A DNA stretch of 64,000 nucleotides. Origin: Oligoflexia bacterium (lineage in GTDB: Bacteria; Bdellovibrionota; Bacteriovoracia; Bacteriovoracales; Bacteriovoracaceae). The notes below the pieces were generated by a model. It did no database searches, was not told where the DNA came from, and was given only the letters and a program-made list of their open reading frames with translations. Made by a program: the position numbers and the translations under genes. The stretch spans positions 87,908 to 151,907 of the forward strand of contig JADGAN010000003.1 of NCBI GenBank assembly GCA_015231955.1, read 5' to 3'. Shown piece after piece: positions 1 through 64,000 of the stretch (positions within the stretch are counted from its first letter, which is position 1; each line of letters opens with the position of its first letter).

Positions 1-1170
1 ATTTTTTAGGAGAGAGATGTCGAATTTATAAAACTCCTTGCTGATATCACAGTAGCAAAAGAGGTATTGTTCATTTAAAAAGTGAGTGATGTAGTGATCG
101 AATAGTTCTTTGTTAAAGGGATCATCAATCGATCTTAAAATGCTATTTTTAGTGTGAGCAAAAAAGGTGTGATTGATCGGTTCTTGATCGCTGCCTAAAG
201 TGATGATGTTTTTTAAGAGATTTTTTACAAGATGGGTGGCATCCGATTTTTTTAAGAAAGCATCTAAGAGTCCATTGCTAAAGGAGAAAATTTTGATAAT
301 GGTCGGGATCGATTTGAGATCGGAGAGGCCATCATCAATAACCTTGAGAGATATTTTAGTATAATTCTTTCGTTCATTATCTTCGCGATCAATAAAAATT
401 ACTGGCCGTGCAGAGGTGAGTGTGGTTGCAACTGCAAAATCAAGAGCTATGGCCCCATGTCCAACAACAACACTACAGGATGCTTGTCGGATTGCTTGAT
501 GGGCAATAAGCAGGTAGTCGCTTATACTGGAACGAAAGGATGCCTGGTGTTTTTGCACTTTTTTAACAAAATCTTGGAGCGTCTCGCTTAAAGTGAATAT
601 TTCAGAGGTCTGCGCATTGATAAGCTGTGTGCTAGCTGTGAAGTAGATATTCCAGTATTCGACGCCGCTAACGTTCTTGTGGTGAAGATTTGCGTGGAGC
701 AGAGTTTTTTGATCAAAAGAGTGATGGTTTAAGGATAGGAGCAGATGGCCCGTAAAAGGTTTGGGTGTAGCAAAGTGGATGAGTTCACTAGGGTTATTAA
801 GTGCTTTGGTGTTAGCATTTAAATCAGCACTTTTTTTCTTGCTAAAAAGATGCTTAATAAAGAGAGCAATCACATGAATGCAGTGATTTTTTGAGTTCCA
901 GAATGCGCAGTCACAAGAGGATTGCACAGAGGTGGTTTTATTGTGATTAAGAGGATCTGCTCTCAGTGTAAGGCGGACGAAGTGGTCACGTTTTTGCTCA
1001 TCAAGGATGATTCCCGTTACTACCGTATATTGATTATGGTGTTCTCGCGTAAAAGTGATCTCCACTCGTAGTGGGTGAAAATCTTTGGTAACTTGAAGGA
1101 TTAACCTTTGTGGAAAAAAGAGAGGAAGGGTATCGCTTAGCTGTTCCGTTAGATTGGTTTCAGAGTTCAT
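1..1170 (-). CDS. SWIM zinc-finger protein, probably N-terminal part of an SNF2-family helicase (runs off left edge)
   Basis: The reading frame is open for 390 codons from an ATG at 1168-1170 to the window edge without a stop, so the C-terminus is missing. Residues 86-99 carry a SWIM-type zinc motif: C86-x-C88, then C97-x-H99. The rest of the visible part has no ATPase motif. In bacteria, a SWIM finger followed by several hundred residues commonly precedes an SNF2/RapA-type ATPase, which would lie to the left of this window; that is inference. There is no Shine-Dalgarno sequence before the ATG, and a TATAAT box sits 7 nt upstream, so the mRNA may be leaderless or nearly so. It lies 61 bp downstream of rpoD in the same direction but probably has its own promoter. 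Confidence 0.7.
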   Translation of the reverse strand, partial: MNSETNLTEQLSDTLPLFFPQRLILQVTKDFHPLRVEITFTREHHNQYTVVTGIILDEQKRDHFVRLTLRADPLNHNKTTSVQSSCDCAFWNSKNHCIHVIALFIKHLFSKKKSADLNANTKALNNPSELIHFATPKPFTGHLLLSLNHHSFDQKTLLHANLHHKNVSGVEYWNIYFTASTQLINAQTSEIFTLSETLQDFVKKVQKHQASFRSSISDYLLIAHQAIRQASCSVVVGHGAIALDFAVATTLTSARPVIFIDREDNERKNYTKISLKVIDDGLSDLKSIPTIIKIFSFSNGLLDAFLKKSDATHLVKNLLKNIITLGSDQEPINHTFFAHTKNSILRSIDDPFNKELFDHYITHFLNEQYLFCYCDISKEFYKFDISLLKN

Positions 1171-1176
1171 CAAGCT

Positions 1177-1192
1177 ATTATAGACGATTATA
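1177..1192 (-). promoter_or_regulatory. Two stacked TATAAT -10 boxes before the SWIM-finger gene
   Basis: Read on the minus strand, TATAAT occurs at 1192-1187 and again at 1182-1177, immediately before the ATG at 1170. No convincing -35 was seen. If either box is used, the 5' leader would be about 0 to 10 nt. Confidence 0.35.
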
Positions 1193-1231
1193 GGTAGAAT
1201 ATCATCAGTGGAAAAGAGTGTAAGGGAGAGA

Positions 1232-2983
1232 TTAGTTGTCGATGTATGACTTTAGCAGTTTTGCTCTACTAGGATGGCGAAGTTTTCGGAGCGCTTTGGC
1301 TTCAATTTGACGAATGCGCTCGCGAGTAACAAAGAAATCTTGTCCAACTTCTTCCAGTGTATGATCAGATTTCTCACCTATGCCAAAACGCATACGTAAT
1401 ACTTTTTCTTCTCGCGGTGTAAGTGTGGAAAGAACCATTCTTGTTTGCTCGGAAAGGGTAATATTCATGACCGCTTCTTGAGGAGAGATAATTTTTTTAT
1501 CTTCGATAAAATCACCCAAGCTGCTATCCTCTTCTTCACCAATCGGTGTTTCTAGTGAGATAGGCTCCTTGGAAATCTTTAATACTTTTTTGATTTTATC
1601 AACAGGGAGATCCATCTTCTCTGCAATCTCTTCTGGGCTTGGCTCACGTCCTAGCTCTTGAATCAGCTGGCGGGAGGTGCGCACAAGTTTGTTGATAGTT
1701 TCGATCATGTGCACGGGAATACGAATAGTGCGGGCCTGATCGGCAATAGCACGAGTAATGGCCTGGCGAATCCACCAGGTGGCGTAGGTGGAAAATTTAT
1801 AGCCGCGGCGGTACTCAAATTTGTCCACCGCCTTCATTAGTCCGATATTACCCTCTTGAATGAGGTCAAGAAATTGTAAACCACGATTGGTGTATTTTTT
1901 TGCAATAGAAACGACCAAGCGTAAGTTGGCCTCTACTAGTTGCGATTTTGCTCGATCGGCTTTCTCCTCGCCCTTGAGAATGATTTTATAGACGCGCTCG
2001 ATCTCTGTGAACTCCATCCCTGCTTCGATGGTAAGCCGGCGTAACTTTCTTAAGATGTCCTCTTGATTACGGATAAGCTGTTCAAGTTTGGCATCGGAAG
2101 TGAAGAGTTGGCGGGCAAAACTGCGTTTAAAGCTATCGCTCTCCATCACCTTCTCGTAAAGTTCCTTATATTGAACAAGGTCATTTACTTCAATGAATTT
2201 AAAAATACGCTCTTGTTGTTCGAAAAGATCTTTGAATTTAAGGTAATAATTTTTTACTGGCTCGACAAAGCTATTGATGATTTTGCGGTTGAAGGTAAGG
2301 CGAATGAGGGTTCTTGATATAGAGAGAAAGCGTTTCTTTTGGGTTTCGTTGAATTTCAAAACACCACCGCTTTCATCGGCGCACTCTTCAATCAAGTCCT
2401 TAAGGGCATCGCAAATTACAAAAATGGCAATGCGAGTGCTTTCAACCTCTTCTGGTTGCGATTCATCATCAAGGCCACGCACCAATTCTTTTACATATTC
2501 AGCAATGTTTTCAGCGTGTTCAATTTTTTCTCGTAAGCGTACGATCTCACGTAGTGCATGCACGGAGGAGAGTGCAGAGAGGATAATTTTGCGTTCCCCC
2601 TCTTCAATCTCTTTTGCAATGGTGACCTCTCCCTCGCGGGTGAGTAGCGCCACCGATCCCATTTTCTTAAGATACAATTTCACGGGGTCAGTGGAAGAGG
2701 AGCGAAGTTCCGCCTTCTCCTCTTTCGAGAGTGTCTCTTCGATGATTTCAGTTCCATCGAGACGAATGCCCTCTTCATCTTCAACTTCAACATCGGCAAT
2801 TTGAATTTCAATGCGACTATCGACAACAATTCTTTCTAAAATTTTATCGAGGGAATCGGCATCAACAATGCTGGCAGGGATAGCATCGTTGATCTCTTCT
2901 GGCGTGAGCATCCCCTGATCTCGGCCCTTGGTGAGCAACTTTGTAAATTCTTTTGAGTTTAAGAATGTTTCTAACAATGACAT
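1232..2983 (-). CDS. rpoD: RNA polymerase primary sigma factor RpoD (sigma-70)
   Basis: 583 residues with the full primary-sigma layout: a region 1.1-like N-terminus (about 1-60), region 1.2 (about 97-130), a non-conserved insert of roughly 200 residues, region 2 (about 347-420, including the -10-reading helix with [14 protein letters not shown]), region 3, and region 4 (about 521-575) with the helix-turn-helix [20 protein letters not shown]. It directs core polymerase to housekeeping promoters. The ATG at 2981-2983 has a GGTGGAG ribosome-binding site. It follows dnaG by 21 bp, the classic macromolecular-synthesis arrangement, so the two are probably cotranscribed. The insert and intact region 1 favour RpoD over a shorter group 2 sigma factor. 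Confidence 0.97.
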
Positions 2984-3004
2984 GTTTTCTCCACCAGAAA
3001 AAAA

Positions 3005-4915
3005 TTAAATCTTTTTTATGAGCCCAAGCTCTTTATCTATCCTCATAAGTTCACTTATAATTGGCAAGGCATCTTCTTGTTGTTGGCAACTTTTTTGTTG
3101 CTCGAGCAGTGCCTTTCTTTTGCGAGAGAGACTCTCTTTTTTCAATCGAACTTTTAAATCGATAACCAGCTTATGAACAATCTTCTCTTCCAGGGCCTTT
3201 TCCTGGGAAGTGTCGGAGTTTTGTTTAAATTGAAAGAGCAGATTGCCAATTAACTCACGAATTTCCAAGCAAAAATTTTCTTTGCTTAAATAGTTTATTA
3301 TAGTGGTTACATATTCCGATTCTAGGATTTCATCTTGGATCTTTTTTAACCACCGAATTAATCTATTTACCTCATTATTCTCTACATATTCAAGTATTTC
3401 AGGAAGTTGTTCGTGTTGTAAACATTCAGGGTGCAAAATTATCTCTTGAAGCAGCGAACGTTCCGCTTTGCTGAGCTTATTAGCTAGGATTGGAATCTGT
3501 ACAGAAGCCGGAGTGCTTACAGGCAATGCTGTGCTCTGGGACTTTCCAACATATGCATGAGTAGTATCTGCTGAGGAGGTGGTCGGTAGGTATTTCTTCT
3601 GATAGATCTCTAAAATTTGCACAGGAGGGGCCTGAATACCAATCGAGCGGGATGCATTAATAATGCGCTCTGTGGCCGCAATCTCATTGCCTAAAGGAGC
3701 AAGAAGCCGCATCACCTTTTCAAGGAGGGCAATTTTTTGCTCTGGAATCGAGGGCAGTACCTTCGGGATCATCTTTTCAATCATATCATCCATAAGACTC
3801 TTCGCATCTTTGATCTTCTGCTGTAGCAATATTGCTGCATTCAATCCTTGCCCCTGATTTAAGAATTCATCAGGGTCTTTGAAAGGGTAAAACTCGATGA
3901 ACTTAGGGATAATTTTATGTTGGAGTAGCGTAGAGTTCAGGCGTTCCATGGCCAATCGCCCTGCAGGGTCAGAGTCCAGTCCTAAGATAAAGTTGTTGGT
4001 CAAGTATTTGAGCGTTCCAATAGTGCGCTCGCTTAAGGCCACTCCCATCAGCGCTACAGAGTTTTCAAAACCGTACTGGTGAAGCGTGATCAGATCCATG
4101 TGGCCCTCGACCAAGATAACACTATCACATTCGCGAATACTCCTTTTTGCAAAATTCAATCCATAAAGAATATTGCGCTTATTAAAGATAAACGACTCAT
4201 TGGAGTTCATGTATTTGGCTTTTTGATACTCTTTAGTAGCACGAGAGCTAAAGCCTACGACCGTGCCATAGATATCTTTGATTGGAAATACAATACGATC
4301 ACGAAAGGTGTCATAAGCTTGGTTATGGGCATTGCGATCTTTCAATCCTTCACGAATAAGCCCAATCTCTTTGGCAATAACAATGGCCTTGGTGTTGCCT
4401 TGGAGAGAATCTAAAAAAGTGTTGGCATTGGGAGCAAAACCAAGCTCAAATTTTTCGGTGGTGACGGAGGTAAGTTTCCTCCGTTTTTGAAATTCACTAA
4501 AGGCAGGATACTTTCCGCTCTTGGCAAAGTTGCGATAGAGGGTGCTGCTACTTTGTAAGAGGGAGAGGGCCAGTTCACTTTTCTGATCAATTTTTTTTTT
4601 GCCAAAGAGATCATCAAAGGCAAGTCCTACAATGCGTGCGATCTCTTTGATGGCATCCAGAAAAGGGAGAGAGGTGAATTTTTCTACAAAGGTGATCGCA
4701 TCCCCACCTGTGGAGCAAGCAAAGCATCGAAACATCCCCTTGCGATCATTAACATGCAAGGAGGGGTGAGAGTCTGCATGAAAAGGACAAAGACCGATAA
4801 AATTCTCTCCTTGAGGCTGAAGCTTGATGTAATTGCGAACGATATGAGAGATAGGGATCTCTTTGATCTTGAGCTTGATCTCTTCGAGTGAGGAATCGGA
4901 CTTGTGTTTTGCCAT
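3005..4915 (-). CDS. dnaG: DNA primase DnaG
   Basis: 636 residues. The N-terminal CHC2 zinc-binding domain shows C43, H46, C64 and C67. The catalytic TOPRIM domain has E270 in VILVEGHMD and D314/D316 in LGLDSDPAG. A divergent C-terminal helical region (about 430-636) would contact the DnaB helicase. It synthesises RNA primers for replication. The gene lies between trmB (27 bp upstream) and rpoD (21 bp downstream) on the same strand. The length is normal for the family and all key residues are present. Confidence 0.96.
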   Translation of the reverse strand: MAKHKSDSSLEEIKLKIKEIPISHIVRNYIKLQPQGENFIGLCPFHADSHPSLHVNDRKGMFRCFACSTGGDAITFVEKFTSLPFLDAIKEIARIVGLAFDDLFGKKKIDQKSELALSLLQSSSTLYRNFAKSGKYPAFSEFQKRRKLTSVTTEKFELGFAPNANTFLDSLQGNTKAIVIAKEIGLIREGLKDRNAHNQAYDTFRDRIVFPIKDIYGTVVGFSSRATKEYQKAKYMNSNESFIFNKRNILYGLNFAKRSIRECDSVILVEGHMDLITLHQYGFENSVALMGVALSERTIGTLKYLTNNFILGLDSDPAGRLAMERLNSTLLQHKIIPKFIEFYPFKDPDEFLNQGQGLNAAILLQQKIKDAKSLMDDMIEKMIPKVLPSIPEQKIALLEKVMRLLAPLGNEIAATERIINASRSIGIQAPPVQILEIYQKKYLPTTSSADTTHAYVGKSQSTALPVSTPASVQIPILANKLSKAERSLLQEIILHPECLQHEQLPEILEYVENNEVNRLIRWLKKIQDEILESEYVTTIINYLSKENFCLEIRELIGNLLFQFKQNSDTSQEKALEEKIVHKLVIDLKVRLKKESLSRKRKALLEQQKSCQQQEDALPIISELMRIDKELGLIKKI

Positions 4916-4942
4916 TCTTTTTTATTTTTCTCTATTCTTTCA

Positions 4943-5695
4943 TTAAAGAGATTTTAAAGATTTTAAAGCGATCGATTTAATTTTTATTTCTTGCTCAATA
5001 AATATCTTTTCAAATTTTGTCTTAAAACTGGTCAGAAAGTGGTAGCAAGGGTTGTGGCCATCATCTGCTGTTTGCCAGAGATTATTAGAACGAAAACTAA
5101 CTTGAAACTTTTTCGAAATCTCTTCTGCTGCAATAAACGCCTCCATCCACTCAAAATATCCATCGTGGTCGGTTTTGATAAAGAGGTATCCACCTGGACG
5201 TAAAATTGTATAAGCACTTTTTAAAAAATTTTCTTGCAACAGACGTTTCTTGTGATGACGATTTTTAGGCCAAGGATCTGGGAAAAACAGATAAAGTGTA
5301 TCTACTTCATTTTCGCCAAAGATATGGGAGATGCGTTCGCCTTTGGCCCGCAAGAAGCGAAAGTTAGGAGAACCCTCTGCAAATTTAGAAAGTCTCCTCA
5401 CCACTTGAAAACTTCGCTTAAATCGGTAATCCATTCCCACGAAATTGACTTGGGGATTTTCTGCACAAAACTCCATCATGAAATCCCCATAGCCACTGCC
5501 AACTTCCAAGTGCAAAGGAGCGTCTTTACGTTCAAAAACGTTGCTATTCCATTTGCCTTGGTACACTTCCGGTTCATGATCACGCAATACTAGCCCTGGA
5601 TACTCCCCCATCTTATCGTGATAGGGATTGGCATGTTGGTAGCGAAAATTACTGGAGAAGGTGTGATCTTTTTCATTGGTTTTCTTTATTAACAC
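4943..5695 (-). CDS. trmB: tRNA (guanine-N7-)-methyltransferase
   Basis: 250 residues. The SAM-binding loop reads HLEVGSGYGDFMMEF, and the family signature LYLFFPDPWPKNRHHKKRL is intact, followed by the GGYLFIKTDHDGYFEWM strand typical of TrmB. The enzyme makes m7G46 in tRNA. The first seven bases overlap the 3' end of the aminotransferase gene upstream, which suggests translational coupling. The N-terminus has about 40 variable residues before the conserved core, a little longer than in many homologues. Confidence 0.93.
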   Translation of the reverse strand: MLIKKTNEKDHTFSSNFRYQHANPYHDKMGEYPGLVLRDHEPEVYQGKWNSNVFERKDAPLHLEVGSGYGDFMMEFCAENPQVNFVGMDYRFKRSFQVVRRLSKFAEGSPNFRFLRAKGERISHIFGENEVDTLYLFFPDPWPKNRHHKKRLLQENFLKSAYTILRPGGYLFIKTDHDGYFEWMEAFIAAEEISKKFQVSFRSNNLWQTADDGHNPCYHFLTSFKTKFEKIFIEQEIKIKSIALKSLKSL

Positions 5696-6804
5696 TTAAT
5701 GCCCTCGCGGACTCTCGTAGTCACCTCGTTCACCTCTTCATCACTTAAGCAAGGATGAATGGGTAGGCAGATTACTCGCTCTGCAAATTGAATTGCATGT
5801 ACTCGTTCGCCTGCGGCATCGGCAAGTGGCCGCTCCTCACCGAGGGAGCGCTCATAAAAGAGAGCATTACCAATTTTATATTGATCAAGATAGGCCTTTA
5901 ATTTTAATTTTTGGTCACGACTTTTAAGCAGAATCGGAAAGAGGTGCCAGGAGGAGGTTTGGATAAAATCTTGTGCTGGAAAATGGAGTTCAGGGCATGT
6001 GGGAATCAATTTTTGTAAATAGGCCTGGGCGGTGTTGCGGCGGCGATCATTTTCTGCGGCAAGCTCAGGAAGTTTTTGATGAATAACTGCGGCCTGAAAG
6101 TGGTCACAACGGGAGTTGCGACCAAAAAATTGTAACCCCTGTGAACTACGCCCATGGTTTCTTAGCGAGTTTAGCTTTTGTGCTAACTCATCACTCTGAG
6201 TAGTGATAGCACCAGCATCGCCAAAAGCACCTAAATTTTTTGTAGGATAAAATGAAAAAGTGGTTAGGTTGCCACTGCCTCCCACTGGCACACCATCGGA
6301 AAGGATCGTTCCGTGGGCCTGGGCCGCGTCTTCAATGATGGCCACTTTTCGGTCTCTGCACACCTCTTGTAACTCATTAATGGGTGCTGGCATGCCATAG
6401 ATATGCACAGGAATAATCGCCTTTAAATAAGTTTGTTTTAAAATGCGCTTTAGCGAATCAACAGAGATCAGGCCCGTCTTCGGATCAACATCGACCAGCA
6501 CTGGAGTAGCACCACGATTTAAAACTGCTTCTGCAGTAGCGTGAAAAGTAATTCCAGGAATTCCCACTTGATCGCCTTTGCCAATATCGAGGGCCTCGAG
6601 TGCAAGCTCGATAGCATCGGTTCCATTGGCCACCAGCAGGCAATGTTTGGCCTTAGTGAATTTCGCAAAATCCTCTTCAAAGAGCTTATTGTATTTTCCA
6701 TCAATAAAGGCATTTTGCTCAATGATCGATCCAAATTTTTCCAAAATATTTTTTTGCATCTCTATGTGGTGAAGTTTTTTAAAATCGTAAAATGAAACGG
6801 CCAT
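5689..6804 (-). CDS. DegT/DnrJ/EryC1/StrS-family PLP-dependent aminotransferase
   Basis: 371 residues of the fold-type I sugar-aminotransferase family. The PLP lysine is K189 in FYPTKNLGAFGDAG, and the cofactor-binding Asp is D159 in IIEDAAQAHG. Members transfer an amino group to a keto-sugar nucleotide for surface polysaccharide or O-antigen sugars, or occasionally form unsaturated aldehydes. The exact substrate cannot be read from the sequence. No sugar-nucleotide genes flank it: trmB overlaps its 3' end by 7 bp, an odd partnership. A free 96 bp upstream could hold its promoter. Confidence 0.88.
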   Translation of the reverse strand: MAVSFYDFKKLHHIEMQKNILEKFGSIIEQNAFIDGKYNKLFEEDFAKFTKAKHCLLVANGTDAIELALEALDIGKGDQVGIPGITFHATAEAVLNRGATPVLVDVDPKTGLISVDSLKRILKQTYLKAIIPVHIYGMPAPINELQEVCRDRKVAIIEDAAQAHGTILSDGVPVGGSGNLTTFSFYPTKNLGAFGDAGAITTQSDELAQKLNSLRNHGRSSQGLQFFGRNSRCDHFQAAVIHQKLPELAAENDRRRNTAQAYLQKLIPTCPELHFPAQDFIQTSSWHLFPILLKSRDQKLKLKAYLDQYKIGNALFYERSLGEERPLADAAGERVHAIQFAERVICLPIHPCLSDEEVNEVTTRVREGIKC

Positions 6805-6900
6805 GTTCTCTCCGTGTGGATTTTAGTGAATAGATTTAACGGTACTATCACACGAAGGACACTATTGAAATAAATTATGCTGTGCGCTTGTTAACTATCT

Positions 6901-7233
6901 TTACTTTTTATTTCCCTTTTCCTTACTGTGCAGCATTTTCTCCACAATCATGGCGGCCCGTTTGAGCATGGAGAGATTTTCAGGAACGAGCTGGTCGTTG
7001 ATCTTTTTCTTATAGAGTTCGATCATCTGCTTGTCACGGCGAATTTCCTCGAAATTTTTTTGTTTATGGGACTCTGCGTGTGTATGATGATTGTTATGGC
7101 ATTGGCAGTGAGAACAGTGTTTGGGGTCTTTATTGAAGGCATTGATGGACTCATTTGGAGTATGTGATGCCTGCTGATGACCTTGGCACTTGCAATGGTG
7201 GCGAGATGTTTTTTGCGCAGAAGATTTTGTCAT
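6901..7233 (-). CDS. Small His/Cys-rich protein, possible metal binder
   Basis: 110 residues, not recognised. Residues 1-56 contain 5 Cys (14, 16, 40, 43, 45) and 11 His, clustered as HHCKCQGH and HCSHCQCHNNHHTH. The remainder is a Lys/Glu-rich, probably helical tail with no signal peptide. The start has an AAGGAA ribosome-binding site. The composition suggests cytoplasmic binding of Ni, Zn or Cu (inference). It lies 60 bp downstream of another small gene on the same strand. It shows no detailed match that I can see to metallothioneins or to HypB/SlyD His-tails. Confidence 0.65.
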   Translation of the reverse strand: MTKSSAQKTSRHHCKCQGHQQASHTPNESINAFNKDPKHCSHCQCHNNHHTHAESHKQKNFEEIRRDKQMIELYKKKINDQLVPENLSMLKRAAMIVEKMLHSKEKGNKK

Positions 7234-7293
7234 ATATTTATTCCTTCTTGATAACTGATGGTTATTGCTTGCTCTTGCTCTTTGGGATGGTCG

Positions 7294-7572
7294 TTACAGG
7301 ATAGGGCCTTCAGCAGGTTTGCGGTAAATTCTACCAATTTCCTTCTTTTTTTCTTTCTTGCTTTCAGTAAGGACTTTATTGCTCTCAACCTCTTGAATGA
7401 GCTCGATAGGGTGTTTTCGTGGATCAACTCCTTCGGGCATGATAGCGTAACATATTCCATGTTTGGTATCGGTGATTGCGTACCAGCGGTCACCGAGCTT
7501 TTGGTACAATACTTGAGCACTTTCTTCCACTTCGTTTATTTCACTTCTTTTTGTTTTTGTATTTTCGTTCAT
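7294..7572 (-). CDS. Conserved-looking small hypothetical protein
   Basis: 92 residues, not recognised. The core around residues 25-60 (RWYAITDTKHGICYAIMPEG, then VDPRKHPIEL) looks globular. The ends are charged, with a KKEKKKE stretch near the C-terminus. An AGGAGGG ribosome-binding site precedes the ATG at 7572, which favours this frame over a 96-codon frame overlapping it. No signal peptide or membrane segment is visible. It is probably cotranscribed with the His/Cys-rich gene downstream. Confidence 0.6.
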   Translation of the reverse strand: MNENTKTKRSEINEVEESAQVLYQKLGDRWYAITDTKHGICYAIMPEGVDPRKHPIELIQEVESNKVLTESKKEKKKEIGRIYRKPAEGPIL

Positions 7573-7697
7573 CCATCCCTCCTACGATAGATTGTTAAAA
7601 CTCCACCTATCAGCTTCTCGCCACTTAAAAAAAGAACTTAAAGCAAAAAGGAAAATTTTTTTAAGGAAAAAAAGTGCTCCCATTTTCCAGATTGACT

Positions 7698-8765
7698 TTA
7701 GAGCGATTTTAAGGCCGCAAAGATGCCAATAGATGTATCGAATTTTCGATAGAGGGTATGCCTTGGAGTTGTTCCCCAAAAAGCTTGATCGCTTGAGTGA
7801 GATTTTGCCTTCAGCAAGTAGGGAGGGGTGATGTCGCTATAAAGACCTAAGAGCAGATCGATGTTGGGAATGATTTTCTGATAGAGATAGTGGTTGCCAA
7901 GACGAAGAGTGAAGTGCTGTCCTTTAAAACTTTTTTCAGAGCTGTGGCCATTGTTGATGGCGTATTGGTTGATAGTCAAACTATTGTGAATATAGAAAAT
8001 AGGAGCGATGAAGAGGTTCCATTGATGGCGCTTTTTTTCCCACATTTTAAAGGAGAGCCAAGGGCCAAATCCCAGTTGCCAAAATTTTTCTTTCGCAGAG
8101 ATGTTGCCGGCAAGGGAGTATTCAACACTTTTCTTTTGTAGCCAGAGCACACCACCTAATTGCAGACGGCCTTGCATAAGGTAGCGATTAGGTGTTTTTA
8201 AACCTCCAACCCCAAGTTCGTAAGGAGTAGAGTGATCTTGGCGAATGATTGGGTGTGGATACTGGTAAGGTTCATAGCTACTATTTTGAAGGGAAAAAGA
8301 GAGGAAGAGGTTATATTGCGTTTGTTGATAGAAAGGGTAATTAGGGTCAAGCGGTTCTTCGATCCGGTAGTCGGTAGGATCGATTTGATGATCGTAAACG
8401 TTGATGGGAAAATCTAACTCGCGGGCATCGTCGGTGATGAGGCGAATATGATCTTTAAGAACGTAAGCATCGCGGCCTAAAGAATCGACGGTGGCATAAA
8501 AAGTATCTTCCTGAACGTTTTTAAGTAGGAAATGCCGAGGATGGATGTAAATAATCTTTCCTTTGCGAATGCGCTCGACGATTTTAGAGTGAATATTCTT
8601 TGCTTGAAAGAGTGTAGTTTCAAAAACCATGACCATTCCATGATAGCCGGATGGGGTTTTAGAGGCGACAGTATCGCTTTCTATTTCTCCTGCAAGGAGT
8701 GCATTATGAGTTAATACTAATAGTAGGAGCAATAGAAAAAGAATAGGTGATTTAGTTGCTTCCAA
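7698..8765 (-). CDS. Exported protein, probable outer-membrane beta-barrel
   Basis: 355 residues. A signal peptide is clear at residues 1-26 (hydrophobic LFLLLLLLVLTHNALLAG). The C-terminal half alternates polar and hydrophobic residues with many aromatics, as in short beta-strands, and residues 85-125 are a charged, non-barrel N-terminal part. The last residue is Leu, so the usual C-terminal Phe is lacking. The family is unknown to me. Its start overlaps the previous gene's end by 14 bp, and both lie in an operon beginning with a Nudix gene. Confidence 0.7.
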   Translation of the reverse strand: MEATKSPILFLLLLLLVLTHNALLAGEIESDTVASKTPSGYHGMVMVFETTLFQAKNIHSKIVERIRKGKIIYIHPRHFLLKNVQEDTFYATVDSLGRDAYVLKDHIRLITDDARELDFPINVYDHQIDPTDYRIEEPLDPNYPFYQQTQYNLFLSFSLQNSSYEPYQYPHPIIRQDHSTPYELGVGGLKTPNRYLMQGRLQLGGVLWLQKKSVEYSLAGNISAKEKFWQLGFGPWLSFKMWEKKRHQWNLFIAPIFYIHNSLTINQYAINNGHSSEKSFKGQHFTLRLGNHYLYQKIIPNIDLLLGLYSDITPPYLLKAKSHSSDQAFWGTTPRHTLYRKFDTSIGIFAALKSL

Positions 8766-9780
8766 ATCGTACTCCTAGGTGAGCAGCGATGGAGGTTCCG
8801 TTCATGGTTGAAGGACGAATATTAGTGGATTGCTCGTTAGAACGATTCTCGTACCACTCTTTACTAAGGGTAAGGCCAAGAATGATAGCAGAAAGTTTAG
8901 GGTAGAAATCTAGGCCTGCGTAGATGAGATGGCAACGAAGAGAATGGGCCGCACCACTGGGAGGTGCGTGTTTGGAAAAGAGTGATTTTTCCAGACCGGC
9001 CAGCACACTCATTTCCCATAGGGTAGTTACAGGTTTTAGATTGTGTGATTTAAGAGCGATTCCATAGGAGATGGTGCGTGAACGGTAATCACGAAGAGAG
9101 TTATCCTCATAATAAGCGATACGATAGGAAAGAGAAGGTCCAAAATCCACTGGGATAATGGTTTTGATGAAAAGCTGGTCACGGAAGGTGAAGTGCGCTC
9201 CGGTGAGTTGCCCATGAGAGAATCCTTCCGGGGCATTAAGGATAGCGTGAGCAAGATGAAAGGTGATATGATTGGCATAACCAAGAGGAAGATCTTGGTT
9301 GTTCTCCTTTTTTAAAATAATTTTGGTATTTTCAATAAAATTTTCTGGAGTGTGTTTGATGGCCATATCCTCTGCAAAAGGAGAGGTGAAAGAGCTATGG
9401 AGCATATACTTAAGTTCATTTTTCCCATTATTAATGTGGAGATAGTAGTAGTTGTAACTATCGACTTTGCTATAGACTTTTGCAATTAAGGGAGTGGAGA
9501 GAGTATAGGTTTCACTAAGATCAAGAGTAAAGATCAGAGCGTTTTGTTTTATGAGAACTAATTTTAATGGTGTTTTGATGATCTCTTGCTGGTCGTTTTC
9601 GCGGATAACCCAGTTCTTGGGATCTAACTTGTTCAACAGTAATTGTTGAGCATCATCTAGATGGTAGGATTCAATTTTTTTGAGAAGTGGGGATAGTGTT
9701 ATAATCTCTTCTTTAGCAGCAAGCGATTGTAGATAGAAAAGAAGTAGAAGTGTAACGAGGAGATTTACTCTGATTACCAT
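8752..9780 (-). CDS. Exported protein with probable beta-barrel C-terminal half
   Basis: 342 residues. The signal peptide covers about residues 1-22 (VNLLVTLLLLFYLQSLAA). The mature N-terminus (about 25-190) is mixed, and the C-terminal part (about 190-342) shows strand-like repeats ending in HLGVRFGSN. It resembles its downstream neighbour in architecture (signal peptide, soluble part, strand-rich C-terminus), though I see no clear sequence identity. It overlaps the Nudix gene by 7 bp and the next gene by 14 bp, so the three are translationally coupled. Confidence 0.65.
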   Translation of the reverse strand: MVIRVNLLVTLLLLFYLQSLAAKEEIITLSPLLKKIESYHLDDAQQLLLNKLDPKNWVIRENDQQEIIKTPLKLVLIKQNALIFTLDLSETYTLSTPLIAKVYSKVDSYNYYYLHINNGKNELKYMLHSSFTSPFAEDMAIKHTPENFIENTKIILKKENNQDLPLGYANHITFHLAHAILNAPEGFSHGQLTGAHFTFRDQLFIKTIIPVDFGPSLSYRIAYYEDNSLRDYRSRTISYGIALKSHNLKPVTTLWEMSVLAGLEKSLFSKHAPPSGAAHSLRCHLIYAGLDFYPKLSAIILGLTLSKEWYENRSNEQSTNIRPSTMNGTSIAAHLGVRFGSN

Positions 9781-10241
9781 CGACGAATGATCTGGCTCAA
9801 ATCTTGTCTAGTGTTTAAATAGTTAATGGCATGAATGAAGGCCTGATAGCTTGAAAGGAATTTATAGTTGGTCTCACTTACTTTGGAGCAATCAATCCAC
9901 TGACAAGCGCTGTGTTCATGGGGGTCGAGAGCAATTTGTGCTGACTTGTTATTTAAGATAACTAAGAACACATGCTCAGTAACAAAGTTCTCGTTTTGAT
10001 CTGTAAATTGAAACTTAAATTGTAGGTCGATGATGGATTGAGAAAGTTTAATTCCACTCTCTTCCAAAAGCTCACGTTCAGCAGCTTTGGCCAAAGACTC
10101 ACCCTCTTCCACACTGCCGGTGATATTTTGCCAAAAAGACCCTCTGGCCTCATTGGTTTTCATGAGTAGGATATCGAGCTGCGATCCTGTGTGGGCAATC
10201 ACAACAACTTGTACTTTTTCTTTCGGCGTCCCTTTAGGCAT
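9774..10241 (-). CDS. Nudix hydrolase, NudB-like
   Basis: 155 residues from the ATG at 10239-10241, which has an AAGGAG ribosome-binding site 8 nt upstream; a longer in-frame start at 10364 lacks one. The Nudix box is complete: G-x5-E-x7-REL-x-EE-x-G in GSVEEGESLAKAAERELLEE followed by SG. The preceding FWQNITGSVEEGE resembles E. coli NudB (dihydroneopterin triphosphate diphosphatase, folate pathway). A general nucleotide-pyrophosphatase role is equally possible. It is the first gene of an operon with two exported proteins, which is unusual for a housekeeping Nudix enzyme. Confidence 0.85.
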   Translation of the reverse strand: MPKGTPKEKVQVVVIAHTGSQLDILLMKTNEARGSFWQNITGSVEEGESLAKAAERELLEESGIKLSQSIIDLQFKFQFTDQNENFVTEHVFLVILNNKSAQIALDPHEHSACQWIDCSKVSETNYKFLSSYQAFIHAINYLNTRQDLSQIIRRW

Positions 10242-10403
10242 AATGGTCACTCCTTCTATCTTATAAATAGATCTTAACATAAAGTAATTCGGCATCATCA
10301 TCTTTTGTATGCAATAAATAATTAGTTGTACAATTTTCTTAACCATTGTAGGATGGATCGCCAAATAGACATGTTATGTTTATTGCTTTTAGGAGCTTAA
10401 AGA

Positions 10404-11075
10404 ATGGAATCGATCGATCTAATGATTTACAATTTGGCCTTAGGGCTTCCAGGAATGTTGATTGCAGTTGTTGCCCATGAGGTGGCCCACGGAGCGATGG
10501 CCCTTCATTTTGGTGATCCCACAGCAAAAGATGCTGGACGTCTCTCTATGAACCCGATCGTTCACCTCGATTTACTTGGGAGCGTGATCATGCCGCTGAT
10601 TGGAGCAGTTTTAGGAGGGGTGATGTTTGGATGGGCAAAACCGGTTCCAATCAATCCCCGCAACTTTCCCTCTGATGCAAAGGGGATTCGTAGGGCCATC
10701 TTTTGGGTGAGCTTTGCCGGCCCTTTGACTAACTTTATTCTCATGATTATTTCAGGCTTTTTAATGGTGGTGATTGCAAAATATGCCTCCCCAGATTTTT
10801 ATCTTTATGAACCGCTAGTGGAGATTTTGAAACAGTCGGTTTATATTAATACCATTATTGGTGCATTTAATCTTATCCCCATTCCGCCGCTTGATGGCTC
10901 AAAAATGGTCTCTGCCTTTTTAAGTTACAATGCCCAAATGAAATATGATGAGTTATCTAAGTACGGGATGATCTTCTTGCTAATTCTTCTATTTACCGGA
11001 GTGGCACGCTATATTTTCTTTCCATTTATCTTTGTGGCCCAAAAAGTGTTGGAACTATTCTACAGCATATTATAG
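10404..11075 (+). CDS. Site-2-protease-like membrane metalloprotease, M50 family
   Basis: 223 residues, polytopic. The zinc-binding HEVAH lies in the first membrane helix (about residues 26-30), and the third ligand Asp is in NLIPIPPLDGSK near residue 160. The FGWAKPVPINPRNF segment and GPLTNFIL are typical of the short YwhC/Rip-like M50B subgroup, which lacks PDZ or CBS domains. It would cleave transmembrane substrates; the target is unknown. An AGGAG ribosome-binding site sits 9 nt before the ATG. The divergent Nudix operon shares the 162-bp upstream region. Confidence 0.88.
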   Translation: MESIDLMIYNLALGLPGMLIAVVAHEVAHGAMALHFGDPTAKDAGRLSMNPIVHLDLLGSVIMPLIGAVLGGVMFGWAKPVPINPRNFPSDAKGIRRAIFWVSFAGPLTNFILMIISGFLMVVIAKYASPDFYLYEPLVEILKQSVYINTIIGAFNLIPIPPLDGSKMVSAFLSYNAQMKYDELSKYGMIFLLILLFTGVARYIFFPFIFVAQKVLELFYSIL

Positions 11076-11147
11076 GATGTTATTATTTTGAAAGACACCA
11101 ATTGAAATGGGCAACTTTTTTTTGTTTTTTCCTTGGGCCAAAATTCT

Positions 11148-11978
11148 ATGTTGGAAAATGATATTCAAGTTAAAACGACCTACTACGATGGGCCATTAGG
11201 TCTGCTTCTCCATTTGATCCAAAAAGAGGAAATGGATATCAAAAAACTCAACATTGCTGTGATCACAGAGCAATATCTCGAGTATTTGAGTCAAATGAGG
11301 GAGCTGAATTTTGACCATGCTGGTGATTATTTGTATATGGCATCGACACTTTTGCTGCTTAAGTCACGAGCTTGCATTGATGATGATGACAATGTTCGTG
11401 AGCTGCTCACTGATGAGAGTGGGGGAGCTGCTATTACAAGCAGGACAGAGCTTATTCGACGCCTCGAGGAGTTAGATCGTTTTCAAAAATTGGGAAAAGC
11501 GCTGTGGTCGCGGACAAAACTGGGGCATGAAACATTTGTGCGCACGCGAGGTGGTCGTAAGGCCTTATTAAACACCATTCTCACTGCAATGGATTTAAAT
11601 GAATTGATCTTGTGCATGGCCAATATTGTAGGACGAGAGAAGTCCAAAATTACTTATAAGCGAGATCCCTATTCAGTCAAGGATAAGATTCTCTTTTTGA
11701 GACGGTTTCTTGTTCCTGGGAACACCTACTCTTTTCGTGATATTGTCGAAAAAGATGAAAATTCAAGTCGCTTTGGGCTACAGCATCTGGTGGTCGCTTT
11801 TTCCGCGATTTTGGAGTTGGCAAGACTAAAGAAGGTTTTGGTCTTTCAAGACGAGCATATTCAAGAAATTTATGTTGAAGTGATTGCTTCACTTCAAGAT
11901 TTTGATATCAATTTGGTCGATAGCTATGCAGAAAGTAGTGCAAATGAGTCTCTTGCAATACCGAGTGAGGTTCAATAA
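11148..11978 (+). CDS. scpA: Segregation and condensation protein ScpA
   Basis: 276 residues from the ATG at 11148 (a TTG five codons upstream is an alternative; neither has a good ribosome-binding site). The N-terminal kleisin signature is present: the YDGPLGLLLHLIQKEEMDI motif, then LNIAVITEQYLEYL. The winged-helix C-terminus follows (about 180-255). ScpA bridges the SMC heads in the bacterial condensin with ScpB. scpB starts on the base after its stop codon, so the two are translationally coupled. Confidence 0.92.
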   Translation: MLENDIQVKTTYYDGPLGLLLHLIQKEEMDIKKLNIAVITEQYLEYLSQMRELNFDHAGDYLYMASTLLLLKSRACIDDDDNVRELLTDESGGAAITSRTELIRRLEELDRFQKLGKALWSRTKLGHETFVRTRGGRKALLNTILTAMDLNELILCMANIVGREKSKITYKRDPYSVKDKILFLRRFLVPGNTYSFRDIVEKDENSSRFGLQHLVVAFSAILELARLKKVLVFQDEHIQEIYVEVIASLQDFDINLVDSYAESSANESLAIPSEVQ

Positions 11979-13421
11979 ATGAAAATGGATCAACAGATTA
12001 AAGAAAATAATAGTGAGAATAATGAGAATGGGGATGATAATTTTTTGGATTTGCCGCTTTTGATGGCCTTAAGCGCTGGTGCAAGTGCTAGTGCTAGTGC
12101 TAGTGTTGGTGACGATATCGATATCGATGTTGTCTATGATGAAAGCGTTGTAGTTGTGGAAGCTAGTACGAAGAGTGAGACTACAGAGGAGATTATTCCT
12201 ATCAGTGAAGTGAGTGAGGATCTCATTTGTGGTGCTATTGAGGCGTTGGTTTTCATGAGCGAGCGCCCAGTCTCTTTAAAGAAGTTAAAAGATGAGATCT
12301 CTAGGCAAGTGGGACAGGTGTTGACATTAACGACGATCTCTAATGCTATTGCCAGGCTTCAAAAAGAGTATGAGGGCAAACACCATGGGATCCGCTTATT
12401 AGAGGTTGCAGAGGGGTATCAATTTCGAACCAAAGTGGATTATGCCAGGTATATTCAATCAATGTATAAAGTTGCGGCCTTGATGCTTACTCCTTCTGCA
12501 CTAGAGGTTTTGGCGATTATTGCTTATCGCGGGCCAGTTGGAAGGCCTGAGATTGATAAGATTCGTGGTGTGGATAACTCACACTTGATTCGCGCGCTTC
12601 TTGATAAAAAATTGATTAGAGTGGTGAAGCGTGCAGACGATTTAGGGAGAAGCGTCCTTTATGGGACGACGGACTATTTTCTAGAGGTGTTTAATCTTCG
12701 GGCACTAGAGGATCTGCCTCCTGAGCATGAGTTGGAACTTATGAATGCCAAGCAAGATATGGGCGATATTTCCGATATTAAAAGTTATCTGCATGGCAGT
12801 TTTCACAATACGTTTACTGAAGTGGAGCTGGCAGAGCTTGATGAACTCAGTAAGAACATCAAATCGATCAATGTAGATACTGCCTTTACTCGCTCCCTTA
12901 AGGGAAGTGAGGCGCTGGAGAAAAAAGGGGAGAAGCAAGAGGATAGTGGTAGTAGTGATAACAATAGTAGTGAAGTCTCCGCTGTCGTGGTGGAAAAGGC
13001 CAAAACCGCCTTTGAAATCTTAGAGGAGTTTCTGCTTCGAAATGAGATTGTGGCGCAAAATAAAGAGGCCGCAAGCTCTCCTGCTGCTCAGGCAGATATA
13101 TGCTTTGCTATGCTTGGAATTGCAAAAATGCAGGAAGAGATTGCTCCTGTGATTGAAGGGGGCGTTGAAACAGAGGCAGAGGCAGAGGTCGGCGCAATAG
13201 AAGTAGAAGAAGTAGAAGAAGTAGGAGCTGAACTAGTAGAAGCGGTATTAAAACCAGAAGAAGAGCGGCCGCATGATATCAACTACTGGCTTGGTGGTGA
13301 CGAATTTGAGGATGAGGAGCTTACAGAGAGTGGTGAGGCGGGAAGTGATGAGGAGGAGGTTTTGGCCGTGGGTGAATTAGAGCTTGTTGAGCGTAAGGGA
13401 GAGAACCTGCATATTTCGTAA
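11979..13421 (+). CDS. scpB: Segregation and condensation protein ScpB with long acidic extensions
   Basis: 480 residues, more than twice the usual length of about 200. The ScpB core (two winged helices) is at about residues 80-255, with IIAYRGPVGRPEIDKIRGV diagnostic. Residues 1-75 are polar and include an Ala-Ser run (GASASASASV). Residues 256-480 are acidic and low-complexity, with AEAEVGAIEVEEVEEVG-type repeats, so they are probably disordered. The ATG directly abuts the scpA stop. The extension is in frame and the gene is intact. Its role is unknown; it could bind basic partners or be neutral expansion. Confidence 0.92.
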   Translation: MKMDQQIKENNSENNENGDDNFLDLPLLMALSAGASASASASVGDDIDIDVVYDESVVVVEASTKSETTEEIIPISEVSEDLICGAIEALVFMSERPVSLKKLKDEISRQVGQVLTLTTISNAIARLQKEYEGKHHGIRLLEVAEGYQFRTKVDYARYIQSMYKVAALMLTPSALEVLAIIAYRGPVGRPEIDKIRGVDNSHLIRALLDKKLIRVVKRADDLGRSVLYGTTDYFLEVFNLRALEDLPPEHELELMNAKQDMGDISDIKSYLHGSFHNTFTEVELAELDELSKNIKSINVDTAFTRSLKGSEALEKKGEKQEDSGSSDNNSSEVSAVVVEKAKTAFEILEEFLLRNEIVAQNKEAASSPAAQADICFAMLGIAKMQEEIAPVIEGGVETEAEAEVGAIEVEEVEEVGAELVEAVLKPEEERPHDINYWLGGDEFEDEELTESGEAGSDEEEVLAVGELELVERKGENLHIS

Positions 13422-13521
13422 CTGCTCACACCCTTCGGCCATCTACCCTCTACCGGATGCTGAAAGTTGCTTAGCTAACAGCATTTGGTTGAGAGGTGAA
13501 GGTTGAGGGGTGTGAGCAGTT
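13420..13521. repeat. About 100-bp imperfect inverted repeat between scpB and the pseudouridine synthase gene
   Basis: The outer arms AACTGCTCACACCC (13420-13433) and GGGTGTGAGCAGTT (13508-13521) are exact reverse complements. An inner pair follows: the CCTCTACCGGATGCTG region with the CAGCATTTGGTTGAGAGG region (mostly paired, with G-T or mismatch positions), leaving a loop around AAAGTTGCTTAGCTAA. No T-tract follows, so it is not a standard intrinsic terminator. It could be a processed RNA hairpin or a MITE-like element. No second copy was noticed in the window. Confidence 0.75.
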
Positions 13522-13633
13522 ACCATATTTCTTAATTAAGGTAGGCCTGCAAAACAGCGGTTGTCATTTTCAATTAATCTATATATATTGCATCGATTAA
13601 AATAAACCCAGATTAGTTTTGAGAGGCCATTAC

Positions 13634-14695
13634 ATGGTGGAAAGCAGTAAAAAGAGTAAAGGTGTTCGCTTACATAAGTTTATTGCCGATTCTGGCATAA
13701 CTTCAAGAAGAAAAGCAGAAGAGATGATCCTTGATGGGCTAGTTGCCGTAAATGAAGAGGTTGTTACTACTTTAGGCACGACAGTGGATCCCGATGTGGA
13801 TGTGGTGAGTGTTGAAGGGAGAGTGGTTGAGGCCAGGCACCTAGAAAAAATTTATATTCTTTTTCATAAACCGCGCGGCTGTGTGACGACGCTCTCCGAT
13901 CCTGAAGGACGAGAGACCGTTATGGATTATATGGGAAGGATTCCACAGCGAATCTATCCTGTAGGGCGGCTTGATTACTATTCGGAAGGGCTGTTGCTAC
14001 TGACTAATGATGGAGACGTTGCTAATCGAATTATGCATCCCAAGCATGAGGTGATGAAGATTTATGAAGTGAAAGTTTTTGGGATTGTCACCGATGATAT
14101 TTTAAGAAAACTACGAAAAGGGGTTTTAAGTCCTGATGGTCTTTTAAAACCAGATATGGTGAGAATCATTAAGCAGTTGCCACAAAAGACGTGGCTTGAA
14201 TTTAGAATTCATGAGGGGAAAAACCGTGAGATTCGTCGAATTTGTGAGGTGGTGGGGCTTACGATTGATAAATTAAAGCGCATCTCCATTGCTAACTTAA
14301 CTATCGATGGCCTTGCTCCTGGAAAGTATCGCTTTCTTACCAAGCATGAGCTTTTTTCAAAGCTTGGTTGGAGTTTAAAAGACGAAGATTATCAAAAGAA
14401 CTTTCCTAAAGATGAAGAGATCTATCGCGATGGTAAGAAAAGTTTAAAGATTGCCAAAAGAGGCGACCTTCGCATTGAGCGAGGAAAGGTTAGAAGAGCG
14501 GATGATGAAAAATATATTCGCTATCGTTCTCAGCACTATGTAGAGACCATGAAAAAACAGGCCGAACTTAAGGATAAGTTGCCTCCGCTGGAGAAGAAAA
14601 CGGTTCGAAGGGGGGCAAAAGTTGTTAAGCGAGGGGGCGGCCGTAAGCCTGCGAATAAAACAGCAACAACACGAGGGGAGAGGGGACGACGATGA
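13634..14695 (+). CDS. rluB: RsuA/RluB-family rRNA pseudouridine synthase
   Basis: 353 residues from the ATG at 13634, which has a GAGAGG ribosome-binding site at 13621-13626. An S4 RNA-binding domain (about residues 10-65, HKFIADSGITSRRKAEEMI) precedes the catalytic domain with the GRLDYYSEGLLLLTNDGD motif holding the catalytic Asp, then the NREIRRICEVVGL segment. The last ~75 residues are a Lys/Arg-rich tail (RRGAKVVKRGGGRKPAN), probably for rRNA binding. RluB (23S U2605) fits better than RsuA because of the tail, but the precise site is inferred. scpA-scpB-rluB is a common bacterial gene order. It overlaps nikR by 4 bp (ATGA). Confidence 0.88.
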   Translation: MVESSKKSKGVRLHKFIADSGITSRRKAEEMILDGLVAVNEEVVTTLGTTVDPDVDVVSVEGRVVEARHLEKIYILFHKPRGCVTTLSDPEGRETVMDYMGRIPQRIYPVGRLDYYSEGLLLLTNDGDVANRIMHPKHEVMKIYEVKVFGIVTDDILRKLRKGVLSPDGLLKPDMVRIIKQLPQKTWLEFRIHEGKNREIRRICEVVGLTIDKLKRISIANLTIDGLAPGKYRFLTKHELFSKLGWSLKDEDYQKNFPKDEEIYRDGKKSLKIAKRGDLRIERGKVRRADDEKYIRYRSQHYVETMKKQAELKDKLPPLEKKTVRRGAKVVKRGGGRKPANKTATTRGERGRR

Positions 14696-15087
14696 GGCGC
14701 TTTGCAATCTCGCTTAGTGATCAATTAGCAGATAAGTTTGATCAGTTTATAAAAAAAGAAAAGCTTGCTAATCGCTCGGTTGCCATTGCAAATATTATGG
14801 CCAAAGAGATTGCTAAACACTCTTGGACTAATGATCCTTCTGAAGAAGTTACAGCAGCGGTAACTTTAGTTTATGACCACCATAAGGGGCCGATTGCCAA
14901 GAAGTTGACCGATATCCAACACGATCATCATCAAAATATTATCTGTTCTCAGCACATTCATTTATCCCATGACGACTGCTTGGATGTAGTTGTGTGCAAG
15001 GGAACAGCAATAAGCATTAAGAAATTTTACGATCAAATCAAAAGCGTGAAGTCACTCAAATCACACTCTATTTCTATCTTTGGATAA
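14692..15087 (+). CDS. nikR: Nickel-responsive transcriptional regulator NikR
   Basis: 131 residues. A ribbon-helix-helix DNA-binding N-terminus (RRFAISLSDQLADKFDQF) is followed by the ACT-like nickel domain. The square-planar Ni ligands known from E. coli NikR (H76, H87, H89, C95) align with H77, H88, H90 and C96 in QHDHHQN and HIHLSHDDCLD. With nickel bound it should repress nickel uptake genes. It overlaps rluB by 4 bp yet precedes the nickel transporter genes, so it may also be read from the rluB transcript. Confidence 0.93.
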   Translation: MRRFAISLSDQLADKFDQFIKKEKLANRSVAIANIMAKEIAKHSWTNDPSEEVTAAVTLVYDHHKGPIAKKLTDIQHDHHQNIICSQHIHLSHDDCLDVVVCKGTAISIKKFYDQIKSVKSLKSHSISIFG

Positions 15088-15219
15088 TACTCTGTGCTAG
15101 TAAAAAATGTAAAATAATCTTGAAAAAAAAAATGAAACCAATTATGTTATCAAAAGGGTTGTAATATTTTTTTAAAAAATCGTAATACTGGTTTTTATTT
15201 TCCAAGCAGGAGGGAGTTT

Positions 15220-16698
15220 GTGAAGAGGTCTGTAACTACATTATTATTCTTGTTATCTTTGGTTTCACTGGTCTCGTCAACAATGGCGGCAACTGGAGAA
15301 GGGGTTATTTATCACCATCCCTTTTCTTTGGATGCTTTGATAAAAAGTATTCAGTATCCACACAATAAAGAGTGGCCACCCAGTGAAGTTGAATATCAGG
15401 GAAGTTTTCCTTGTACAGCAAAAAAATGCTTTACGCTTAAAGAGATCTCTGAGGAGACAGTGAAGCGGGGTTTTGAAAGTCGTAAAGAGTGGGAGAGTGT
15501 TCAACAATCACGTGGAAGAGTATTAGAGTCGCTAGGGCAACTGCTTCCTCGCTTTGAGATGACTCTTGGGCATGGGATTGATTGGCCTGCCGCTGCCCTT
15601 GATGTGGTTACGAATCTTTTAGGATTTATGATTCCTTCCAATTGGTTTAGTTGGAAAGAGTCCAAATTGAACCTGCAAGCACAACGCTATTCTTACCTTA
15701 CGTTGTTACAGCAACAGTTATTATCCTCTAAGGTGATTTATTACAATATTCATCAAATGCAGATGCAGTATCAAATCTATGATTATTATACCAGTCGTGT
15801 TGGAACATTGATTGAGGAGCTAAAGAGGAATTATAGGGAGGATGGGCCGGTTCCTGCTGACTACATCTTAGTGCTAGAGAATTTTCATGCTGATCTTATG
15901 ATTGAACAAGTTGCTATAAAAAATGGTTTAGATCAAATTAACTCTGAGGTCATTCCTCTCTTTAACCTCGGAGAAAATTGGAATAGCTTTGGTATTGTTG
16001 CAATGGATATAGATGCTGAAACCAAGCAATTTTTTGCGGGGACAAACCCAGAGGTTTTAATTCCTGCAAATTTTGAGACTATGGTAATGAAGAACTCGAC
16101 GGAGCTAAAGACGATAACTTATCTTCGACATGCCTCTAAGTATGCAACATTGGTACGGATCTTTGATTTCTTTTCGGTTGGAGAAGAAGGTAATAGATCA
16201 ATAGGTTTTTCAATTGGGCTAGATAACTTTGCACGTGTGAAAATATCACGTTCGCAATCTCGTGTTTTAGATATTGAAAAAGAGAAAATGGTGGCCAATT
16301 TACGACAAGCAATTTACAGGTTAAAGAGCAACTATCGCATGGCCTATGATCTCTACCGTGAAGCAGATAAAGGAAAAGTTCCTAACCGTCAGTGGTTGAT
16401 GACGGCCCTTGGTGTCTATGCAAATTGTGGTGCAATTAATACCTGGGAGTTAAAAGATTTTATCTTTTGGGCCTTAAGGTTTGAAACCAGTAAGAGTCAG
16501 GCCAAGCATTTGGTATTGATTACCAAAGCGGAGCAAGAGTACCTACAGGGGGATTCGTTAATCTATTCCTCTCTAAATCAGAAGTTACCTGAAGCTCGTA
16601 GTTTACATTGGTGGAGTGATCGTATAAAAATTCGTGAAAATAATAGTATTGATGCTGCCATCGCAAGAGGTGAGCTGGTTTTGAATGAGGAGATTTAG
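15220..16698 (+). CDS. Exported helical protein of the nickel locus, possibly TolC/OEP-like
   Basis: 492 residues. It starts at GTG (15220) with an AGGAGGG ribosome-binding site. A signal peptide is visible at residues 1-24 (TLLFLLSLVSLVSSTMAA). The rest is mostly helical with long heptad-like stretches (about 170-260 and 340-390), reminiscent of outer-membrane efflux proteins, but I cannot identify the family. It stands between nikR and nikM with only 4 bp to nikM, so it is probably expressed with the nickel transporter. An envelope role in nickel traffic is inferred from position only. Confidence 0.7.
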   Translation: MKRSVTTLLFLLSLVSLVSSTMAATGEGVIYHHPFSLDALIKSIQYPHNKEWPPSEVEYQGSFPCTAKKCFTLKEISEETVKRGFESRKEWESVQQSRGRVLESLGQLLPRFEMTLGHGIDWPAAALDVVTNLLGFMIPSNWFSWKESKLNLQAQRYSYLTLLQQQLLSSKVIYYNIHQMQMQYQIYDYYTSRVGTLIEELKRNYREDGPVPADYILVLENFHADLMIEQVAIKNGLDQINSEVIPLFNLGENWNSFGIVAMDIDAETKQFFAGTNPEVLIPANFETMVMKNSTELKTITYLRHASKYATLVRIFDFFSVGEEGNRSIGFSIGLDNFARVKISRSQSRVLDIEKEKMVANLRQAIYRLKSNYRMAYDLYREADKGKVPNRQWLMTALGVYANCGAINTWELKDFIFWALRFETSKSQAKHLVLITKAEQEYLQGDSLIYSSLNQKLPEARSLHWWSDRIKIRENNSIDAAIARGELVLNEEI

Positions 16699-16702
16699 TT
16701 AA

Positions 16703-17335
16703 ATGCATATTCCAGATGGTTTTTTGTCCATTCCAGTGAGCGCAAGTGCATGGGGTATAACAACTGTGTATGCACTGTTTGCCCATCGAAAAATGAAAGA
16801 GATGGTAGTGAAGAGCATGGAGAGTATTCCTCTGATTGCTTGTACTGCTAGTTTTATCTTTGCAGCTCAGATGTTGAATTTTCCTGTGCTGGGAGGAACG
16901 AGTGGTCACTTTTTAGGGGCGACGCTCGCAACTATTCTCTTTGGACCCTTTATTGCCTTTTTGGTGTTGTCGATTGTGCTGGCGATTCAGTGCCTGTTCT
17001 TTGCAGATGGTGGATTGCTGGCCCTGGGGGCGAACATCATTATCATGGGAGTGGTTGCTCCCTTGGTGGCAAGTGTGGTTCTAAATGGACTAAAAACTAT
17101 CATTAGCGAGCGCTGGAGCGTGCTTGTGGCCAGCTGGGCATCGGTGGTGTGCGCTTCACTTGCTTGTTCTCTTTTACTTTCGCTCTCTGGAACCATTGCC
17201 TTTGCCATTGTCACTCCGGCCATGCTCTTGGTGCATGCTTTGATTGGTATTGGGGAGGCATTAATTACAGCGGCGGCCGTCTTTTACTTGCAAAAAACTG
17301 CGGTATGGGAGGAACTCAAAGGGGTGGAAGCATGA
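16703..17335 (+). CDS. nikM: ECF-type nickel transporter substrate-binding component NikM (CbiM family)
   Basis: 210 residues. It begins with MHIPDG, whose N-terminal amine and His2 form the metal site in CbiM/NikM proteins, which is why this start is secure. Six or seven hydrophobic segments follow, with GTSGHFLGATLA and ANIIIMGVVAPLV conserved. Nickel rather than cobalt is favoured by the adjacent NikR, the PDGLE-type partner and the absence of cobalamin genes. It overlaps nikN by 4 bp. Confidence 0.9.
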   Translation: MHIPDGFLSIPVSASAWGITTVYALFAHRKMKEMVVKSMESIPLIACTASFIFAAQMLNFPVLGGTSGHFLGATLATILFGPFIAFLVLSIVLAIQCLFFADGGLLALGANIIIMGVVAPLVASVVLNGLKTIISERWSVLVASWASVVCASLACSLLLSLSGTIAFAIVTPAMLLVHALIGIGEALITAAAVFYLQKTAVWEELKGVEA

Positions 17336-17628
17336 AAACCAACAAAAAATCAATCGTTCTCTATTTGGGTTTAGCACTCTTTCTTGCAGCAGTTGTGGCC
17401 CCGTTTGCTAGCTCCTTTCCTGATGGACTGGAGTGGGTGGCCGAGGCCAAAGGATTTTTAGCAAAGGCCGAGGTATTGCAAATTTGGGAGCACTCCCCTA
17501 TGCCCGATTACGATTTGAGGGGTGGTCACGCTTTTGGAACATCAATTAGCGGAATTGTCGGAACAATTTTGGTGTTTGTGGCCACCTTTGTGTTTTCTCG
17601 GATGTTATCGAAAAGACGGTTAAAGTAA
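17332..17628 (+). CDS. nikN: Nickel transporter accessory membrane protein NikN (PDGLE domain)
   Basis: 98 residues from the ATG at 17332, which overlaps the nikM stop (ATGA). Two membrane helices (about 8-28 and 70-92) flank a periplasmic loop that begins with FPDGLEWVAEAKGF, the PDGLE signature of the small subunit found in NikMN-type systems. The loop also holds conserved-looking LRGGHAFGTSISGIVG. Much longer upstream starts in the same frame run through nikM and are not credible. Confidence 0.88.
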   Translation: MKTNKKSIVLYLGLALFLAAVVAPFASSFPDGLEWVAEAKGFLAKAEVLQIWEHSPMPDYDLRGGHAFGTSISGIVGTILVFVATFVFSRMLSKRRLK

Positions 17629-18153
17629 GTGGTGGTTAAAACTGTTTCACTCCTCTTACTCTTTGTTGCGCTTTTAGTAAGCAATACATTTTTCTTGTTG
17701 GTCATTTTAGTAGTTGCACTGGGGTTGCTTATTGCTAGAAAGTTCTCCGTGAGCATGTTCCTTAATAGAGTGCTGCTTTTGTTTCCTTTCTTGATAGCGA
17801 TCTCTATCTTTAACGTTAAAATGTTTCTTATGATTGCACTTCGAGGAGTGATTGCTATCACTCTTCTTGCTGTTATCACTGATGGGCTTAGTATTAGTTC
17901 ATTGAAACAGATTTTTAGGGCGCTTAAATTCCCTGACTATTTTTCAGAAATTTTTGCGCTGGCCTTTCGTTACTCCTTTTCACTGACGGAAGAGATTTTA
18001 TTGCTTAAGCGCTGTTTTTATCTTCGAGGTGGATTTCATCGAAAAAACTTGTTGCATAGCTCGATCTTAGGGCCGATTGTAGGGCATTTCTTTGTTCGAA
18101 CCTACTATAAGTCAAAACGCATCTATTTTATTATGAAGCTTCGAGGTTTTTAG
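17629..18153 (+). CDS. nikQ: ECF transporter transmembrane component NikQ (CbiQ/EcfT family)
   Basis: 174 residues starting at GTG directly after the nikN stop. It has about four hydrophobic segments, then the coupling-helix region that docks on the ATPase: LKRCFYLRGG and, at the C-terminus, YFIMKLRGF (Arg-Gly motifs of EcfT proteins). It is shorter than typical CbiQ proteins (about 220-250), mostly at the N-terminus. It couples NikO ATP hydrolysis to nickel import. Confidence 0.85.
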   Translation: MVVKTVSLLLLFVALLVSNTFFLLVILVVALGLLIARKFSVSMFLNRVLLLFPFLIAISIFNVKMFLMIALRGVIAITLLAVITDGLSISSLKQIFRALKFPDYFSEIFALAFRYSFSLTEEILLLKRCFYLRGGFHRKNLLHSSILGPIVGHFFVRTYYKSKRIYFIMKLRGF

Positions 18154-18822
18154 ATGGTGATTAAAATTGAAAATTTGCTAGTGAAGAGGAAAATATTCAA
18201 ACTCCAGATCGACAAGCTTCTGGTGGGTCAGTCGCAAAGAGTTGCGCTACTGGGGCATAATGGAAGTGGAAAGAGCACTCTTATTGCTGCAATGTTGAAT
18301 TTTGAAAAGCGAGCAGCAGGAGAGGTGAAGATTTTTGGACATGACCCACGAGGGGAGCTGAAAAAGGTTTTGCCACTTCTCTCTTATGTGCCTCAAAACC
18401 CTGATGAGGGGCTCTTTTGTTCTACTGTTCGTGAAGATATCCTTTTTGCTCCTCACAACTTTTCTTTGCCTTATACTGACAGTGAAATTTTAAAAAAAGT
18501 GCTGGAAAAGATTCCTGTGGTGGAAGCGCTTTTAGATCGTCCTCCTCATGAGCTGAGTTATGGGGAGAAGAAGGTTGCTGTTTTGGCCACGGCCCTTGCA
18601 ACCAATCCAAAACTTCTGATCATGGATGAGCCATTCAGTATGCTTGATTGCAGGCAAAAAGATAATTTAGAAAAAATCATCACACTCTATGAAGGCACCC
18701 TGGTGATTGCCTCTCATGAGCACGATAGGGTTGCCCGGCTATGTAAACGCTTTTTGGTGCTACAAGAAGGGATGGTTGTGTTTGATGGTGGGATGGATGA
18801 CTTAAGCGAAGCGTTCTTTTGA
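18154..18822 (+). CDS. nikO: ECF nickel transporter ATP-binding protein NikO (CbiO family)
   Basis: 222 residues. Walker A is GHNGSGKST, Walker B LLIMDEP, the H-loop IASHEHD. The signature is LSYGEKK rather than LSGGQ, as often seen in ECF ATPases. The ATG follows the nikQ stop with no gap, completing a nikM-N-Q-O operon. A single ATPase gene implies a homodimer. Confidence 0.9.
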   Translation: MVIKIENLLVKRKIFKLQIDKLLVGQSQRVALLGHNGSGKSTLIAAMLNFEKRAAGEVKIFGHDPRGELKKVLPLLSYVPQNPDEGLFCSTVREDILFAPHNFSLPYTDSEILKKVLEKIPVVEALLDRPPHELSYGEKKVAVLATALATNPKLLIMDEPFSMLDCRQKDNLEKIITLYEGTLVIASHEHDRVARLCKRFLVLQEGMVVFDGGMDDLSEAFF

Positions 18823-18948
18823 TTTTATGAAATATTTCAGCAGAATGTCGCAAAAGAGTTGAATTTTTCATCCTAGTATGAAAAAAACTGAAATGCTCTT
18901 GTTTTTAGAGTTTTTTAGTAAATTGAAGAATAGTGCGAGCACAAATGT

Positions 18949-19614
18949 ATGTATGGACTCTATATAGACACCAGTTGTCGGTTGGTTTTAGGGATCTTGC
19001 AGGTGAGTGACTCTTCAGAAACGACATGGGTGGACTATGAGTCGTATGCTGAGAAAAAGAGTTCAGCGGTTATCCATAAACTTATCGATGATCTTTTGAA
19101 AAAAAATCAAATCCCGATGGAAAAAATTGCGCTGCTTTTAGAGACAGCGGGCCCTGGTTCGTATACAGGCATGCGAATATCTCATGGCATTGCAGAGGTG
19201 TTTAAGCTCTTTGGAAAAGCAAAACTCTCATTCCATCACTTTGAGGTTCCAGCATTTTTAGGCATAAGTAGTGGAGTGTGGGTAGCGAGTGCGTTTAAAG
19301 GTGAATTTTTTGTTTATCGTTGGTATGAGGATGGAAAGAGCGAGACAGCGCTGCTTGATGCGACGTCTTTTAAACAGTTTTGCTTAGAGCTTCAATGCAA
19401 AAAAATTCCCATCTATACTCATTTTAAAACTGAACTGGAGCACGATTTCTTGAATGAGGTTAGTAGTAGTTTTATGGAGACGAGCGTTCTTATAAAGCAA
19501 GATTTGCTGCACTTGATGGAAAAGGTTTTTAAAGATCAAAATTCTTCAAGAAAGCGTCCATATTACTATCGTCCCCTTGAAAAAGAGTTTAGGTTGTATG
19601 AAAATGAAGCATAA
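18949..19614 (+). CDS. tsaB: tRNA threonylcarbamoyladenosine biosynthesis protein TsaB
   Basis: 221 residues of the ASKHA fold. The YIDTSCRLVLGIL strand and the diagnostic AGPGSYTGMRISHGIAE are present; the C-terminal half is divergent, as usual for TsaB. It partners TsaD and TsaE in making t6A37 in ANN-decoding tRNAs; neither is in the window. The ribosome-binding site is weak. It lies 13 bp before pssA, and its 126-bp upstream region contains only a weak hairpin followed by six T. Confidence 0.85.
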   Translation: MYGLYIDTSCRLVLGILQVSDSSETTWVDYESYAEKKSSAVIHKLIDDLLKKNQIPMEKIALLLETAGPGSYTGMRISHGIAEVFKLFGKAKLSFHHFEVPAFLGISSGVWVASAFKGEFFVYRWYEDGKSETALLDATSFKQFCLELQCKKIPIYTHFKTELEHDFLNEVSSSFMETSVLIKQDLLHLMEKVFKDQNSSRKRPYYYRPLEKEFRLYENEA

Positions 19615-19627
19615 GGAGATTTGATCT

Positions 19628-20377
19628 ATGCAAGAACAGCAGCGGCGATGGCCGGCTTTTTTACCAAGTGTTTTTACCGGTTTAAACATGGCCTGTGGAT
19701 TTGCCTCCATTATGGTTTCGATTCAAGGTGATTTTTATCGAGGTTCCATGTTTTTAATGTTGGGAATTTTATTTGATCTTGTTGATGGCAGAGTTGCACG
19801 TTGGACGGGAACAGAGAGCACTTTTGGTGAGCAATTTGATTCTATGAGTGATGTGGTCTCCTTTGGTGTGGCACCAGCAATTCTCTACTATCACCGTTTT
19901 TTGACAGACTTAAATCGCCCGGGGATGGTTTTAGCATTCTTTTTTATGCTTTGTGGGGCCATGAGGCTTGCACGTTTTAATGCCAATATCGACAAGATCT
20001 CATCCGATCACTTTCAAGGATTGCCAATTCCTCTTGGGGCCATGGCACTGGTGGGACTGACACTGCTCTCCTTGGCACACCCTGAAGTATTGACCATCAA
20101 ACCACTCCTCATTTCTTACATTGTGTTCTACGCTGTTTTGATGATCTCGAATATTCCTTTTCCTTCGTTTAAGCACTCTCCTCTCATCAAAAAATATCGT
20201 GGCCAAGTGTTGCTTTTAGTATTTGCTATTTTTGCGCTGATCTTACTCTTTGATGAGTATATGGTTTTGGCGATCGTCTCTCTCTATGTGATTAGTGCGA
20301 TCATCTATTTCCTTACTCATCGACAACAATTTAAAGACATCTTCAGTGGTGATGACAATGATGAGGTTATTCATTAA
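19628..20377 (+). CDS. pssA: CDP-diacylglycerol-serine O-phosphatidyltransferase
   Basis: 249 residues, polytopic, with the complete CDP-alcohol phosphotransferase signature DG-x2-AR-x8-G-x3-D-x3-D around residues 51-73 (DGRVAR, then GEQFDSMSD). The integral-membrane type II architecture (FTGLNMACGFASI at the N-terminus, NIPFPSFKH later) fits phosphatidylserine synthase, making the precursor of phosphatidylethanolamine. An AAGGAG ribosome-binding site precedes the ATG. Its last 17 bp overlap the next gene. Confidence 0.9.
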   Translation: MQEQQRRWPAFLPSVFTGLNMACGFASIMVSIQGDFYRGSMFLMLGILFDLVDGRVARWTGTESTFGEQFDSMSDVVSFGVAPAILYYHRFLTDLNRPGMVLAFFFMLCGAMRLARFNANIDKISSDHFQGLPIPLGAMALVGLTLLSLAHPEVLTIKPLLISYIVFYAVLMISNIPFPSFKHSPLIKKYRGQVLLLVFAIFALILLFDEYMVLAIVSLYVISAIIYFLTHRQQFKDIFSGDDNDEVIH

Positions 20378-21536
20378 GAGGCCATCAAACAATAACAGCT
20401 ATTGTTTGACGCCCCCTAATCTTTTTACTCCTGCAATCCTGTGCTTCTTACTCTTTTTCCAAGTTAATTTTCCCATTAGTGCCACAGAGAGCACCTCTCC
20501 CTTTTTTCCGAGTGGCGATGTGGTTAATGCCGATAAGCTTGACGATAGTTATAGGGATGAATCGATTGATGATGAAGAGATGGGGCAGGACTATTTTATT
20601 TCAGGTTCGGGTAGGGAAAAAAAACAAGAGGAAAAAGGTGAGACTCCGGAGAGTGTTTTTATTCAGGAAGGAGTGAAGCCACAACAAGAAAAAGTGTTCA
20701 CTAAAGAGGAGTTACAACAAAAAAAACGGCCGCACAATTACTCTAACTATTTGCCTGAAGAAGAAGTTACAGAGGTTAAGGATAAGCAAATTAATGAAAT
20801 GGATAAAGTGAAGTCGGAATCAGGATATGTGCAAGATTGGAATACTTGGGAGGGACGAGCAAAACCAAACACCCTCTATGAAGAGCAGGGCAGCGATTTG
20901 CTTCGTTCTCTTCGCCACCGGGGAAATTATAATCTTAATGTGGCCTTTTTCAAGGATGGCTCAGAGTACGCTTCTAATAATAAAGTGTTGTTTGAACGCA
21001 CTTTTAGACGAGAGGGGGACTCGACGTATGAAGGAGTGCTGCACTTTTCCAGTTACAAGATTTATAATCGGAAATTGGGAGTTTTTGGCGTGGGTGCTGG
21101 CGGCTCTATTGGTTATAATAGTGGTTATGCCTACTTTGTTGATGGAAACAAAAGTTCTACCAAAGTCATTTTGTGGACTATTCCTTTTGACGCTGGTGCC
21201 TCTTACGAAATTCCCATTGCAAACGCACTCAAGGTGGGAGGAGCGGCAGGCCCTTCGATCATGAGTTTAATTCAAAATCGTTCAGATGGAGGCAATGGCG
21301 TAAATAAGAAAGATGTGTGGCAAGCAAGCTATGGTTACTTTGCGCTCGCTCATTTGAAGTTTAATCTTTCAACAATTTTTGGCTTTTATAGTGCTAGATT
21401 GCTGCGAACATTTTCGGTTGCGAGCGTCTATGGCACTATCTTTTATCGGCATCAAGAATATTCAAAATTCAAGCAAAAGGATATCAAGATCTCCGGTGAT
21501 TCATTGGGGATTGGTCTGACATATGAATACTTTTAA
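20361..21536 (+). CDS. Probable outer-membrane beta-barrel protein with acidic N-terminal region
   Basis: 391 residues from the ATG at 20361 (ATGs at 20352 and 20358 are alternatives). A hydrophobic stretch at about residues 22-37 (PAILCFLLFFQVNF, then SATES) would be the signal peptide, preceded by an unusually long polar n-region. Residues 40-165 are acidic, Gln/Lys/Glu-rich and probably disordered. Residues 170-391 are Gly- and aromatic-rich, strand-like, and end in GLTYEYF, a typical barrel C-terminus. The family is unknown. It overlaps pssA upstream and truA downstream (14 bp). Confidence 0.68.
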   Translation: MRLFIKRPSNNNSYCLTPPNLFTPAILCFLLFFQVNFPISATESTSPFFPSGDVVNADKLDDSYRDESIDDEEMGQDYFISGSGREKKQEEKGETPESVFIQEGVKPQQEKVFTKEELQQKKRPHNYSNYLPEEEVTEVKDKQINEMDKVKSESGYVQDWNTWEGRAKPNTLYEEQGSDLLRSLRHRGNYNLNVAFFKDGSEYASNNKVLFERTFRREGDSTYEGVLHFSSYKIYNRKLGVFGVGAGGSIGYNSGYAYFVDGNKSSTKVILWTIPFDAGASYEIPIANALKVGGAAGPSIMSLIQNRSDGGNGVNKKDVWQASYGYFALAHLKFNLSTIFGFYSARLLRTFSVASVYGTIFYRHQEYSKFKQKDIKISGDSLGIGLTYEYF

Positions 21537-22476
21537 CGATGAAAAAATTGTTGATTTACAGCAAGAACAAGAACAAGAACAAGAACAAGAACAAGAACAA
21601 GAACAGGCCCAGGCACTGTTACCCTTTCACTACCGCTGCAAAGTTAGCTATAACGGTACCCATTATCAGGGATGGCAAATTCAATCGGGGTCTCCTTTAG
21701 GCGAGGCCAAAACTATTCAAGGAGAAATTAATAGCGCTCTCTCTAAGCTTTGTCAGGAGCGCGAAGTGTACACGCTTGGTGCCAGTCGTACCGATGCTGG
21801 TGTGCACTCTTTGGGACAAATTTTTCGTGCCTCCATTCCATTAGATCTTCCGATCTCTGCGATGACTAAGGGGCTCAACTCTTTTTTACCACCAGAGATT
21901 AGAATTCTTAGTGCAGAAAAATGTGATAGGGGATTTCATCCTCGGTATGCGGCCAAGTGGAAAGAGTATGTTTATCTGTTTACGATTGATCGATCTGATG
22001 AGAATTTACTAGCGTCTCCTTTTGTTCATAATTTGGTAGCAGCTTATCCTTACGCTTATGAGAGTATTAAATTACAAGCAATGATGGATGCGACCAAACT
22101 CTTTGTGGGACATCACGATTTTGTTAATTTTTATTGTGAGGGTTCCGCTTTTAAAAGCACGAAGAGGGAGATCTTGCGAACAGAGATGGCAAAAGTAACC
22201 GCCCCTTTGTCGTCTTGTTTGTTAGTTCCGGCAGCAGAATGCTGGATGATAAGAGTAATTGGAAGAGGTTTTTTAAAGCAGATGATTCGTCTTATCGTTG
22301 GAGCAATTTGGAATGTGGGAAGGGGAAGAGTTGCTCTTGTCGAGATTGCCAATGCTCTTGGTGGTGCGCGTGCTGGGAGTGATCCTAAGCTGGGAGTGGT
22401 TGCACCTGCCTGTGGGCTCTATTTAAAACAGATTGGTTTTTCAGAATTTGCAGATGGGGCCAAGTTCTCTGCATAA
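21523..22476 (+). CDS. truA: tRNA pseudouridine(38-40) synthase TruA with a Gln-Glu repeat at the N-terminus
   Basis: 317 residues. The catalytic Asp lies in GASRTDAGVHS, and YNGTHYQGWQIQ and FVGHHDFVNF are family landmarks; VIGRGFLKQMIRLIVG is near the C-terminus. The first 33 residues are an extra, non-family segment with seven Gln-Glu units. If translation began after the repeat no good start codon would be available, so the repeat is probably translated. It overlaps the preceding gene by 14 bp. Confidence 0.9.
   Translation: MNTFNDEKIVDLQQEQEQEQEQEQEQEQAQALLPFHYRCKVSYNGTHYQGWQIQSGSPLGEAKTIQGEINSALSKLCQEREVYTLGASRTDAGVHSLGQIFRASIPLDLPISAMTKGLNSFLPPEIRILSAEKCDRGFHPRYAAKWKEYVYLFTIDRSDENLLASPFVHNLVAAYPYAYESIKLQAMMDATKLFVGHHDFVNFYCEGSAFKSTKREILRTEMAKVTAPLSSCLLVPAAECWMIRVIGRGFLKQMIRLIVGAIWNVGRGRVALVEIANALGGARAGSDPKLGVVAPACGLYLKQIGFSEFADGAKFSA
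21562..21603 (+). repeat. Seven perfect tandem copies of CAAGAA inside truA
   Basis: Seven contiguous CAAGAA hexamers encode (Gln-Glu)7. Because the unit is six bases, copy-number change alters protein length but never the frame. Confidence 0.95.
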
Positions 22477-22534
22477 TTTGCATTTATTCCTTGGATGATC
22501 ACTTGAAATCTCTTGGGGTTACACTCCGATAAGT

Positions 22535-23893
22535 GTGGACTCTTTTTGCATAAACGAATTGATGCAATGGAGATTTAGTCGACTAACATTTATTTATCTC
22601 ACCTCGATCATCTTTTTATTTGTTCTGCACCAAGACGATATTAGGATGTTATCGCCCCTTTTTAAAGGTTATGCTACTCCCTCTAATGCACTTTCCGAGC
22701 ATATTAGAGGGAGGCTACGAAAAAATTTTGATGATAGAAAATTAATCCCCTTAACCATGAGTTATTTTTTTGGAGAGGTGCAGGGGTTGTCACAGGAGAT
22801 AAGGGGGGATCATAAAATGATTGGACTCAATCACCTGTTTACGCCCTCGGGAATTCACTTAACCTCACTGCTCCTGCTGCTATGGCCGCTTTCGCTGTTT
22901 TTTAAACAAAAGGCGGATCGCTTGCGTTTTCGAAGATACGCAACGCTGGCATTGTGCTTTTTGGTGCTCTTCCTACCAGGGCTTTATCCTTTAAAGCGAC
23001 TTGCAATTCTACGCTGGGCAGTTTTTTTAATCGGAAAATTTTTTCATTACAAAGACTATTTTATTATTTTTTTATTATGGTCTTTTCTTGATATTGCGAT
23101 TCTCATGCTAGGTACGTTCTATTACTCGCCAGGAAGTTTTGTCTATAGCTTTCTCTTTGTCGGAACCATTCTCGCCACCAAAGATATTTATCCTAAAATG
23201 CTCATGTGTTTAGCACTAGTTGGGGCACAAATCATCATCTCTTTTTTTCAACAAACGCCACTTGCCCCTTTGGGAGTGGTGATTAATTTTATACTGACTT
23301 TGATCTTTGAGTTTTTGTATCCGCTGATGTTTTGCTTGTTATTGCCACTGCCTTATTTTGAGAAAATATTGGAAAAAGTAATCGGGGTTTTCTACTACTT
23401 CATCCATCATGGAGCACACTATGCTTTAGAGTGTGGAATTGTTTTTTGCTCCTTTTCCATTCTTTTACTTGTGCTCTTGCTTTCTGCAAAGGAGATTCAA
23501 AAGAGTCGATTCTTGATTGTTTTGCTTTTGCTCTTCCATAGCGAAGCTCTTAATATGCGGCTTAGTAAAGGGCATAAAAATTTATCAGATTCACTTATGA
23601 ATGTCTCAATGAGAGAGCTTATTACTCATGATAAGTATTATTCTCTTCCTAGGGTGACAGAAATCAAGAGTATCAATTACTCACCTAAAAATTCACAATA
23701 TTCTATTACGGCGACTGATGGGCGAGTTTGTCGAGTAAAATTCAATAACGACTTTCTATTTGCCAAGAGTAGTTGCCGCATTACCCGTGGATTCTCACGA
23801 AGATCTTTGGTATCGTTGAACACAGGAGAGCAAAGCAAAGAGCGAACTAAAAAACAGAGTAAAAAACAGACTAAAAAATCAAAAAAGGAATAA
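22535..23893 (+). CDS. ComEC/Rec2-like membrane protein without nuclease/lactamase domain
   Basis: 452 residues; a GTG at 22535 and an ATG at 22562 are both possible starts, neither with a clear ribosome-binding site. The Competence-domain landmark GLNHLFTPSGIHLTSLLLLL (residues about 97-116) is present, followed by about seven membrane segments. There is no metallo-beta-lactamase HxHxDH motif, and the N-terminal OB-like part is reduced. The C-terminus is a Lys/Gln-rich tail. ComEC forms the inner-membrane DNA-uptake channel; a truncated form may still do so or have another role. Confidence 0.78.
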   Translation: MDSFCINELMQWRFSRLTFIYLTSIIFLFVLHQDDIRMLSPLFKGYATPSNALSEHIRGRLRKNFDDRKLIPLTMSYFFGEVQGLSQEIRGDHKMIGLNHLFTPSGIHLTSLLLLLWPLSLFFKQKADRLRFRRYATLALCFLVLFLPGLYPLKRLAILRWAVFLIGKFFHYKDYFIIFLLWSFLDIAILMLGTFYYSPGSFVYSFLFVGTILATKDIYPKMLMCLALVGAQIIISFFQQTPLAPLGVVINFILTLIFEFLYPLMFCLLLPLPYFEKILEKVIGVFYYFIHHGAHYALECGIVFCSFSILLLVLLLSAKEIQKSRFLIVLLLLFHSEALNMRLSKGHKNLSDSLMNVSMRELITHDKYYSLPRVTEIKSINYSPKNSQYSITATDGRVCRVKFNNDFLFAKSSCRITRGFSRRSLVSLNTGEQSKERTKKQSKKQTKKSKKE

Positions 23894-23898
23894 AACCT

Positions 23899-24966
23899 AT
23901 GTATGCAGTTGGAGATCTTATTATTACAGGTATCAGCGGAACTACCTTAACCGATGCAGAAAAGAGATTTATCGAAGAGGAGAAGATTGCTGGGGTTATT
24001 ATCTTTTCTCGTAATTATGAAAATCCAGAACAGCTGGCAAAACTTATCAATTCCATTCAAGCGCTACGAAGTGAGTGGCCACTGTTTATCGGAGTTGATC
24101 ATGAGGGAGGGAGAGTCTTTCGCTTTCGTCAGCATTTTACTCAATTCCCTTCAATGTTTTCTATAACCAAGCACAACTCTCCCAAACTTTGTTTTGAGGT
24201 TCATCAAGTGATGGCGGAAGAGCTTGCTGCCTGTGGGATCAACCTCTCGTTCTCACCAGTGTGCGACCTTCTTACCAATAAGAGCAATAATGTGATAGGT
24301 GATCGCTCCTTTGGCGATGACCCGGAAGAGGTCTCCAAATATATTTCGGCCGCAGTCAGAGGGCTTGAGGCCAATCAGGTCATCTCTTGTGCCAAACACT
24401 TTCCAGGCCATGGTGACACCGAAAGTGGAGAGAAGGGGGACTCACACTTTGAATTGCCTTCTGTGCAAACAGAGTTTGCCACACTCATGGGGCGTGAAAT
24501 GATTCCTTTTAAGAAGGCGATTAAATCGCGTGTCGAGATGATGATGATGGCACATCTTATGGTTCCTGCTATCGATGAGTCACGACCTACCACCTTCTCT
24601 CCGCGGGCATACCAACTATTAAGAGAGGAGCTTAAATATCACCGGATCATTATTTCCGATGATATGGAGATGAAGGCAGTTGCAAAGCACTACCCTGAGC
24701 AGGAGGCCCCCATTATGACAATTAATGCAGGTTGCGATCTCCTGATCTATAATCACATGGAGAAGGCACAAATCGCCGTCGCGGCCTTGCATGAAGCGCT
24801 CAAAACCAAAAAAATTAAAAAAGATGACTTTGAGGACAAACAAAGACGCATCGTAGATTGCAAAAAAAGAAATTTAAGCAACTACCAACCCATCTATATT
24901 CCAGACATCGCTAAAAAGATGAACACCCCTATGGCCCAAGAGCTTTTGCAAAAATTAAAGAGCTAA
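23899..24966 (+). CDS. nagZ: Beta-N-acetylhexosaminidase NagZ (GH3)
   Basis: 355 residues. Glycoside hydrolase family 3 signature with KHFPGHGDTESGEKGDSH carrying the catalytic Asp/His dyad loop, VDHEGGRVFRF in the N-terminal half, and the nucleophile Asp in IISDDMEMKAV. It removes GlcNAc from anhydro-muropeptides in peptidoglycan recycling, in the cytoplasm (no signal peptide). It begins 5 bp after the ComEC-like gene. Its end overlaps the convergent birA by 12 bp. Confidence 0.92.
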   Translation: MYAVGDLIITGISGTTLTDAEKRFIEEEKIAGVIIFSRNYENPEQLAKLINSIQALRSEWPLFIGVDHEGGRVFRFRQHFTQFPSMFSITKHNSPKLCFEVHQVMAEELAACGINLSFSPVCDLLTNKSNNVIGDRSFGDDPEEVSKYISAAVRGLEANQVISCAKHFPGHGDTESGEKGDSHFELPSVQTEFATLMGREMIPFKKAIKSRVEMMMMAHLMVPAIDESRPTTFSPRAYQLLREELKYHRIIISDDMEMKAVAKHYPEQEAPIMTINAGCDLLIYNHMEKAQIAVAALHEALKTKKIKKDDFEDKQRRIVDCKKRNLSNYQPIYIPDIAKKMNTPMAQELLQKLKS

Positions 24967-25752
24967 ACTTCCGCTAATAAAGTGTTTGCTTATTCCAGTG
25001 CGAAGATCCCTCACAACGGCCTCCCCTTGCGGCCCTAATCCCATAAAAATCCCACGAAACAGGGGTACTGCTTCCTCGCAGCTAAAGCTCACCACACGAT
25101 TGAGATGGGCACAGTAGCTACACCACTGCTGAATCAAATCCTCTGTCCCGCAGAAGCGATTCTTCAAATAGTAGCGATAAAATTGCAATGGGATGGTATG
25201 CTGAAACTTCCCATGCTCTCCCATACTATGATTGCAAGCAACAAACTCCGACTCTGAGTCAAAAATAAATCCCAGAGGAGAGGTATAGCTTGTCGTTGAC
25301 ACATCATTGTCATGGGGTGAAGGATACAGATTGAGACCAATTCCCACAATCAAACGCTCTCCAGTGACAGTAATTAAAATACCCCCACACTTTTTGTACT
25401 CCTCACCATCAAGGCATAAAAGATCATTAGGCCACTTCAAGAAGAGCGCTCTGCCTCCTGAAAAACTTCCCTTTAAAAATTGCAGCAACAGCACACCCAC
25501 CTCAAGCGAACTCAACATAAACTTTGGATGAGCAGAGGCGCAAAACGAAAAGGCCAGCGAGTTCTGTAGGCAATCCCATTTTCTTCCGAGGCGTCCCATC
25601 CCCCCTGGCTGCACAATAGTTGTCACTATCGCACACTGCTGCTGACTCTGCTCACTTTCAACCCAGCTCTTTAATTGTGTCTGAGTGGATTCGCTTTCCT
25701 CAAGGTGCATTCCCCATATCCCATCCTCATACATCTTAAACTCGTTTTTCAT
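24955..25752 (-). CDS. birA: Biotin-[acetyl-CoA-carboxylase] ligase
   Basis: 265 residues. Catalytic motif GRLGRKW (GRxGR), FLKWPNDLL (KWPND) and KCGGILITV are all present, with the GIGLNL strand after them. There is no N-terminal helix-turn-helix, so it is a class I ligase without repressor function. A 40-residue stretch around 180-220 is poorly conserved. It is convergent with nagZ and stands alone on its strand. Confidence 0.92.
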   Translation of the reverse strand: MKNEFKMYEDGIWGMHLEESESTQTQLKSWVESEQSQQQCAIVTTIVQPGGMGRLGRKWDCLQNSLAFSFCASAHPKFMLSSLEVGVLLLQFLKGSFSGGRALFLKWPNDLLCLDGEEYKKCGGILITVTGERLIVGIGLNLYPSPHDNDVSTTSYTSPLGFIFDSESEFVACNHSMGEHGKFQHTIPLQFYRYYLKNRFCGTEDLIQQWCSYCAHLNRVVSFSCEEAVPLFRGIFMGLGPQGEAVVRDLRTGISKHFISGSLAL

Positions 25753-25804
25753 TTTTTCTTTTTGCCTTTGCAGTGATTTTCTATGAATTTAATAAACTAA
25801 TCAT

Positions 25805-25833
25805 TTGTCAGGTAGCGGGCAATCATATATTAT
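25805..25833 (+). promoter_or_regulatory. Sigma-70 promoter of the tRNA-Pro gene
   Basis: TTGTCA at 25805-25810, a 17-bp spacer, and TATTAT at 25828-25833. Initiation near 25840 leaves a leader of about 40 nt that contains a run of 14 T (25845-25858) before the tRNA. Confidence 0.75.
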
Positions 25834-25880
25834 CGACTTGTTCATTTTTTTTTTTTTTGACATTGAAAAATTTTCACCAT

Positions 25881-25959
<79 letters not shown>

Positions 25960-26191
25960 TTAAAACACAAGTTTTTTGCAAACCTGAATTTTTATACTAA
26001 TGTGTTTTCTCCTCTCAAATAATCCTTTTTAAAAAAAAGTTTATGTCTCGGGGGCAATCTAGTATAAAACTAAAACACTCTATTGGGAGTTAATGCTGCT
26101 TATCCACACGTTACCACTATATCTTAAAGAAGGTAGTAACAATCAATCAGGTTAATAATGAATTTATTAACCAAAAACTTGGAGAAAAAAA

Positions 26192-26308
26192 ATGGCAAAA
26201 GGACAAGACAAAGGCGTCGTTAAAGAAAAAGACAAAAACAAGAAAAAGTTGACCATTAAAGAAAAGCAAGAAAGAAAAAAAGAAAAGGCCAAAAATAAAG
26301 GCAAGTAG
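26192..26308 (+). CDS. Very small lysine-rich protein (38 aa)
   Basis: The ATG at 26192 is preceded by TTGGAG eight bases upstream; the frame ends in TAG at 26306-26308 and is followed 10 bp later by an intrinsic terminator. The product starts MAKGQDKGVVKEK and is about half Lys, with LTIKEKQERKKEK in the middle; it has no hydrophobic segment. Small, basic, abundant proteins of this kind may bind RNA or ribosomes, but I do not recognise a family. A start, a ribosome-binding site and a dedicated terminator make this a real gene rather than chance. Confidence 0.7.
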   Translation: MAKGQDKGVVKEKDKNKKKLTIKEKQERKKEKAKNKGK

Positions 26309-26318
26309 CGGTTCTGAA

Positions 26319-26346
26319 AAAATCCCACTTTGGTGGGATTTTATTT
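26319..26346. terminator. Bidirectional intrinsic terminator between the 38-aa gene and the CNNM gene
   Basis: A perfect 10-bp stem AAAATCCCAC / GTGGGATTTT around the loop TTTG (26329-26332), with T-rich sequence on both strands after the stem. It serves the plus-strand small gene and the minus-strand CNNM gene. Confidence 0.88.
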
Positions 26347-26418
26347 CTTTTTTATCACCCAATGGAAGGTTCTGCACCTCTGACGGCTTCTTTTTCTTCT
26401 GTTTCCAAAGGGGATGCT

Positions 26419-27462
26419 CTAATCCTTGCTGGTAATCATGCTACGCCTTAGAAAAAATTTAACGTGGCCATCCTCATCTTCATCGATGATGTCTCCAATG
26501 ACTTCTTCCAATATATCTTCAAGAGTAATAATGCCTTCTGGATTTGTCTCATCTCCTACGATTAGAAGATGTATGCGATCTTTTTGCATTCTTTTGAGAA
26601 CATCAAGCAGTTTCTCTTCTTTTTTAACAAATCGGGGAGGTCTAATAAAACTTACCCAATTTTCTGCCCCTCCACTTTTAAAGAGATGTAAAAATTCCTT
26701 CGCATGTAAAAAGCCACAAACTTCTTTATTAGCTAAAACTGGAAGTCGTGTTCGCCCATGTTCTAATATTAGTTTTAATACGTTGTCTGATTCGGCCTCA
26801 TAGAGAACGTGATTCACTTGATTCCAAGGAATCATAACTCCTTTTACTACTTTAGATTCAAGATCAATCAGATTTAAAATATATTGCTTATGCTCTTTTT
26901 TTAATCCAGATAAGGAAACATCATCACTGATATGATGAGCGTCTATTTCCGAGATATATAAGCGCATCTGTCTCAAGATAAATTTTGTTACCTTTTCCAT
27001 GGGAATAATCAAGGGGCTCAGAATTTTTTCTGTCAACTTTAAAGCGTGAGCAAGTTTGATAATCACAGGGAATGAATAACGGAGTGCTATTGATTTTGGC
27101 ACTAACTCTCCAATAACGACTGAAACAAAGGTTAGAGGAACTACAACAAAACTAATCGCGATCATTTCCGCCCAAGCGTCACTTATACCCAAAGAAGCGG
27201 ATAGCAGTGGTGCTATTGTTTCCTCTGCTCCTGCACCGCTTACTGCAGCAGAAATTGCACCTACAAGAGTTATTCCAATCTGGATAGCTGACAACAATCT
27301 CTCTGGCACTTTTTGCATTTTTTCTATAATTGCCGCTCTCGAATCGCCTGCCAGCGATGTATTGCGAATTTTTTTCTTATCTACACTAACAAACGCCATT
27401 TCGGCACAAGACATTATTGCGTTCAGTAATAGGCATAAAAGTACAATTAAAATGGGAACCAT
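26419..27462 (-). CDS. CNNM (DUF21) transmembrane protein with CBS pair, HlyC/CorC family
   Basis: 347 residues. The CNNM membrane domain covers about 1-185 (SCAEMAFVSVDKKKIRN and AIQIGITLVGAISAAVSG are landmarks), and two CBS domains cover about 205-330 (VVKGVMIPWNQV; EGIITLEDILEEVIGDI). The C-terminal CorC_HlyC domain of about 80 residues that most homologues carry is missing; the protein ends 20 residues after the second CBS. Related proteins are implicated in Mg2+ or Co2+ handling. It is a single gene, with a 195-bp upstream spacer in which I see nothing else. Confidence 0.88.
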   Translation of the reverse strand: MVPILIVLLCLLLNAIMSCAEMAFVSVDKKKIRNTSLAGDSRAAIIEKMQKVPERLLSAIQIGITLVGAISAAVSGAGAEETIAPLLSASLGISDAWAEMIAISFVVVPLTFVSVVIGELVPKSIALRYSFPVIIKLAHALKLTEKILSPLIIPMEKVTKFILRQMRLYISEIDAHHISDDVSLSGLKKEHKQYILNLIDLESKVVKGVMIPWNQVNHVLYEAESDNVLKLILEHGRTRLPVLANKEVCGFLHAKEFLHLFKSGGAENWVSFIRPPRFVKKEEKLLDVLKRMQKDRIHLLIVGDETNPEGIITLEDILEEVIGDIIDEDEDGHVKFFLRRSMITSKD

Positions 27463-27657
27463 TTTAAATCCCTCTCCTTAATTTTTTTAGATGGTGATAT
27501 TAATCTTCCGGCGTTTGCTTTTGATGCCAATTTTCATAGAGGAAGCTATATCACAAACAATAGGAAGAGCGCAATGCCTCCCCATCCTAAAGGGATCCTT
27601 ACCTTTCTTATCAAGGCAGTAATGGTTTAATGCAGGAATTCATCTAAGTGGTTGAGG

Positions 27658-29286
27658 CTATTTTTTTTGTGGAGAGGGGAAGTCTCTGGTGTGATTAGCG
27701 ACAGCGGGAGGAGTTTCGTCTTCGGCCATTTTAGAGAGTTCTTTTTGAACTAGGTTTTCTGCTAGATCGGGGATAACTTCCCAGGCGACTTTTTCAATGA
27801 TCTCTTTGCAGTATTTTCGAAGAGCGTCTTCAAGGATTGGTCGGATTTTGTTGGGAAGCTCTTTTTTGATTTCAGAAAGAAGCTGTTCGTGTAGCTGCTG
27901 TTCATTAAAGGATGCTGGCCTAGGAGTGGTGATGTTGAGAATGTTGTTAGCAGAGGGGGGAAGAGGAGGATTTTGAGAGGAGTTGAAAAAGCTGAGATCG
28001 GGGTGTGCACTGGTATCATCAGCATTTTCAAAATAATCAAGAGAAAATTCTTTGGTTTCATCCTCTGAAAAGCTGGGAGCATTGGTAAGGGTTGCTGTCT
28101 GTTCTGGCTTTTTAATTTTACCTTGAGAGACATCAACATCCCAAAAATCATCTGCTTCAAAATCATCTTCTACTTTCTCTTTGAGTTCGTCAAAATCAAA
28201 CTCTTCTTTGGTAGAGGAAGAGGTTCTGTGTATATCAGAGGCGTCGAGCGGGATATTGTCTGCGTAAGGTTCATTTTTTGACATAGATTGTCCATGACCG
28301 TTTTCTAGCTCGATTTCAATGTCACTTGGAGGATTGAGTTCCTCTAGTGGAATGAGTTTTGATTTAGGTATTTCTTGGGATGTGGGATTGATGGGCAAAA
28401 TATTATCAGTAGTAGCTGTTGGAAGTGAGTTATCTTGCCATAAAAAATCGTTCATCATTTCGTTTTGTTGTAGTTCAGGTTTGAGTATGCAGGGAACTGT
28501 TCTCTCCGTATTGGGTATATCTGCTAATTTGTCAGTAATAGGCGGGGGAATTTCCATTTCATCTAGTTGTTGATGAGATAACGGGCTTGCTGCTGTAGCA
28601 TCCATTCTTGGTGGGATAGCAATTCCCCAACTAGAAAATTCTTTATTTATGATATCATGTTTGCTGATGGCCTGTGGAGTATGCTGAGATGTTGATCCAA
28701 GTTTTTTTGATGTTGTTTGTAACGCGGATATGCGGGTTTTAGCGTCTTCAATTTCTTCGGTAATTGGTTTCATGACCCACTGGTCTTGTTGGAATTCACA
28801 AGCTTTATTAATGGAGGGATTAGTTGATTCCATAGTAGCTGGGATGATTATTTTTTGAGTAGCTTCGAGCATCTCTTCTTCGACAAGAGGGGTGTCTGGT
28901 GCTAATGTTGCTGCTAGTGTTGGTGCCAGCATTGCTTGCCGGCAGATAGCGATAAGATCTGCTGAATCAAAAGGTTTGATAATTTTATAAGAGGCGCCAA
29001 TAGCATTTAAGATGGATTCATCGATGTTGTCATAAGCACTGTACATGATGATGATTCTGGCGTTGGGAGATAATTCTTGAATTTTTTTGAAAATGCTATC
29101 ACCACTCTCTTCTTCGGAGAGATTGTAATCCAGCAAAATAAGTTGATATCCATATTTGCTGATAGCATGAAACATCTCCTTGGCATTCAAACAAGAGTTG
29201 GTCTCATAATTTTCTGCTGATAGTGTAATTTTTACAACTTTTTGAATGGTCAAACTATCGTCGGCAACTAAAATTTTTACTGACAT
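27658..29286 (-). CDS. Response-regulator receiver protein with long disordered linker and C-terminal amphipathic domain
   Basis: 542 residues. An N-terminal receiver domain (1-125) has the acidic pair D10/D11 (LVADDS), the phospho-acceptor Asp in LILLDYNL, and a KP(F) motif in IIKPFDSADL. Residues about 130-455 are Pro/Thr/Ser/Asp-rich and without structure. The C-terminus (about 465-525) is a compact helical segment ending in IIEKVAWEVIPDLAENLVQK; a motif of this kind recurs in deltaproteobacterial receiver proteins (recollection). There is no DNA-binding domain, so it acts by protein contact. Its promoter lies just upstream, separating it from the PP2C/FHA genes. Confidence 0.82.
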   Translation of the reverse strand: MSVKILVADDSLTIQKVVKITLSAENYETNSCLNAKEMFHAISKYGYQLILLDYNLSEEESGDSIFKKIQELSPNARIIIMYSAYDNIDESILNAIGASYKIIKPFDSADLIAICRQAMLAPTLAATLAPDTPLVEEEMLEATQKIIIPATMESTNPSINKACEFQQDQWVMKPITEEIEDAKTRISALQTTSKKLGSTSQHTPQAISKHDIINKEFSSWGIAIPPRMDATAASPLSHQQLDEMEIPPPITDKLADIPNTERTVPCILKPELQQNEMMNDFLWQDNSLPTATTDNILPINPTSQEIPKSKLIPLEELNPPSDIEIELENGHGQSMSKNEPYADNIPLDASDIHRTSSSTKEEFDFDELKEKVEDDFEADDFWDVDVSQGKIKKPEQTATLTNAPSFSEDETKEFSLDYFENADDTSAHPDLSFFNSSQNPPLPPSANNILNITTPRPASFNEQQLHEQLLSEIKKELPNKIRPILEDALRKYCKEIIEKVAWEVIPDLAENLVQKELSKMAEDETPPAVANHTRDFPSPQKK

Positions 29287-29328
29287 AAAATGTTCCTGGT
29301 ATACTTAATCAAAACAATCTATTTTCAT

Positions 29329-29356
29329 TTTATATAAATAAGCCAACATTAATCAA
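29329..29356 (-). promoter_or_regulatory. Sigma-70-like promoter of the receiver-domain gene
   Basis: On the minus strand, TTGATT (29356-29351), a 16-bp spacer and TATAAA (29334-29329), about 40 nt before the ATG at 29284-29286. Just upstream, between the PP2C stop and this promoter, is a very strong but apparently unused AAAGGAGGAG sequence (about 29390-29400). Confidence 0.55.
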
Positions 29357-29417
29357 TACAATCCTTATGCTTTTTTCCTCATATTTCATCTCCTCCTTTA
29401 ATACCAGATTAAATCGT

Positions 29418-30155
29418 TTAATATTGAAGTAAAACACAACTTTGGTTATCTAAATTACCTCGTTCATTGGCCATATCAAAACAACGTTCAATAATCGCTT
29501 GAATATTCTGGTTTGTTTTTTCAATAATAATCTTTAATTCTGAATTACTTATTCTGGGAAAAACTCCATCCGTCATCATAATAAAAAGATCATCGTCTTT
29601 TATCCTGACTTCGCGGGTGGTAAGGTGAATGTCTTCAAATAAACCAATCCCACTTAAAGGAGTTGAATTTAAAAAAGAGGATTGGTTATTATGAGTGAAA
29701 ATACTGATGGTTTCTTCGTTGATAATTTTTGTAAGGTCACCATGGCGATAAAGATAGACCAAGCAATTTCCGCTGCCAATAAAGGTGAGAATATTTTCCG
29801 ACTGAGCTGCTGCAATAATTGATGATCCGGCACGCTTGGAGATATCAATTTTTTTATTGGATTTAAATAAATTTTTATGGGAGAAGTGAATAGCATTGAT
29901 CAAAGCATTGCCTTCGATAAGGTACTTACTGCTATAATAAAAAGGCATAGTTGAATCAGAGTCACTGGATATTTTAGTATAAAATGTTCTTATGTTATCT
30001 TTAAGTTCACTGACACATTTATCTCCAATACCAGAGCCTCCATATCCGTCAAAAATCATATAGAGATCATTCACAAGATCAATATCATATGTATCTTCAT
30101 TGATTTGTAGGTATGGACCCTGATTTGTTTTCGCTGCGTATGATTTTAACTTCAT
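29418..30155 (-). CDS. PP2C-family Ser/Thr protein phosphatase
   Basis: 245 residues. PP2C metal-binding motifs are present: IFDGYGGSGIGD (usually DGHGG), AGSSIIAAA, MMTDGVF and NLDNQSCVLL at the C-terminus. It is shorter and more divergent than StpP/PrpC-type enzymes. It should dephosphorylate Ser/Thr-phosphorylated proteins. It starts 8 bp after the 787-residue FHA protein, in an operon of three FHA proteins, which bind phosphothreonine; a matching kinase is not in the window. Confidence 0.85.
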   Translation of the reverse strand: MKLKSYAAKTNQGPYLQINEDTYDIDLVNDLYMIFDGYGGSGIGDKCVSELKDNIRTFYTKISSDSDSTMPFYYSSKYLIEGNALINAIHFSHKNLFKSNKKIDISKRAGSSIIAAAQSENILTFIGSGNCLVYLYRHGDLTKIINEETISIFTHNNQSSFLNSTPLSGIGLFEDIHLTTREVRIKDDDLFIMMTDGVFPRISNSELKIIIEKTNQNIQAIIERCFDMANERGNLDNQSCVLLQY

Positions 30156-30163
30156 TTTTTCAC

Positions 30164-32527
30164 CTATTTTGTATCATTAAGATAATTTTTAAGTTTATCT
30201 TTTGCTTTCTTGTAATACGCACTATCTTCTGGGGAGTTTTGCATCACCTCCTGCAATTTTTCTTTGGCATCTTCAAATAAACTAAGAGACTCAGATATAA
30301 GCGCTTCTCGATAGACTTTACGAGCACGAGTATCTAATAAATCTCTGATTTCAATTACTTCATTTAGTGCTTCACTATTTGCAGGATCAACTTTTAAAAC
30401 TTTAATGTAATTTTCATAAGCACCTTTGAGGTCTTGCCCTTCTTTTAGTGATTTTGCTTTTCCAATCAAGGGATCGGTTTTGTTTTTTAGCTGTGTCTTT
30501 GAATCCTCAAGCATAGCATTTGCTTCTTTGATTAAATCTTCATCCATGTCTTTTTTGAGTAAAAATTTATCAAGTCTATCAATGGCCAGGTACCAACTTT
30601 TTTTGAGGTATAAATTCTTGCCTTCACTAAGTGCCTCGATTTTTCTTTTGCGATCGGCTTCTTTAGCGGCCTTTTCTACTTCCAAGCGCTCTTGTTCTTT
30701 TTTCCAGGCACTAAGATCTAATCGTAAAAAACTTACATCGGGTTGCTCGGGATCTATTTCCAATATTTTATTAAAAAGATTTTCCGCCACTTCCACCTTA
30801 TGCTCTTTTACTGCTTCTGTTGCCTTGGCCAAGAGCTCTTTTATCTTTTCTTTTTTTACTGCTGCTTCTATCTCTTTTCGCTTCTGTTCTTCCTTTGCAA
30901 CGATGTCGGATAGGGTTTTTTTGATAAGTTCTCGTAGTTGGGATGATCCCTTGTATCCATCCTCTGAGACCTCAAAAATTTTATTGAGTTCTAAGTCGGC
31001 CTCTTTAAATTTACCATTTTCAAAATAAGTTTTCGCAAGGATGTAGGTTTTTTCCAGATACTCCCTCTCTTCTGGGGTGAGTTTTTTCTTGGATTTACTT
31101 GCCTCGGGTGTACCATTGGGAGTGGCATTGAGTTCATCTTTTTTGAGAAGTCTGGCCTGGCTAGCAGCCGCTGCTTTATCTTTTTCAGAGACAGGGGGCT
31201 TTTTCTCTTCTTCGGGTTCAGATAAAAGCACTGCCACTACAGCGATTCCTGCAATGATATAAATTAATTTTTTTCTTTTAGCAGGGTCACGAAGAGCATC
31301 TTTGCTAAATAGAGAGTTGCTTGAGCTAGCAGGCGTGGCGTCTGCTGTAGCGGTAGAGGAATTTTCTGAAGAATTTCCACTCCCACCAGCAAAATCGACC
31401 TCCTCTTCGATAATTTCCTGTACCTCTATTTGTTGATTTTCTGCAACAGGCATGAGGCCCTGTTTTTCACTCTCAATTAATTCAGATAAAATCTCAATAG
31501 TAAAAGAGGTGCTGCCAATAATAAATTCATCACCATTTCCAATTTCTGCTTGATTAATCCGAGCACCTGCAAGCATAGTTCCATTAGCGGAATTTAAATC
31601 TTGTAAAATTAAATTTTGTGCAGTTTTTTTTATAACCGCATGGACAGAAGATACTTCAGGGTCACTAAGAATAATTTGACACTTTTTGGCATCTCGACCA
31701 ATAAATGTTTCAGGTGATACGAGAAGATAGGTATCGTATGGAGCGTATTCTCCAAAAATTTTTATTCTAAATTGTGCGAAATTGGTAATGACTCTTGTGG
31801 ATCTATCCATAGCATTTTCCGCAGAAGTGCCTTCGGACATGTCATTGGATGAAGAATCGGGGAGTTGGAGTTGGTCATCGCTTAGATTGTTGTTGCTATC
31901 ATTATTGTGATTATTATCGCCATCACTGTTGGCATTAGAGTCAAAGTTATCTTGAGCAGAACTGTTGTCCAAGCTAAAAAGCTCATCATTTTTTTCCATG
32001 CTAACAGAATTTTCTAAGTCATTCTCCATATTGTCAGATTCTTTTACTGCATCTGAATTTTCCTCTTGATCTGCTTCTATAGTTAAATTTTGAGGTGAAC
32101 TTTTATCTTGTTCAGAAGATGGTTCTTGGTCTGACGCATTGATCGCATCGCTTGTTTCTACTTTTTTTGTCGTAGTAAAAGCAGTTGTTTTGACTGGGAC
32201 ATTAGTAAAATCATTATTAGAAAAGAAGACACCAATAAGATAAGGGCCAATGGTAATCATATCACCATTGTCGAGCAATTTTTTATCAATACTTTGTCCA
32301 TTAATGATTAACGGAGCAAATGTTGAGATATTGGCAATTTCCCAGCGATCTTCAAATTTTCTGACAACAGCATGTTGCCTAGAAACTAAAGGACCGTCTA
32401 ATACTAAATGGCAATCTTTATTCCTTCCGATGAAATATTCGGAGGCATCGCCACTTTTTACAACAGAGTCTTCTCCTAAAGTGACTTCAGATATAATTTG
32501 ATTATCTTGAAATACACTTAATTTCAC
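30164..32527 (-). CDS. Two-FHA-domain membrane protein with C-terminal TPR-like repeats
   Basis: 787 residues. The first FHA domain (about 30-108) has GRNKDCH and SRQH; the second (about 270-350) has GRDAKKCQ, SSVH and NSANGT. Between them is an acidic Asn/Asp/Ser-rich linker (about 115-245). One membrane helix follows (about 430-446, LIYIIAGIAVVAVLLS), then a Lys/Glu-rich helical region with TPR-like units (about 490-787). FHA domains would be cytoplasmic and the TPR part periplasmic, or the reverse; no signal peptide is visible. It overlaps the preceding FHA gene by 26 bp. Confidence 0.85.
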   Translation of the reverse strand: MKLSVFQDNQIISEVTLGEDSVVKSGDASEYFIGRNKDCHLVLDGPLVSRQHAVVRKFEDRWEIANISTFAPLIINGQSIDKKLLDNGDMITIGPYLIGVFFSNNDFTNVPVKTTAFTTTKKVETSDAINASDQEPSSEQDKSSPQNLTIEADQEENSDAVKESDNMENDLENSVSMEKNDELFSLDNSSAQDNFDSNANSDGDNNHNNDSNNNLSDDQLQLPDSSSNDMSEGTSAENAMDRSTRVITNFAQFRIKIFGEYAPYDTYLLVSPETFIGRDAKKCQIILSDPEVSSVHAVIKKTAQNLILQDLNSANGTMLAGARINQAEIGNGDEFIIGSTSFTIEILSELIESEKQGLMPVAENQQIEVQEIIEEEVDFAGGSGNSSENSSTATADATPASSSNSLFSKDALRDPAKRKKLIYIIAGIAVVAVLLSEPEEEKKPPVSEKDKAAAASQARLLKKDELNATPNGTPEASKSKKKLTPEEREYLEKTYILAKTYFENGKFKEADLELNKIFEVSEDGYKGSSQLRELIKKTLSDIVAKEEQKRKEIEAAVKKEKIKELLAKATEAVKEHKVEVAENLFNKILEIDPEQPDVSFLRLDLSAWKKEQERLEVEKAAKEADRKRKIEALSEGKNLYLKKSWYLAIDRLDKFLLKKDMDEDLIKEANAMLEDSKTQLKNKTDPLIGKAKSLKEGQDLKGAYENYIKVLKVDPANSEALNEVIEIRDLLDTRARKVYREALISESLSLFEDAKEKLQEVMQNSPEDSAYYKKAKDKLKNYLNDTK

Positions 32528-33542
32528 CTGGCTCCTTTCCTAGTTTTATCTCAAGTTCTTTCACATTACTAAGGGCATCTTTGTATCTTTGATCTTCAGG
32601 GAAATTTTGTAAAAGTCGTAAGATCCTACAATATTCCATAGCAGCAGCTTCGTAGCGTAGGGAATCGTGGTATCTTGATCCATTGATGAAATATTCATTG
32701 ACCTCTTCATCGAGGCGTTTTGTTACAATATCCAAATAATGTCGAGCGCGAGCATTCTCCGGACTAAGGATCAATGCTAAATTGAATTCATTGATAGCAC
32801 GGAAATAATTTTTTTCTCTAGTTTCTCTTAGGCCGCGAAGAAAAATGATATTTAAATTGGCTTCCACTTCCTTGTCTTCTTTGTTTTTTTTCTTTTGAAT
32901 GATGCGATTTATTTCTGAGGAAATATCGCCTCCTTTTTTTATGATTCTACTAGATTCCGTTGTGCCTGAGTTGGAAGCATTTTTAGGTTTTTCGTCTACA
33001 AGAGAAAAAGAGAGGATGGCCAGAAAAATTACTCCATAGAGCATGATCTTTTTTTTGTTTTTTGCAGGATTTGGAATGGGCGTTTCTGCTTTGGAGTTAG
33101 TCTCAATCGTGGTGGAGTTGTTTTCGGTGTGTTGATTTTTATCAGAAGAATTAATGGAATTAATCTTTGATTTTTTAAGGGAATCTACAGTTATATTTAT
33201 TTTGTTATACTTAAAAACAGTTTGTCCTACAACTAAACGATCACCATCCTTTAATATTTCTTGGGTGATTTTCAAGTCATTGAGTATAATTCCATTTTGA
33301 GATTTAAGGTCAGTCACTACATAATCATTTCCAAGTTTAATCAGCTCGACATGCTCTCTTGAAATATTATTATCATTAAGTTGGATTTCAGCTTTTTCAC
33401 TGCGGCCAATGATAATACGCTCTCCAATTAAAAAATAGGACTCGCCTTTTTTTGCACCACTAAGGCAGAGCAGTCGATGGTGCAATCCTTCGTTTTGTGG
33501 TTGATCAAAATTATTTCTTATAATCACTTTATTTGCCAGCAT
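32502..33542 (-). CDS. FHA-domain membrane protein with TPR-like C-terminus
   Basis: 346 residues. One FHA domain at about 38-112 (IIIGRSEKAEIQL, SREHVEL, KSQNGIILND), a polar linker, a single membrane helix at about 167-184 (IMLYGVIFLAILSFSLV), then a helical region (about 220-335) with two TPR-like repeats. It has the same layout as its downstream neighbour but with one FHA domain, so the pair probably arose by duplication and fusion. It lies 19 bp after the third FHA gene. Confidence 0.84.
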   Translation of the reverse strand: MLANKVIIRNNFDQPQNEGLHHRLLCLSGAKKGESYFLIGERIIIGRSEKAEIQLNDNNISREHVELIKLGNDYVVTDLKSQNGIILNDLKITQEILKDGDRLVVGQTVFKYNKINITVDSLKKSKINSINSSDKNQHTENNSTTIETNSKAETPIPNPAKNKKKIMLYGVIFLAILSFSLVDEKPKNASNSGTTESSRIIKKGGDISSEINRIIQKKKNKEDKEVEANLNIIFLRGLRETREKNYFRAINEFNLALILSPENARARHYLDIVTKRLDEEVNEYFINGSRYHDSLRYEAAAMEYCRILRLLQNFPEDQRYKDALSNVKELEIKLGKEPGEIKCISR

Positions 33543-33561
33543 ACCTAATTACACCTTGCTA

Positions 33562-35118
33562 TTATTCTTTAACAAATGAGATATAAAATGCTTTTGCAAA
33601 ATTGTCTTTACCAATGAGTGATGTTATATAGAGAGAGTAAGGGACTCCCGATAACTCATAACTACCTTTTTGTGAAACACCACCATTGTTAGCAGATTGA
33701 TCGCAAAGATCAATTACCGTTGCTGCAAATCCTTGATCTCTTGCCATGTCGATAAGGCCCATTCCTGCAGCAGCTGATTCTCTGATTCCTGTAAGATCTT
33801 CAGCAGTAGGATTAATAAATTGGATCATTTTTTCTGAGTTTAATACAATCGCTGGACCATTAGCACCCAACATGAATTCTCTTAGAATAGTTACATATTT
33901 TCCATCTTCTTCTATTTCATTATCAGAGGATGTCCCAGTATTTTGCATGTCAAGATACTTTAATAAAACGGTATTAATGATGCTCACAAGTGGTTTGATT
34001 TCAGATAAAAGATATTTCGGTGTTATTTCTTTTTGTCTTCCACGGATAACTTGATCTATTTGGAATCTTAGATCATCAAAATGTTTGATGGTGAGAAAAT
34101 AAACAAAGGCAAAAAATACAATAGCAACAAGTGCTGATGTAGTAAATGATTCCATATAGGCCTTAGAGTTATTTGCCGCTTCCATTAGTAGAGAGGTCGG
34201 AGCAAATTTAATAGCAATTACACCCACAAGCTCTTCTTGACCACTTTTAACATTATATGCTTTTATTGGTTTAGAAATCCCAATGCGTCCATCGCCAATG
34301 AATTTTCCATAGCGGTCATGATCTGCTGCTGCTTTTTCTTTGGCCTCAATGGAAAAAGCATCGGTGATGTATTCATTTAATTTTCCAAGAGGACGAACAA
34401 TTCTTCCATCGTTGTCGAAGAGTTCATAAGATTCAACTCCAGGCTCGCTTTCTAAAAATTTTGTATCGATACTATCAAGATTTTTGCGTGAAAGATGAAC
34501 TGCGTTTAGACGCACAATTTGGTCTGCATAATGAAATCCTCGTGCGCGAATTTCAGACATAAGAATAGTTTTACTATCGCTTAATACAGGTACAATGGTT
34601 AAGAAAATTGTAACTACAATAAATAGGAAGAGGAAAGCTGCTAGCATCCATTTCCATTCATACTCTTTGTTAAATACGTATAAAAACGGCATGATTTTAT
34701 ACTGAAATAGGTGGGTTATTTTTCCAATTGGAGATGCAGGCATCGGCGGCGTTTCTTCAACCTCATTATCTCCTTCTTCCTGCTCATTGTTTTGTTTTTG
34801 AATTTTCTTTTTGATAATAATTTTTTTTTCTGTGACATAAACTAATTGAAAAATAGAATTAGGAACAGCGATTCTATCTTTGTCTTTAATACTTACTTTT
34901 TTAATGATTTTCCCATTAACAAAAGTTCCGTTGGAACTTCCTAGGTCTTCTAGATAAGCGACATTTCCATGAACTGTAATTTTGCAATGATTTTTAGAAA
35001 TTCCATCAAGCTGTACAATAATGTTGTTTGCTTCGTCACGCCCAAGATGATTATCTCCTTCACTTAACGGATACTCTCTCCCTCTTAATATTCCTCCAAT
35101 TGCAACTAATTTATACAT
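33562..35118 (-). CDS. FHA-domain sensor-like membrane protein with PAS-like C-terminus
   Basis: 518 residues. An N-terminal FHA domain (about 15-95; HLGRDEANN, SKNHCKI, GSSNGTFVNG) is followed by a Lys/Glu linker, membrane helix 1 (about 157-180), a periplasmic sensing domain of about 145 residues (CACHE-like length, unassigned), membrane helix 2 (about 327-347), and a cytoplasmic PAS-like domain (about 410-518, PAIVLNSEKMIQFINPTAED). No kinase or cyclase domain is present. It overlaps the DUF192 gene by 13 bp. It could relay an external cue to FHA-bound phosphoproteins (inference). Confidence 0.83.
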   Translation of the reverse strand: MYKLVAIGGILRGREYPLSEGDNHLGRDEANNIIVQLDGISKNHCKITVHGNVAYLEDLGSSNGTFVNGKIIKKVSIKDKDRIAVPNSIFQLVYVTEKKIIIKKKIQKQNNEQEEGDNEVEETPPMPASPIGKITHLFQYKIMPFLYVFNKEYEWKWMLAAFLFLFIVVTIFLTIVPVLSDSKTILMSEIRARGFHYADQIVRLNAVHLSRKNLDSIDTKFLESEPGVESYELFDNDGRIVRPLGKLNEYITDAFSIEAKEKAAADHDRYGKFIGDGRIGISKPIKAYNVKSGQEELVGVIAIKFAPTSLLMEAANNSKAYMESFTTSALVAIVFFAFVYFLTIKHFDDLRFQIDQVIRGRQKEITPKYLLSEIKPLVSIINTVLLKYLDMQNTGTSSDNEIEEDGKYVTILREFMLGANGPAIVLNSEKMIQFINPTAEDLTGIRESAAAGMGLIDMARDQGFAATVIDLCDQSANNGGVSQKGSYELSGVPYSLYITSLIGKDNFAKAFYISFVKE

Positions 35119-35483
35119 ATGATCTCAATCCTGTCTCCTATCTGAATAGGATCTTTTATTGTTCCGCTTTTCAACTCCAACACTTTGTTTGCCTTTAGAT
35201 ATATCGGAGTTATTCTCCAAGGTTTTAAATTTTTGTGGTATTTAACCACTCTATTTTTGTTATCAAGAAAAATGGCATCAATACTGAATTTCATGAAGCA
35301 AGTATGAATGGAATTGCATTGCTCAATTATTAATCCGTCAAAAATGCTACCATCAGGCATTTTCATTTCATGTTTAAACATTAAACCAAGTAAACGATCA
35401 AAAAAGGAATTAGCAGTTAAAATGCTTGTTCCATAAGTTTCATTGGAATTGAAATTAAGTGCTTTGAAAAAAATCTTTTTCAT
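35106..35483 (-). CDS. DUF192 family protein
   Basis: 125 residues. DUF192 hallmark: RLLGLMFK near the N-terminus, then NSIHTCFMKFSIDAIFLD, and the C-terminal Asp-rich strand IQIGDRIEI. No signal peptide, unlike many homologues. Function unknown; DUF192 genes often sit beside Tad/type II secretion genes, as here next to tadC (recollection of the family, not measured). Confidence 0.87.
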   Translation of the reverse strand: MKKIFFKALNFNSNETYGTSILTANSFFDRLLGLMFKHEMKMPDGSIFDGLIIEQCNSIHTCFMKFSIDAIFLDNKNRVVKYHKNLKPWRITPIYLKANKVLELKSGTIKDPIQIGDRIEIICIN

Positions 35484-35545
35484 AGTGATAGTCTCCTTTG
35501 TAAAGAGGAAGGGTGACTTACAATTAGCAGAATAACAAGATTGTA

Positions 35546-36445
35546 CTATTGGCTTCTCATGGCATCTAGGGCAATTGGTGATGCAATTACAATAAATACT
35601 GAGGGGATGATGAAGGCCATCATTGGAAAGAGAATTTTAGTTGCGGCCTTGGCAGCTGCCTTTTCAATCATAGAAGATCTTTTTTGTCTTATATCATTGG
35701 AAAGGAGTTTTAAGATAGGGCCAATGGATGCTCCAACAGAATCGGCGGCAATTAGAGTTGCACAAAAGGAGGACATCTGAATAACATTTGTTCTCCAGGC
35801 AAGTCCGCGCAGTGCCTCTGCACGAGAGGATCCAACTTTTGTATCTTTGAGTACGACGACTAACTCTTCGACAAGAGCATTGGGTGGAGATTTTTCAATC
35901 ACTTTAGACATTGCCGCCATAAAGTCGAGGCCCGCCTCTACTGAGAGCGCTAGCATATCAACAACAAAGGGCATGCCTGAGATAACATCTTCCTGGCGTT
36001 GTTGAATTTTGCCACGAATCCAAATATCTGGGTAGAAGAAGCCAAAAATTCCCATTAAAGGAGCTAGTCGCAAATCCCAATCGTAAAAGGTTCCGGCCTC
36101 TCTAACACAAACAAAAAGGATGGGAAAACCTAGAATTAAAAAGAGCTTAAAGGCATAAAAATCATCAGGAGTGAGCTCTTCTGTGAGTCCAGCATTGGCG
36201 AGAAGTTTTTTGTATTTTTGTCGAAAAACATGTTTATTTTTGAAGGTGGCGACTATGGGGCTAACATACCTTTTAAAAAAAGGTCTGGAGTATTGTAAAA
36301 TAGCTCCTACATTTTTTTTGTTACTCTTGCCAACTTCATCCAATTTTTCTGATGTTTTAAAGACCTCTTCGCTAGAGGTGAACGCGTTGGCAAGTATAAA
36401 TGCTGCCACTCCGATTAAGATAATGGAGGCATAATAAAGCATCAT
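35546..36445 (-). CDS. TadC-like type II secretion F-domain membrane protein
   Basis: 299 residues. Four hydrophobic segments: residues 1-18, two around 100-140, and one at the C-terminus (FPMMAFIIPSVFIVIASPIAL). The T2SSF domain is recognisable by GMPFVVDMLALSVEAGLDFMAA and EALRGLAWRTNVIQMSSF. TadC normally pairs with TadB and the ATPase TadA/CpaF to build Flp pili; none of these is in the window. AGAGGAA precedes the ATG by about 7 nt. It begins an operon with DUF192 and the FHA genes. Confidence 0.85.
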   Translation of the reverse strand: MMLYYASIILIGVAAFILANAFTSSEEVFKTSEKLDEVGKSNKKNVGAILQYSRPFFKRYVSPIVATFKNKHVFRQKYKKLLANAGLTEELTPDDFYAFKLFLILGFPILFVCVREAGTFYDWDLRLAPLMGIFGFFYPDIWIRGKIQQRQEDVISGMPFVVDMLALSVEAGLDFMAAMSKVIEKSPPNALVEELVVVLKDTKVGSSRAEALRGLAWRTNVIQMSSFCATLIAADSVGASIGPILKLLSNDIRQKRSSMIEKAAAKAATKILFPMMAFIIPSVFIVIASPIALDAMRSQ

Positions 36446-36558
36446 GTCTATTCCTCTGAAATAAAATTAACACGGCCTTATTTAATCTTGGCCTGAGAAT
36501 AGAAATTTTACTGCCAGTCAATTTATTCTCTTTTCTGCTTGAAAATTAGAGGAGAGAT

Positions 36559-36948
36559 TTACTCTGGTGTTGGTGCTGGCTTGGATATTGGTGTAGGCGT
36601 CGCTGTAGCATAGAAGTTTTCAATGCTCTCCTCTTTGTTGCTTGTAGAGGCAGACCATTCAACACCACTACTTAGGCACTTCTTTGGACAAACATCAATA
36701 CATAAATTACAGGTAATGCATGAAAGGCGATCAATGCTCCAAAGCTTGTCTGCCTTTGATACTTTTAAGGCGTAAGTTGGACAGCGCTTTTGGCAGATTC
36801 CACAAAAGATGCAAGCGTTGATGTCTATTTTTATATGCCCACGGTGAATCCTAGGCAGTTCCTTCTTCTCAAAAGGGTAGCGAACTGTATACGGCTTTTT
36901 AAAGAGTGAACTGAGTAAATTTTTAAACATAGGTACGAATAGTGACAT
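36559..36948 (-). CDS. echF: Ech-type hydrogenase ferredoxin subunit (two 4Fe-4S clusters)
   Basis: 129 residues. Two Cx2Cx2Cx3CP motifs: C46/C49/C52/C56 and C77/C80/C83/C87. The N-terminal SLFKKPYTVRYPFEKKELPRIHRG resembles the NuoI/EchF membrane-side segment. It passes electrons between ferredoxin and the small subunit. The C-terminus (from about 112) is an unusual Thr/Pro/Ala tail. It is the last gene of the operon, 27 bp after echE. Confidence 0.87.
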   Translation of the reverse strand: MSLFVPMFKNLLSSLFKKPYTVRYPFEKKELPRIHRGHIKIDINACIFCGICQKRCPTYALKVSKADKLWSIDRLSCITCNLCIDVCPKKCLSSGVEWSASTSNKEESIENFYATATPTPISKPAPTPE

Positions 36949-36975
36949 CTTATAAAATCCCCTTCTTTGTGATTC

Positions 36976-38055
36976 CTATCTTTCTGTACAGCTAATGCAA
37001 GGATCGATGGTAAGTACCAAAACAGGTACATCTGCTAAATCGGATCCAGGTAGCACTTTTAAGAGTGCTGGTATGTTAGCAAAGGTCGGAGTTCTTACGC
37101 GTAGACGGTCTAAGAATTTAGTACCGTTACCTTTGATATAATAGACCACCTCACCTCGAGGTTGTTCGTTACGTGCGCAAAACTCACCTGTCGGCATTCC
37201 CGTTACTTTAACATCAATTTCACTATCGGGCATATGCTTGATAGTTCTGCGGATGAGTTCAAAGCTTTGGTATACCTCACGGATACGCACAATAGTTCGT
37301 GCATAACTATCACCACTACTCTCTATCATTGGAACAAAATCAAGTTCCTTATATTTTGCATAGGTGGCCACGCGAACATCTTGATTGACGCCACTTGCTC
37401 GAAGCATGGGGCCGACAGCACCAAGGTGGTAAGCATCTTCTTTAGAGAGAACGCCAACGCCGCAAAGGCGATGTTTCACAGAGGCATCCTCAATGAAAAC
37501 ATTGGTGATGCTCTTGAGGTCATGCTCAAGCTTATCGAGTCGTTTTTGAATCTCAGCTAACTTATCTTTTTCAATATTTCTGCGAACACCACCAACCTTG
37601 GCCGATCCAAAGATCACACGGCCACCGGTAGTCTCTTCAATAATATCTAGAACCTCTTCTCTCATTTTCCAAGAGTACATGAAGAGTGATTCAAATCCAA
37701 AGCTATCCGCTATTAGTCCAAGCCATAACAAGTGGCTATGGATTCTGGAAAGCTCTGACCAGACAAGGCGCAAATACTCAGCACGTGGAGGAACGGTAAC
37801 GTTTAAGACTTTCTCCACAGCTTGGCAGTAGGTGAGTCCGTGAATGAAGCTGCAAATCCCACAAATTCTTTCAGCAACATAGGTGAAATCGTTATAATCT
37901 CTATTTTCAACCAATTTTTCTAGTCCACGATGGATAAAACCAATTGAAGGGATCACTTCAATAACTTTTTCATCTTCGACCACAAGGTCTAGGTGAATCG
38001 GTTCTGGAAGTACAGGATGTTGCGGTCCAAAGGGTATTATAGTTCTCTCGGCCAT
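36976..38055 (-). CDS. echE: Ech-type [NiFe]-hydrogenase large subunit
   Basis: 359 residues. The two CxxC pairs that bind the NiFe centre are present: RICGIC (C65, C68) and, at the very C-terminus, DPCISC (C353, C356). The protein ends TER right after it, so there is no extension for a maturation protease to remove. NuoD-like features (HRGLEKL, PRGEVVYYIKGNGTKFLDRLRVRTP) place it in group 4 energy-converting enzymes. It makes or oxidises H2 coupled to ion translocation. The stop of echD directly abuts its start. Confidence 0.92.
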   Translation of the reverse strand: MAERTIIPFGPQHPVLPEPIHLDLVVEDEKVIEVIPSIGFIHRGLEKLVENRDYNDFTYVAERICGICSFIHGLTYCQAVEKVLNVTVPPRAEYLRLVWSELSRIHSHLLWLGLIADSFGFESLFMYSWKMREEVLDIIEETTGGRVIFGSAKVGGVRRNIEKDKLAEIQKRLDKLEHDLKSITNVFIEDASVKHRLCGVGVLSKEDAYHLGAVGPMLRASGVNQDVRVATYAKYKELDFVPMIESSGDSYARTIVRIREVYQSFELIRRTIKHMPDSEIDVKVTGMPTGEFCARNEQPRGEVVYYIKGNGTKFLDRLRVRTPTFANIPALLKVLPGSDLADVPVLVLTIDPCISCTER

Positions 38056-38499
38056 TTAATTCTCCGATTTATTATTATTAACGTGCTTGATTTCAATATT
38101 ATTTTTAACAGTAGGTTTGCTAAAAGCGGCCTTATGAGGAGTGCGATAGAAGTTACCTTTGAAATCGATCAAGATTCCTTTGATTTTTAAACCAAAGAGA
38201 TCGGCAATCTCATTTTCATAGATAAGCGCGCACATAAAGATATCTGAGATACTGGGAATTTCTGTGCTCTCTACTGCGGCCGCATCGATAGTGAGTTTTA
38301 TTCCTTCATAAAGATAATCTTTATCGAAGGCGTAGATCACTTCAAAGGTCTCTTTGATTTTCGAGCAACCAATATGTACCATACGGTAGTCGCGCTTCTT
38401 ATACTCTTGCACTTTTGCTTTGAGCTCCGCCACTGTCGTTGGATGCACAATTTGATCTTGGAAGAAGTTTTGAAAGTTGGGTTTATCCGAAATATTCAT
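38056..38499 (-). CDS. echD: Ech-type hydrogenase NuoC-like subunit
   Basis: 147 residues, related to the 30-kDa (NuoC) subunit of complex I: the family motif YENEIADLFGLKIKG is followed by DFKGNFYRTP. It is smaller than NuoC, as in Ech enzymes. It holds the large and small subunits together. Its first base overlaps the last base of echC. The C-terminal Asn-rich tail (NNNKSEN) is not conserved. Confidence 0.86.
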   Translation of the reverse strand: MNISDKPNFQNFFQDQIVHPTTVAELKAKVQEYKKRDYRMVHIGCSKIKETFEVIYAFDKDYLYEGIKLTIDAAAVESTEIPSISDIFMCALIYENEIADLFGLKIKGILIDFKGNFYRTPHKAAFSKPTVKNNIEIKHVNNNKSEN

Positions 38500-38960
38500 T
38501 AGCAGGCTCCTTCACCGGAACAAGAGCAGTTACCACCACAATCTTGCTCTCTTTTCTTTTCAAGTATTCCAAGTGCTTTGACGACACCATCGATAATTGC
38601 CTCTGGCCGTACAGCACACCCTGGAACATAAACATCAACTGGGATGACTTTATCTACTCCACCATAAACATTATAGCAATCTTTAAATATCCCACCAGAG
38701 GTTGCGCAAATTCCCAACGCCAGTACGACTTTGGGGTTTGGCATCTGCTCGTAGATGTTTTTTACGATGCCGATATTTTGCTCATTGATAGAGCCAGTGA
38801 TTAAAAAAATATCTGCATGCTTAGGATTGCCTGTGTTAATAATACCAAAGCGTTCAACATCAAAACGAGGCATGAGAGCAGCTAAGACTTCAATGTCGCA
38901 ACCGTTGCAACTAGAACCATCGTAATGAATAACCCATGGGGATTTTGATAAGACTGACAT
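38499..38960 (-). CDS. echC: Ech-type hydrogenase small subunit (NuoB-like)
   Basis: 153 residues. The proximal 4Fe-4S ligands are visible: C18 and C21 (SSCNGCDIE), C85 (GICATSGG) and C115 (PGCAVRP), as in NuoB and group 4 small subunits. The last 13 residues form an extra Cys-rich tail with C141, C145, C147 and C153. It lies 45 bp after echB. It receives electrons from the ferredoxin subunit. Confidence 0.9.
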   Translation of the reverse strand: MSVLSKSPWVIHYDGSSCNGCDIEVLAALMPRFDVERFGIINTGNPKHADIFLITGSINEQNIGIVKNIYEQMPNPKVVLALGICATSGGIFKDCYNVYGGVDKVIPVDVYVPGCAVRPEAIIDGVVKALGILEKKREQDCGGNCSCSGEGAC

Positions 38961-39005
38961 TGGAAGTTAATCCTCCTGTACTATTATGTACGGTAACAAT
39001 GATTA

Positions 39006-39893
39006 CTAAAATGAAAACAGCGCTGGAAATTGTTTAACAAGGTAGAGATAAACAATATTTCCACCACCTAAAATCAAAGTCATCCACCAAGATGACTTAA
39101 GCAAGAGGTCCCATTTTACTCGAGAAAAGGAGTTATCGACAAAGATTTCTAAAGCATATGTTCCAATTGCTACAAGCACTGCTACCACAGGCCATGGAGC
39201 AAAAAAGATGTAGATAATACCAAGAAGTAAAATGTTTTCATACCAGTGGGCGAGTTCAATTAGCGCTAGGTTTGGCCCTGAAAACTCTGTTGTAATTCCC
39301 TTTACCAACTCTTGGTGGGCGTGGTGAGAAGCGGACAAATCAAAGGGGCCTTTTCTTAATTTAATGGTTAAGACATAGAGATAGCCAAAGAAGATCCCTG
39401 GTAGCTGAAAGAAGAGAGGATCAGGACTATTTAAGATGTCTTGAATTGAGAAAGAGCCGATGGCCATATACACACCCACTGGAATCAGCAGGATCATGGG
39501 TTCATAAGCAAGCATTTGAATCAGCTCTCTCTCTGCTCCAACAAAACTATAAGGTGATCCAATTTGATAAGCAGCAAGTACCAAGAAAACGCCGCTTAGT
39601 GAAAAGACAAACATCACAATTAAGAAGTCTTGTTGTGCAAAGAAAAGTGCACCGGTAATAATCATAGAGATTAAGAGACCGATCACAAAAATGCTTTGCG
39701 ATTTTAAAACTAAAAGTTGCTCTTTGGAAAAGAGTTTTCCCACATCGTAGAAGGGCTGTAGAATGGGCGGCCCTACCCTTGATTGTATACGTGCGGTTAA
39801 TATCCTATCAAATCCAGAGAGAAGCCCACCTAAAATTGGTGCTAAGACGATGTAGAGTAATCCTTGTAATAATACCGACATTCTTTCATCCAC
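39006..39893 (-). CDS. echB: Ech-type hydrogenase membrane subunit (NuoH-like)
   Basis: 295 residues with about eight membrane helices. NuoH/EchB landmarks: FDRILTARIQSRVGPPIL followed by QPFYDVGKLFSKE in the N-terminal third, GAERELIQMLAYEPM in the middle, and FDLSASHHAHQELVKGITTE. It anchors the soluble arm and forms part of the ion path. It lies 4 bp after echA. Confidence 0.9.
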   Translation of the reverse strand: MDERMSVLLQGLLYIVLAPILGGLLSGFDRILTARIQSRVGPPILQPFYDVGKLFSKEQLLVLKSQSIFVIGLLISMIITGALFFAQQDFLIVMFVFSLSGVFLVLAAYQIGSPYSFVGAERELIQMLAYEPMILLIPVGVYMAIGSFSIQDILNSPDPLFFQLPGIFFGYLYVLTIKLRKGPFDLSASHHAHQELVKGITTEFSGPNLALIELAHWYENILLLGIIYIFFAPWPVVAVLVAIGTYALEIFVDNSFSRVKWDLLLKSSWWMTLILGGGNIVYLYLVKQFPALFSF

Positions 39894-39897
39894 CTTT

Positions 39898-41829
39898 TTA
39901 CTTTAAAGTTTGAAATACGAAAAAGCACATCATGACAAAAGTTATTAATGAGAGTGCAAGCCCAATCTTTGTCCATGCCTCTTCTGCAAAAAAGTTATTC
40001 AAATAGTAGTTTCTTAACTGAATATCCACCGTCTTTAGTGGGTTCTTGTATTGCCTACCATCATTGACATTGGCGCCACTTAGGTAAGGAGCAACCATGC
40101 GTGTACCTCTGCCAACTTTGATAAAAGCAGCAGCAGCATACGGTAAGAGGAAGAGTACAATAAGGATCAATATCATTGCGGAAAGGGTCCAGGCGTCGAG
40201 TGGAAAGTTGATATTGTATTGAGAGAGCAGATAGGGTGACAACACATAATCGGAAATGTAAGGGATACAGATGATGGAAATAATCGTGAAGATCCCAAGA
40301 GGATAGAGTGCACTCCACTCAAAAACAGAGATGTGCTTGGTGTGTTTTAAGTGTGGGTTTGCAGGAGAGGTTTGTAGGATTTTACCCATCCACTTGCTCC
40401 AGTAAAAGATAGTGGCCGAGCTACCAAAGACGATGGCCAGCACGAGGAGTGGAAAGGAGTCCAGCACTGCTTTGAGCACTACCCATTTGCTGATAAGAAG
40501 TGCAAAGGGGGCGAGGAACATGCCGGCCATTCCAACAATTAAGAGGAATGATAGTTGTGGTAAGCGATCAAACAATCCATCCATCATCTCAATCTCACGG
40601 CCATCGATTTGATGTTCAACCACTCCAACGCCAAGAAAGAGGAGACCTTTGGAGATTGCATGGAAGAGGATGATGGCCATTCCCGCCCAGACTGCGGTGG
40701 CCGATCCAATACCGGCGCATAAGACAATAAGTCCAAGGTTGGCAATAGTAGAGTAAGCAAGTAATGCTTTGGCATTTTGCCTGGAGATACAAAGAAAAGA
40801 GGAGATCAGAAAGCTGATTCCACCGATGGTCGCCACAGCAATTCCAAGAGTGGTATTTTCAAGTGCAGGAGAGAGTTTTATCAGCAAGAACACTCCCGCT
40901 TTAACCATGGTACTGGAGTGAAGAAGAGCGGAAACAGGTGTTGGTGCAACCATTGCTCCAAGAAGCCAGGAAGAGCAAGGAACTTGTGCCGACTTGGTGA
41001 AGCCAGCGATTGCAAGCAGAAGAATTGGCAACATATAGCCAGCTTTTCCTTGGGTTACAAGATCATTAAGTCCCAGCGCCCCATTACTTTTAAAGAGAAA
41101 GACGATTCCCAGAAAAAAAGCAACTCCACCAACCAAGTTGAAAGCTAAAGCACGGAAAGCGTTATTGATCGACTCAGCATCATTTTTGTATTTTATGAGA
41201 AGGAAGGAGCAAAGAGTGGTGACTTCCCAGAAGAGGTGTAACCAAAGTAGGTTATTGGAGATAACGAGTCCAAACATTGCAGCTAAAAAGAGAAAGAAGA
41301 TAAAGAAGAAAAAGGGAGTTGAAGCCTTTAGTGCTGGATAGTGGTGGTTAAACTCTTCCATGTATCCATTGGCGTAAAGAGTGATTAAACCTCCGATTAC
41401 CCCAATAATAAAGATCATGAGTACAGAAAAGTGATCAACGTAAAAGGGTGCTTGAGCGAAAAGGTTACTGGCCACTCCTCCGGCCACCGCCTCTTTGATC
41501 ATCATTTCCAAGTAGACTCCAATGGCCAACTGTGCCAGTGCAATTCCTAAGATTAAGAACCGTTTGTGCTGCACACTCCATATAACAATAAGTAGACTGA
41601 TTGCCAGCTCAATGTAGAAGAGAGCGTGCTGCTGCAATGATGTAAAGCTCACTTCGCGTGCAAGCGAATCGAGTGTTCCAAGCGGCAAAAACGAGATGAC
41701 AATCGTGAGTCCAACAATGAACAAAGAAAAGATTGTAACCATAATCTTTTGCAAGGAGTTTCCCCTGCAGATGAGCATGAGTACGGCCATAATTAGTGGT
41801 AACAGGACAAGTAAAGAAACTAATAACAT
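39898..41829 (-). CDS. echA: Ech-type hydrogenase ion-translocating subunit (NuoL/Mrp-like)
   Basis: 643 residues, about 16 hydrophobic segments. The proton_antipo_M core carries WEVTTLCSFLLI with the conserved Glu, FTKSAQVPCSSWL with a conserved Lys, and PTPVSALLHSSTMVKAGVFL. It pumps H+ or Na+ in the energy-converting complex. It is the first gene of echA-B-C-D-E-F. The 185-bp upstream region contains the palindromes GAAGTGCACTTC (41913-41924) and GTTATTACGATAAC (41938-41951), candidate regulator sites. Confidence 0.9.
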   Translation of the reverse strand: MLLVSLLVLLPLIMAVLMLICRGNSLQKIMVTIFSLFIVGLTIVISFLPLGTLDSLAREVSFTSLQQHALFYIELAISLLIVIWSVQHKRFLILGIALAQLAIGVYLEMMIKEAVAGGVASNLFAQAPFYVDHFSVLMIFIIGVIGGLITLYANGYMEEFNHHYPALKASTPFFFFIFFLFLAAMFGLVISNNLLWLHLFWEVTTLCSFLLIKYKNDAESINNAFRALAFNLVGGVAFFLGIVFLFKSNGALGLNDLVTQGKAGYMLPILLLAIAGFTKSAQVPCSSWLLGAMVAPTPVSALLHSSTMVKAGVFLLIKLSPALENTTLGIAVATIGGISFLISSFLCISRQNAKALLAYSTIANLGLIVLCAGIGSATAVWAGMAIILFHAISKGLLFLGVGVVEHQIDGREIEMMDGLFDRLPQLSFLLIVGMAGMFLAPFALLISKWVVLKAVLDSFPLLVLAIVFGSSATIFYWSKWMGKILQTSPANPHLKHTKHISVFEWSALYPLGIFTIISIICIPYISDYVLSPYLLSQYNINFPLDAWTLSAMILILIVLFLLPYAAAAFIKVGRGTRMVAPYLSGANVNDGRQYKNPLKTVDIQLRNYYLNNFFAEEAWTKIGLALSLITFVMMCFFVFQTLK

Positions 41830-41912
41830 ATTCTCTGGCCCCTTTCTTAAAGAGTCTCAATTGAGCGTTAATAAACTAGCGAATAGTATTTTGCCTGTTA
41901 AATTATCAGAAG

Positions 41913-41951
41913 GAAGTGCACTTCTAAAGTGAAATCGCGTTATTACGATAA
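41913..41951. promoter_or_regulatory. Two short palindromes upstream of the ech operon
   Basis: A perfect 12-bp palindrome, GAAGTGCACTTC (41913-41924), and GTTATTACGATAAC (41938-41951, GTTAT/ATAAC arms around TACG). They lie 84-122 bp before the echA start. Neither is a clear NikR or FNR consensus. Confidence 0.35.
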
Positions 41952-42014
41952 CTTTTTTTTTTGTTGTAGCAAATTGTAGAAAATCATTGAGGATGGTCAG
42001 GTTTTTTTGGGAGT

Positions 42015-43151
42015 TTAGTTTGAGGAGACAAAGGTTGGGTAGAAATGGAGTGGTTGCTTTACCTCAACTTTACCACCACCTTTGGGTTCTGGGAATTTTA
42101 TACCTTGAAGAACGTTAGCGATACAAGGTTTAATATTGTTAAATTTATTTTCACCTTCAACATTATTATCGGCCACACTCCCTCTGCCATTAATGGAAAA
42201 GCTAAGGGTGATGGTTCCATCAATACCTTGCCTTGAAGAGTCGAGTTGCGACTGATAACAGTGCTGAAATTGTTTTATATGTTCACGAAGAATCTTGTTG
42301 ATGATACTTCGATCAATCGATCCAACGACGACGGTATCGGCCGGTGCACCAATCGTATAAAAGCTCTTCTTATCACCATTACCATCGGCACCTAAGCGGC
42401 CATTGGTATCGAGTGATCCTTTTGAAGCTGATGGAAAATCGGCCCCATTAGCAGATCCCAGTGAAGAGTATGATGCTTTTTTAATTGCACCATTTGTGCC
42501 TCCATGAGCAAGCCCTCCACCGGCAGCAACAAAATTGTCTGAGCTAACACCACCAGCAGGTTGTACTTTGGGCATAGAGGTGGTTCCATTGTTTACAATC
42601 GACTTAATCATGCCTTTAAACATGTCTGCTTTGTAGGTCTCAGCGACCTTTGCAGGAGCATTATTTGTCGTGGTCGTTACCACTGGTGCCGTCACTTTGC
42701 GTGGAGTAGGTGAGGCAGCTTTTGCCATCGCCGCTTTTGCGGGTGCAGCTGCTACTACTGCTTTTGCTTTCACCACCTCGGCCACTTTTTTCTGTGGAGT
42801 CTTCGCCTCTACCACTTTCTCTTCGGCCTTAACCACTTGTTGTTCCACTTTCGGAGGAGGTGGAGGAACAGGAATGGGTTTGGCCCTGGGTTTTGTCATT
42901 GGTTTATGTTCAACAAACGCAATCTTAAACTCCTTCTTCTCCGGTGGTGGCGTATGCGGCGTAAACGCTATCTTAATAAAGAACAACAAGCAGTGAGCAA
43001 TGAGTGCAACAGTAATCGCTGTTTCCCAAGAGCGGTCTTTGGAAGTTGGATCCGCTTGCTGCTCTTGTGAAAAGTTATTACCTCTACCACTAGTCATGCT
43101 CTGGCTGTCCTTGGCTTTCGGAGCTTGTGGGTAACGTGTTCGCTTTTCCAT
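42015..43151 (-). CDS. TonB-like protein with AgmX/PglI C-terminal domain
   Basis: 378 residues. A single membrane helix at about 44-63 (TAITVALIAHCLLFFIKIAF) follows a polar cytoplasmic N-terminus. Next come a TonB-like Pro-rich stretch (KPRAKPIPVPPPPPKVEQ), an Ala/Lys/Val-rich stalk (about 100-180), a Gly/Ser/Asn linker, and a C-terminal AgmX/PglI-type domain (about 280-378; REHIKQFQHCYQSQL and CIANVLQGIKFPEPKGGG). It is the transducer partner of the TolQ/TolR proteins upstream. AgmX is known from Myxococcus gliding motility; the role here is unknown. Confidence 0.85.
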   Translation of the reverse strand: MEKRTRYPQAPKAKDSQSMTSGRGNNFSQEQQADPTSKDRSWETAITVALIAHCLLFFIKIAFTPHTPPPEKKEFKIAFVEHKPMTKPRAKPIPVPPPPPKVEQQVVKAEEKVVEAKTPQKKVAEVVKAKAVVAAAPAKAAMAKAASPTPRKVTAPVVTTTTNNAPAKVAETYKADMFKGMIKSIVNNGTTSMPKVQPAGGVSSDNFVAAGGGLAHGGTNGAIKKASYSSLGSANGADFPSASKGSLDTNGRLGADGNGDKKSFYTIGAPADTVVVGSIDRSIINKILREHIKQFQHCYQSQLDSSRQGIDGTITLSFSINGRGSVADNNVEGENKFNNIKPCIANVLQGIKFPEPKGGGKVEVKQPLHFYPTFVSSN

Positions 43152-43195
43152 AAGATTATCCTTATTATTTCCTGTTCCCTTTTATTTTTCCGTGC

Positions 43196-43636
43196 TTACT
43201 GCTTTTTGGCAGCGACCTTGCCTTCGGTCTGTTCCGCCGCAATCGAGAACGATGTTGCGCCGGCCTTTTTTGCAATATCCATTAATGCAACCATTTTGCC
43301 GATCTCTACTTGAGTATCCCCTTCAAAAACGACGGCGTTGCTCTTGTGTTGTTTCATAGCACTAACTATCTCTTGTTCAAAATGCTCAAAGGCGATGGCC
43401 TTTCCTTGAAGAGAGAGCTTGCCATCCTTGGCGAGTGCAACCACTAAGGTTTCAGTTGGCTTAGGACTAGTGATGTTTGTTGCCTTTGGTAACTCAATAT
43501 CAAGGGCCGACTCAATCATCACTGTCGAGGAGACCATGAAGATAATCAACAACACAAGCATGATGTCGATCATTGGGGTCATATTGATCTCTACGACGAT
43601 ATCATCTTGGCCATTAGGATTAATATTTGCGCTCAT
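43196..43636 (-). CDS. ExbD/TolR family proton-channel protein
   Basis: 146 residues. The family N-terminus is intact: EINMTPMIDIMLVLLIIFMV with the channel Asp, in the single membrane helix (about 20-42). A periplasmic domain follows, with VALAKDGKLSLQGKAI and FEGDTQVEIGKMVALMDIAK. The tail is Lys/Ala-rich. It lies between the TolQ-like and AgmX-like genes in a three-gene operon. Confidence 0.92.
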   Translation of the reverse strand: MSANINPNGQDDIVVEINMTPMIDIMLVLLIIFMVSSTVMIESALDIELPKATNITSPKPTETLVVALAKDGKLSLQGKAIAFEHFEQEIVSAMKQHKSNAVVFEGDTQVEIGKMVALMDIAKKAGATSFSIAAEQTEGKVAAKKQ

Positions 43637-43669
43637 ACATTTCTTCCTTTTGTATAAAAGTTAAACAAC

Positions 43670-44350
43670 TTACTCTGCAGGGATGAATCGAGGAGGCATC
43701 TCATCCGACTCTTGCGAATCTTGACGGCACATCTTCATTTTCAATACCATGTCCTCAACTTTGTTTTTAAAATCGACAAACACCACATTCACTTTATTTT
43801 GAAGGTAGTTGTAGACAATTAAGGCCGCAACAGCGATCAAAATACCAGCAGCAGTAGCAACGAGTGCTTCAGAAATACCTGCAGACACCACTCCAAAACC
43901 GCTCTTTCCCGACTCTCCAATCGACTTAAAAGAAGTCATTATACCAATAACCGTTCCACATAGTCCTACGAAGGGTGTAGTTGAACCAATGGTACCTACG
44001 ATCCATAAGCGCTTCTTCAAACTTCCTTGAGTTTCGCTAAGCCTACGAGTAAGACTCTCTTTAGCATCACTCATGGAAAGTTTCTTCGAAGTGACAATCT
44101 CATCAAACAACCTCATGTAGCTGTTATTGAGATATTTGCTGGAATTCTTTAAGGCCCATTTAACCTCTTCACTGTTCTTACTCATAAGAACCGAATCCAA
44201 CTCTTTGTAGAAGTTTAAATAGTTCTTAACGAAGATAGAGAGTTCAATCACCTTCTGGATTCCAATAATCCAGATGATGACTGAGAATAAAAGCAGTGGG
44301 TACATTGCTAGACCACCTGCTTGAAACAGTTCCATAAAATTTGTACTCAT
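43670..44350 (-). CDS. MotA/TolQ/ExbB family proton-channel protein
   Basis: 226 residues. Three membrane helices: about 13-35, 118-140 and 158-180. The conserved block WIVGTIGSTTPFVGLCGTVIG, then GISEALVATAAGILIAVAAL, is the ExbB/TolQ signature. With the TolR-like protein it converts the proton gradient into movement of the AgmX/TonB-like protein. A TAAGGAGG ribosome-binding site precedes the ATG. The operon starts at a sigma-54 promoter. Confidence 0.92.
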   Translation of the reverse strand: MSTNFMELFQAGGLAMYPLLLFSVIIWIIGIQKVIELSIFVKNYLNFYKELDSVLMSKNSEEVKWALKNSSKYLNNSYMRLFDEIVTSKKLSMSDAKESLTRRLSETQGSLKKRLWIVGTIGSTTPFVGLCGTVIGIMTSFKSIGESGKSGFGVVSAGISEALVATAAGILIAVAALIVYNYLQNKVNVVFVDFKNKVEDMVLKMKMCRQDSQESDEMPPRFIPAE

Positions 44351-44404
44351 GACAATTTCCTCCTTAAAGCAGTAAGATAAACGACTAACTCCTGCCTCCT
44401 ATTA

Positions 44405-44421
44405 AGCAAGCAGTGTGCCAA
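44405..44421 (-). promoter_or_regulatory. Sigma-54 (-24/-12) promoter of the TolQ-TolR-AgmX operon
   Basis: Read on the minus strand, TTGGCACACTGCTTGCT matches the RpoN consensus TGGCAC-N5-TTGCW at every conserved position. It lies 55 bp upstream of the TolQ-like ATG, leaving an untranslated leader of about 40 nt that ends in a strong ribosome-binding site. Confidence 0.85.
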
Positions 44422-44541
44422 CTTTATTTGGCGCGCTATTTAAGGGTGTGAGTGCAAAATCAAGGAGTTAATCTGGTGGAAAAGTGGCCTGTGAAAAAAA
44501 GATGCACAGAAAGTATCATCCTGTAAAAAATATATACAGAC

Positions 44542-46560
44542 TTACTCTGCTCGTAAGGCCTCAATCACTTGCAGTTGCTTGGCCTTAAGTGCTGGGAAGA
44601 GACCACTTAAAATACCAACAACAAGGATGGAGAGGAGAGAGATGCTCATGGCCCCCCATTCGAAAATCCACTGGAACTTCACTTTAGGGACAAGCATTCC
44701 AGCGACATAGATCATAGACTCATAGAAAGCAAAGCCGATCACAATGCCAAAGATCCCGGCAAGTGCACAAAGGATAAGGGTCTCGATCAAAAATTGCCAT
44801 AAGATTGAGCGATCGGTGGCGCCAACTGCTTTACGAACACCAATCTCACGATAGCGTTCCGAGAGTGCCACCATCATCATATTGGCCACCCCTACGCCAC
44901 CGACCAGGAGAGAGGCAGCTGCCAGAGCACCAATAATAATAGAAAAGAGGTTTAAAAACTTTTCCATCTGAGCGATCAGTACGCTGTCGGTGCCAATAGA
45001 AAACATTCCGCTGTTGCCATACTTTTTTTCAAAATAGGCCTTGATCATCTTACCTAATTTCTCAATATCACTTCCCACATGTGCCTGCATGGTGAAGTTG
45101 TAGATCCGTGATTCCCAAAGCGAGGAGGAGTTAGCGGTATAATAGGTAAAGGGAATGTAGATTTGCATATTGGGCTTCATCCACTCATCATTGGAGGTTT
45201 TAGGACTCATTACTCCAATAACGGTGCAAGGGTATTGGCGGTTTCTTCCCTTTATAAGAATAACTCTTTTAAGGGGAGATATTTTAAAATTTTCAAAGAG
45301 TTGTTTACTAATATCAGCACCGATTACACAAACGCCACTTTTGTTATCTAGGTGGAAGCGGGAAAAATATTTTCCTTGAGAGAGCGGACGATTTAAAATA
45401 TCCCATCCTTCATCATTAATTGCGAGTACTTTGATATCAGTGTCTAAGGCCTTGCCTCCAAAAACTACAGAGCTATCCCAGGAGTAAAAATTGGGAGTAA
45501 GTTTAGAGATGGAGGGAAAGGTCTTTTTAAGGTTAATAATGTCGTGTTCATAATGAAACGATTCAAACATATTTTCTTGGATATCGGTTGCTTTCCGGTT
45601 CCAATTGCGATGGCCACTAAAGGTTAAGGTATTGGCCCCAAGATCATTAAAACTATCGAGAAGAGTGTTTTTAGTATAGATGCCGATGGTGACCATCGAG
45701 AACATCGCTGCAATACCGATAGCAACACCAAGGAGAGTTAGTGCACTTCGCAGTTTTTTTCTTCGGAGGTTGTCAAAGACAATGGGAAGTAATTTAAAAA
45801 GCGCAAAGGAGGTATGAGCGGGCGCAAAAGGAGGGGCCTTGGCACTTACAGGAGCAGTTTCCGCGTGGTTACTTACTTTAGAGATGGTTCCATCTTGTAG
45901 ATAGTAGGTTTTGTTGGCAAGCGAGGAGAGTTCGCGATCGTGAGTTACGATAATGATGGTCTTTCCAAAGGAGACCAATTTTTTAAAAAGATTCACAATC
46001 TCTGTCGCTGTTTTGCTGTCGAGATTTCCTGTTGGCTCATCGGCAAGAATGATTTTGGGATCGCAAATAAGTGCACGGGCAATGGCGGTTCGCTGCTGTT
46101 GTCCTCCGGATAGTTCGCTGGGATAACGATGGAGCAACTCCTCAATTTCCAGAAGCTTTGCGATCTCTTTGGCCCGCGTTTTGGCATCGGCCTTACTGAT
46201 AGCATGCGGACACTCCACCGGATAGGAGAGAGGAAGCAGAATGTTTTCGAGAACCGTGGCGTGCGAGAGGAGGTGAAACTGCTGGTAAACAAAACCGATG
46301 GTGTGATTTCTAAAGAGCGCAATTTGCAAAGGAGAGAGCTTTTTAATATTCTTATGATCAATAAGCACATTGCCGTATTTGATTTTCAGAACACCGCCGA
46401 GAAGGTAAAGCAAGGTGGATTTCCCTGAACCAGAACGTCCTTCAATGGAAATCATCTCCCCTTGATGGATAGAGAGGTTGAGATCCGAGAGAACTTTAAT
46501 AGGGCCACCAGCGCTTTTGTACGCAAAGGAGAGGCCTTGAACTTCAATAAGGGGATTCAT
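44542..46560 (-). CDS. macB: MacB-type ABC transporter, fused ATPase and permease
   Basis: 672 residues from the ATG at 46558-46560, which has an AAGGAG ribosome-binding site overlapping the end of macA; a longer frame to 46629 lacks support. The ATPase is at 1-235 (Walker [10 protein letters not shown], signature [15 protein letters not shown], Walker [14 protein letters not shown]). A first membrane helix near 285 is followed by a periplasmic MacB domain (about 300-540), then three FtsX helices (about 545-665; [17 protein letters not shown]). MacB drives export through MacA and TolC. The natural substrate is unknown. Confidence 0.92.
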
Positions 46561-46567
46561 GCCTGAC

Positions 46568-47446
46568 CTACTCCTTGATGAGTTTGGAAAAATCGACGAG
46601 CTGTAGTTTCTCCCCTTCGCTAAGGCCACTCTTTATCTCCAACATTTCGTCGTTTTGAATGCCCACTTCAATAAATTTTTTCTGGTTATCCTTGGTGATA
46701 ACATAGTATTTGCTACTCTCATCTTTATAAACATACTCATGGGGGATAGTAAGGATGTTGCTCTTTTGATTGACAATGATATCAAAGATAACAGACATGC
46801 CCGGAAGGATGGCCTCATCTTTATTAGTGATCTCAATGCGAATAAGATAATCGGATAAAGTGTTCTTTTCCCAGCGATCACGTGTCTCAGGTGCTAGTGC
46901 AAGTTCTCGAATGATGCCATTATACTTTTTGTCGTTTAAGGCCGTGGCCTTAATAAGAACATTCATACCCATTTTGATTTTAGAACGATCGACTTCAGGA
47001 ATAGTGGCGATCACAAACATCTTACTGAAGTCATCAATGCGGATAATGTAATCGGTAGCATCTGCCTCTTTGACAAACGCCCCTTCATTATGACGAACCT
47101 GCACCACTTTGCCGCGATAAGGTGCGCGCACTGGAAAATTGTTATCACCGTTATTTAAACTTTGAGTGATAATAAGCAGTGGATCGTTAGCATTAACCTC
47201 CTGTCCAAGTTGCACAAAGAGCTTACGTAAATAACCGTTGTAAGGAGCAGTGATAATGGTTTTGCGAAGAGGATCAACATTTCCTCCTGCGCTGATTTTT
47301 TGGGTAATATCTTGCTTGGTCACAGTTCCCAAACCACTATCAGTTTTTGTTGCAGAATCATTTTTGGAGCAGGAGCTGAACCAAAGAAGATTCAATAAAT
47401 TAATAAAACAAAGTAGCAGTGGAATTGTCTTTGACAACTTTATCAT
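46568..47446 (-). CDS. macA: MacA-like periplasmic adaptor (membrane-fusion) protein, probable lipoprotein
   Basis: 292 residues, somewhat short for MacA (about 370). An N-terminal lipobox-like FSSC places the lipidated Cys at 26. A split biotinyl-lipoyl domain is visible (TITAPYNGYLRKLFVQLGQE and VRAPYRGKVVQVRHNEG) but the alpha-hairpin between the halves is nearly absent. A beta-barrel (about 140-225) and a membrane-proximal domain follow. It overlaps tolC by 47 bp and precedes macB by 7 bp. Confidence 0.87.
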   Translation of the reverse strand: MIKLSKTIPLLLCFINLLNLLWFSSCSKNDSATKTDSGLGTVTKQDITQKISAGGNVDPLRKTIITAPYNGYLRKLFVQLGQEVNANDPLLIITQSLNNGDNNFPVRAPYRGKVVQVRHNEGAFVKEADATDYIIRIDDFSKMFVIATIPEVDRSKIKMGMNVLIKATALNDKKYNGIIRELALAPETRDRWEKNTLSDYLIRIEITNKDEAILPGMSVIFDIIVNQKSNILTIPHEYVYKDESSKYYVITKDNQKKFIEVGIQNDEMLEIKSGLSEGEKLQLVDFSKLIKE

Positions 47447-48722
47447 AAAGGATGCCTTGATAGTAATAAATGGATGCTATGGTTTTTTGTAACTCAGTAA
47501 TTGAAGAGTAGAACTCTTTTTTTGTGGCAGTCTTGGTGCGAAGGGCGGTAATCATATCTAAATAGGAGACACGGCCATTACGGTAGTCATCATAGAGATT
47601 AGAAAAGTTATCCTCTTCCAGTTTATAAAGGTCGTAATTTAATTTATACTGCTGAAAAATTTGTTCATATTGAACTCGCATTTTCTCTAAATCGCGGGCA
47701 AGATCGCTAAGTTCTTGTGTAAGCTGTGTACTCTGCTGGTATTTTTCTTCAACAGCAATTTTATGTTCACGTTGAGAAATGCCCCAATCCCAAAGGGTGA
47801 ATTTAACAGTCAAGAGGATACTCCAATCTAAGCTCTCGTTATGACGAAAACTGCCATTTCTGTGCTCTCCTAGATAATCTTTCGTACTATAGGTAGAGGT
47901 GGCGTCGAGGTAAAATTCAGGGCGAAGTTTTTTTCTAGCAAGGATGACGTTGTTCTCATGCACTTCCTGGGCAATGGCACCCTGTTGGTATTGAAGCGAT
48001 TGCTTACTGCTGAAAGTTGGAAAAATCATTTTTTTTACAGAGGTAGGAATTGTTAGCGGTGTAAACTCTTGATGAAGCAGCTCTTGGGGATTCAATGAAG
48101 TCGCTAAATCTAGTTTGGACTTAGCAATCGCACTCTTGAGAGAGAGTAGTCCAATTTCTGTTTTTTGCAGTTCCCCTTTTAAACGGAGATAGTCTAATTT
48201 TGTTTTTAGCCCTTGCTGATAGAGCGTAGAGGTGTGTGAAAATTGTTTTTTAAGCAGGGCCAACGATTCCTCTTCAATCAGAAGTGTTTGTGCTAAGTAA
48301 GAGTAATCAAGGTATTGTTGGAGCAAATTGTAACAAAGCTTATTCTTTTCTAAGATTATTTTTTTTTCCGAAATTTTTTGTGAGAGCGACGCATTTCTTA
48401 TTGCAATAAAAGTAACTCCATTATCATAAAACTTTTCACTTAGTTGGAGAGAAAAGTTGGAGACCCAATTGTGTACATTGCTTTTATGGTGGAATTCATC
48501 TTGGTATCCATGGGTGGTTTGTAATGCAAGCTTAGGGAGCAGTGAGGAAAAATTATTCTTTTCTTTGTAGGTGGTTACGAGATATTCACTTTCCAGTGCA
48601 TGAAGGGCCTGCGAATTTTCTAGTGCCAAGTGAAGAGACTGCTTGAAGTCTAATGCTAGGGCAGTAGATTCAAAACAGCAAAAAAAGAGGGAAAAAAGAG
48701 ATAAGACAACAGAGTAAATCAA
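47400..48722 (-). CDS. TolC-like outer-membrane efflux protein
   Basis: 440 residues. The signal peptide covers about 1-23. The OEP repeats start with FKQSLHLALENSQALHALESE and include the characteristic TLYQQGLKTKLDYLRLKGE and LYDDYRNGRVSYLDMITALRT segments. It forms the outer-membrane duct for the MacAB pump encoded immediately downstream. The missing hairpin in the adaptor suggests it may reach further into the periplasm. Confidence 0.88.
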   Translation of the reverse strand: MIYSVVLSLFSLFFCCFESTALALDFKQSLHLALENSQALHALESEYLVTTYKEKNNFSSLLPKLALQTTHGYQDEFHHKSNVHNWVSNFSLQLSEKFYDNGVTFIAIRNASLSQKISEKKIILEKNKLCYNLLQQYLDYSYLAQTLLIEEESLALLKKQFSHTSTLYQQGLKTKLDYLRLKGELQKTEIGLLSLKSAIAKSKLDLATSLNPQELLHQEFTPLTIPTSVKKMIFPTFSSKQSLQYQQGAIAQEVHENNVILARKKLRPEFYLDATSTYSTKDYLGEHRNGSFRHNESLDWSILLTVKFTLWDWGISQREHKIAVEEKYQQSTQLTQELSDLARDLEKMRVQYEQIFQQYKLNYDLYKLEEDNFSNLYDDYRNGRVSYLDMITALRTKTATKKEFYSSITELQKTIASIYYYQGILYDKVVKDNSTATLFY

Positions 48723-48799
48723 TTCGTAGTCTCCTAACCTTCAAGCGCAGTATATTTGAGACTATGAGGTTACTAAATTTGCTGGAAAAGAGCAAAAGA

Positions 48800-50062
48800 T
48801 TAGAAGCTATACCCAAAATTAACAGAAATTCCCTTCGTTTTGCTGGAGAAAAGATAGGTTACTCCCGCTCTTAAATAGTGGGCCAGATCGGCGCGTGATT
48901 TTACACTACCAAGTGAAAAGCCAATCTCATTATATTGTTCCATATAAAGTTCAGAACCAAAATAACGAGTATCAATCAGAAAAAGTTCACTTTCGGAATC
49001 CCATTTGAAAAGCTTATGAGGAAGGGAGTACATCACACCATTCCTCAGTACAGTATTGGCAATATGGGGATTAGACTCATAACCTTGGACTTTAAATTTA
49101 AGTGTTTTGTAGTAACCAAGCATATTGCCCATAGTGAGTGATCCTAAAGGCAGAGTCCAGGTGTAGCTGCTGGTGACAGCAGCGGAGGCCACTTGCCCTG
49201 CTGATGCCATATCTACAGAGCCCACTACACCAGTTGCCAGAGAGGGGGTAATGGTCCAGGTGGGGGCGACGGGAAGGCGAAAGCTAGCACCAAGACCAAT
49301 ATTATAGGATTTACTCTCCTCTAATTTAAAGTAGGTCAGCGGCAAATCAAAAATTAACTGCTTTCGAGGATCGCTCTTGAAGCGAACAGCATAAGAGAGA
49401 GGGAGGGTATAGCTTCGGCCTTTAAGTCCTGCTTGCTGATACTGGCCAATACGAATTCCTGCTCCAATGAGGTTGGAGATCTCTCCGCTTGTCGTGGTCT
49501 GTTCTGAGGTGGTGGTATCTTTTGTCGCAGCTGAACTCTCCGTAGAGACAAAGCCGCGTCCAAAATCGTTAGCAACCATGGTGCTCATTAAACTTGTAGG
49601 ATTTCCTGCGACAGGGTCAAAGGGAGAGACTTCTGCCAGTTTTTTCATGACAGCGTTTAAGGTAGCTTGCCCATCCCGCTTTAACCAATTTTTAAATTGC
49701 TCTTTACTATCATCGCGGGAGGTTCCTGAGAATGTTTGTGAAAGATTGATTGAAGGAATAGAGAGTACTAAGTCATTGGTTCCTCCACTACCAAAACTAA
49801 GATCCATCGGCAGCCCTCTAAAATCCAGTGCTACTGTCACACTTCCTGCACCTGTATAGTTGGGAAAGTTATTGGTGATGCTGCTGGATTTAATAGCGTT
49901 TACAACATCTTCAAATTTAGCGTATCCAAACTGCTTGTTTACTCCTTCAACCGTCATGTTGATGTTGAAGAGGGCCGCATGGATATTGGGGATGGAAAAC
50001 AAAAACAGAGCACATAAAAGCAAAGAGGCCATAACACTACGGATGAGTTTTAAGGAAGTCAT
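48800..50062 (-). CDS. Exported protein with outer-membrane beta-barrel C-terminal half
   Basis: 420 residues. The signal peptide is at about 1-29 (ASLLLCALFLFSIPNIHA). Residues 30-150 are a soluble domain (FGYAKFEDVVNAIKSSSITN; DLVLSIPSINLSQTF), and residues 200-420 are strand-rich and Gly/aromatic-rich, ending in SVNFGYSF with a C-terminal Phe. Family not recognised. It lies upstream of the tolC gene on the same strand, 77 bp away; a functional link is possible but unproven. Confidence 0.75.
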   Translation of the reverse strand: MTSLKLIRSVMASLLLCALFLFSIPNIHAALFNINMTVEGVNKQFGYAKFEDVVNAIKSSSITNNFPNYTGAGSVTVALDFRGLPMDLSFGSGGTNDLVLSIPSINLSQTFSGTSRDDSKEQFKNWLKRDGQATLNAVMKKLAEVSPFDPVAGNPTSLMSTMVANDFGRGFVSTESSAATKDTTTSEQTTTSGEISNLIGAGIRIGQYQQAGLKGRSYTLPLSYAVRFKSDPRKQLIFDLPLTYFKLEESKSYNIGLGASFRLPVAPTWTITPSLATGVVGSVDMASAGQVASAAVTSSYTWTLPLGSLTMGNMLGYYKTLKFKVQGYESNPHIANTVLRNGVMYSLPHKLFKWDSESELFLIDTRYFGSELYMEQYNEIGFSLGSVKSRADLAHYLRAGVTYLFSSKTKGISVNFGYSF

Positions 50063-50113
50063 CGTAACGAACTCCTGTAAAGGTTGGTTATTAATAAGGT
50101 TAAAAGATAGCTT

Positions 50114-50752
50114 TCAATGTCTATTGAAAAAGCTCAAATACTCTTTTGCGGCCAAGTGGGGATGAGATGCAGTCCAGATTCCACGGATCACTCCAATACA
50201 ATCAACTCCAGTCTCCAAAACGTTTCGCAAGTTTAGTGGAGTTATTCCTCCGATGGCCACAATAGGCAAATCGGTCTCTTGCAGGCAGTGCCTTAATAAA
50301 TCTGTACCAACAATGGGATCGGGAATTTTTTTACAGTCGGTTGCGTAGATAGGCCCAACTGAGAGGTAATTGACATTACTACTTTGCTTGTATTTTTGAA
50401 AATCTTGAGCATTATGGCAGGATACACCGAGCATGCGATCTTGCCCGATAATTTTTCTGATATCTTCCACCTCAAAATCGCGAGGGCCAATGTGCATACC
50501 ATCGGCATCACAAAGAACGCAAATATCGGGCCTGTCGTTGACGAAGAAATAGGCCCCATGCTCTCGAGTAATAGCACGAATTCTTCGGGCCCAAAGCAGG
50601 TGATCGCGATCGCAAAGATCCTCTTTCGCACGAAATTGGAAGATGCGTATCCCTGCAGAGAGAATCTCGATAAGGGTGTGTTCAAATTTTTGCATATTGG
50701 GGTGATCACGTAGGCCCCCTACCACATAGACGCCTGAAAAAATATTGCTCAT
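50114..50752 (-). CDS. thiE: Thiamine phosphate synthase
   Basis: 212 residues, TIM barrel. Landmarks: IFQFRAKEDLCDRDHLLWAR, FVNDRPDICVLCDADGMHIG and LSVGPIYATDCKK. Joins the thiazole phosphate and pyrimidine diphosphate to give thiamine phosphate. It is the last gene of a five-gene thiazole operon and starts 6 bp after thiS. Confidence 0.9.
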   Translation of the reverse strand: MSNIFSGVYVVGGLRDHPNMQKFEHTLIEILSAGIRIFQFRAKEDLCDRDHLLWARRIRAITREHGAYFFVNDRPDICVLCDADGMHIGPRDFEVEDIRKIIGQDRMLGVSCHNAQDFQKYKQSSNVNYLSVGPIYATDCKKIPDPIVGTDLLRHCLQETDLPIVAIGGITPLNLRNVLETGVDCIGVIRGIWTASHPHLAAKEYLSFFNRH

Positions 50753-50758
50753 CGAAAA

Positions 50759-50965
50759 TTAGCCTCCATCAACCATAGTTAATATTTCAATTTCATCGTG
50801 TTCTTCAACGAAGGTGTTGATGAAATCTTTAGCAAGAATAATAGTACGATTTTTTTCAATAACTACTCCATGATTAGAAATAGCAAGCGCAAGTAGCAAC
50901 TCGCAAAGATTTAGAGAGCGAGGTAGTTTGGTTTTTTTACCATTAAGGGTGATTACTATTTCCAA
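50759..50965 (-). CDS. thiS: Sulfur carrier protein ThiS
   Basis: 68 residues with the beta-grasp fold pattern ([11 protein letters not shown] at the start, EEHDEIEILTMVDGG at the end). The terminal Gly-Gly, needed for adenylation by ThiF and thiocarboxylate formation, is intact. It overlaps thiH by 23 bp. Confidence 0.9.
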   Translation of the reverse strand: MEIVITLNGKKTKLPRSLNLCELLLALAISNHGVVIEKNRTIILAKDFINTFVEEHDEIEILTMVDGG

Positions 50966-52004
50966 GGAAGACTCCTTTGTTTAATTCCATTTGCCAATCT
51001 TTTGTATGGAGATCGAATCCAAAACGTGCAAGCGATGCTGCCATTTCTGCAAAAGAGCGGTGGTCAGAGATATTGAATTGCTTTAACTCTTCATGGGCGC
51101 AATCATTGCTATTGCTATATCCTCCAGGAGCAGTCATCGATTCCACACTCAAATGGGTGATACAAATGCGTAGCAACCCATCTCGCATTTCTGGGCGTTC
51201 GCGTGTCGATAACAGGATTGGCATTTCCGGAAAGCATAAACGAAAAGCGATCAGCGTTCGTGTAAAGTCGATATCACTTAGGGGAAAATCTCCGGCAATC
51301 CCCCCTTCTGCACTGTTGATCCTCGGAATGGAGAGTGAAAATTGTACATCCCAATAGTTTTGCTTAATAAAAGAGAGGTGTTCGAAGAGCGCCTTGGCAT
51401 CATAGTCAATCGGGGCCAGTCCACCTAAAATTCCTAAGGTGACCTTTTTAAAGCCGGCCTTGATTGCTCGTTCAATACTGTGGATGCGATAGTGGTAATC
51501 ACTCTTCCTGCCAGCAGTATGATACTTTTTATATTGCTCTTGATGATAAGTTTCCTGATAGAGTACAAAGCAGTCGGCACCAGCATTTAAAAGTTCCAGC
51601 ATGAGCTGATCTGAAATTGATCCAAACTCCACACTAATTGCTTGCATTCCAATCCTTGTTGCGAGCGCAACAGATTCAACTAAAAGCTTGTGATACTTTT
51701 CATTATTCACTTCCCCTGCCACTAAAAGTACATGGCGGTATCCTCGTTTATAAATATAGAGCAGCTCTTGCTCTATTTCTTTTGGCAAGAGTGTTTTGCG
51801 TAGGTGAGTATTGTTCTTATTAAACCCACAATAGGTGCAAGAGTTTTCACAAAAATTGGAAATGTAGAGTGGGATATAGACGCCTTTGCTCTTGCCAAAT
51901 CTTTCTAGAGTTAAGAGGCGTGCCTGATCTGCCTCCTGCTCCATTTGCTCAAGAGAAAAAGGGTCTTTATCAAAGGGGAAAAGAGTGCTCACGGTTTTGC
52001 TCAT
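50943..52004 (-). CDS. thiH: 2-iminoacetate synthase (radical SAM) ThiH
   Basis: 353 residues. The radical SAM Cys triad is in [13 protein letters not shown] (CxxxCxxC). [13 protein letters not shown] and [13 protein letters not shown] are typical of ThiH. It cleaves tyrosine to dehydroglycine for the thiazole ring. Using ThiH rather than the O2-dependent ThiO is compatible with life at low oxygen, in line with the hydrogenase. It overlaps thiG by 35 bp. Confidence 0.92.
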
Positions 52005-52800
52005 CTGTTGTTGGAGTGTTGCTATAGAGAAAACCTAGCAAGGGCGAAGAGGCCTCTGCAGATTTTTTGCTGGCCGGAAGCCCGATCTCATAGGCCATTC
52101 TTCCTGCGGCGGTGGCCATCTTAAAAGCACAAGCAAGGGTAATGGGATCTTCTGCAATGGCGATGGCCGTATTGACTAAAACCGCATCGGCACCGATCTC
52201 CATCGCCAGAGCAGCGTCACTCGGTCTGCCAATCCCTGCATCCACCACCACGGGGATGGATGCATTTTCAATGATGATTTCTAGCATTTCACGCGTCTTT
52301 AATCCACGATTGGTTCCAATAGGTGCTCCTAGGGGCATCACCGTTGCAGTACCCACCTCCTCTAACCTTTTTGCAAGTAAGGGATCGGCATTGATATAGG
52401 GAAGAACAACAAAGCCATCGGCCACAAGCTTAGTACACGCTTCTAGTGTTCCTATGGGATCAGGAAGCAGGTGGTGTGGATCTGGTACAACTTCGACTTT
52501 AATCCAATTGCTTCCTGTGAGTGCACGGCAAAGGTGAGCAATGCGAATCGCCTCTTCCGCATTTCTGGCCCCAGAGGTATTGGGAAGCAATTGGATATTA
52601 TTGGGAATATAACTTAAGATATTGCTTTTTTGTTCCTGAGTTTTACTAAGGTCAATTCGTCTCAACGATACAGTGACAATTTCGCACTCTGATTGCAAGA
52701 TGGCAGACTTCATCACCTCAAGTGAAGGAAATTTTCCTGTGCCAATCATTAAGCGATTATTAAATTGCTTACCACCGATGCTAAGCTCTTTTCTTATCAT
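51970..52800 (-). CDS. thiG: Thiazole synthase ThiG
   Basis: 276 residues. Landmarks: [18 protein letters not shown], the catalytic Lys in [19 protein letters not shown], and [20 protein letters not shown] followed by [10 protein letters not shown]. It builds the thiazole ring from DXP, dehydroglycine and ThiS thiocarboxylate. It overlaps thiF by 4 bp. Confidence 0.94.
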
Positions 52801-53528
52801 AAAACCTCCGATTTGCTACAACGAGAACAACGATGAGTTATTGTTATTTTTTTTGTTAAAACTCTCATAAGATCACAGTAGAGCAAAATATTTTTCCACT
52901 CATCAAGGCCGTTCCTGGTTAGAAATTGCACACCTGCTAGTGCTTGCAGGGTAGAGGTGAGTGTGGCAGTAAGGCCAAGAGTTCCTGTGTGCTCACTTTT
53001 TCTTGGGGGCATGGGCATGAACTCTTGTATGCAGCGTAGGCAATGTCCACCCTCTGGCCAGTAGAGGAATACTTGACCATAGATGTTGTATGCAGAAGCA
53101 AAAACGTAGGGGCGTTTTACTGCATAGAAAAAATCTGCAAGCAGAATTTTAGTTTCAAAGGCATCGGTACAATCAAAGACTAAATCGTAGTTTTGTAATT
53201 GATGAATATTGTTATCGGCAATTTTTTCTTCTTTGGCCTTAAGTTTGATGTGTGGGTTTAGCCGAGATGCCTCACGAATAGCACATAAGGCCTTACTTTT
53301 TCCAATATCGTCATAGCGATAGAGGAGTTGACGTTGCAAATTGCCTTCACTGACCACATCGAAATCCCAAAGATCGATCACTCCTACACCTAAACCGGAA
53401 CATTGCATGAGTAGATTGTGGCCCAGCCCTCCGGCCCCAATAATGGCAATGTTCTTTTGTAAAAGCTCTTCTTGAGACTTTGCGTTTGGAATAAGCAGTG
53501 TGAGATTCTTTTCAAAAAAAATATCCAT
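52797..53528 (-). CDS. thiF: ThiF-type sulfur-carrier adenylyltransferase
   Basis: 243 residues. Nucleotide-binding [12 protein letters not shown], the [15 protein letters not shown] loop that positions the carrier, and two CxxC zinc pairs (GHCLRC; RCSRCS). It adenylates ThiS; MoeB is excluded by the operon context. It leads the operon. I looked for a TPP riboswitch in the 130 bp upstream and saw no THI-box core. Confidence 0.9.
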
Positions 53529-53659
53529 GACCTGCTATAAACCCCCTTCTTAAAGTGTAGGAACCGTAGCATATATAATGGAGATATGCAATCAAGGTCC
53601 AGTATAGGTTTCTCGAGAATGAGAAGAGTGAGAAGAATTAAGAAGCAGGAGTATTGCCG

Positions 53660-54475
53660 ATGGTGTGTAAAATTTGTGGAGCGAAACAGAAAGAGTGGTT
53701 TTCTACTAAAGTATTACAAAAGTATGAGGTTCGTTACTATTTTTGTGAAGAGTGTGGTTTTCTTTGCACTGAAGAACCTTACTGGTTAGCGGAGGCATAC
53801 TCTTCTGCCATTGCAGACACCGATGTAGGATTGCTATCAAGGAATAATATCAATTGTAGAATTCTTAGCAATATCATTTACTATCTGTTACCAAAGAGAG
53901 GGCGTAATCAAATTTTTGTTGATGTCGCAGGAGGCATGGGAGTGCTAACTCGTTTGATGAGAGATGTGGGCTTCCATTTTTACTGGAGTGATAAGTATGC
54001 AGAAAATATTTTTGCTAAATCGTTTGAGTATGCTGGTGATGTTTTTTATAAAGAGAAAAAAGAAATTTTTGCTCTGACTGCATTTTCTTTTCTTGAACAT
54101 TTAGTTGATCCAAAAGCTTTCATCAAAGAAGCTATACAAAAGCACTCAACAAAAACCATAATCTTTACGATGGATATTTTTAATGGGGTTCCACCTTCTA
54201 CGGATTGGTGGTACTATAGTTTTAAGACGGGGCAGCACATCTCTTTTTTTCAGGAAAAAACCCTGAAAGAAATGGCAAAAAATCTTAATTTGTATCTCTA
54301 TTGGAGTAAAGATTTTTATATTATGTCCGAATATGTGCTGAGTAATACGATATTGAAGTTCTGTACGGGGTTGCTTTCACACTTTTTGTTTTTGAGAGCA
54401 AAAAAGGGAACGAAGTCGCTATTACCTAATGATTATGATTATCTCTTGCGATTAGGTGAGGATGATGGGGCCTAG
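53660..54475 (+). CDS. SAM-dependent methyltransferase with N-terminal zinc ribbon
   Basis: 271 residues from the ATG at 53660, eight bases after an AGGAG. Residues 1-42 have two CxxC pairs (CKICG; CEECG) forming a zinc ribbon. A class I methyltransferase fold follows: FVDVAGGMGVLTRLMRDVG as the SAM loop, AFSFLEHLVDPKAFI, and GQHISFFQEKTLKEMA, typical of sugar or C-methyltransferases related to methyltransf_11/23. It overlaps the next gene. It may act on a cell-surface glycan or on the product of the downstream cluster. Confidence 0.75.
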   Translation: MVCKICGAKQKEWFSTKVLQKYEVRYYFCEECGFLCTEEPYWLAEAYSSAIADTDVGLLSRNNINCRILSNIIYYLLPKRGRNQIFVDVAGGMGVLTRLMRDVGFHFYWSDKYAENIFAKSFEYAGDVFYKEKKEIFALTAFSFLEHLVDPKAFIKEAIQKHSTKTIIFTMDIFNGVPPSTDWWYYSFKTGQHISFFQEKTLKEMAKNLNLYLYWSKDFYIMSEYVLSNTILKFCTGLLSHFLFLRAKKGTKSLLPNDYDYLLRLGEDDGA

Positions 54476-55505
54476 TGAACATAAGAAGGATTCTTTGAGT
54501 ACGTTTAATTCAAACGAAGTCTACTTTGCTCAAACACCAGTTGCCTATTTTTTTTATAATAGGCCAGATCTTATAAGGCAAACATTTCAAGAGATCGCTA
54601 AAGCAAAACCAAAAAAACTTTTCTTGATTGCAGATGGGGCCAAAGATGCTGACGATGAAAAATTTTGCAAGATAAGCAGAGAGGTAGTAAAGAGTGCGAT
54701 TGATTGGCCTTGTGAAGTTTATAATAATTTTTCATCCACACATTTAGGTTTAGGAGAGAGAGTTGCTAGCGGCATTGCTTGGGTATTTGAAAAGGTGGAA
54801 GAGGCCATTTTTATCGAAGATGATGTTTTAGTTCATAACTCCTTTTTTCAGTATTGTGATCTGCTGCTCGATTATCATCGTAATAATCTGCAAGTGATGA
54901 TGATCTCTGGATGTAATCTTTTTCCCTCTCTCTCCAATGAGACTAACAATGTCTCTTCTTATCTCTTTTCTCGTTATCCTATGGTTTGGGGATGGGCCAC
55001 ATGGAAGAGGGCCTGGAGTAACTATGATCTGAAGATGCAAGAGTGGCCTCATTGGAAAAATCGTTCCGATTTAAGTGATTACTTTGTGAACAAAGAAGAA
55101 GAGCGCACCTTTCAATTTAATTGGGAGCGAGTCTACTCTTATGGATTTGATACCTGGACTTTTCAATGGGATTTTTGTCGAGTGATTGCTCGAGGATTAG
55201 GACTTATCCCTAAGAAAAATTTAGCTGTGAATATTGGTTTTGGAGAATCTGCTACCCACACCAAAGACAGCAGCAGTTTTTTAGCTCATTTGCCGTTGCA
55301 AACGATGGAGTTTCCTCTTCATCATCAGCGTGAAGATGCGATCTTACATGATCAGGCTTACTTTAAAAAAATGATTAAACGTGCAAGTTTCTTGCAACGA
55401 GCGCTTCTTCGTATCTCCCAGCTTTTTTCTTGCAGGAGTGAGACAAAACCGAAAGTGAAAGCAAGAGCAAGCACAGATCTCACCCAATCGGCCAGGCCTC
55501 TTTAA
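54465..55505 (+). CDS. GT-A-type glycosyltransferase, HlpA-like
   Basis: 346 residues from the ATG at 54465 (GTG 54456 and ATG 54462 are alternatives). Start of the GT-A fold is PVAYFFYNRPDLIRQTFQEI; the metal-binding acidic motif is AIFIEDDVLVHNSFF; then MVWGWATWKRAW and GFDTWTFQWDF, typical of proteins loosely called HlpA-like. The donor and acceptor are unknown. The last ~35 residues are basic. It overlaps the methyltransferase upstream; an 87-bp gap separates it from the radical SAM gene, so it may belong to a different unit. Confidence 0.72.
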   Translation: MGPSEHKKDSLSTFNSNEVYFAQTPVAYFFYNRPDLIRQTFQEIAKAKPKKLFLIADGAKDADDEKFCKISREVVKSAIDWPCEVYNNFSSTHLGLGERVASGIAWVFEKVEEAIFIEDDVLVHNSFFQYCDLLLDYHRNNLQVMMISGCNLFPSLSNETNNVSSYLFSRYPMVWGWATWKRAWSNYDLKMQEWPHWKNRSDLSDYFVNKEEERTFQFNWERVYSYGFDTWTFQWDFCRVIARGLGLIPKKNLAVNIGFGESATHTKDSSSFLAHLPLQTMEFPLHHQREDAILHDQAYFKKMIKRASFLQRALLRISQLFSCRSETKPKVKARASTDLTQSARPL

Positions 55506-55592
55506 ATTTTAAAAAGATTGCTCACAGGGAGTTGTTGCCATTCATTTGTTTGTCGTGTTATAAGGGCCGACAGACAAAAAGGAGCACTGCAA

Positions 55593-56552
55593 ATGAGCAA
55601 TGAAGTAGCGTTAATTTCAGAGGGATTTCTTGGTTCTTGTTGGTATGGCAACTACCACTACCTAGAGCCATGGATAGGTTGCAATAACGACTGTATTTAC
55701 TGTTATGCAAGGGCAAGGGGTACTGTTAAAAACTCCCTTGAGCGTTTTCAAGATAAGGCCTTTGCCCACCCACGTCCTCTGTATAGCGATCATGAGGAGC
55801 TTTGTACTAAAATTAAAAGTGAAATTTCCAAACACACGGCCAAAACGTTAAAGCTTTGTCGCTATACCGACTTTTTCACTCCCTCCATGCAGCAAGAAAA
55901 TCTGCCAGCAAAAATCTTGCAAACCATTTGCGAGGAGACTTCCGTTCAAAGGATCATTATCACGACTAAGTGTTGTCCAGATCAGAACTCTATCGAGATA
56001 ATGAAGCGATTCCCAGAGCATTTTTCAATGAATCTTGCACTTTTACCGAGAGAGGATCACCTTTTGATGCCATCATTAAAGATGGATGAGGCCTTAGAAC
56101 AGAAGATGCTGACAACTGCAAAAATGATCCAAGATTTAGGGGTAAAAACAACGATTCACCTTGATCCCATTAGCTTTAGTGTTATTTCCAAAAGCGCACA
56201 ATGGGAAAGCTTCCTTGCTAAGATTAGAAGTGCTGGATTATCACGAGTGATGTTTTCCTATTTGGTTTTAGATCCGAACATCATGGAAGAGATTTCAAAG
56301 ACAATCTCTAAAGATTACTCGGAAGAGCTCTTCTCTTTGTTTGATTTTACCAAGGCATTTGATTACGACTACACTGATGAGTCACTATGGTATATGAAGC
56401 AAGAGATTCGGCAGCAGCACCTGGAGATGATCTCAAGTTTACTGACAAAATTGGAATTTGACTTTACATTATGTTCACTCAAAAGCGCCAAAGGTGGAGT
56501 TGATGCTAAAAAGGCCGCTTGTCGAGTTTGCAATGGTGATTTTTATGCCTAA
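55593..56552 (+). CDS. Radical SAM enzyme, spore-photoproduct-lyase-like family
   Basis: 319 residues from the ATG at 55593, nine bases after AAGGAG. The 4Fe-4S triad is C30/C34/C37 in EPWIGCNNDCIYCYARARG, the arrangement of COG1533/SplB-like proteins. More Cys occur at the C-terminus (LCSLKSAKGG and CRVCNGDF), possibly an auxiliary cluster. It is unlikely to repair spore photoproduct in this organism. It overlaps the ATP-grasp gene by 8 bp, so the two are probably made together and act on one pathway. Confidence 0.82.
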   Translation: MSNEVALISEGFLGSCWYGNYHYLEPWIGCNNDCIYCYARARGTVKNSLERFQDKAFAHPRPLYSDHEELCTKIKSEISKHTAKTLKLCRYTDFFTPSMQQENLPAKILQTICEETSVQRIIITTKCCPDQNSIEIMKRFPEHFSMNLALLPREDHLLMPSLKMDEALEQKMLTTAKMIQDLGVKTTIHLDPISFSVISKSAQWESFLAKIRSAGLSRVMFSYLVLDPNIMEEISKTISKDYSEELFSLFDFTKAFDYDYTDESLWYMKQEIRQQHLEMISSLLTKLEFDFTLCSLKSAKGGVDAKKAACRVCNGDFYA

Positions 56553-57672
56553 GAAAATATGGATTCCCAATTTAGATGATCTTGGCCCCTCTTTTGATCC
56601 AGATATTGCCAGTGCCGCAGAGAGTCGCTATCTATGGTTTTTAAATGAGGGGGATCTTGCCGTTTTAAGTCGAGCTACGAGCGACTCTTTTTTGAAGTAT
56701 TTATCGAAGTTTATTCCCTCTCTTGCCTCAGAGAATATCTTATTTCCTATTAGCACCAAGAGTGGTGAGAGAAAGTTAAAGCTTGTGAATAGTATTTTGG
56801 CGGATCGATCACTTCTGCAGAAACTAAAAGAGCTTGCAAAACAAAGAACAGATCTGTACCTCGCCTCCTATATCGCGTCTCCTAGTATTTTGCAACTTTC
56901 AGAAGTAACGGGAATACCTCTGGATCCTTTACAAATGCCTACTCGTCCCTTCATCAGTGGAGGACTCACCTACGTTTTTAATTCTAAGAGCAAAATGAAA
57001 CTTGTTGCCAACGAGTTAGCAATTCCCTTTATCGCCTATAGTGTTGCCAACTCCTATATTGAGCTAGAGAAATCAGTTTACCAATTGATAAAATCGCATA
57101 ACCCCCATAAACTCATTCTAAAAAAAGCACTCTCAGGAGGTGGCCATGGAAATTACTCAGGCACGCCAGAAAATGTGCTGTCCATCGCCCAAACTTGGTA
57201 CCGTGAGGAGTGTGAGGTGGCAGAGGAGATTTTGATAGAGCCCTATATGAATTTTAAAGAGATTATTGGCGCTCTTGCATATGTGAGTGAAGATAATATT
57301 TATTTTCATGGGATCGATAAGCAGCTCATTGAAAACGATGGATGGAGTGGGATGATCTATCCTTACATTAACGAAAAGTGGGGAGAGCAAATAAAAAATT
57401 GGACACTTAAATTTGCTAGTAGATTGCAAAATGCTGGAGGAAGGGGATGGTTTAATTTAGATTTTGCAACCTATCTTGATTCGAAGGGGTGTGAGCAAGT
57501 GGTGTTTATGGAGTCTAATTTTCGTTGTAATGGTTTTGCCTTAATGTTGGAAATCGCTAAAAAAACGCAGCAAAAAGGAAGAATATACTACTCCAGCACG
57601 CTAAAAAAAGAGCAAGGAAACTGCTTCCTACTTGATGAGTACTCTTCTCAGTATGTCTCTTTTGAGCATTAA
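56545..57672 (+). CDS. ATP-grasp ligase, PGM1/peptide-ligase-like
   Basis: 375 residues from the ATG at 56545, inside the end of the radical SAM gene. An N-terminal pre-ATP-grasp domain (about 1-145) is followed by ATP-grasp motifs: LILKKALSGGGHGN (P-loop-like glycine stretch), EILIEPYMNFKEI, and the metal-binding strand RGWFNLDFATYLD with VVFMESNFRCNG. Such enzymes form amide bonds between a carboxylate and an amine via acyl phosphate. Substrates are unknown. It lies 12 bp before the MFS gene. Confidence 0.8.
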   Translation: MPKKIWIPNLDDLGPSFDPDIASAAESRYLWFLNEGDLAVLSRATSDSFLKYLSKFIPSLASENILFPISTKSGERKLKLVNSILADRSLLQKLKELAKQRTDLYLASYIASPSILQLSEVTGIPLDPLQMPTRPFISGGLTYVFNSKSKMKLVANELAIPFIAYSVANSYIELEKSVYQLIKSHNPHKLILKKALSGGGHGNYSGTPENVLSIAQTWYREECEVAEEILIEPYMNFKEIIGALAYVSEDNIYFHGIDKQLIENDGWSGMIYPYINEKWGEQIKNWTLKFASRLQNAGGRGWFNLDFATYLDSKGCEQVVFMESNFRCNGFALMLEIAKKTQQKGRIYYSSTLKKEQGNCFLLDEYSSQYVSFEH

Positions 57673-57684
57673 TCGATTATACCT

Positions 57685-58899
57685 ATGAATAGTTTCAAAC
57701 AGAAAAGTAACAAATTTGAAGCACTCCTGCTTGTTACTAGCTTTGTGACCATCTTTGCATTCGTGGCCATTGATAATGTAATCTCTCCTCTGATTCATTT
57801 GCTTGAAAAATTTTATTTTGTTGCGGCCACGGATATTTTAAAGTTAGTCTCCATTTGCAATGCAGGAGTTGTTGTTGGAACTTATTTCGGCCCCATCTTC
57901 ATTGGTCGCTTTGGAGTTGTTCGCACCTATCTTGGCAATGTTGCTGTTTTTTTGATGACCTTGATGATCTTTTTGTGGGTAAGGAATTTTGAATGGGCGC
58001 TTGCACTGCGGTTTATTTTGGGCATTGGTAGTGGCGTCTTTGCAACACTCTATTGGTGGTTTACCTTTCATGCAGCAATCTCTTCAAAAAGTAAAGACTA
58101 TATGATTTCCATTTTGCTTGCAACGAGATCACTCGCGATTGCCTTAGGAGTTCCGATGCTGCTTTTCTTGAGTATTTATGGGGGTATGGGTTGGCAAAGT
58201 GGCTTTATCGTATTGGGGATTTTGATGTTGATGATAAATTTTATTTTCTTTAACCAGCTTGAAATGACTAAAGATGCAGGGAAAAGCACGCCTCAACACC
58301 AGCATCAACAAGGGTATATCGTACTAACAAAAAACAGTAACTCTTTGCTTTTTTATGCAGCGATTTTTTTCGTGGCCATCCCCTATTTTGGTTTTTATTC
58401 CTTTAGTGGATATTGGTATTTAGTAAGACTTCATTTTACAGAGAATAATTTATCGGTACTCTTTTTTATAATAGGGGCAATTGAGGTTGTCGTAACCTTC
58501 ATTTGCCCCTATTGCTATAAAAAAAAATCGTCAAGGCCGATGATGAACTTAGGGATAGTATTGATGATTCTCTCCTATCTGATTTTTTTTCTTGTTAAGG
58601 AAAATGTGCTTTTATCCAGTATCGTTATTATCTTCTCTCTTATCGGTAACCGTGTATTAATGTTTGCTTTTACTAAGAATATCCCTAACATTTTTTCGTT
58701 TTTGGAGAACAAGGCCATTGCGGCCTCTGCTGCAACCTTGGTATCGTGGGGAGCTTTTTCTGTGATAGCGTGGGTGCAATCACTAGTGATCGCCAATTAC
58801 TCACCAGTGGCCGTGTGGCAAATTATGTTTTGGGCATTAATCATTGGATCTCTACTAACACAAATTTTAATGAAGCGAGTGAGTGAAAAAAATGGATAA
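57685..58899 (+). CDS. Major facilitator superfamily transporter
   Basis: 404 residues with 12 hydrophobic segments in two halves and a cytoplasmic loop near 195-215. The helix 2-3 region FGPIFIGRFGVVRTYLGN is the usual Arg-containing MFS loop. It is located between the ATP-grasp and methyltransferase genes and overlaps the latter by 8 bp, so it may export the cluster product or supply a precursor. Confidence 0.85.
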   Translation: MNSFKQKSNKFEALLLVTSFVTIFAFVAIDNVISPLIHLLEKFYFVAATDILKLVSICNAGVVVGTYFGPIFIGRFGVVRTYLGNVAVFLMTLMIFLWVRNFEWALALRFILGIGSGVFATLYWWFTFHAAISSKSKDYMISILLATRSLAIALGVPMLLFLSIYGGMGWQSGFIVLGILMLMINFIFFNQLEMTKDAGKSTPQHQHQQGYIVLTKNSNSLLFYAAIFFVAIPYFGFYSFSGYWYLVRLHFTENNLSVLFFIIGAIEVVVTFICPYCYKKKSSRPMMNLGIVLMILSYLIFFLVKENVLLSSIVIIFSLIGNRVLMFAFTKNIPNIFSFLENKAIAASAATLVSWGAFSVIAWVQSLVIANYSPVAVWQIMFWALIIGSLLTQILMKRVSEKNG

Positions 58900-59572
58900 T
58901 AATTTTAATCAAATGTGGAATCAACAAGAATATGTCGCTAGGTATAACCAAGTTTATCCACTCTTAGATCAAGATTGCCAACTCTATTGTGATCTTTTGC
59001 AAATAAAGATGGATGATCACCTTTTGGATCTAGGTTGTGGAGAGGGGTATTTTGTAAAAAAATTGCTAGAGATGGGGATCAAAAAAATCACTGTAGTAGA
59101 TGTTTCAGGAGAACAGCTTCTGCGTTTAAGAGAAAAATTAACACCTCAAGAAGAGCAAAAGCTAACAATTATAGAGGGGGATTTTGAAAGCATCAGCTTT
59201 CCTCAAGAGCAAGTAACCAAGGTTTTTGCAAGGGCATCTCTTCATCACTTGGATCAATTAAAAAAACGCCTCTTCTTCCAAAAATTAAAAAGTGTAACAA
59301 AGAAAAGTGCTCTATTCCTTTTACACGATATGGTTTTTGATTTCCCCAAAGAAGAGCTAAATCAGCAAATGCCAAGATTGTTGCAAGAGGCATCTGTTCA
59401 TTATGGAGATCGATGGATACTCAAAAAAGAGGATATCATTGCCACCTGGTTTGATGAGTTTCCTGAAGATTTTAAAACATGGATTAGTGTATGCAAAGAG
59501 GGGGGGCTAGAGTTAGTCGGTCGCAAACGCATTACCAGCTTTCTTTCAATCCTACTGTTTTCCAAAATTTAA
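58892..59572 (+). CDS. Class I SAM-dependent methyltransferase
   Basis: 226 residues from the ATG at 58892 (GTG three codons upstream is an alternative). SAM motif I is LLDLGCGEGYFVKKL, followed by VVDVSGEQLLRLREKL and the ARASLHHLDQLKKRLFF motif, then a C-terminal helical part. The methylated substrate is unknown. Its 3' end overlaps by 21 bp the convergent KAS III-like gene, placing the two operons tail to tail. Confidence 0.83.
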   Translation: MDNNFNQMWNQQEYVARYNQVYPLLDQDCQLYCDLLQIKMDDHLLDLGCGEGYFVKKLLEMGIKKITVVDVSGEQLLRLREKLTPQEEQKLTIIEGDFESISFPQEQVTKVFARASLHHLDQLKKRLFFQKLKSVTKKSALFLLHDMVFDFPKEELNQQMPRLLQEASVHYGDRWILKKEDIIATWFDEFPEDFKTWISVCKEGGLELVGRKRITSFLSILLFSKI

Positions 59573-60559
59573 AATGGCCGCAGCAGTATAGTCGCCAGCA
59601 TGAGAAAAACCAGCAAGTAAAATTTTTGCTTTATCTTTGATCACCCCTTTACGAATTGCCAGATCAAGATTTATAGGGATTCCTGCTTGAAAAAGATTGG
59701 CATAATCTTCAAAGGTGTCAAAATGTTTTTCTGCGGGAACCTGGATCGATTCGCGCCAATTTCTTAAGAAGAAGGGATTGGGTTGGTTCGTGATTAAAAG
59801 GTCAATCTCCTTTGCTGAGTTCTTGGACTCTTTTAAAATTTCATGCATGACCACAGGAACAATACGATTGCCTCTCATGATTACGGCCGAGATTTTGCCC
59901 TCACTAAAATCGACAGAGCCTGGACTTATGCTTGGTTGCCACCAACGGCTTTCATCCTCTCTGGCAATGGTCATATCCGTGGAGTATTCGGGATAATTTT
60001 TAACTAAAATATGTTCAACTTGATTATCACCCTCATCGTGAAAGAGCGCAACACTGGCACCATCGCCAGGGATGGCCGCTTGGGCCTTGTCATTGACCCC
60101 TGGGAGGGAAAAAATCCTACCTGCCGCAGTCTGTCCCACGCATATAAGAATACGCTTGATATTTTTCTGCGGGTTATTGATTAAGATTTGTGCTAACTCC
60201 ATTAAGGTAATGAAAGAGACACAGCCGCCATTGTGAACATCAAAAATAAAGCGTGGTTTTAAGTTTAAACGTTTTGCCAGAATTGCTCCACAGCCAGTAA
60301 AGGGAAGCTCTGGGATGGAGACGTTGGTGAGAATGGCATCCACCTCCTCGCGTAGATCTATTCCCTTCTCCTCGGCCATTTTGCGAGCGGCCCTTTCAAA
60401 AAGATCGACTTCACCCTCATTTTGCTCAACGTGACGACGGTATTTAGTGCCTTTGAACATCTTGCTGTTACTGTCGCTGATTCCTGCAAAAAAAGAGTTA
60501 TCCACAATTTTTTCAGGGAGTGCAGAAGCGATTGCCATTAAGGAGAGTTTTTTATTCAT
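59552..60559 (-). CDS. KAS III (FabH)-like enzyme with His to Asn active-site change
   Basis: 335 residues, thiolase fold. The nucleophile is C113 in VHNGGCVSFI. Aligning with E. coli FabH (C112, H244, N274), the HQAN block reads NQPN here (N258 replaces His), while N288 in YANLFQAGIP matches the Asn. GDGASVALFHDEG is also family-like. A true FabH needs the His for decarboxylation, so this is more likely an acyltransferase or a modified condensing enzyme for a special metabolite. It overlaps the SRPBCC gene by 4 bp. Confidence 0.82.
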   Translation of the reverse strand: MNKKLSLMAIASALPEKIVDNSFFAGISDSNSKMFKGTKYRRHVEQNEGEVDLFERAARKMAEEKGIDLREEVDAILTNVSIPELPFTGCGAILAKRLNLKPRFIFDVHNGGCVSFITLMELAQILINNPQKNIKRILICVGQTAAGRIFSLPGVNDKAQAAIPGDGASVALFHDEGDNQVEHILVKNYPEYSTDMTIAREDESRWWQPSISPGSVDFSEGKISAVIMRGNRIVPVVMHEILKESKNSAKEIDLLITNQPNPFFLRNWRESIQVPAEKHFDTFEDYANLFQAGIPINLDLAIRKGVIKDKAKILLAGFSHAGDYTAAAILNFGKQ

Positions 60560-61230
60560 TGGCGAACCCCTAAAATATTAGGCCCCATGGGTAACTTGTT
60601 TTTATAGCGAAATTCTAAAATTGCTTTTAGGTTTTGCATTTCAGCGGCGTGGCCTGCATAAAACCAATCCCAAAGATCTCCTACCCAGAGGCGATTAGCA
60701 GGGGCTTTCTCTGGATAAGGGTTATTCAGATAGTAGGGGTGACGACAGTTGGTCCATAATACTACCGATCCGGGTTTCTTTAACACAAGCTCTGCGGGAA
60801 TGATTCTGTTTAAGTAGATCATCCACAGATCCTCTCCTTGATCCCAAGCGCAGTGATAATCAACGGTCATGGCATCTTTATTGCTGATAGTTTTACAATA
60901 AATCTTCGTGTGACCACTACCCACTTTATCTACACCCTCATGCACCTCTGGAAGATGACAGGGCTTAAAATCGCGAACACTAAAGGTCCACTCCTCAAGA
61001 GAGATGGTCTCTTTCATATACTCAAAGACAACCTCTGGTGGACAGTCGATATACTCTTCAACAGTGCAATACTGCCCATAAACATCGTTATGAGGATAGA
61101 CTGCATGTGTGGTCTCCATCATATCGGCATGAAAATTATCCAGGGGGTAAGTTTCAAAGCGACGAACTCCTGGAATTGTTGATAAAAATTGGTGATCAGT
61201 TCTTTCTGGAATAGTAGTTTCAAGTGACAT
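60556..61230 (-). CDS. SRPBCC (START/Bet v 1-like) family protein
   Basis: 224 residues from the ATG at 61228-61230, with GAGAGGAG nine bases upstream; a TTG three codons earlier is possible. The central EEYIDCPPEVVFEYM is the START-like beginning strand, preceded by about 60 residues of N-terminal extension. Many Trp/Tyr residues suggest a hydrophobic pocket. Such proteins bind or cyclise lipids or polyketides. It lies between the carboligase and KAS III-like genes, with 2 bp and a 4-bp overlap. Confidence 0.72.
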   Translation of the reverse strand: MSLETTIPERTDHQFLSTIPGVRRFETYPLDNFHADMMETTHAVYPHNDVYGQYCTVEEYIDCPPEVVFEYMKETISLEEWTFSVRDFKPCHLPEVHEGVDKVGSGHTKIYCKTISNKDAMTVDYHCAWDQGEDLWMIYLNRIIPAELVLKKPGSVVLWTNCRHPYYLNNPYPEKAPANRLWVGDLWDWFYAGHAAEMQNLKAILEFRYKNKLPMGPNILGVRQ

Positions 61231-61232
61231 TG

Positions 61233-63005
61233 TTAACAACTCCTCTCTGTTGAGATTGATAATGGGGAATACTTTATTTTTAGTTGGCGAAATGCGGGAT
61301 TATTGATCTCTTTTGCAAGACAATCATTAAAGGGTAAGAATTCTGGCATTTCATCAATATTGATTTTAAAAACTAAAACAGTTGGGCCATGAAAGGGACG
61401 ACTTTTTAAAACTTCTCTCAGAGCAAAAAATTCTTCGTAGGTTGCTGCTGAAAAGGCGCGAATGCGTTCTCCAAACATTGCTTGCAGTGAAGCTGCGATA
61501 TTGACATCATCGAAACGATTAATCAGAGAATCGTTGTTTAAAAAGAGTTGATCTCGAGTGACACACATACCGTGGCCACTATTATCAGCAATCACAAACG
61601 TGATGGGCAAGTGATATTCAACTGCTGTGTGGATTTCCATTCCATTCATATAGTAGGCACCATCGCCAGCAAGAGCGATGGTTTTTTGATTATTGCCCAT
61701 ATATGCACCAATGGCAGCCCCAAAGCTATACCCCATGCCACCCATACCGAGTGCTATGCTAAAAGTGGTGTTACTGTTACGCTTGATTTGGATCTCTCGA
61801 ACAGCATTGCAAACAGCATTTCCTGCATCGATCACCCAATTAATGGATTCTTTGGAATCACTTTGTAGTGAGTTTAAGAGATCGCCAATGTGATTCACTG
61901 AAATTTGCCCTTGCAAATTTTCTAAGTCCAAGGGAGTAGTCAAAGTAGTTTTTTGATCGGGGCAACCGAGGGGAGTAGAGGGATCAGTAGCTTTTATATT
62001 TAAGCTGGAAATCCATTTAGCAATCGCTCTACCAAGGGAAGGAACGTTGATGTAGATGCCATTAGCGCCCTGCCAGTAGCTAACAGTAGTATTGATGATA
62101 GTAACAAAAGATTCGTCGCGCTTGAAAAAATCTTCTAAACCATAACGTTCCATAAAAGAGAGCTTGGTTCCAATCAGTAGAAAATTTTTTGTTTGTCCTA
62201 AAAGCTTAGAGATTTCACTGCGACTCTTTGTCATCACTCCAGCAATTCCTCGATAGCGAGGGTGATCAGAAGGAAAGGCGGCCTTTCCTTCGGGGGTGAC
62301 TAAAACATTGGCTTGCATTATTTCCGCAAGCATGATCGCTTTAGCAACAATATTTTCTTGTACAATCTCTTCACCAAAGACAATGGTGGTCGGGCCAACG
62401 ATTGTAGGAAATACAATCTCCTCCAAAGGATTGATGGATCGGTTGCTGATAAGTCTTGGCCTAAAGTTGACTTTAGAGAGCACACTGTTTTGAATGTTTT
62501 TTGGCAAGATAATGGCGGCCGGGCGTCGATGGTAACGGATGGCAATCATGGATTCCGCCAAAGTATCCGCCATCTCATCGGGGGCAAGTACACGCTTGCA
62601 ATAGCACGTAACATTCGACAATAGTTTTTCAAGGTTGAGTGTGTGATTAATCCCGCTTCCATCCTGAAAAGCACCCTTTCCATCTAAGGAGGTAGGAGGG
62701 GCCCCGATAATGGCCAAGAGGGGAATATAGGAGTTGTAAGCCTCTCCTAGCGCGGGAACGATATTAAGGGCCGCTCCTCCTGAAGTAGTGAGCACAGCGG
62801 CCACTCTTCCACTACTCCTGTAATGGCCATCCGCCATTGTAGCAGCGCCACCCTCTTGTTTTGCTAGTATAAGGGTTGCGTTCGGCCGATTCGCAGGGCT
62901 TAGGGCAAAGAAGAGATCCTCTATGTTGGCCCCGCTTACTCCAAAGAAGTGCCTGATTTTTGCAGTATCTACAAGATAATTTGCTACAAAATCTACAAGT
63001 TTCAT
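61233..63005 (-). CDS. Thiamine-diphosphate-dependent carboligase (acetolactate synthase-like)
   Basis: 590 residues with the three-domain layout of the IlvB superfamily. The catalytic Glu is E51 in AKQEGGAATMADG, and the ThDP/Mg motif GDG (447-449) to N475 is intact (IALAGDGAYYMNGMEIH). It decarboxylates a 2-oxo acid and joins the aldehyde unit to another acceptor. No IlvN-type regulatory subunit or other branched-chain amino acid genes are nearby, so a special-metabolism role is likely. It is the first gene of the operon, with an AAGGAAA ribosome-binding site. Confidence 0.87.
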   Translation of the reverse strand: MKLVDFVANYLVDTAKIRHFFGVSGANIEDLFFALSPANRPNATLILAKQEGGAATMADGHYRSSGRVAAVLTTSGGAALNIVPALGEAYNSYIPLLAIIGAPPTSLDGKGAFQDGSGINHTLNLEKLLSNVTCYCKRVLAPDEMADTLAESMIAIRYHRRPAAIILPKNIQNSVLSKVNFRPRLISNRSINPLEEIVFPTIVGPTTIVFGEEIVQENIVAKAIMLAEIMQANVLVTPEGKAAFPSDHPRYRGIAGVMTKSRSEISKLLGQTKNFLLIGTKLSFMERYGLEDFFKRDESFVTIINTTVSYWQGANGIYINVPSLGRAIAKWISSLNIKATDPSTPLGCPDQKTTLTTPLDLENLQGQISVNHIGDLLNSLQSDSKESINWVIDAGNAVCNAVREIQIKRNSNTTFSIALGMGGMGYSFGAAIGAYMGNNQKTIALAGDGAYYMNGMEIHTAVEYHLPITFVIADNSGHGMCVTRDQLFLNNDSLINRFDDVNIAASLQAMFGERIRAFSAATYEEFFALREVLKSRPFHGPTVLVFKINIDEMPEFLPFNDCLAKEINNPAFRQLKIKYSPLSISTERSC

Positions 63006-63401
63006 CTTGATTTCCTTTTGCTTGGATTAAGCTGAAGGTAAGAGGTCTTTGCCGACGATTATTAAAATAAAATATTTTTTTGCTCTTGTGCAAACAGAAA
63101 TCAAAAGGGAGCGATAACATCTCCTTCTCATAGTGTAAAGCTCTTTTAAGAAGGGGCCTTATCTTTGATTTTGTTGGTTTCGCAGATATTGCTGGCAACT
63201 TTTTCTGGCAGATCTGTAGAAGCAGTAGAAGCAAATGATCGATAGATAAAAATTGTGTCAAATGGAAGAAAGCAAAAACGAAGTTATCTATATGAAATAA
63301 TTGCTAGAAAAATTTAAGGAAAAATTTTTCATAAACTTTTCAAAAAGAGATATTTTTTCATTAGGTGAGAAAAGCTTTTGCGATTACAATTGGGCCATGC
63401 C
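63006..63401. other. Gene-free stretch upstream of the carboligase operon
   Basis: About 400 bp, AT-rich, with no credible reading frame. It presumably holds the promoter of the minus-strand operon; I see no clear sigma-70 or sigma-54 match. The right part leads into a candidate small RNA. Confidence 0.5.
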
Positions 63402-63430
63402 TTGAAACACTTTGCTAAGAAGACTCTAAA
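63402..63430 (+). promoter_or_regulatory. Candidate promoter for a small RNA
   Basis: TTGAAA (63402-63407), a 17-bp spacer and TCTAAA (63425-63430). The -35 is good and the -10 is mediocre. Initiation near 63437 would produce a transcript of about 90 nt to the terminator. Confidence 0.45.
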
Positions 63431-63436
63431 AGGGTT

Positions 63437-63529
63437 CTTGTAGAGCGGGTGAATCGAGGTGGATATTGGGGGATTACTATTCATCGGGGGGAGAGAGTTG
63501 TTGATAAGACAACGCTCTCCTTTTTTTTT
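63437..63529 (+). ncRNA. Candidate small RNA ending in a strong intrinsic terminator
   Basis: A plus-strand terminator at 63490-63529 has no plus-strand gene in front of it within 3.9 kb, and a promoter-like sequence lies about 60 bp upstream. The region between contains no reading frame with a ribosome-binding site. It overlaps the last 2 bp of the hemerythrin gene on the other strand. Its function is unknown. Confidence 0.45.
63490..63529 (+). terminator. Strong intrinsic terminator, plus strand
   Basis: Stem GGAGAG-A-GTTGT / ACAAC-G-CTCTCC (11 pairs with one A-G mismatch) around a 7-nt loop (63502-63508), followed by nine T (63521-63529). The opposite strand lacks a T-run, so it acts only on plus-strand transcripts. 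Confidence 0.85.
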
Positions 63530-63950
63530 AAAGAGATTGCTTCTTCTTTTCTAAATAATACTCGGCAAATTTTCGATCCTCTTTTTGAATGTGGTTTAAA
63601 AACCAATCTTTCAAGAAAACGGTGAGTTCTTTAAATTTGCTTAGATTTTTTTCATTTTTTGAATTAGAAATAGAGTTATATTCTAAAATTTTCTTATTAA
63701 AATCATGGTGAAGATCTTTATGTGCATTTATGTTTGGCCAATCGATCTTTTTCATCTGTTGTTCTTCATAGGTGAAATGAATAATGGAATATTTTTTTAG
63801 GTCTTGAATCAACTCGAAAGCAACAAGCTCTTTTGGCTTTTTTCCATCTCCGATTTTAAGTAAAACATCTTCGATTATTTGTAAAAATCGAGTATGTTGC
63901 TCGTCAAGATTAGGAATGCCTATACGGTATTGTTCGGGAAGAGAATCCAT
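63528..63950 (-). CDS. Bacteriohemerythrin
   Basis: 140 residues, four-helix bundle with the di-iron ligand set visible: H in LDEQH, HFTYEE (His and Glu), HKDLHHDF (two His), and HIQKED near the C-terminus (His and Asp). It binds O2 in the cytoplasm, for storage, delivery or sensing; no extra signalling domain is attached. It is single, and its upstream region continues beyond the window. It could shield O2-sensitive enzymes such as the hydrogenase and radical SAM proteins encoded nearby (inference). Confidence 0.92.
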   Translation of the reverse strand: MDSLPEQYRIGIPNLDEQHTRFLQIIEDVLLKIGDGKKPKELVAFELIQDLKKYSIIHFTYEEQQMKKIDWPNINAHKDLHHDFNKKILEYNSISNSKNEKNLSKFKELTVFLKDWFLNHIQKEDRKFAEYYLEKKKQSL

Positions 63951-64000
63951 CTTAATTTACTCCTTTTTTCTAGGGCCTATTGACAGGGATGTAATTAGGC

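Follow-up and report, generated by a model that had tools for sequence, protein, structure and literature searches.

We identified in the genome of an Oligoflexia bacterium (Bdellovibrionota, family Bacteriovoracaceae) a three-gene operon that encodes a triad of the carbazole-synthase type. The setting of this triad is new, and it belongs to a divergent, widespread clade. The operon lies on the minus strand (59552-63005) of a 64,000-nucleotide stretch of contig JADGAN010000003.1 (hereafter, the window) from a 5.6-Mb draft genome and meets tail to tail a four-gene operon on the plus strand (55593-59572). The minus operon is probably the assembly line for a carbazole-type core, and the plus operon an independent small pathway that abuts it.

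Organization of the two operons

An ORF check within the window placed all seven genes between positions 55593 and 63005. The plus operon encodes a radical SAM enzyme (55593-56552), a PGM1-type ATP-grasp ligase with a PreAtp-grasp domain (56545-57672), an MFS transporter (57685-58899) and a class I SAM methyltransferase (58892-59572). The minus operon runs from a ThDP-dependent carboligase of 590 amino acids that resembles CqsB3 and NzsH (61233-63005) through an SRPBCC carbazole-synthase-like cyclase homologous to CqsB2 and NzsI (60556-61230) to a KASIII-like condensing enzyme (59552-60559), whose gene end overlaps that of the methyltransferase gene by the predicted 21 bp (59552-59572). The tight packing claimed for both operons, with gaps of 12 bp or less, was also borne out once some of the spacings had been corrected. 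The corrected ATP-grasp start, an ATG at 56545, gives an 8-bp overlap with the radical SAM gene; the MFS gene follows the ATP-grasp gene after a gap of 12 bp and overlaps the methyltransferase gene by 8 bp. On the minus strand, the likely start of the SRPBCC gene is the ATG at 61230, which has GAGGAG upstream and lies 2 bp from the stop of the ThDP gene, and the SRPBCC and KASIII genes overlap by 4 bp.

The family assignments of the original prediction held for the ThDP enzyme (TPP_enzyme N, M and C domains), the KASIII-like enzyme (ACP_syn_III_C), the ligase (PreAtp-grasp), the transporter (MFS_1) and the methyltransferase (Methyltransf_25/11), all of which scored above the Pfam cut-offs. The SRPBCC protein had no Pfam match and no NCBIfam match above cut-off, and its assignment stands through its match to CqsB2. 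For the radical SAM enzyme the Pfam score was below cut-off (20.1 bits against 29.5), but the assignment also held by a CX3CX2C motif and a low-confidence radical-SAM-like fold; the protein also carries an extra C-terminal Cys motif.

A carbazole-synthase-type triad

The SRPBCC protein aligned with CqsB2, which acts as carbazole synthase in the carquinostatin pathway (PDB 6ipv; E=1.5e-46, 44% identity) and had no other natural-protein match in the PDB. The remaining PDB matches were short and hit 'Cake' proteins, apparently designed repeat constructs. Four of the five proposed catalytic residues of CqsB2 (Tyr144, Tyr172, His206 and Glu209) are kept in the window cyclase as Tyr142, Tyr170, His197 and Glu200 (counted from the TTG at 61239) and are invariant across 105 sequences. 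The fifth, Glu105 of CqsB2, is replaced by Asp, both in the window (Asp104) and in the whole sister clade.

The route to carbazoles is understood from Streptomyces, where the aminotransferase CqsB7 converts Trp to indole-3-pyruvate, the ThDP enzyme CqsB3 couples indole-3-pyruvate with pyruvate, the KASIII-like CqsB1 catalyzes a decarboxylative condensation with an acyl thioester, and CqsB2 is the SRPBCC cyclase (PMC7466098). The window operon holds the CqsB3-, CqsB1- and CqsB2-type genes of this set. Thus, the earlier statement that no described cluster has this combination of genes fails for the triad, which is the CqsB3/CqsB2/CqsB1 carbazole set (PMC7466098). As a yardstick we used a locus from a Streptomycetaceae relative (L168); over the part of CqsB2 covered by the PDB alignment, the L168 cyclase matches it with 100% identity. 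The genes of L168 (KASIII, cyclase, ThDP, squalene/phytoene-synthase-like, second KASIII, aminotransferase and NUDIX) match the published description of cqs (PMC7466098), so the comparison was made with a genuine cqs cluster. The window KASIII-like and ThDP enzymes are 22% and 28% identical to their L168 counterparts. In the alignment, the KASIII-like active site reads Cys113-Asn258-Asn288, which differs from the Cys-His-Asn of L168 only in the replacement of the catalytic His by Asn258. In the ThDP enzyme, Glu51, Asp448 and Asn475 are conserved, and the best PDB matches are BbmA/CsmA.

General ThDP and KASIII family scores would also fit primary metabolism, with the operon encoding an acetolactate synthase and a FabH-like enzyme. 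We rejected this reading as extremely improbable, given that no acetolactate synthase or FabH model scored anywhere near its cut-off, that separate KASIII paralogues are encoded elsewhere in the genome, that the operon includes a dedicated CqsB2-type cyclase, and that the cyclase is patchily distributed (11 of 369 Bdellovibrionota genomes). Identity with the scytonemin enzymes was likewise discarded because both scores were far under the curated cut-offs (ThDP enzyme against the ScyA_rel model, 109.6 bits, cut-off 1000; ScyC match, 17.2 bits, cut-off 400).

Distribution and gene company of the triad

Scanning a single genome for each species returned 492 candidate cyclase loci, many of them in Mycobacterium. 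The best 80 of the 492 span Mycobacterium and its relatives, Nocardia, Streptomyces, Bdellovibrionota, Pseudomonadota, Planctomycetota and Myxococcota, groups in which the triad occurs. The Pseudomonadota set includes a contig binned as Legionella. The triad is present in at least five phyla, and nearly all fetched loci belong to a clade with two coordinated substitutions. The cyclase is also encoded on plasmids of Nocardia, Rhodococcus and Tsukamurella. One lipocarbazole producer is a Tsukamurella and the Tsukamurella plasmid locus (L012) is a clade member, yet no sequence ties it to the compound and we rejected lipocarbazole as the product. Lipocarbazoles are listed among the microbial 3-oxygenated carbazoles, and the same 2020 review names homologous carbazole clusters outside the actinomycetes in one myxobacterium and one cyanobacterium (PMC7466098). 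We found no paper linking carbazole biosynthesis with Bdellovibrio or Mycobacterium, a weak negative result because the subscription literature lay mostly outside the search.

The triad was contiguous on one strand in 93 of the 99 loci having all three genes, which argues that the minus operon is more than a chance adjacency. The same-strand order was ThDP-SRPBCC-KASIII in 76 loci, including the window, and SRPBCC-KASIII-ThDP in 16. Of 104 loci, 62 had aminotransferase homologues inside the fetched stretch and 24 had relatives of one P450. The aminotransferases of the Mycobacterium and Nocardia triads share 43-44% identity with that of the cqs locus L168; those of the Bdellovibrionota loci come from a different subfamily. 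That two kinds of aminotransferase were recruited to one triad speaks for a substrate keto acid derived from an amino acid. The original prediction of a special metabolite, perhaps acyloin- or amino-acid-derived, was in our judgement right on both origins for these biosynthetic genes. No aminotransferase, ACP or P450 gene is adjacent to the triad in the window, and G079 likewise lacks an adjacent aminotransferase; the window genome encodes only distant aminotransferases, 31% identical to the Bacteriovorax one.

Linked substitutions define a separate clade

Both active sites could be read in 98 loci, of which 92 combined the cyclase Asp with the KASIII Asn, 6, all cqs-type, combined Glu with His, and none was mixed. 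Because the trees separate the Asp/Asn and Glu/His groups, this linkage probably reflects one evolutionary split rather than 92 independent events. In the cyclase tree the two groups separated with support of 100/100, the window falling in the sister clade to CqsB2. With FabH paralogues as outgroup, the KASIII tree, for which the program warned of long branches meeting, placed the window protein in the sister group of CqsB1/NzsJ (100/100 for their union, 100/99 for the Asp/Asn clade). Hence, the window cyclase and KASIII both fall outside the characterised cqs clade. The branch that contains the window triad is apparently uncharacterised, and we identified no locus of the Asp/Asn clade with a known product. 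One Streptomycetaceae genome (G502) contains both the Asp/Asn and the Glu/His types.

Since the changes of His to Asn and of Glu105 to Asp are clade-wide, the reaction may differ from that of cqs. Without the KASIII His, the labile beta-keto acid may require less help with decarboxylation, or the condensation may differ. The paired active-site differences sit on a long, well-supported stem and would also fit an Asp/Asn triad that belongs to the carbazole-synthase superfamily and makes another product, from a different aryl or alkyl keto acid or by acylation without decarboxylation, so that the ring would not be a carbazole quinone. A KASIII merely 22% identical to CqsB1 and the distinct aminotransferase subfamily of the Bdellovibrionota point in the same direction. 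However, the core residues of the cyclase are unchanged, actinobacterial loci of the same clade have the cqs-type aminotransferase, and, on chemical grounds, indole alone clearly offers a nucleophilic carbon where the ring closure requires one. We regard another product as rather unlikely and favour the carbazole-type core, against which stand the low identities of the KASIII-like and ThDP enzymes to those of cqs and the lack of an aminotransferase, ACP or P450 gene next to the window triad. We also propose, tentatively, that the Asp/Asn clade forms a large branch across several phyla whose paired changes mark an altered condensation and aromatisation and a class of arenes without an assigned gene cluster. 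If so, many nontuberculous mycobacteria and Bdellovibrionota would make such arenes. The clade-wide paired substitutions make the question concrete: whether these triads produce carbazoles, and what role the Asn and Asp play.

The plus operon as a probable separate module

The ligase of the plus operon matched PF18604 (41.2 bits, cut-off 27.5) and, by profile, 8ynd (E=3.9e-30) and PGM1 (E=1.5e-14). Fold searches with the radical SAM enzyme returned generic radical-SAM folds only, and the AlphaFold models (pLDDT 58 for the radical SAM enzyme and 52 for the ATP-grasp protein) were too poor for detail. Of the 369 Bdellovibrionota genomes, 11 encode the cyclase and 2 the radical SAM enzyme, and the window genome is the only one with both; the single radical SAM relative outside it was in G024. 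This genome has the methyltransferase (29% identity), radical SAM (36%) and ATP-grasp (31%) genes together, without the triad and without the MFS gene, which was not seen in the related module (L028). The 33 triad genomes searched elsewhere had no radical SAM relative except one weak partial match (E=2.8e-15, Anammoxibacter), neither the radical SAM nor the ATP-grasp gene was found beside any other triad locus, and plasmid searches with both proteins gave no matches. The radical SAM relative was also absent from 299 Pseudomonadota genomes in a search run without a positive control.

The original prediction had joined the two operons in one pathway, in which the radical SAM enzyme, ligase and methyltransferase would tailor the triad core and the MFS transporter would export it. 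The operons do adjoin directly with their 21-bp overlap, and two further triads (L031 and L048) have methyltransferases, from other families, as neighbours. Yet convergent genes require no common transcript, and across the 369 genomes of the phylum and the 33 other triad genomes, and in everything else searched, the two operons occurred together nowhere beyond the window genome, the outcome that the original prediction had named as its refutation. We rejected the joint pathway on these co-occurrence data and on the stand-alone G024 module, and consider it very unlikely. With co-occurrence confined to the window genome, the plus operon is most simply an independent small pathway abutting the triad.

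Predicted pathways

By homology to the carbazole enzymes, the ThDP enzyme would couple pyruvate with an aryl-pyruvate that is probably indole-3-pyruvate. In a step that releases CO2, the KASIII-like enzyme would acylate the resulting intermediate, with a fatty acyl thioester as donor. The acylated product would be unstable, and the SRPBCC enzyme would fold it onto its indole and aromatise it to a tricyclic carbazole, predicted to be a 3,4-dihydroxy compound or an ortho-quinone with an alkyl side chain. In the plus operon, the radical SAM enzyme, PGM1-like amide ligase, methyltransferase and putative exporter would act as a second pathway, whose product is perhaps a modified dipeptide.

Comparison with known systems

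The triad shares with the Streptomyces cqs (carquinostatin) and nzs (neocarazostatin) clusters the same three enzyme families (CqsB3/B2/B1 and NzsH/I/J) in a tight operon. As in cqs, the cyclase keeps the residues equivalent to Tyr144, Tyr172, His206 and Glu209, and the cqs aminotransferase family recurs at related actinobacterial loci. In contrast to cqs and nzs, the window triad belongs to a separate clade and a different phylum, with the KASIII His replaced by Asn, the cyclase Glu105 by Asp, identities of 44, 22 and 28% (cyclase, KASIII and ThDP enzyme) and a different usual gene order. Its adjacent genes include no prenyltransferase, IPP isomerase, ACP or second KASIII, whereas L168 contains prenyltransferase-, IPP isomerase-type and second KASIII genes. 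The scytonemin enzymes ScyA and ScyC, likewise a ThDP carboligase and a cyclase, act in an acyloin pathway that uses aryl-pyruvate; their HMM matches to the window are weak, and that pathway is not known to include a KASIII step. The carbazomycin/chlocarbazomycin cluster chlCz of Streptomyces tubbatahanensis lists ThDP, KASIII, SRPBCC and aminotransferase genes (PMC10100901), a likeness drawn from the published list rather than from sequences, and adds an ACP and FAD/SDR oxidases. The ligase of the plus operon resembles PGM1 (pheganomycin) ligases in its PreAtp-grasp and ATP-grasp domains, and differs from the PGM1 systems in its gene company of a radical SAM enzyme, a methyltransferase and an MFS transporter.

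Gene Neighborhoods of the Triad

The triad locus of genome G014 (L008) is a more complete form of the operon, with P450 and aminotransferase genes upstream of the ThDP enzyme, cyclase and KASIII-like genes and a JmjC/cupin protein gene after them (11422-12324). In the window, the triad is adjoined by a hemerythrin-domain gene (63528-63950, minus strand); as a separate case, a Nocardia plasmid (L010) carries a hemerythrin-domain gene (8154-8786) next to its cyclase gene. The closest cyclase homologue (~76% identical) is encoded by an intact gene in genome G062 (L006, 8178-8870; likewise L030). Neither a ThDP enzyme nor a KASIII neighbor is present at this gene in either locus, and a specific KASIII was not found in the genome, which is 84% complete. 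The G062 protein is thus either a lone cyclase or the remnant of a triad since lost.

Other Genes in the Window

Upstream of the radical SAM gene and on its strand (53654-55505, plus) are genes for a methyltransferase and a protein without a Pfam match that appeared glycosyltransferase-like by eye; this pair was not observed in G024's related module. ThiE-, ThiH-, ThiG- and ThiF-like thiamine genes (50114-53528, minus strand) lie ~8 kb from the ThDP enzyme gene and share its strand, a closeness that is possibly coincidental. A membrane operon (36559-41829, minus strand) encodes a NuoD/FpoD-like large subunit in which the two [NiFe] cysteine motifs, RICGIC and DPCISC, are retained, which suggests a group 4 [NiFe] hydrogenase. 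The window also contains a CbiM-type metal transporter (16703-18822).

Co-occurrence of Triad Types

One Streptomycetaceae genome (G502; loci L171 and L174) carries on the same contig both a carquinostatin (cqs)-type triad (cyclase Glu, KASIII His) and a triad of the Asp/Asn type to which the window's belongs.

Follow-up and report, generated by a model that had tools for sequence, protein, structure and literature searches.

The closest described counterparts of the genes analyzed here are the three-enzyme sets of carquinostatin and neocarazostatin biosynthesis. As described in the available text of PMC7466098, the three kinds of enzyme in these trios act one after another: the ThDP-dependent enzyme CqsB3/NzsH couples indole-3-pyruvate and pyruvate, and CqsB2/NzsI carries out the ring closure. 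The same text mentions that Streptomyces cattleya, Sorangium cellulosum, and Scytonema have homologous trios, and therefore the existence of trios in distant bacteria was already known. The remaining member, CqsB1/NzsJ of Streptomyces, shares with the protein studied here the KAS III fold, the three-gene partnership, and a nucleophile that is expected to come from the ThDP-dependent neighbor. Among other KAS III-like enzymes, PqsBC and PqsD of alkylquinolone biosynthesis use a nucleophile other than that of FabH, and to our knowledge they are not linked to a ThDP-dependent enzyme or a CqsB2-like cyclase; the protein studied here differs from them in having Asn in the HQxN position. We also know of no CqsB2-type cyclase partner of CerJ or ChlB3. 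Like our protein, these two enzymes combine a KAS III fold with changed catalytic residues (PMC9573744, available part), but their Cys-His-Asp residues are placed otherwise, and they catalyze acyl transfer with no C–C bond formation.

A three-gene cassette in the window

In the window, i.e., the whole stretch of 64,000 nucleotides that was analyzed, the following three genes correspond to the members of such a trio.

61233–63005, minus strand: ThDP-dependent acetolactate-synthase-like carboligase, counterpart of CqsB3/NzsH (Pfam, NCBIfam)
60556–61239, minus strand: CqsB2-type (Bet v1/SRPBCC fold) cyclase of the carbazole synthase family (CqsB2 match)
59552–60559, minus strand: KAS III-like condensing enzyme related to CqsB1/NzsJ, Asn258 class (ORF, Pfam, model, tree)

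The genes for the ThDP enzyme (590 aa, with three TPP_enzyme domains over the cut-off) and the cyclase (227 aa; likely start ATG at 61230, with an AGGAG site before it) both lie upstream of the KAS gene on the same strand. The cyclase stop and the KAS start share 4 nt (ATGA), and the ThDP stop sits 2 nt ahead of the likely cyclase ATG; therefore, the genes probably form one translationally coupled operon in the order ThDP-cyclase-KAS.

The window cyclase had no match in Pfam or NCBIfam, and its match to CqsB2, the carbazole synthase, in the PDB (6ipv/6ipw) had an E-value of 1.5e-46. Five catalytic residues of CqsB2 are named in the available text of PMC7466098, and equivalents of Tyr144, Tyr172, His206, and Glu209 were present in 116/116 aligned cyclases. 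The position of the fifth, Glu105, was occupied by Glu in 5 and by Asp in 111 of the 116 cyclases aligned with MAFFT, and in the window cyclase MAFFT pairs it with a neighboring Asp and phmmer with Lys105. The window ThDP enzyme shares with CqsB3/NzsH the acetolactate-synthase-like domains and the adjacency in the cassette. Compared with the CqsB-type cassette of Embleya, the window KAS is 20% and the window ThDP enzyme 27% identical, and therefore the substrates may differ. The window accordingly holds a CqsB2-type cyclase, an adjoining acetolactate-synthase-type ThDP carboligase, and a KAS III-like operon partner, and, judged by homology, the KAS gene supplies the condensing enzyme of a cassette homologous to CqsB3-CqsB2-CqsB1.

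Several other groups of genes were observed in the window. Genes for a radical SAM-like protein, a pre-ATP-grasp protein, an MFS transporter, and a methyltransferase stand in a row at 55518–59572 on the plus strand, convergent with the cassette, and are possibly a separate small biosynthetic operon; the 3′ ends of the methyltransferase gene and the KAS gene overlap by 21 bases. On the minus strand, genes for ThiE, ThiH-like, ThiG, and ThiF-like proteins (50114–53528) lie in the neighborhood of the ThDP-dependent cassette, at a distance of about 6 kb, maybe by chance. Also on the minus strand are a MacB-type ABC exporter accompanied by genes for HlyD-like and outer-membrane partners (44542–48722) and two large FHA-domain proteins that also matched a YscD-type cytoplasmic domain model (30164–35118). 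Genes with a hemerythrin domain were found near the cassette in three loci (window 63528–63950, minus strand; L033:8889–9599; L037:7329–7961); the window gene was considered as a fourth member of the cassette and is given here as a side observation.

Distribution of the cassette and its gene neighbors

Among 58 searched genomes consisting of the source genome and its relatives, one related KAS was found, with 45% identity (L004/L038). Five related KAS were detected on actinobacterial plasmids, and the other plasmid matches were less than 30% identical. In the genome collection, 310 stretches encode a relative of the KAS, and 80 of these loci were taken. Their hosts were mycobacteria (among the named carriers are M. 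gastri, M. persicum, and M. attenuatum), nocardiae, Bdellovibrio sp. qaytius, Bacteriovorax, myxobacteria, Planctomycetota, and Bacteroidota. Loci L119–L122 were omitted as duplicates of other loci. Across the 116 loci compared, including the window, both KAS and cyclase were present in 116/116, and the ThDP enzyme was matched in 113/116, some of the loci being cut by a contig end. The gene order in 87 loci other than the window was ThDP-cyclase-KAS in 77, cyclase-KAS-ThDP in 6, KAS-cyclase-ThDP in 1, and another or incomplete order in 3. In L035 and L046, the KAS gene is split over two frames.

Judged by its cyclase, the cassette occurs in 131 of the 198 genomes in the GTDB genus to which Mycolicibacterium xanthum (L045) belongs, in 39 of 394 from the family that includes Streptomyces sp. 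RPT161 (L097), and in 8 of 290 sampled genomes from the source phylum, the source genome being one of the eight. In the mycobacterial genus, some genomes had two or three copies of CqsB2-like cyclases, and three small genomes (G528, G542, and G568; 3.2–3.3 Mb) gave only far weaker cyclase matches that may be decayed copies. A search of the open-access literature for CqsB-type machinery in mycobacteria or Bdellovibrio found no paper on the topic, and a search of this literature on the mechanism gave no result.

When the neighboring genes were clustered, only the trio and a cytochrome P450 group stood out, and antisense ORFs from high-GC genomes obscured the rest. Related P450 genes stood beside the cassette in 13/88 loci from several phyla, for example:

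L038:4981–6360, L040:9815–11290, and L112:8890–10224: cassette-adjacent cytochrome P450

An aminotransferase match was present in the flanks (≤12 kb) of 73/88 loci, mostly directly adjoining the KAS or ThDP gene. These aminotransferases belong to two lineages: the actinobacterial one is PRK03321/HisC-like, and the other is that of Bdellovibrionota; the two actinobacterial proteins examined were nearest to histidinol-phosphate-transaminase models, namely PRK03321, and scored below its cut-off. In a Bacteroidota metagenome-assembled genome (L043:1395–4217), the aminotransferase and the cassette ThDP enzyme are fused in one frame. Because an aminotransferase flanks so many of the loci, comes from two lineages, and is once fused to the ThDP enzyme, the donor of the carboligase is probably a 2-oxo acid derived from an amino acid. 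For chlocarbazomycin, the available text of PMC10100901 assigns the analogous step to a histidinol-phosphate-transaminase-like enzyme. L046 looks like a similar aminotransferase-ThDP fusion interrupted by a frame break. No tryptophan aminotransferase of the CqsB7/NzsD type was detected at window positions 49001–64000. The sole class I/II aminotransferase match on the source contig was weak and about 53 kb from the cassette, and among the 21 such matches of the source genome, no gene of the cassette kind adjoins the cassette.

Asn258 and the inserted residue 320 of the condensing enzyme

The KAS gene encodes 335 aa from an ATG start on the minus strand, and its plus-strand reading contains many stops. 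The preliminary description had recognized a KAS III-like protein here, and this was borne out by a Pfam C-terminal domain and by the modeled fold. The protein scored above the cut-off for Pfam ACP_syn_III_C (60.6 vs. 26.6 bits), slightly below it for the N-terminal KAS III model (21 vs. 24), and far below it for the NCBIfam FabH models TIGR00747 (77.6 vs. 292.1 bits) and NF006829 (104.5 vs. 249). FabH enzymes were the best sequence matches with solved structures, and PqsC was among the better ones (E 2.4e-12). An AlphaFold2 model built from 27 sequences (the window protein and 26 relatives) had a mean pLDDT of 90.3; Foldseek retrieved the KAS III fold (best E 2.8e-27), and VIA-align superposed the model on E. 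coli FabH (1hn9_A) with a Z score of 39.3 and an rmsd of 2.3 Å over 312 residues. Among the listed matches of these two comparisons, no entry bears the name CqsB1, which carries no weight either way. The residues discussed below are encoded as follows.

60221–60223, minus strand: Cys113 codon, acyl-accepting nucleophile by homology; the residue starts helix 112–127 in the model
59777–59788, minus strand: codons of N258-Q-P-N261, which replace HQAN of FabH (alignment)
59696–59698, minus strand: Asn288 codon, in the context YAN288LF; the residue aligns with the Asn that KAS III proteins conserve
59591–59602, minus strand: codons of H320-A-G-D323; the loop corresponds to FGGGF of FabH, with His320 as a single inserted residue (alignment)

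In place of the Cys-His-Asn triad of FabH, the window KAS has Cys113 (in the context VHNGGC113), Asn258, and Asn288. The retention of Cys113 and Asn288 and the reading of the HQAN block as NQPN had been reported previously, and all of these were found in place. The preliminary description mentioned neither the strand nor the conserved His320 of the C-terminal loop. Two other KAS III genes of the source genome (L002 and L003) both encode HQAN.

We then compared these positions across the cassettes, using 114 of the 116 loci because two KAS matches of 280 residues or less were omitted. Cys113 and Asn288 were present in 114/114, and position 258 was Asn in 109 and His in 5, so the replacement of the catalytic His by Asn proposed earlier is real, and is neither chance nor a sequencing slip. 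These counts include many close mycobacterial kin and are not independent events, and the 80 collection loci, which were picked by likeness to an Asn258 alignment, favor the Asn258 class; among loci reached through the cyclase alone (L123–L151), Asn258 was found in 24/29 and His258 in 5/29. Ordinary KAS III proteins of the source genome and its relatives had His at this position in 29/29 (29 of the 30 loci among L002–L032 other than L004, one having no match of sufficient length).

The five His258 proteins came from exactly those loci whose cyclase has an identity of 0.70–0.86 to CqsB2, and the next highest identity was 0.50. They are from Embleya sp. NBC_00896 (cyclase 86% identical to CqsB2) and four further genomes (71–73%), and all read THQPN, whereas the remaining cassettes, including the window, read TNQPN or, in a few cases, SNQPN. 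Correspondingly, the cyclases are 70–86% identical to CqsB2 in the His258 class and 37–50% in the Asn258 class. His258 therefore marks the carbazole-type branch and Asn258 all other cassettes. From the five CqsB-type near relatives, we infer that CqsB1 itself has His258. In a tree of 43 of the 143 rows, thinned by identity and with the trait columns excluded, the Asn258 proteins formed one clade (99/99) that was sister to the His258 proteins (100/99), and the ordinary KAS III proteins were placed apart (100/100).

The oxyanion hole of FabH is formed by two amides, those of Gly306 from the C-terminal loop and of Cys112. The ordinary KAS III proteins have F-G-x-G in this loop and no residue at position 320 (29/29), whereas all 114 cassette KAS have one extra loop residue there, which is His in 109, Asn in 4, and Gly in 1; the insertion is thus common to the window KAS and the five CqsB-type proteins, in which it is Asn (4) or His (1). 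The pairs at positions 258 and 320 were Asn/His in 108, Asn/Gly in 1 (L145), His/Asn in 4, and His/His in 1 (Embleya). Read most simply, the insertion would predate the split between the Asn258 and His258 proteins, and a single change from His to Asn at position 258 would have taken place in the common ancestor of the Asn258 proteins. The KAS of L145 (G400) has Asn258, Gly320, and Glu323, with His at neither place, and therefore His320 is not strictly needed alongside Asn258.

A proposed reaction and alternative explanations

We propose, with a probability of roughly 0.72, that in this cassette an acyl group passes from Cys113 to a β-keto acid supplied by the carboligase while CO2 is lost, and that the cyclase then closes a ring. 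Acyl-ACP or acyl-CoA would provide the acyl group that loads Cys113. The β-keto acid would lose CO2, and its enol(ate) would attack the acyl-Cys thioester in a decarboxylative C-acylation assisted by hydrogen bonds from Asn258, Asn288, and the oxyanion loop. The unstable product would be handed to the CqsB2-type cyclase for closure of the aromatic ring, a step suggested by the invariance of all but one of the five catalytic residues named in the literature. The expected nucleophile is not a malonyl thioester; this may explain the loss of the FabH His, and it is plausible that the window KAS has lost malonyl-ACP decarboxylation.

The mechanistic suggestions of the preliminary description fared differently. 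Formation of a different C–C bond, for which the neighboring carboligase would make the nucleophile, is supported by the published trio as described in the available text of PMC7466098. The suggestion of a non-decarboxylating reaction found no support: the characterized relatives lose CO2 during condensation, and the NzsH product is stated to be “subjected to facile decarboxylation” (PMC9822442, available text). A product that decarboxylates so easily does not obviously need strong help from a His. However, His258 is retained in the carbazole branch, where the nucleophile is believed to be the same, so that easy decarboxylation alone is insufficient to explain the change, and the substrate of the window enzyme may therefore differ. 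A carbazole would be a plausible product of the window cassette. By analogy, the cassette would work like the CqsB trio, to which it is homologous, while standing outside the His258 (carbazole-type) branch.

It is improbable, in our assessment, that the Asn258 KAS acts as a plain acyltransferase in the manner of CerJ and ChlB3, moving the acyl group from ACP or CoA to a hydroxyl or amine without decarboxylation, so that the carboligase only makes the acceptor. The absence of the FabH His from the window KAS would agree with this, but the CqsB2-type cyclase present in every one of the 116 cassettes implies a C–C-bonded ring precursor, as in the published trio. Asn288 of the window KAS presumably occupies the position equivalent to CerJ His295. 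KAS III-like enzymes that perform plain acyl transfer do exist (ChlB3/CerJ, with Cys-His-Asp), but the His of CerJ is essential and the H295N variant is dead (PMC9573744, available part). The lost canonical His and the low score against the FabH model (TIGR00747) could also be signs of decay, in which case the protein would be a pseudo-enzyme whose sole role is to bind the cyclase or acyl-ACP. This is very hard to reconcile with a full-length, uninterrupted, probably translationally coupled gene and with the conservation of Cys113, Asn288, and, in 109/114, Asn258 across several phyla, and a decayed gene was rejected on this residue conservation. Least credible of all is an ordinary FabH paralog with a neutral substitution; the KAS III fold (Z about 39) would fit, but two other KAS III genes of the genome keep HQAN and the cassette proteins have their own clade and gene context. 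This candidate was rejected on the HQAN paralogs, the separate clade, and the FabH-model scores below the cut-off.

The reciprocal occurrence of His and Asn at positions 258 and 320, which goes back essentially to one evolutionary split in the tree, suggests a possible relocation of the imidazole, out of the HQxN loop and into the oxyanion loop. His320 would then do the job of FabH His244, and the enzyme could still decarboxylate malonyl units; we regard this as possible and only tentatively so. It would account for His320 in 108/109 of the Asn258 proteins and Asn320 in 4/5 of the His258 proteins, with no such residue in ordinary KAS III, and Asp323 accompanies His320. However, L145 has neither His and the Embleya protein has both, and residue 320 may merely shape the pocket. 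Relocation is in part compatible with the decarboxylative C-acylation that we prefer. It is rather unlikely that a broader proposal holds in full, namely that a carbazole-type branch, in about two thirds of the sampled mycobacteria and in some bacteria of the source phylum, carries the relocated imidazole (N258/H320) and makes undescribed aromatic indole-type metabolites.

These results describe a conserved KAS III lineage that spans several phyla, lacks the canonical His, and has named expected partners, which makes it a testable departure from the Cys-His-Asn rule. The contrast between N258/H320 and H258/N320 offers a handle for mutagenesis on how KAS III enzymes use a nucleophile other than malonyl-ACP. 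The cassette also leads to the prediction that many mycobacteria and some bacteria of the source phylum would make carbazole-like or related aromatic compounds.
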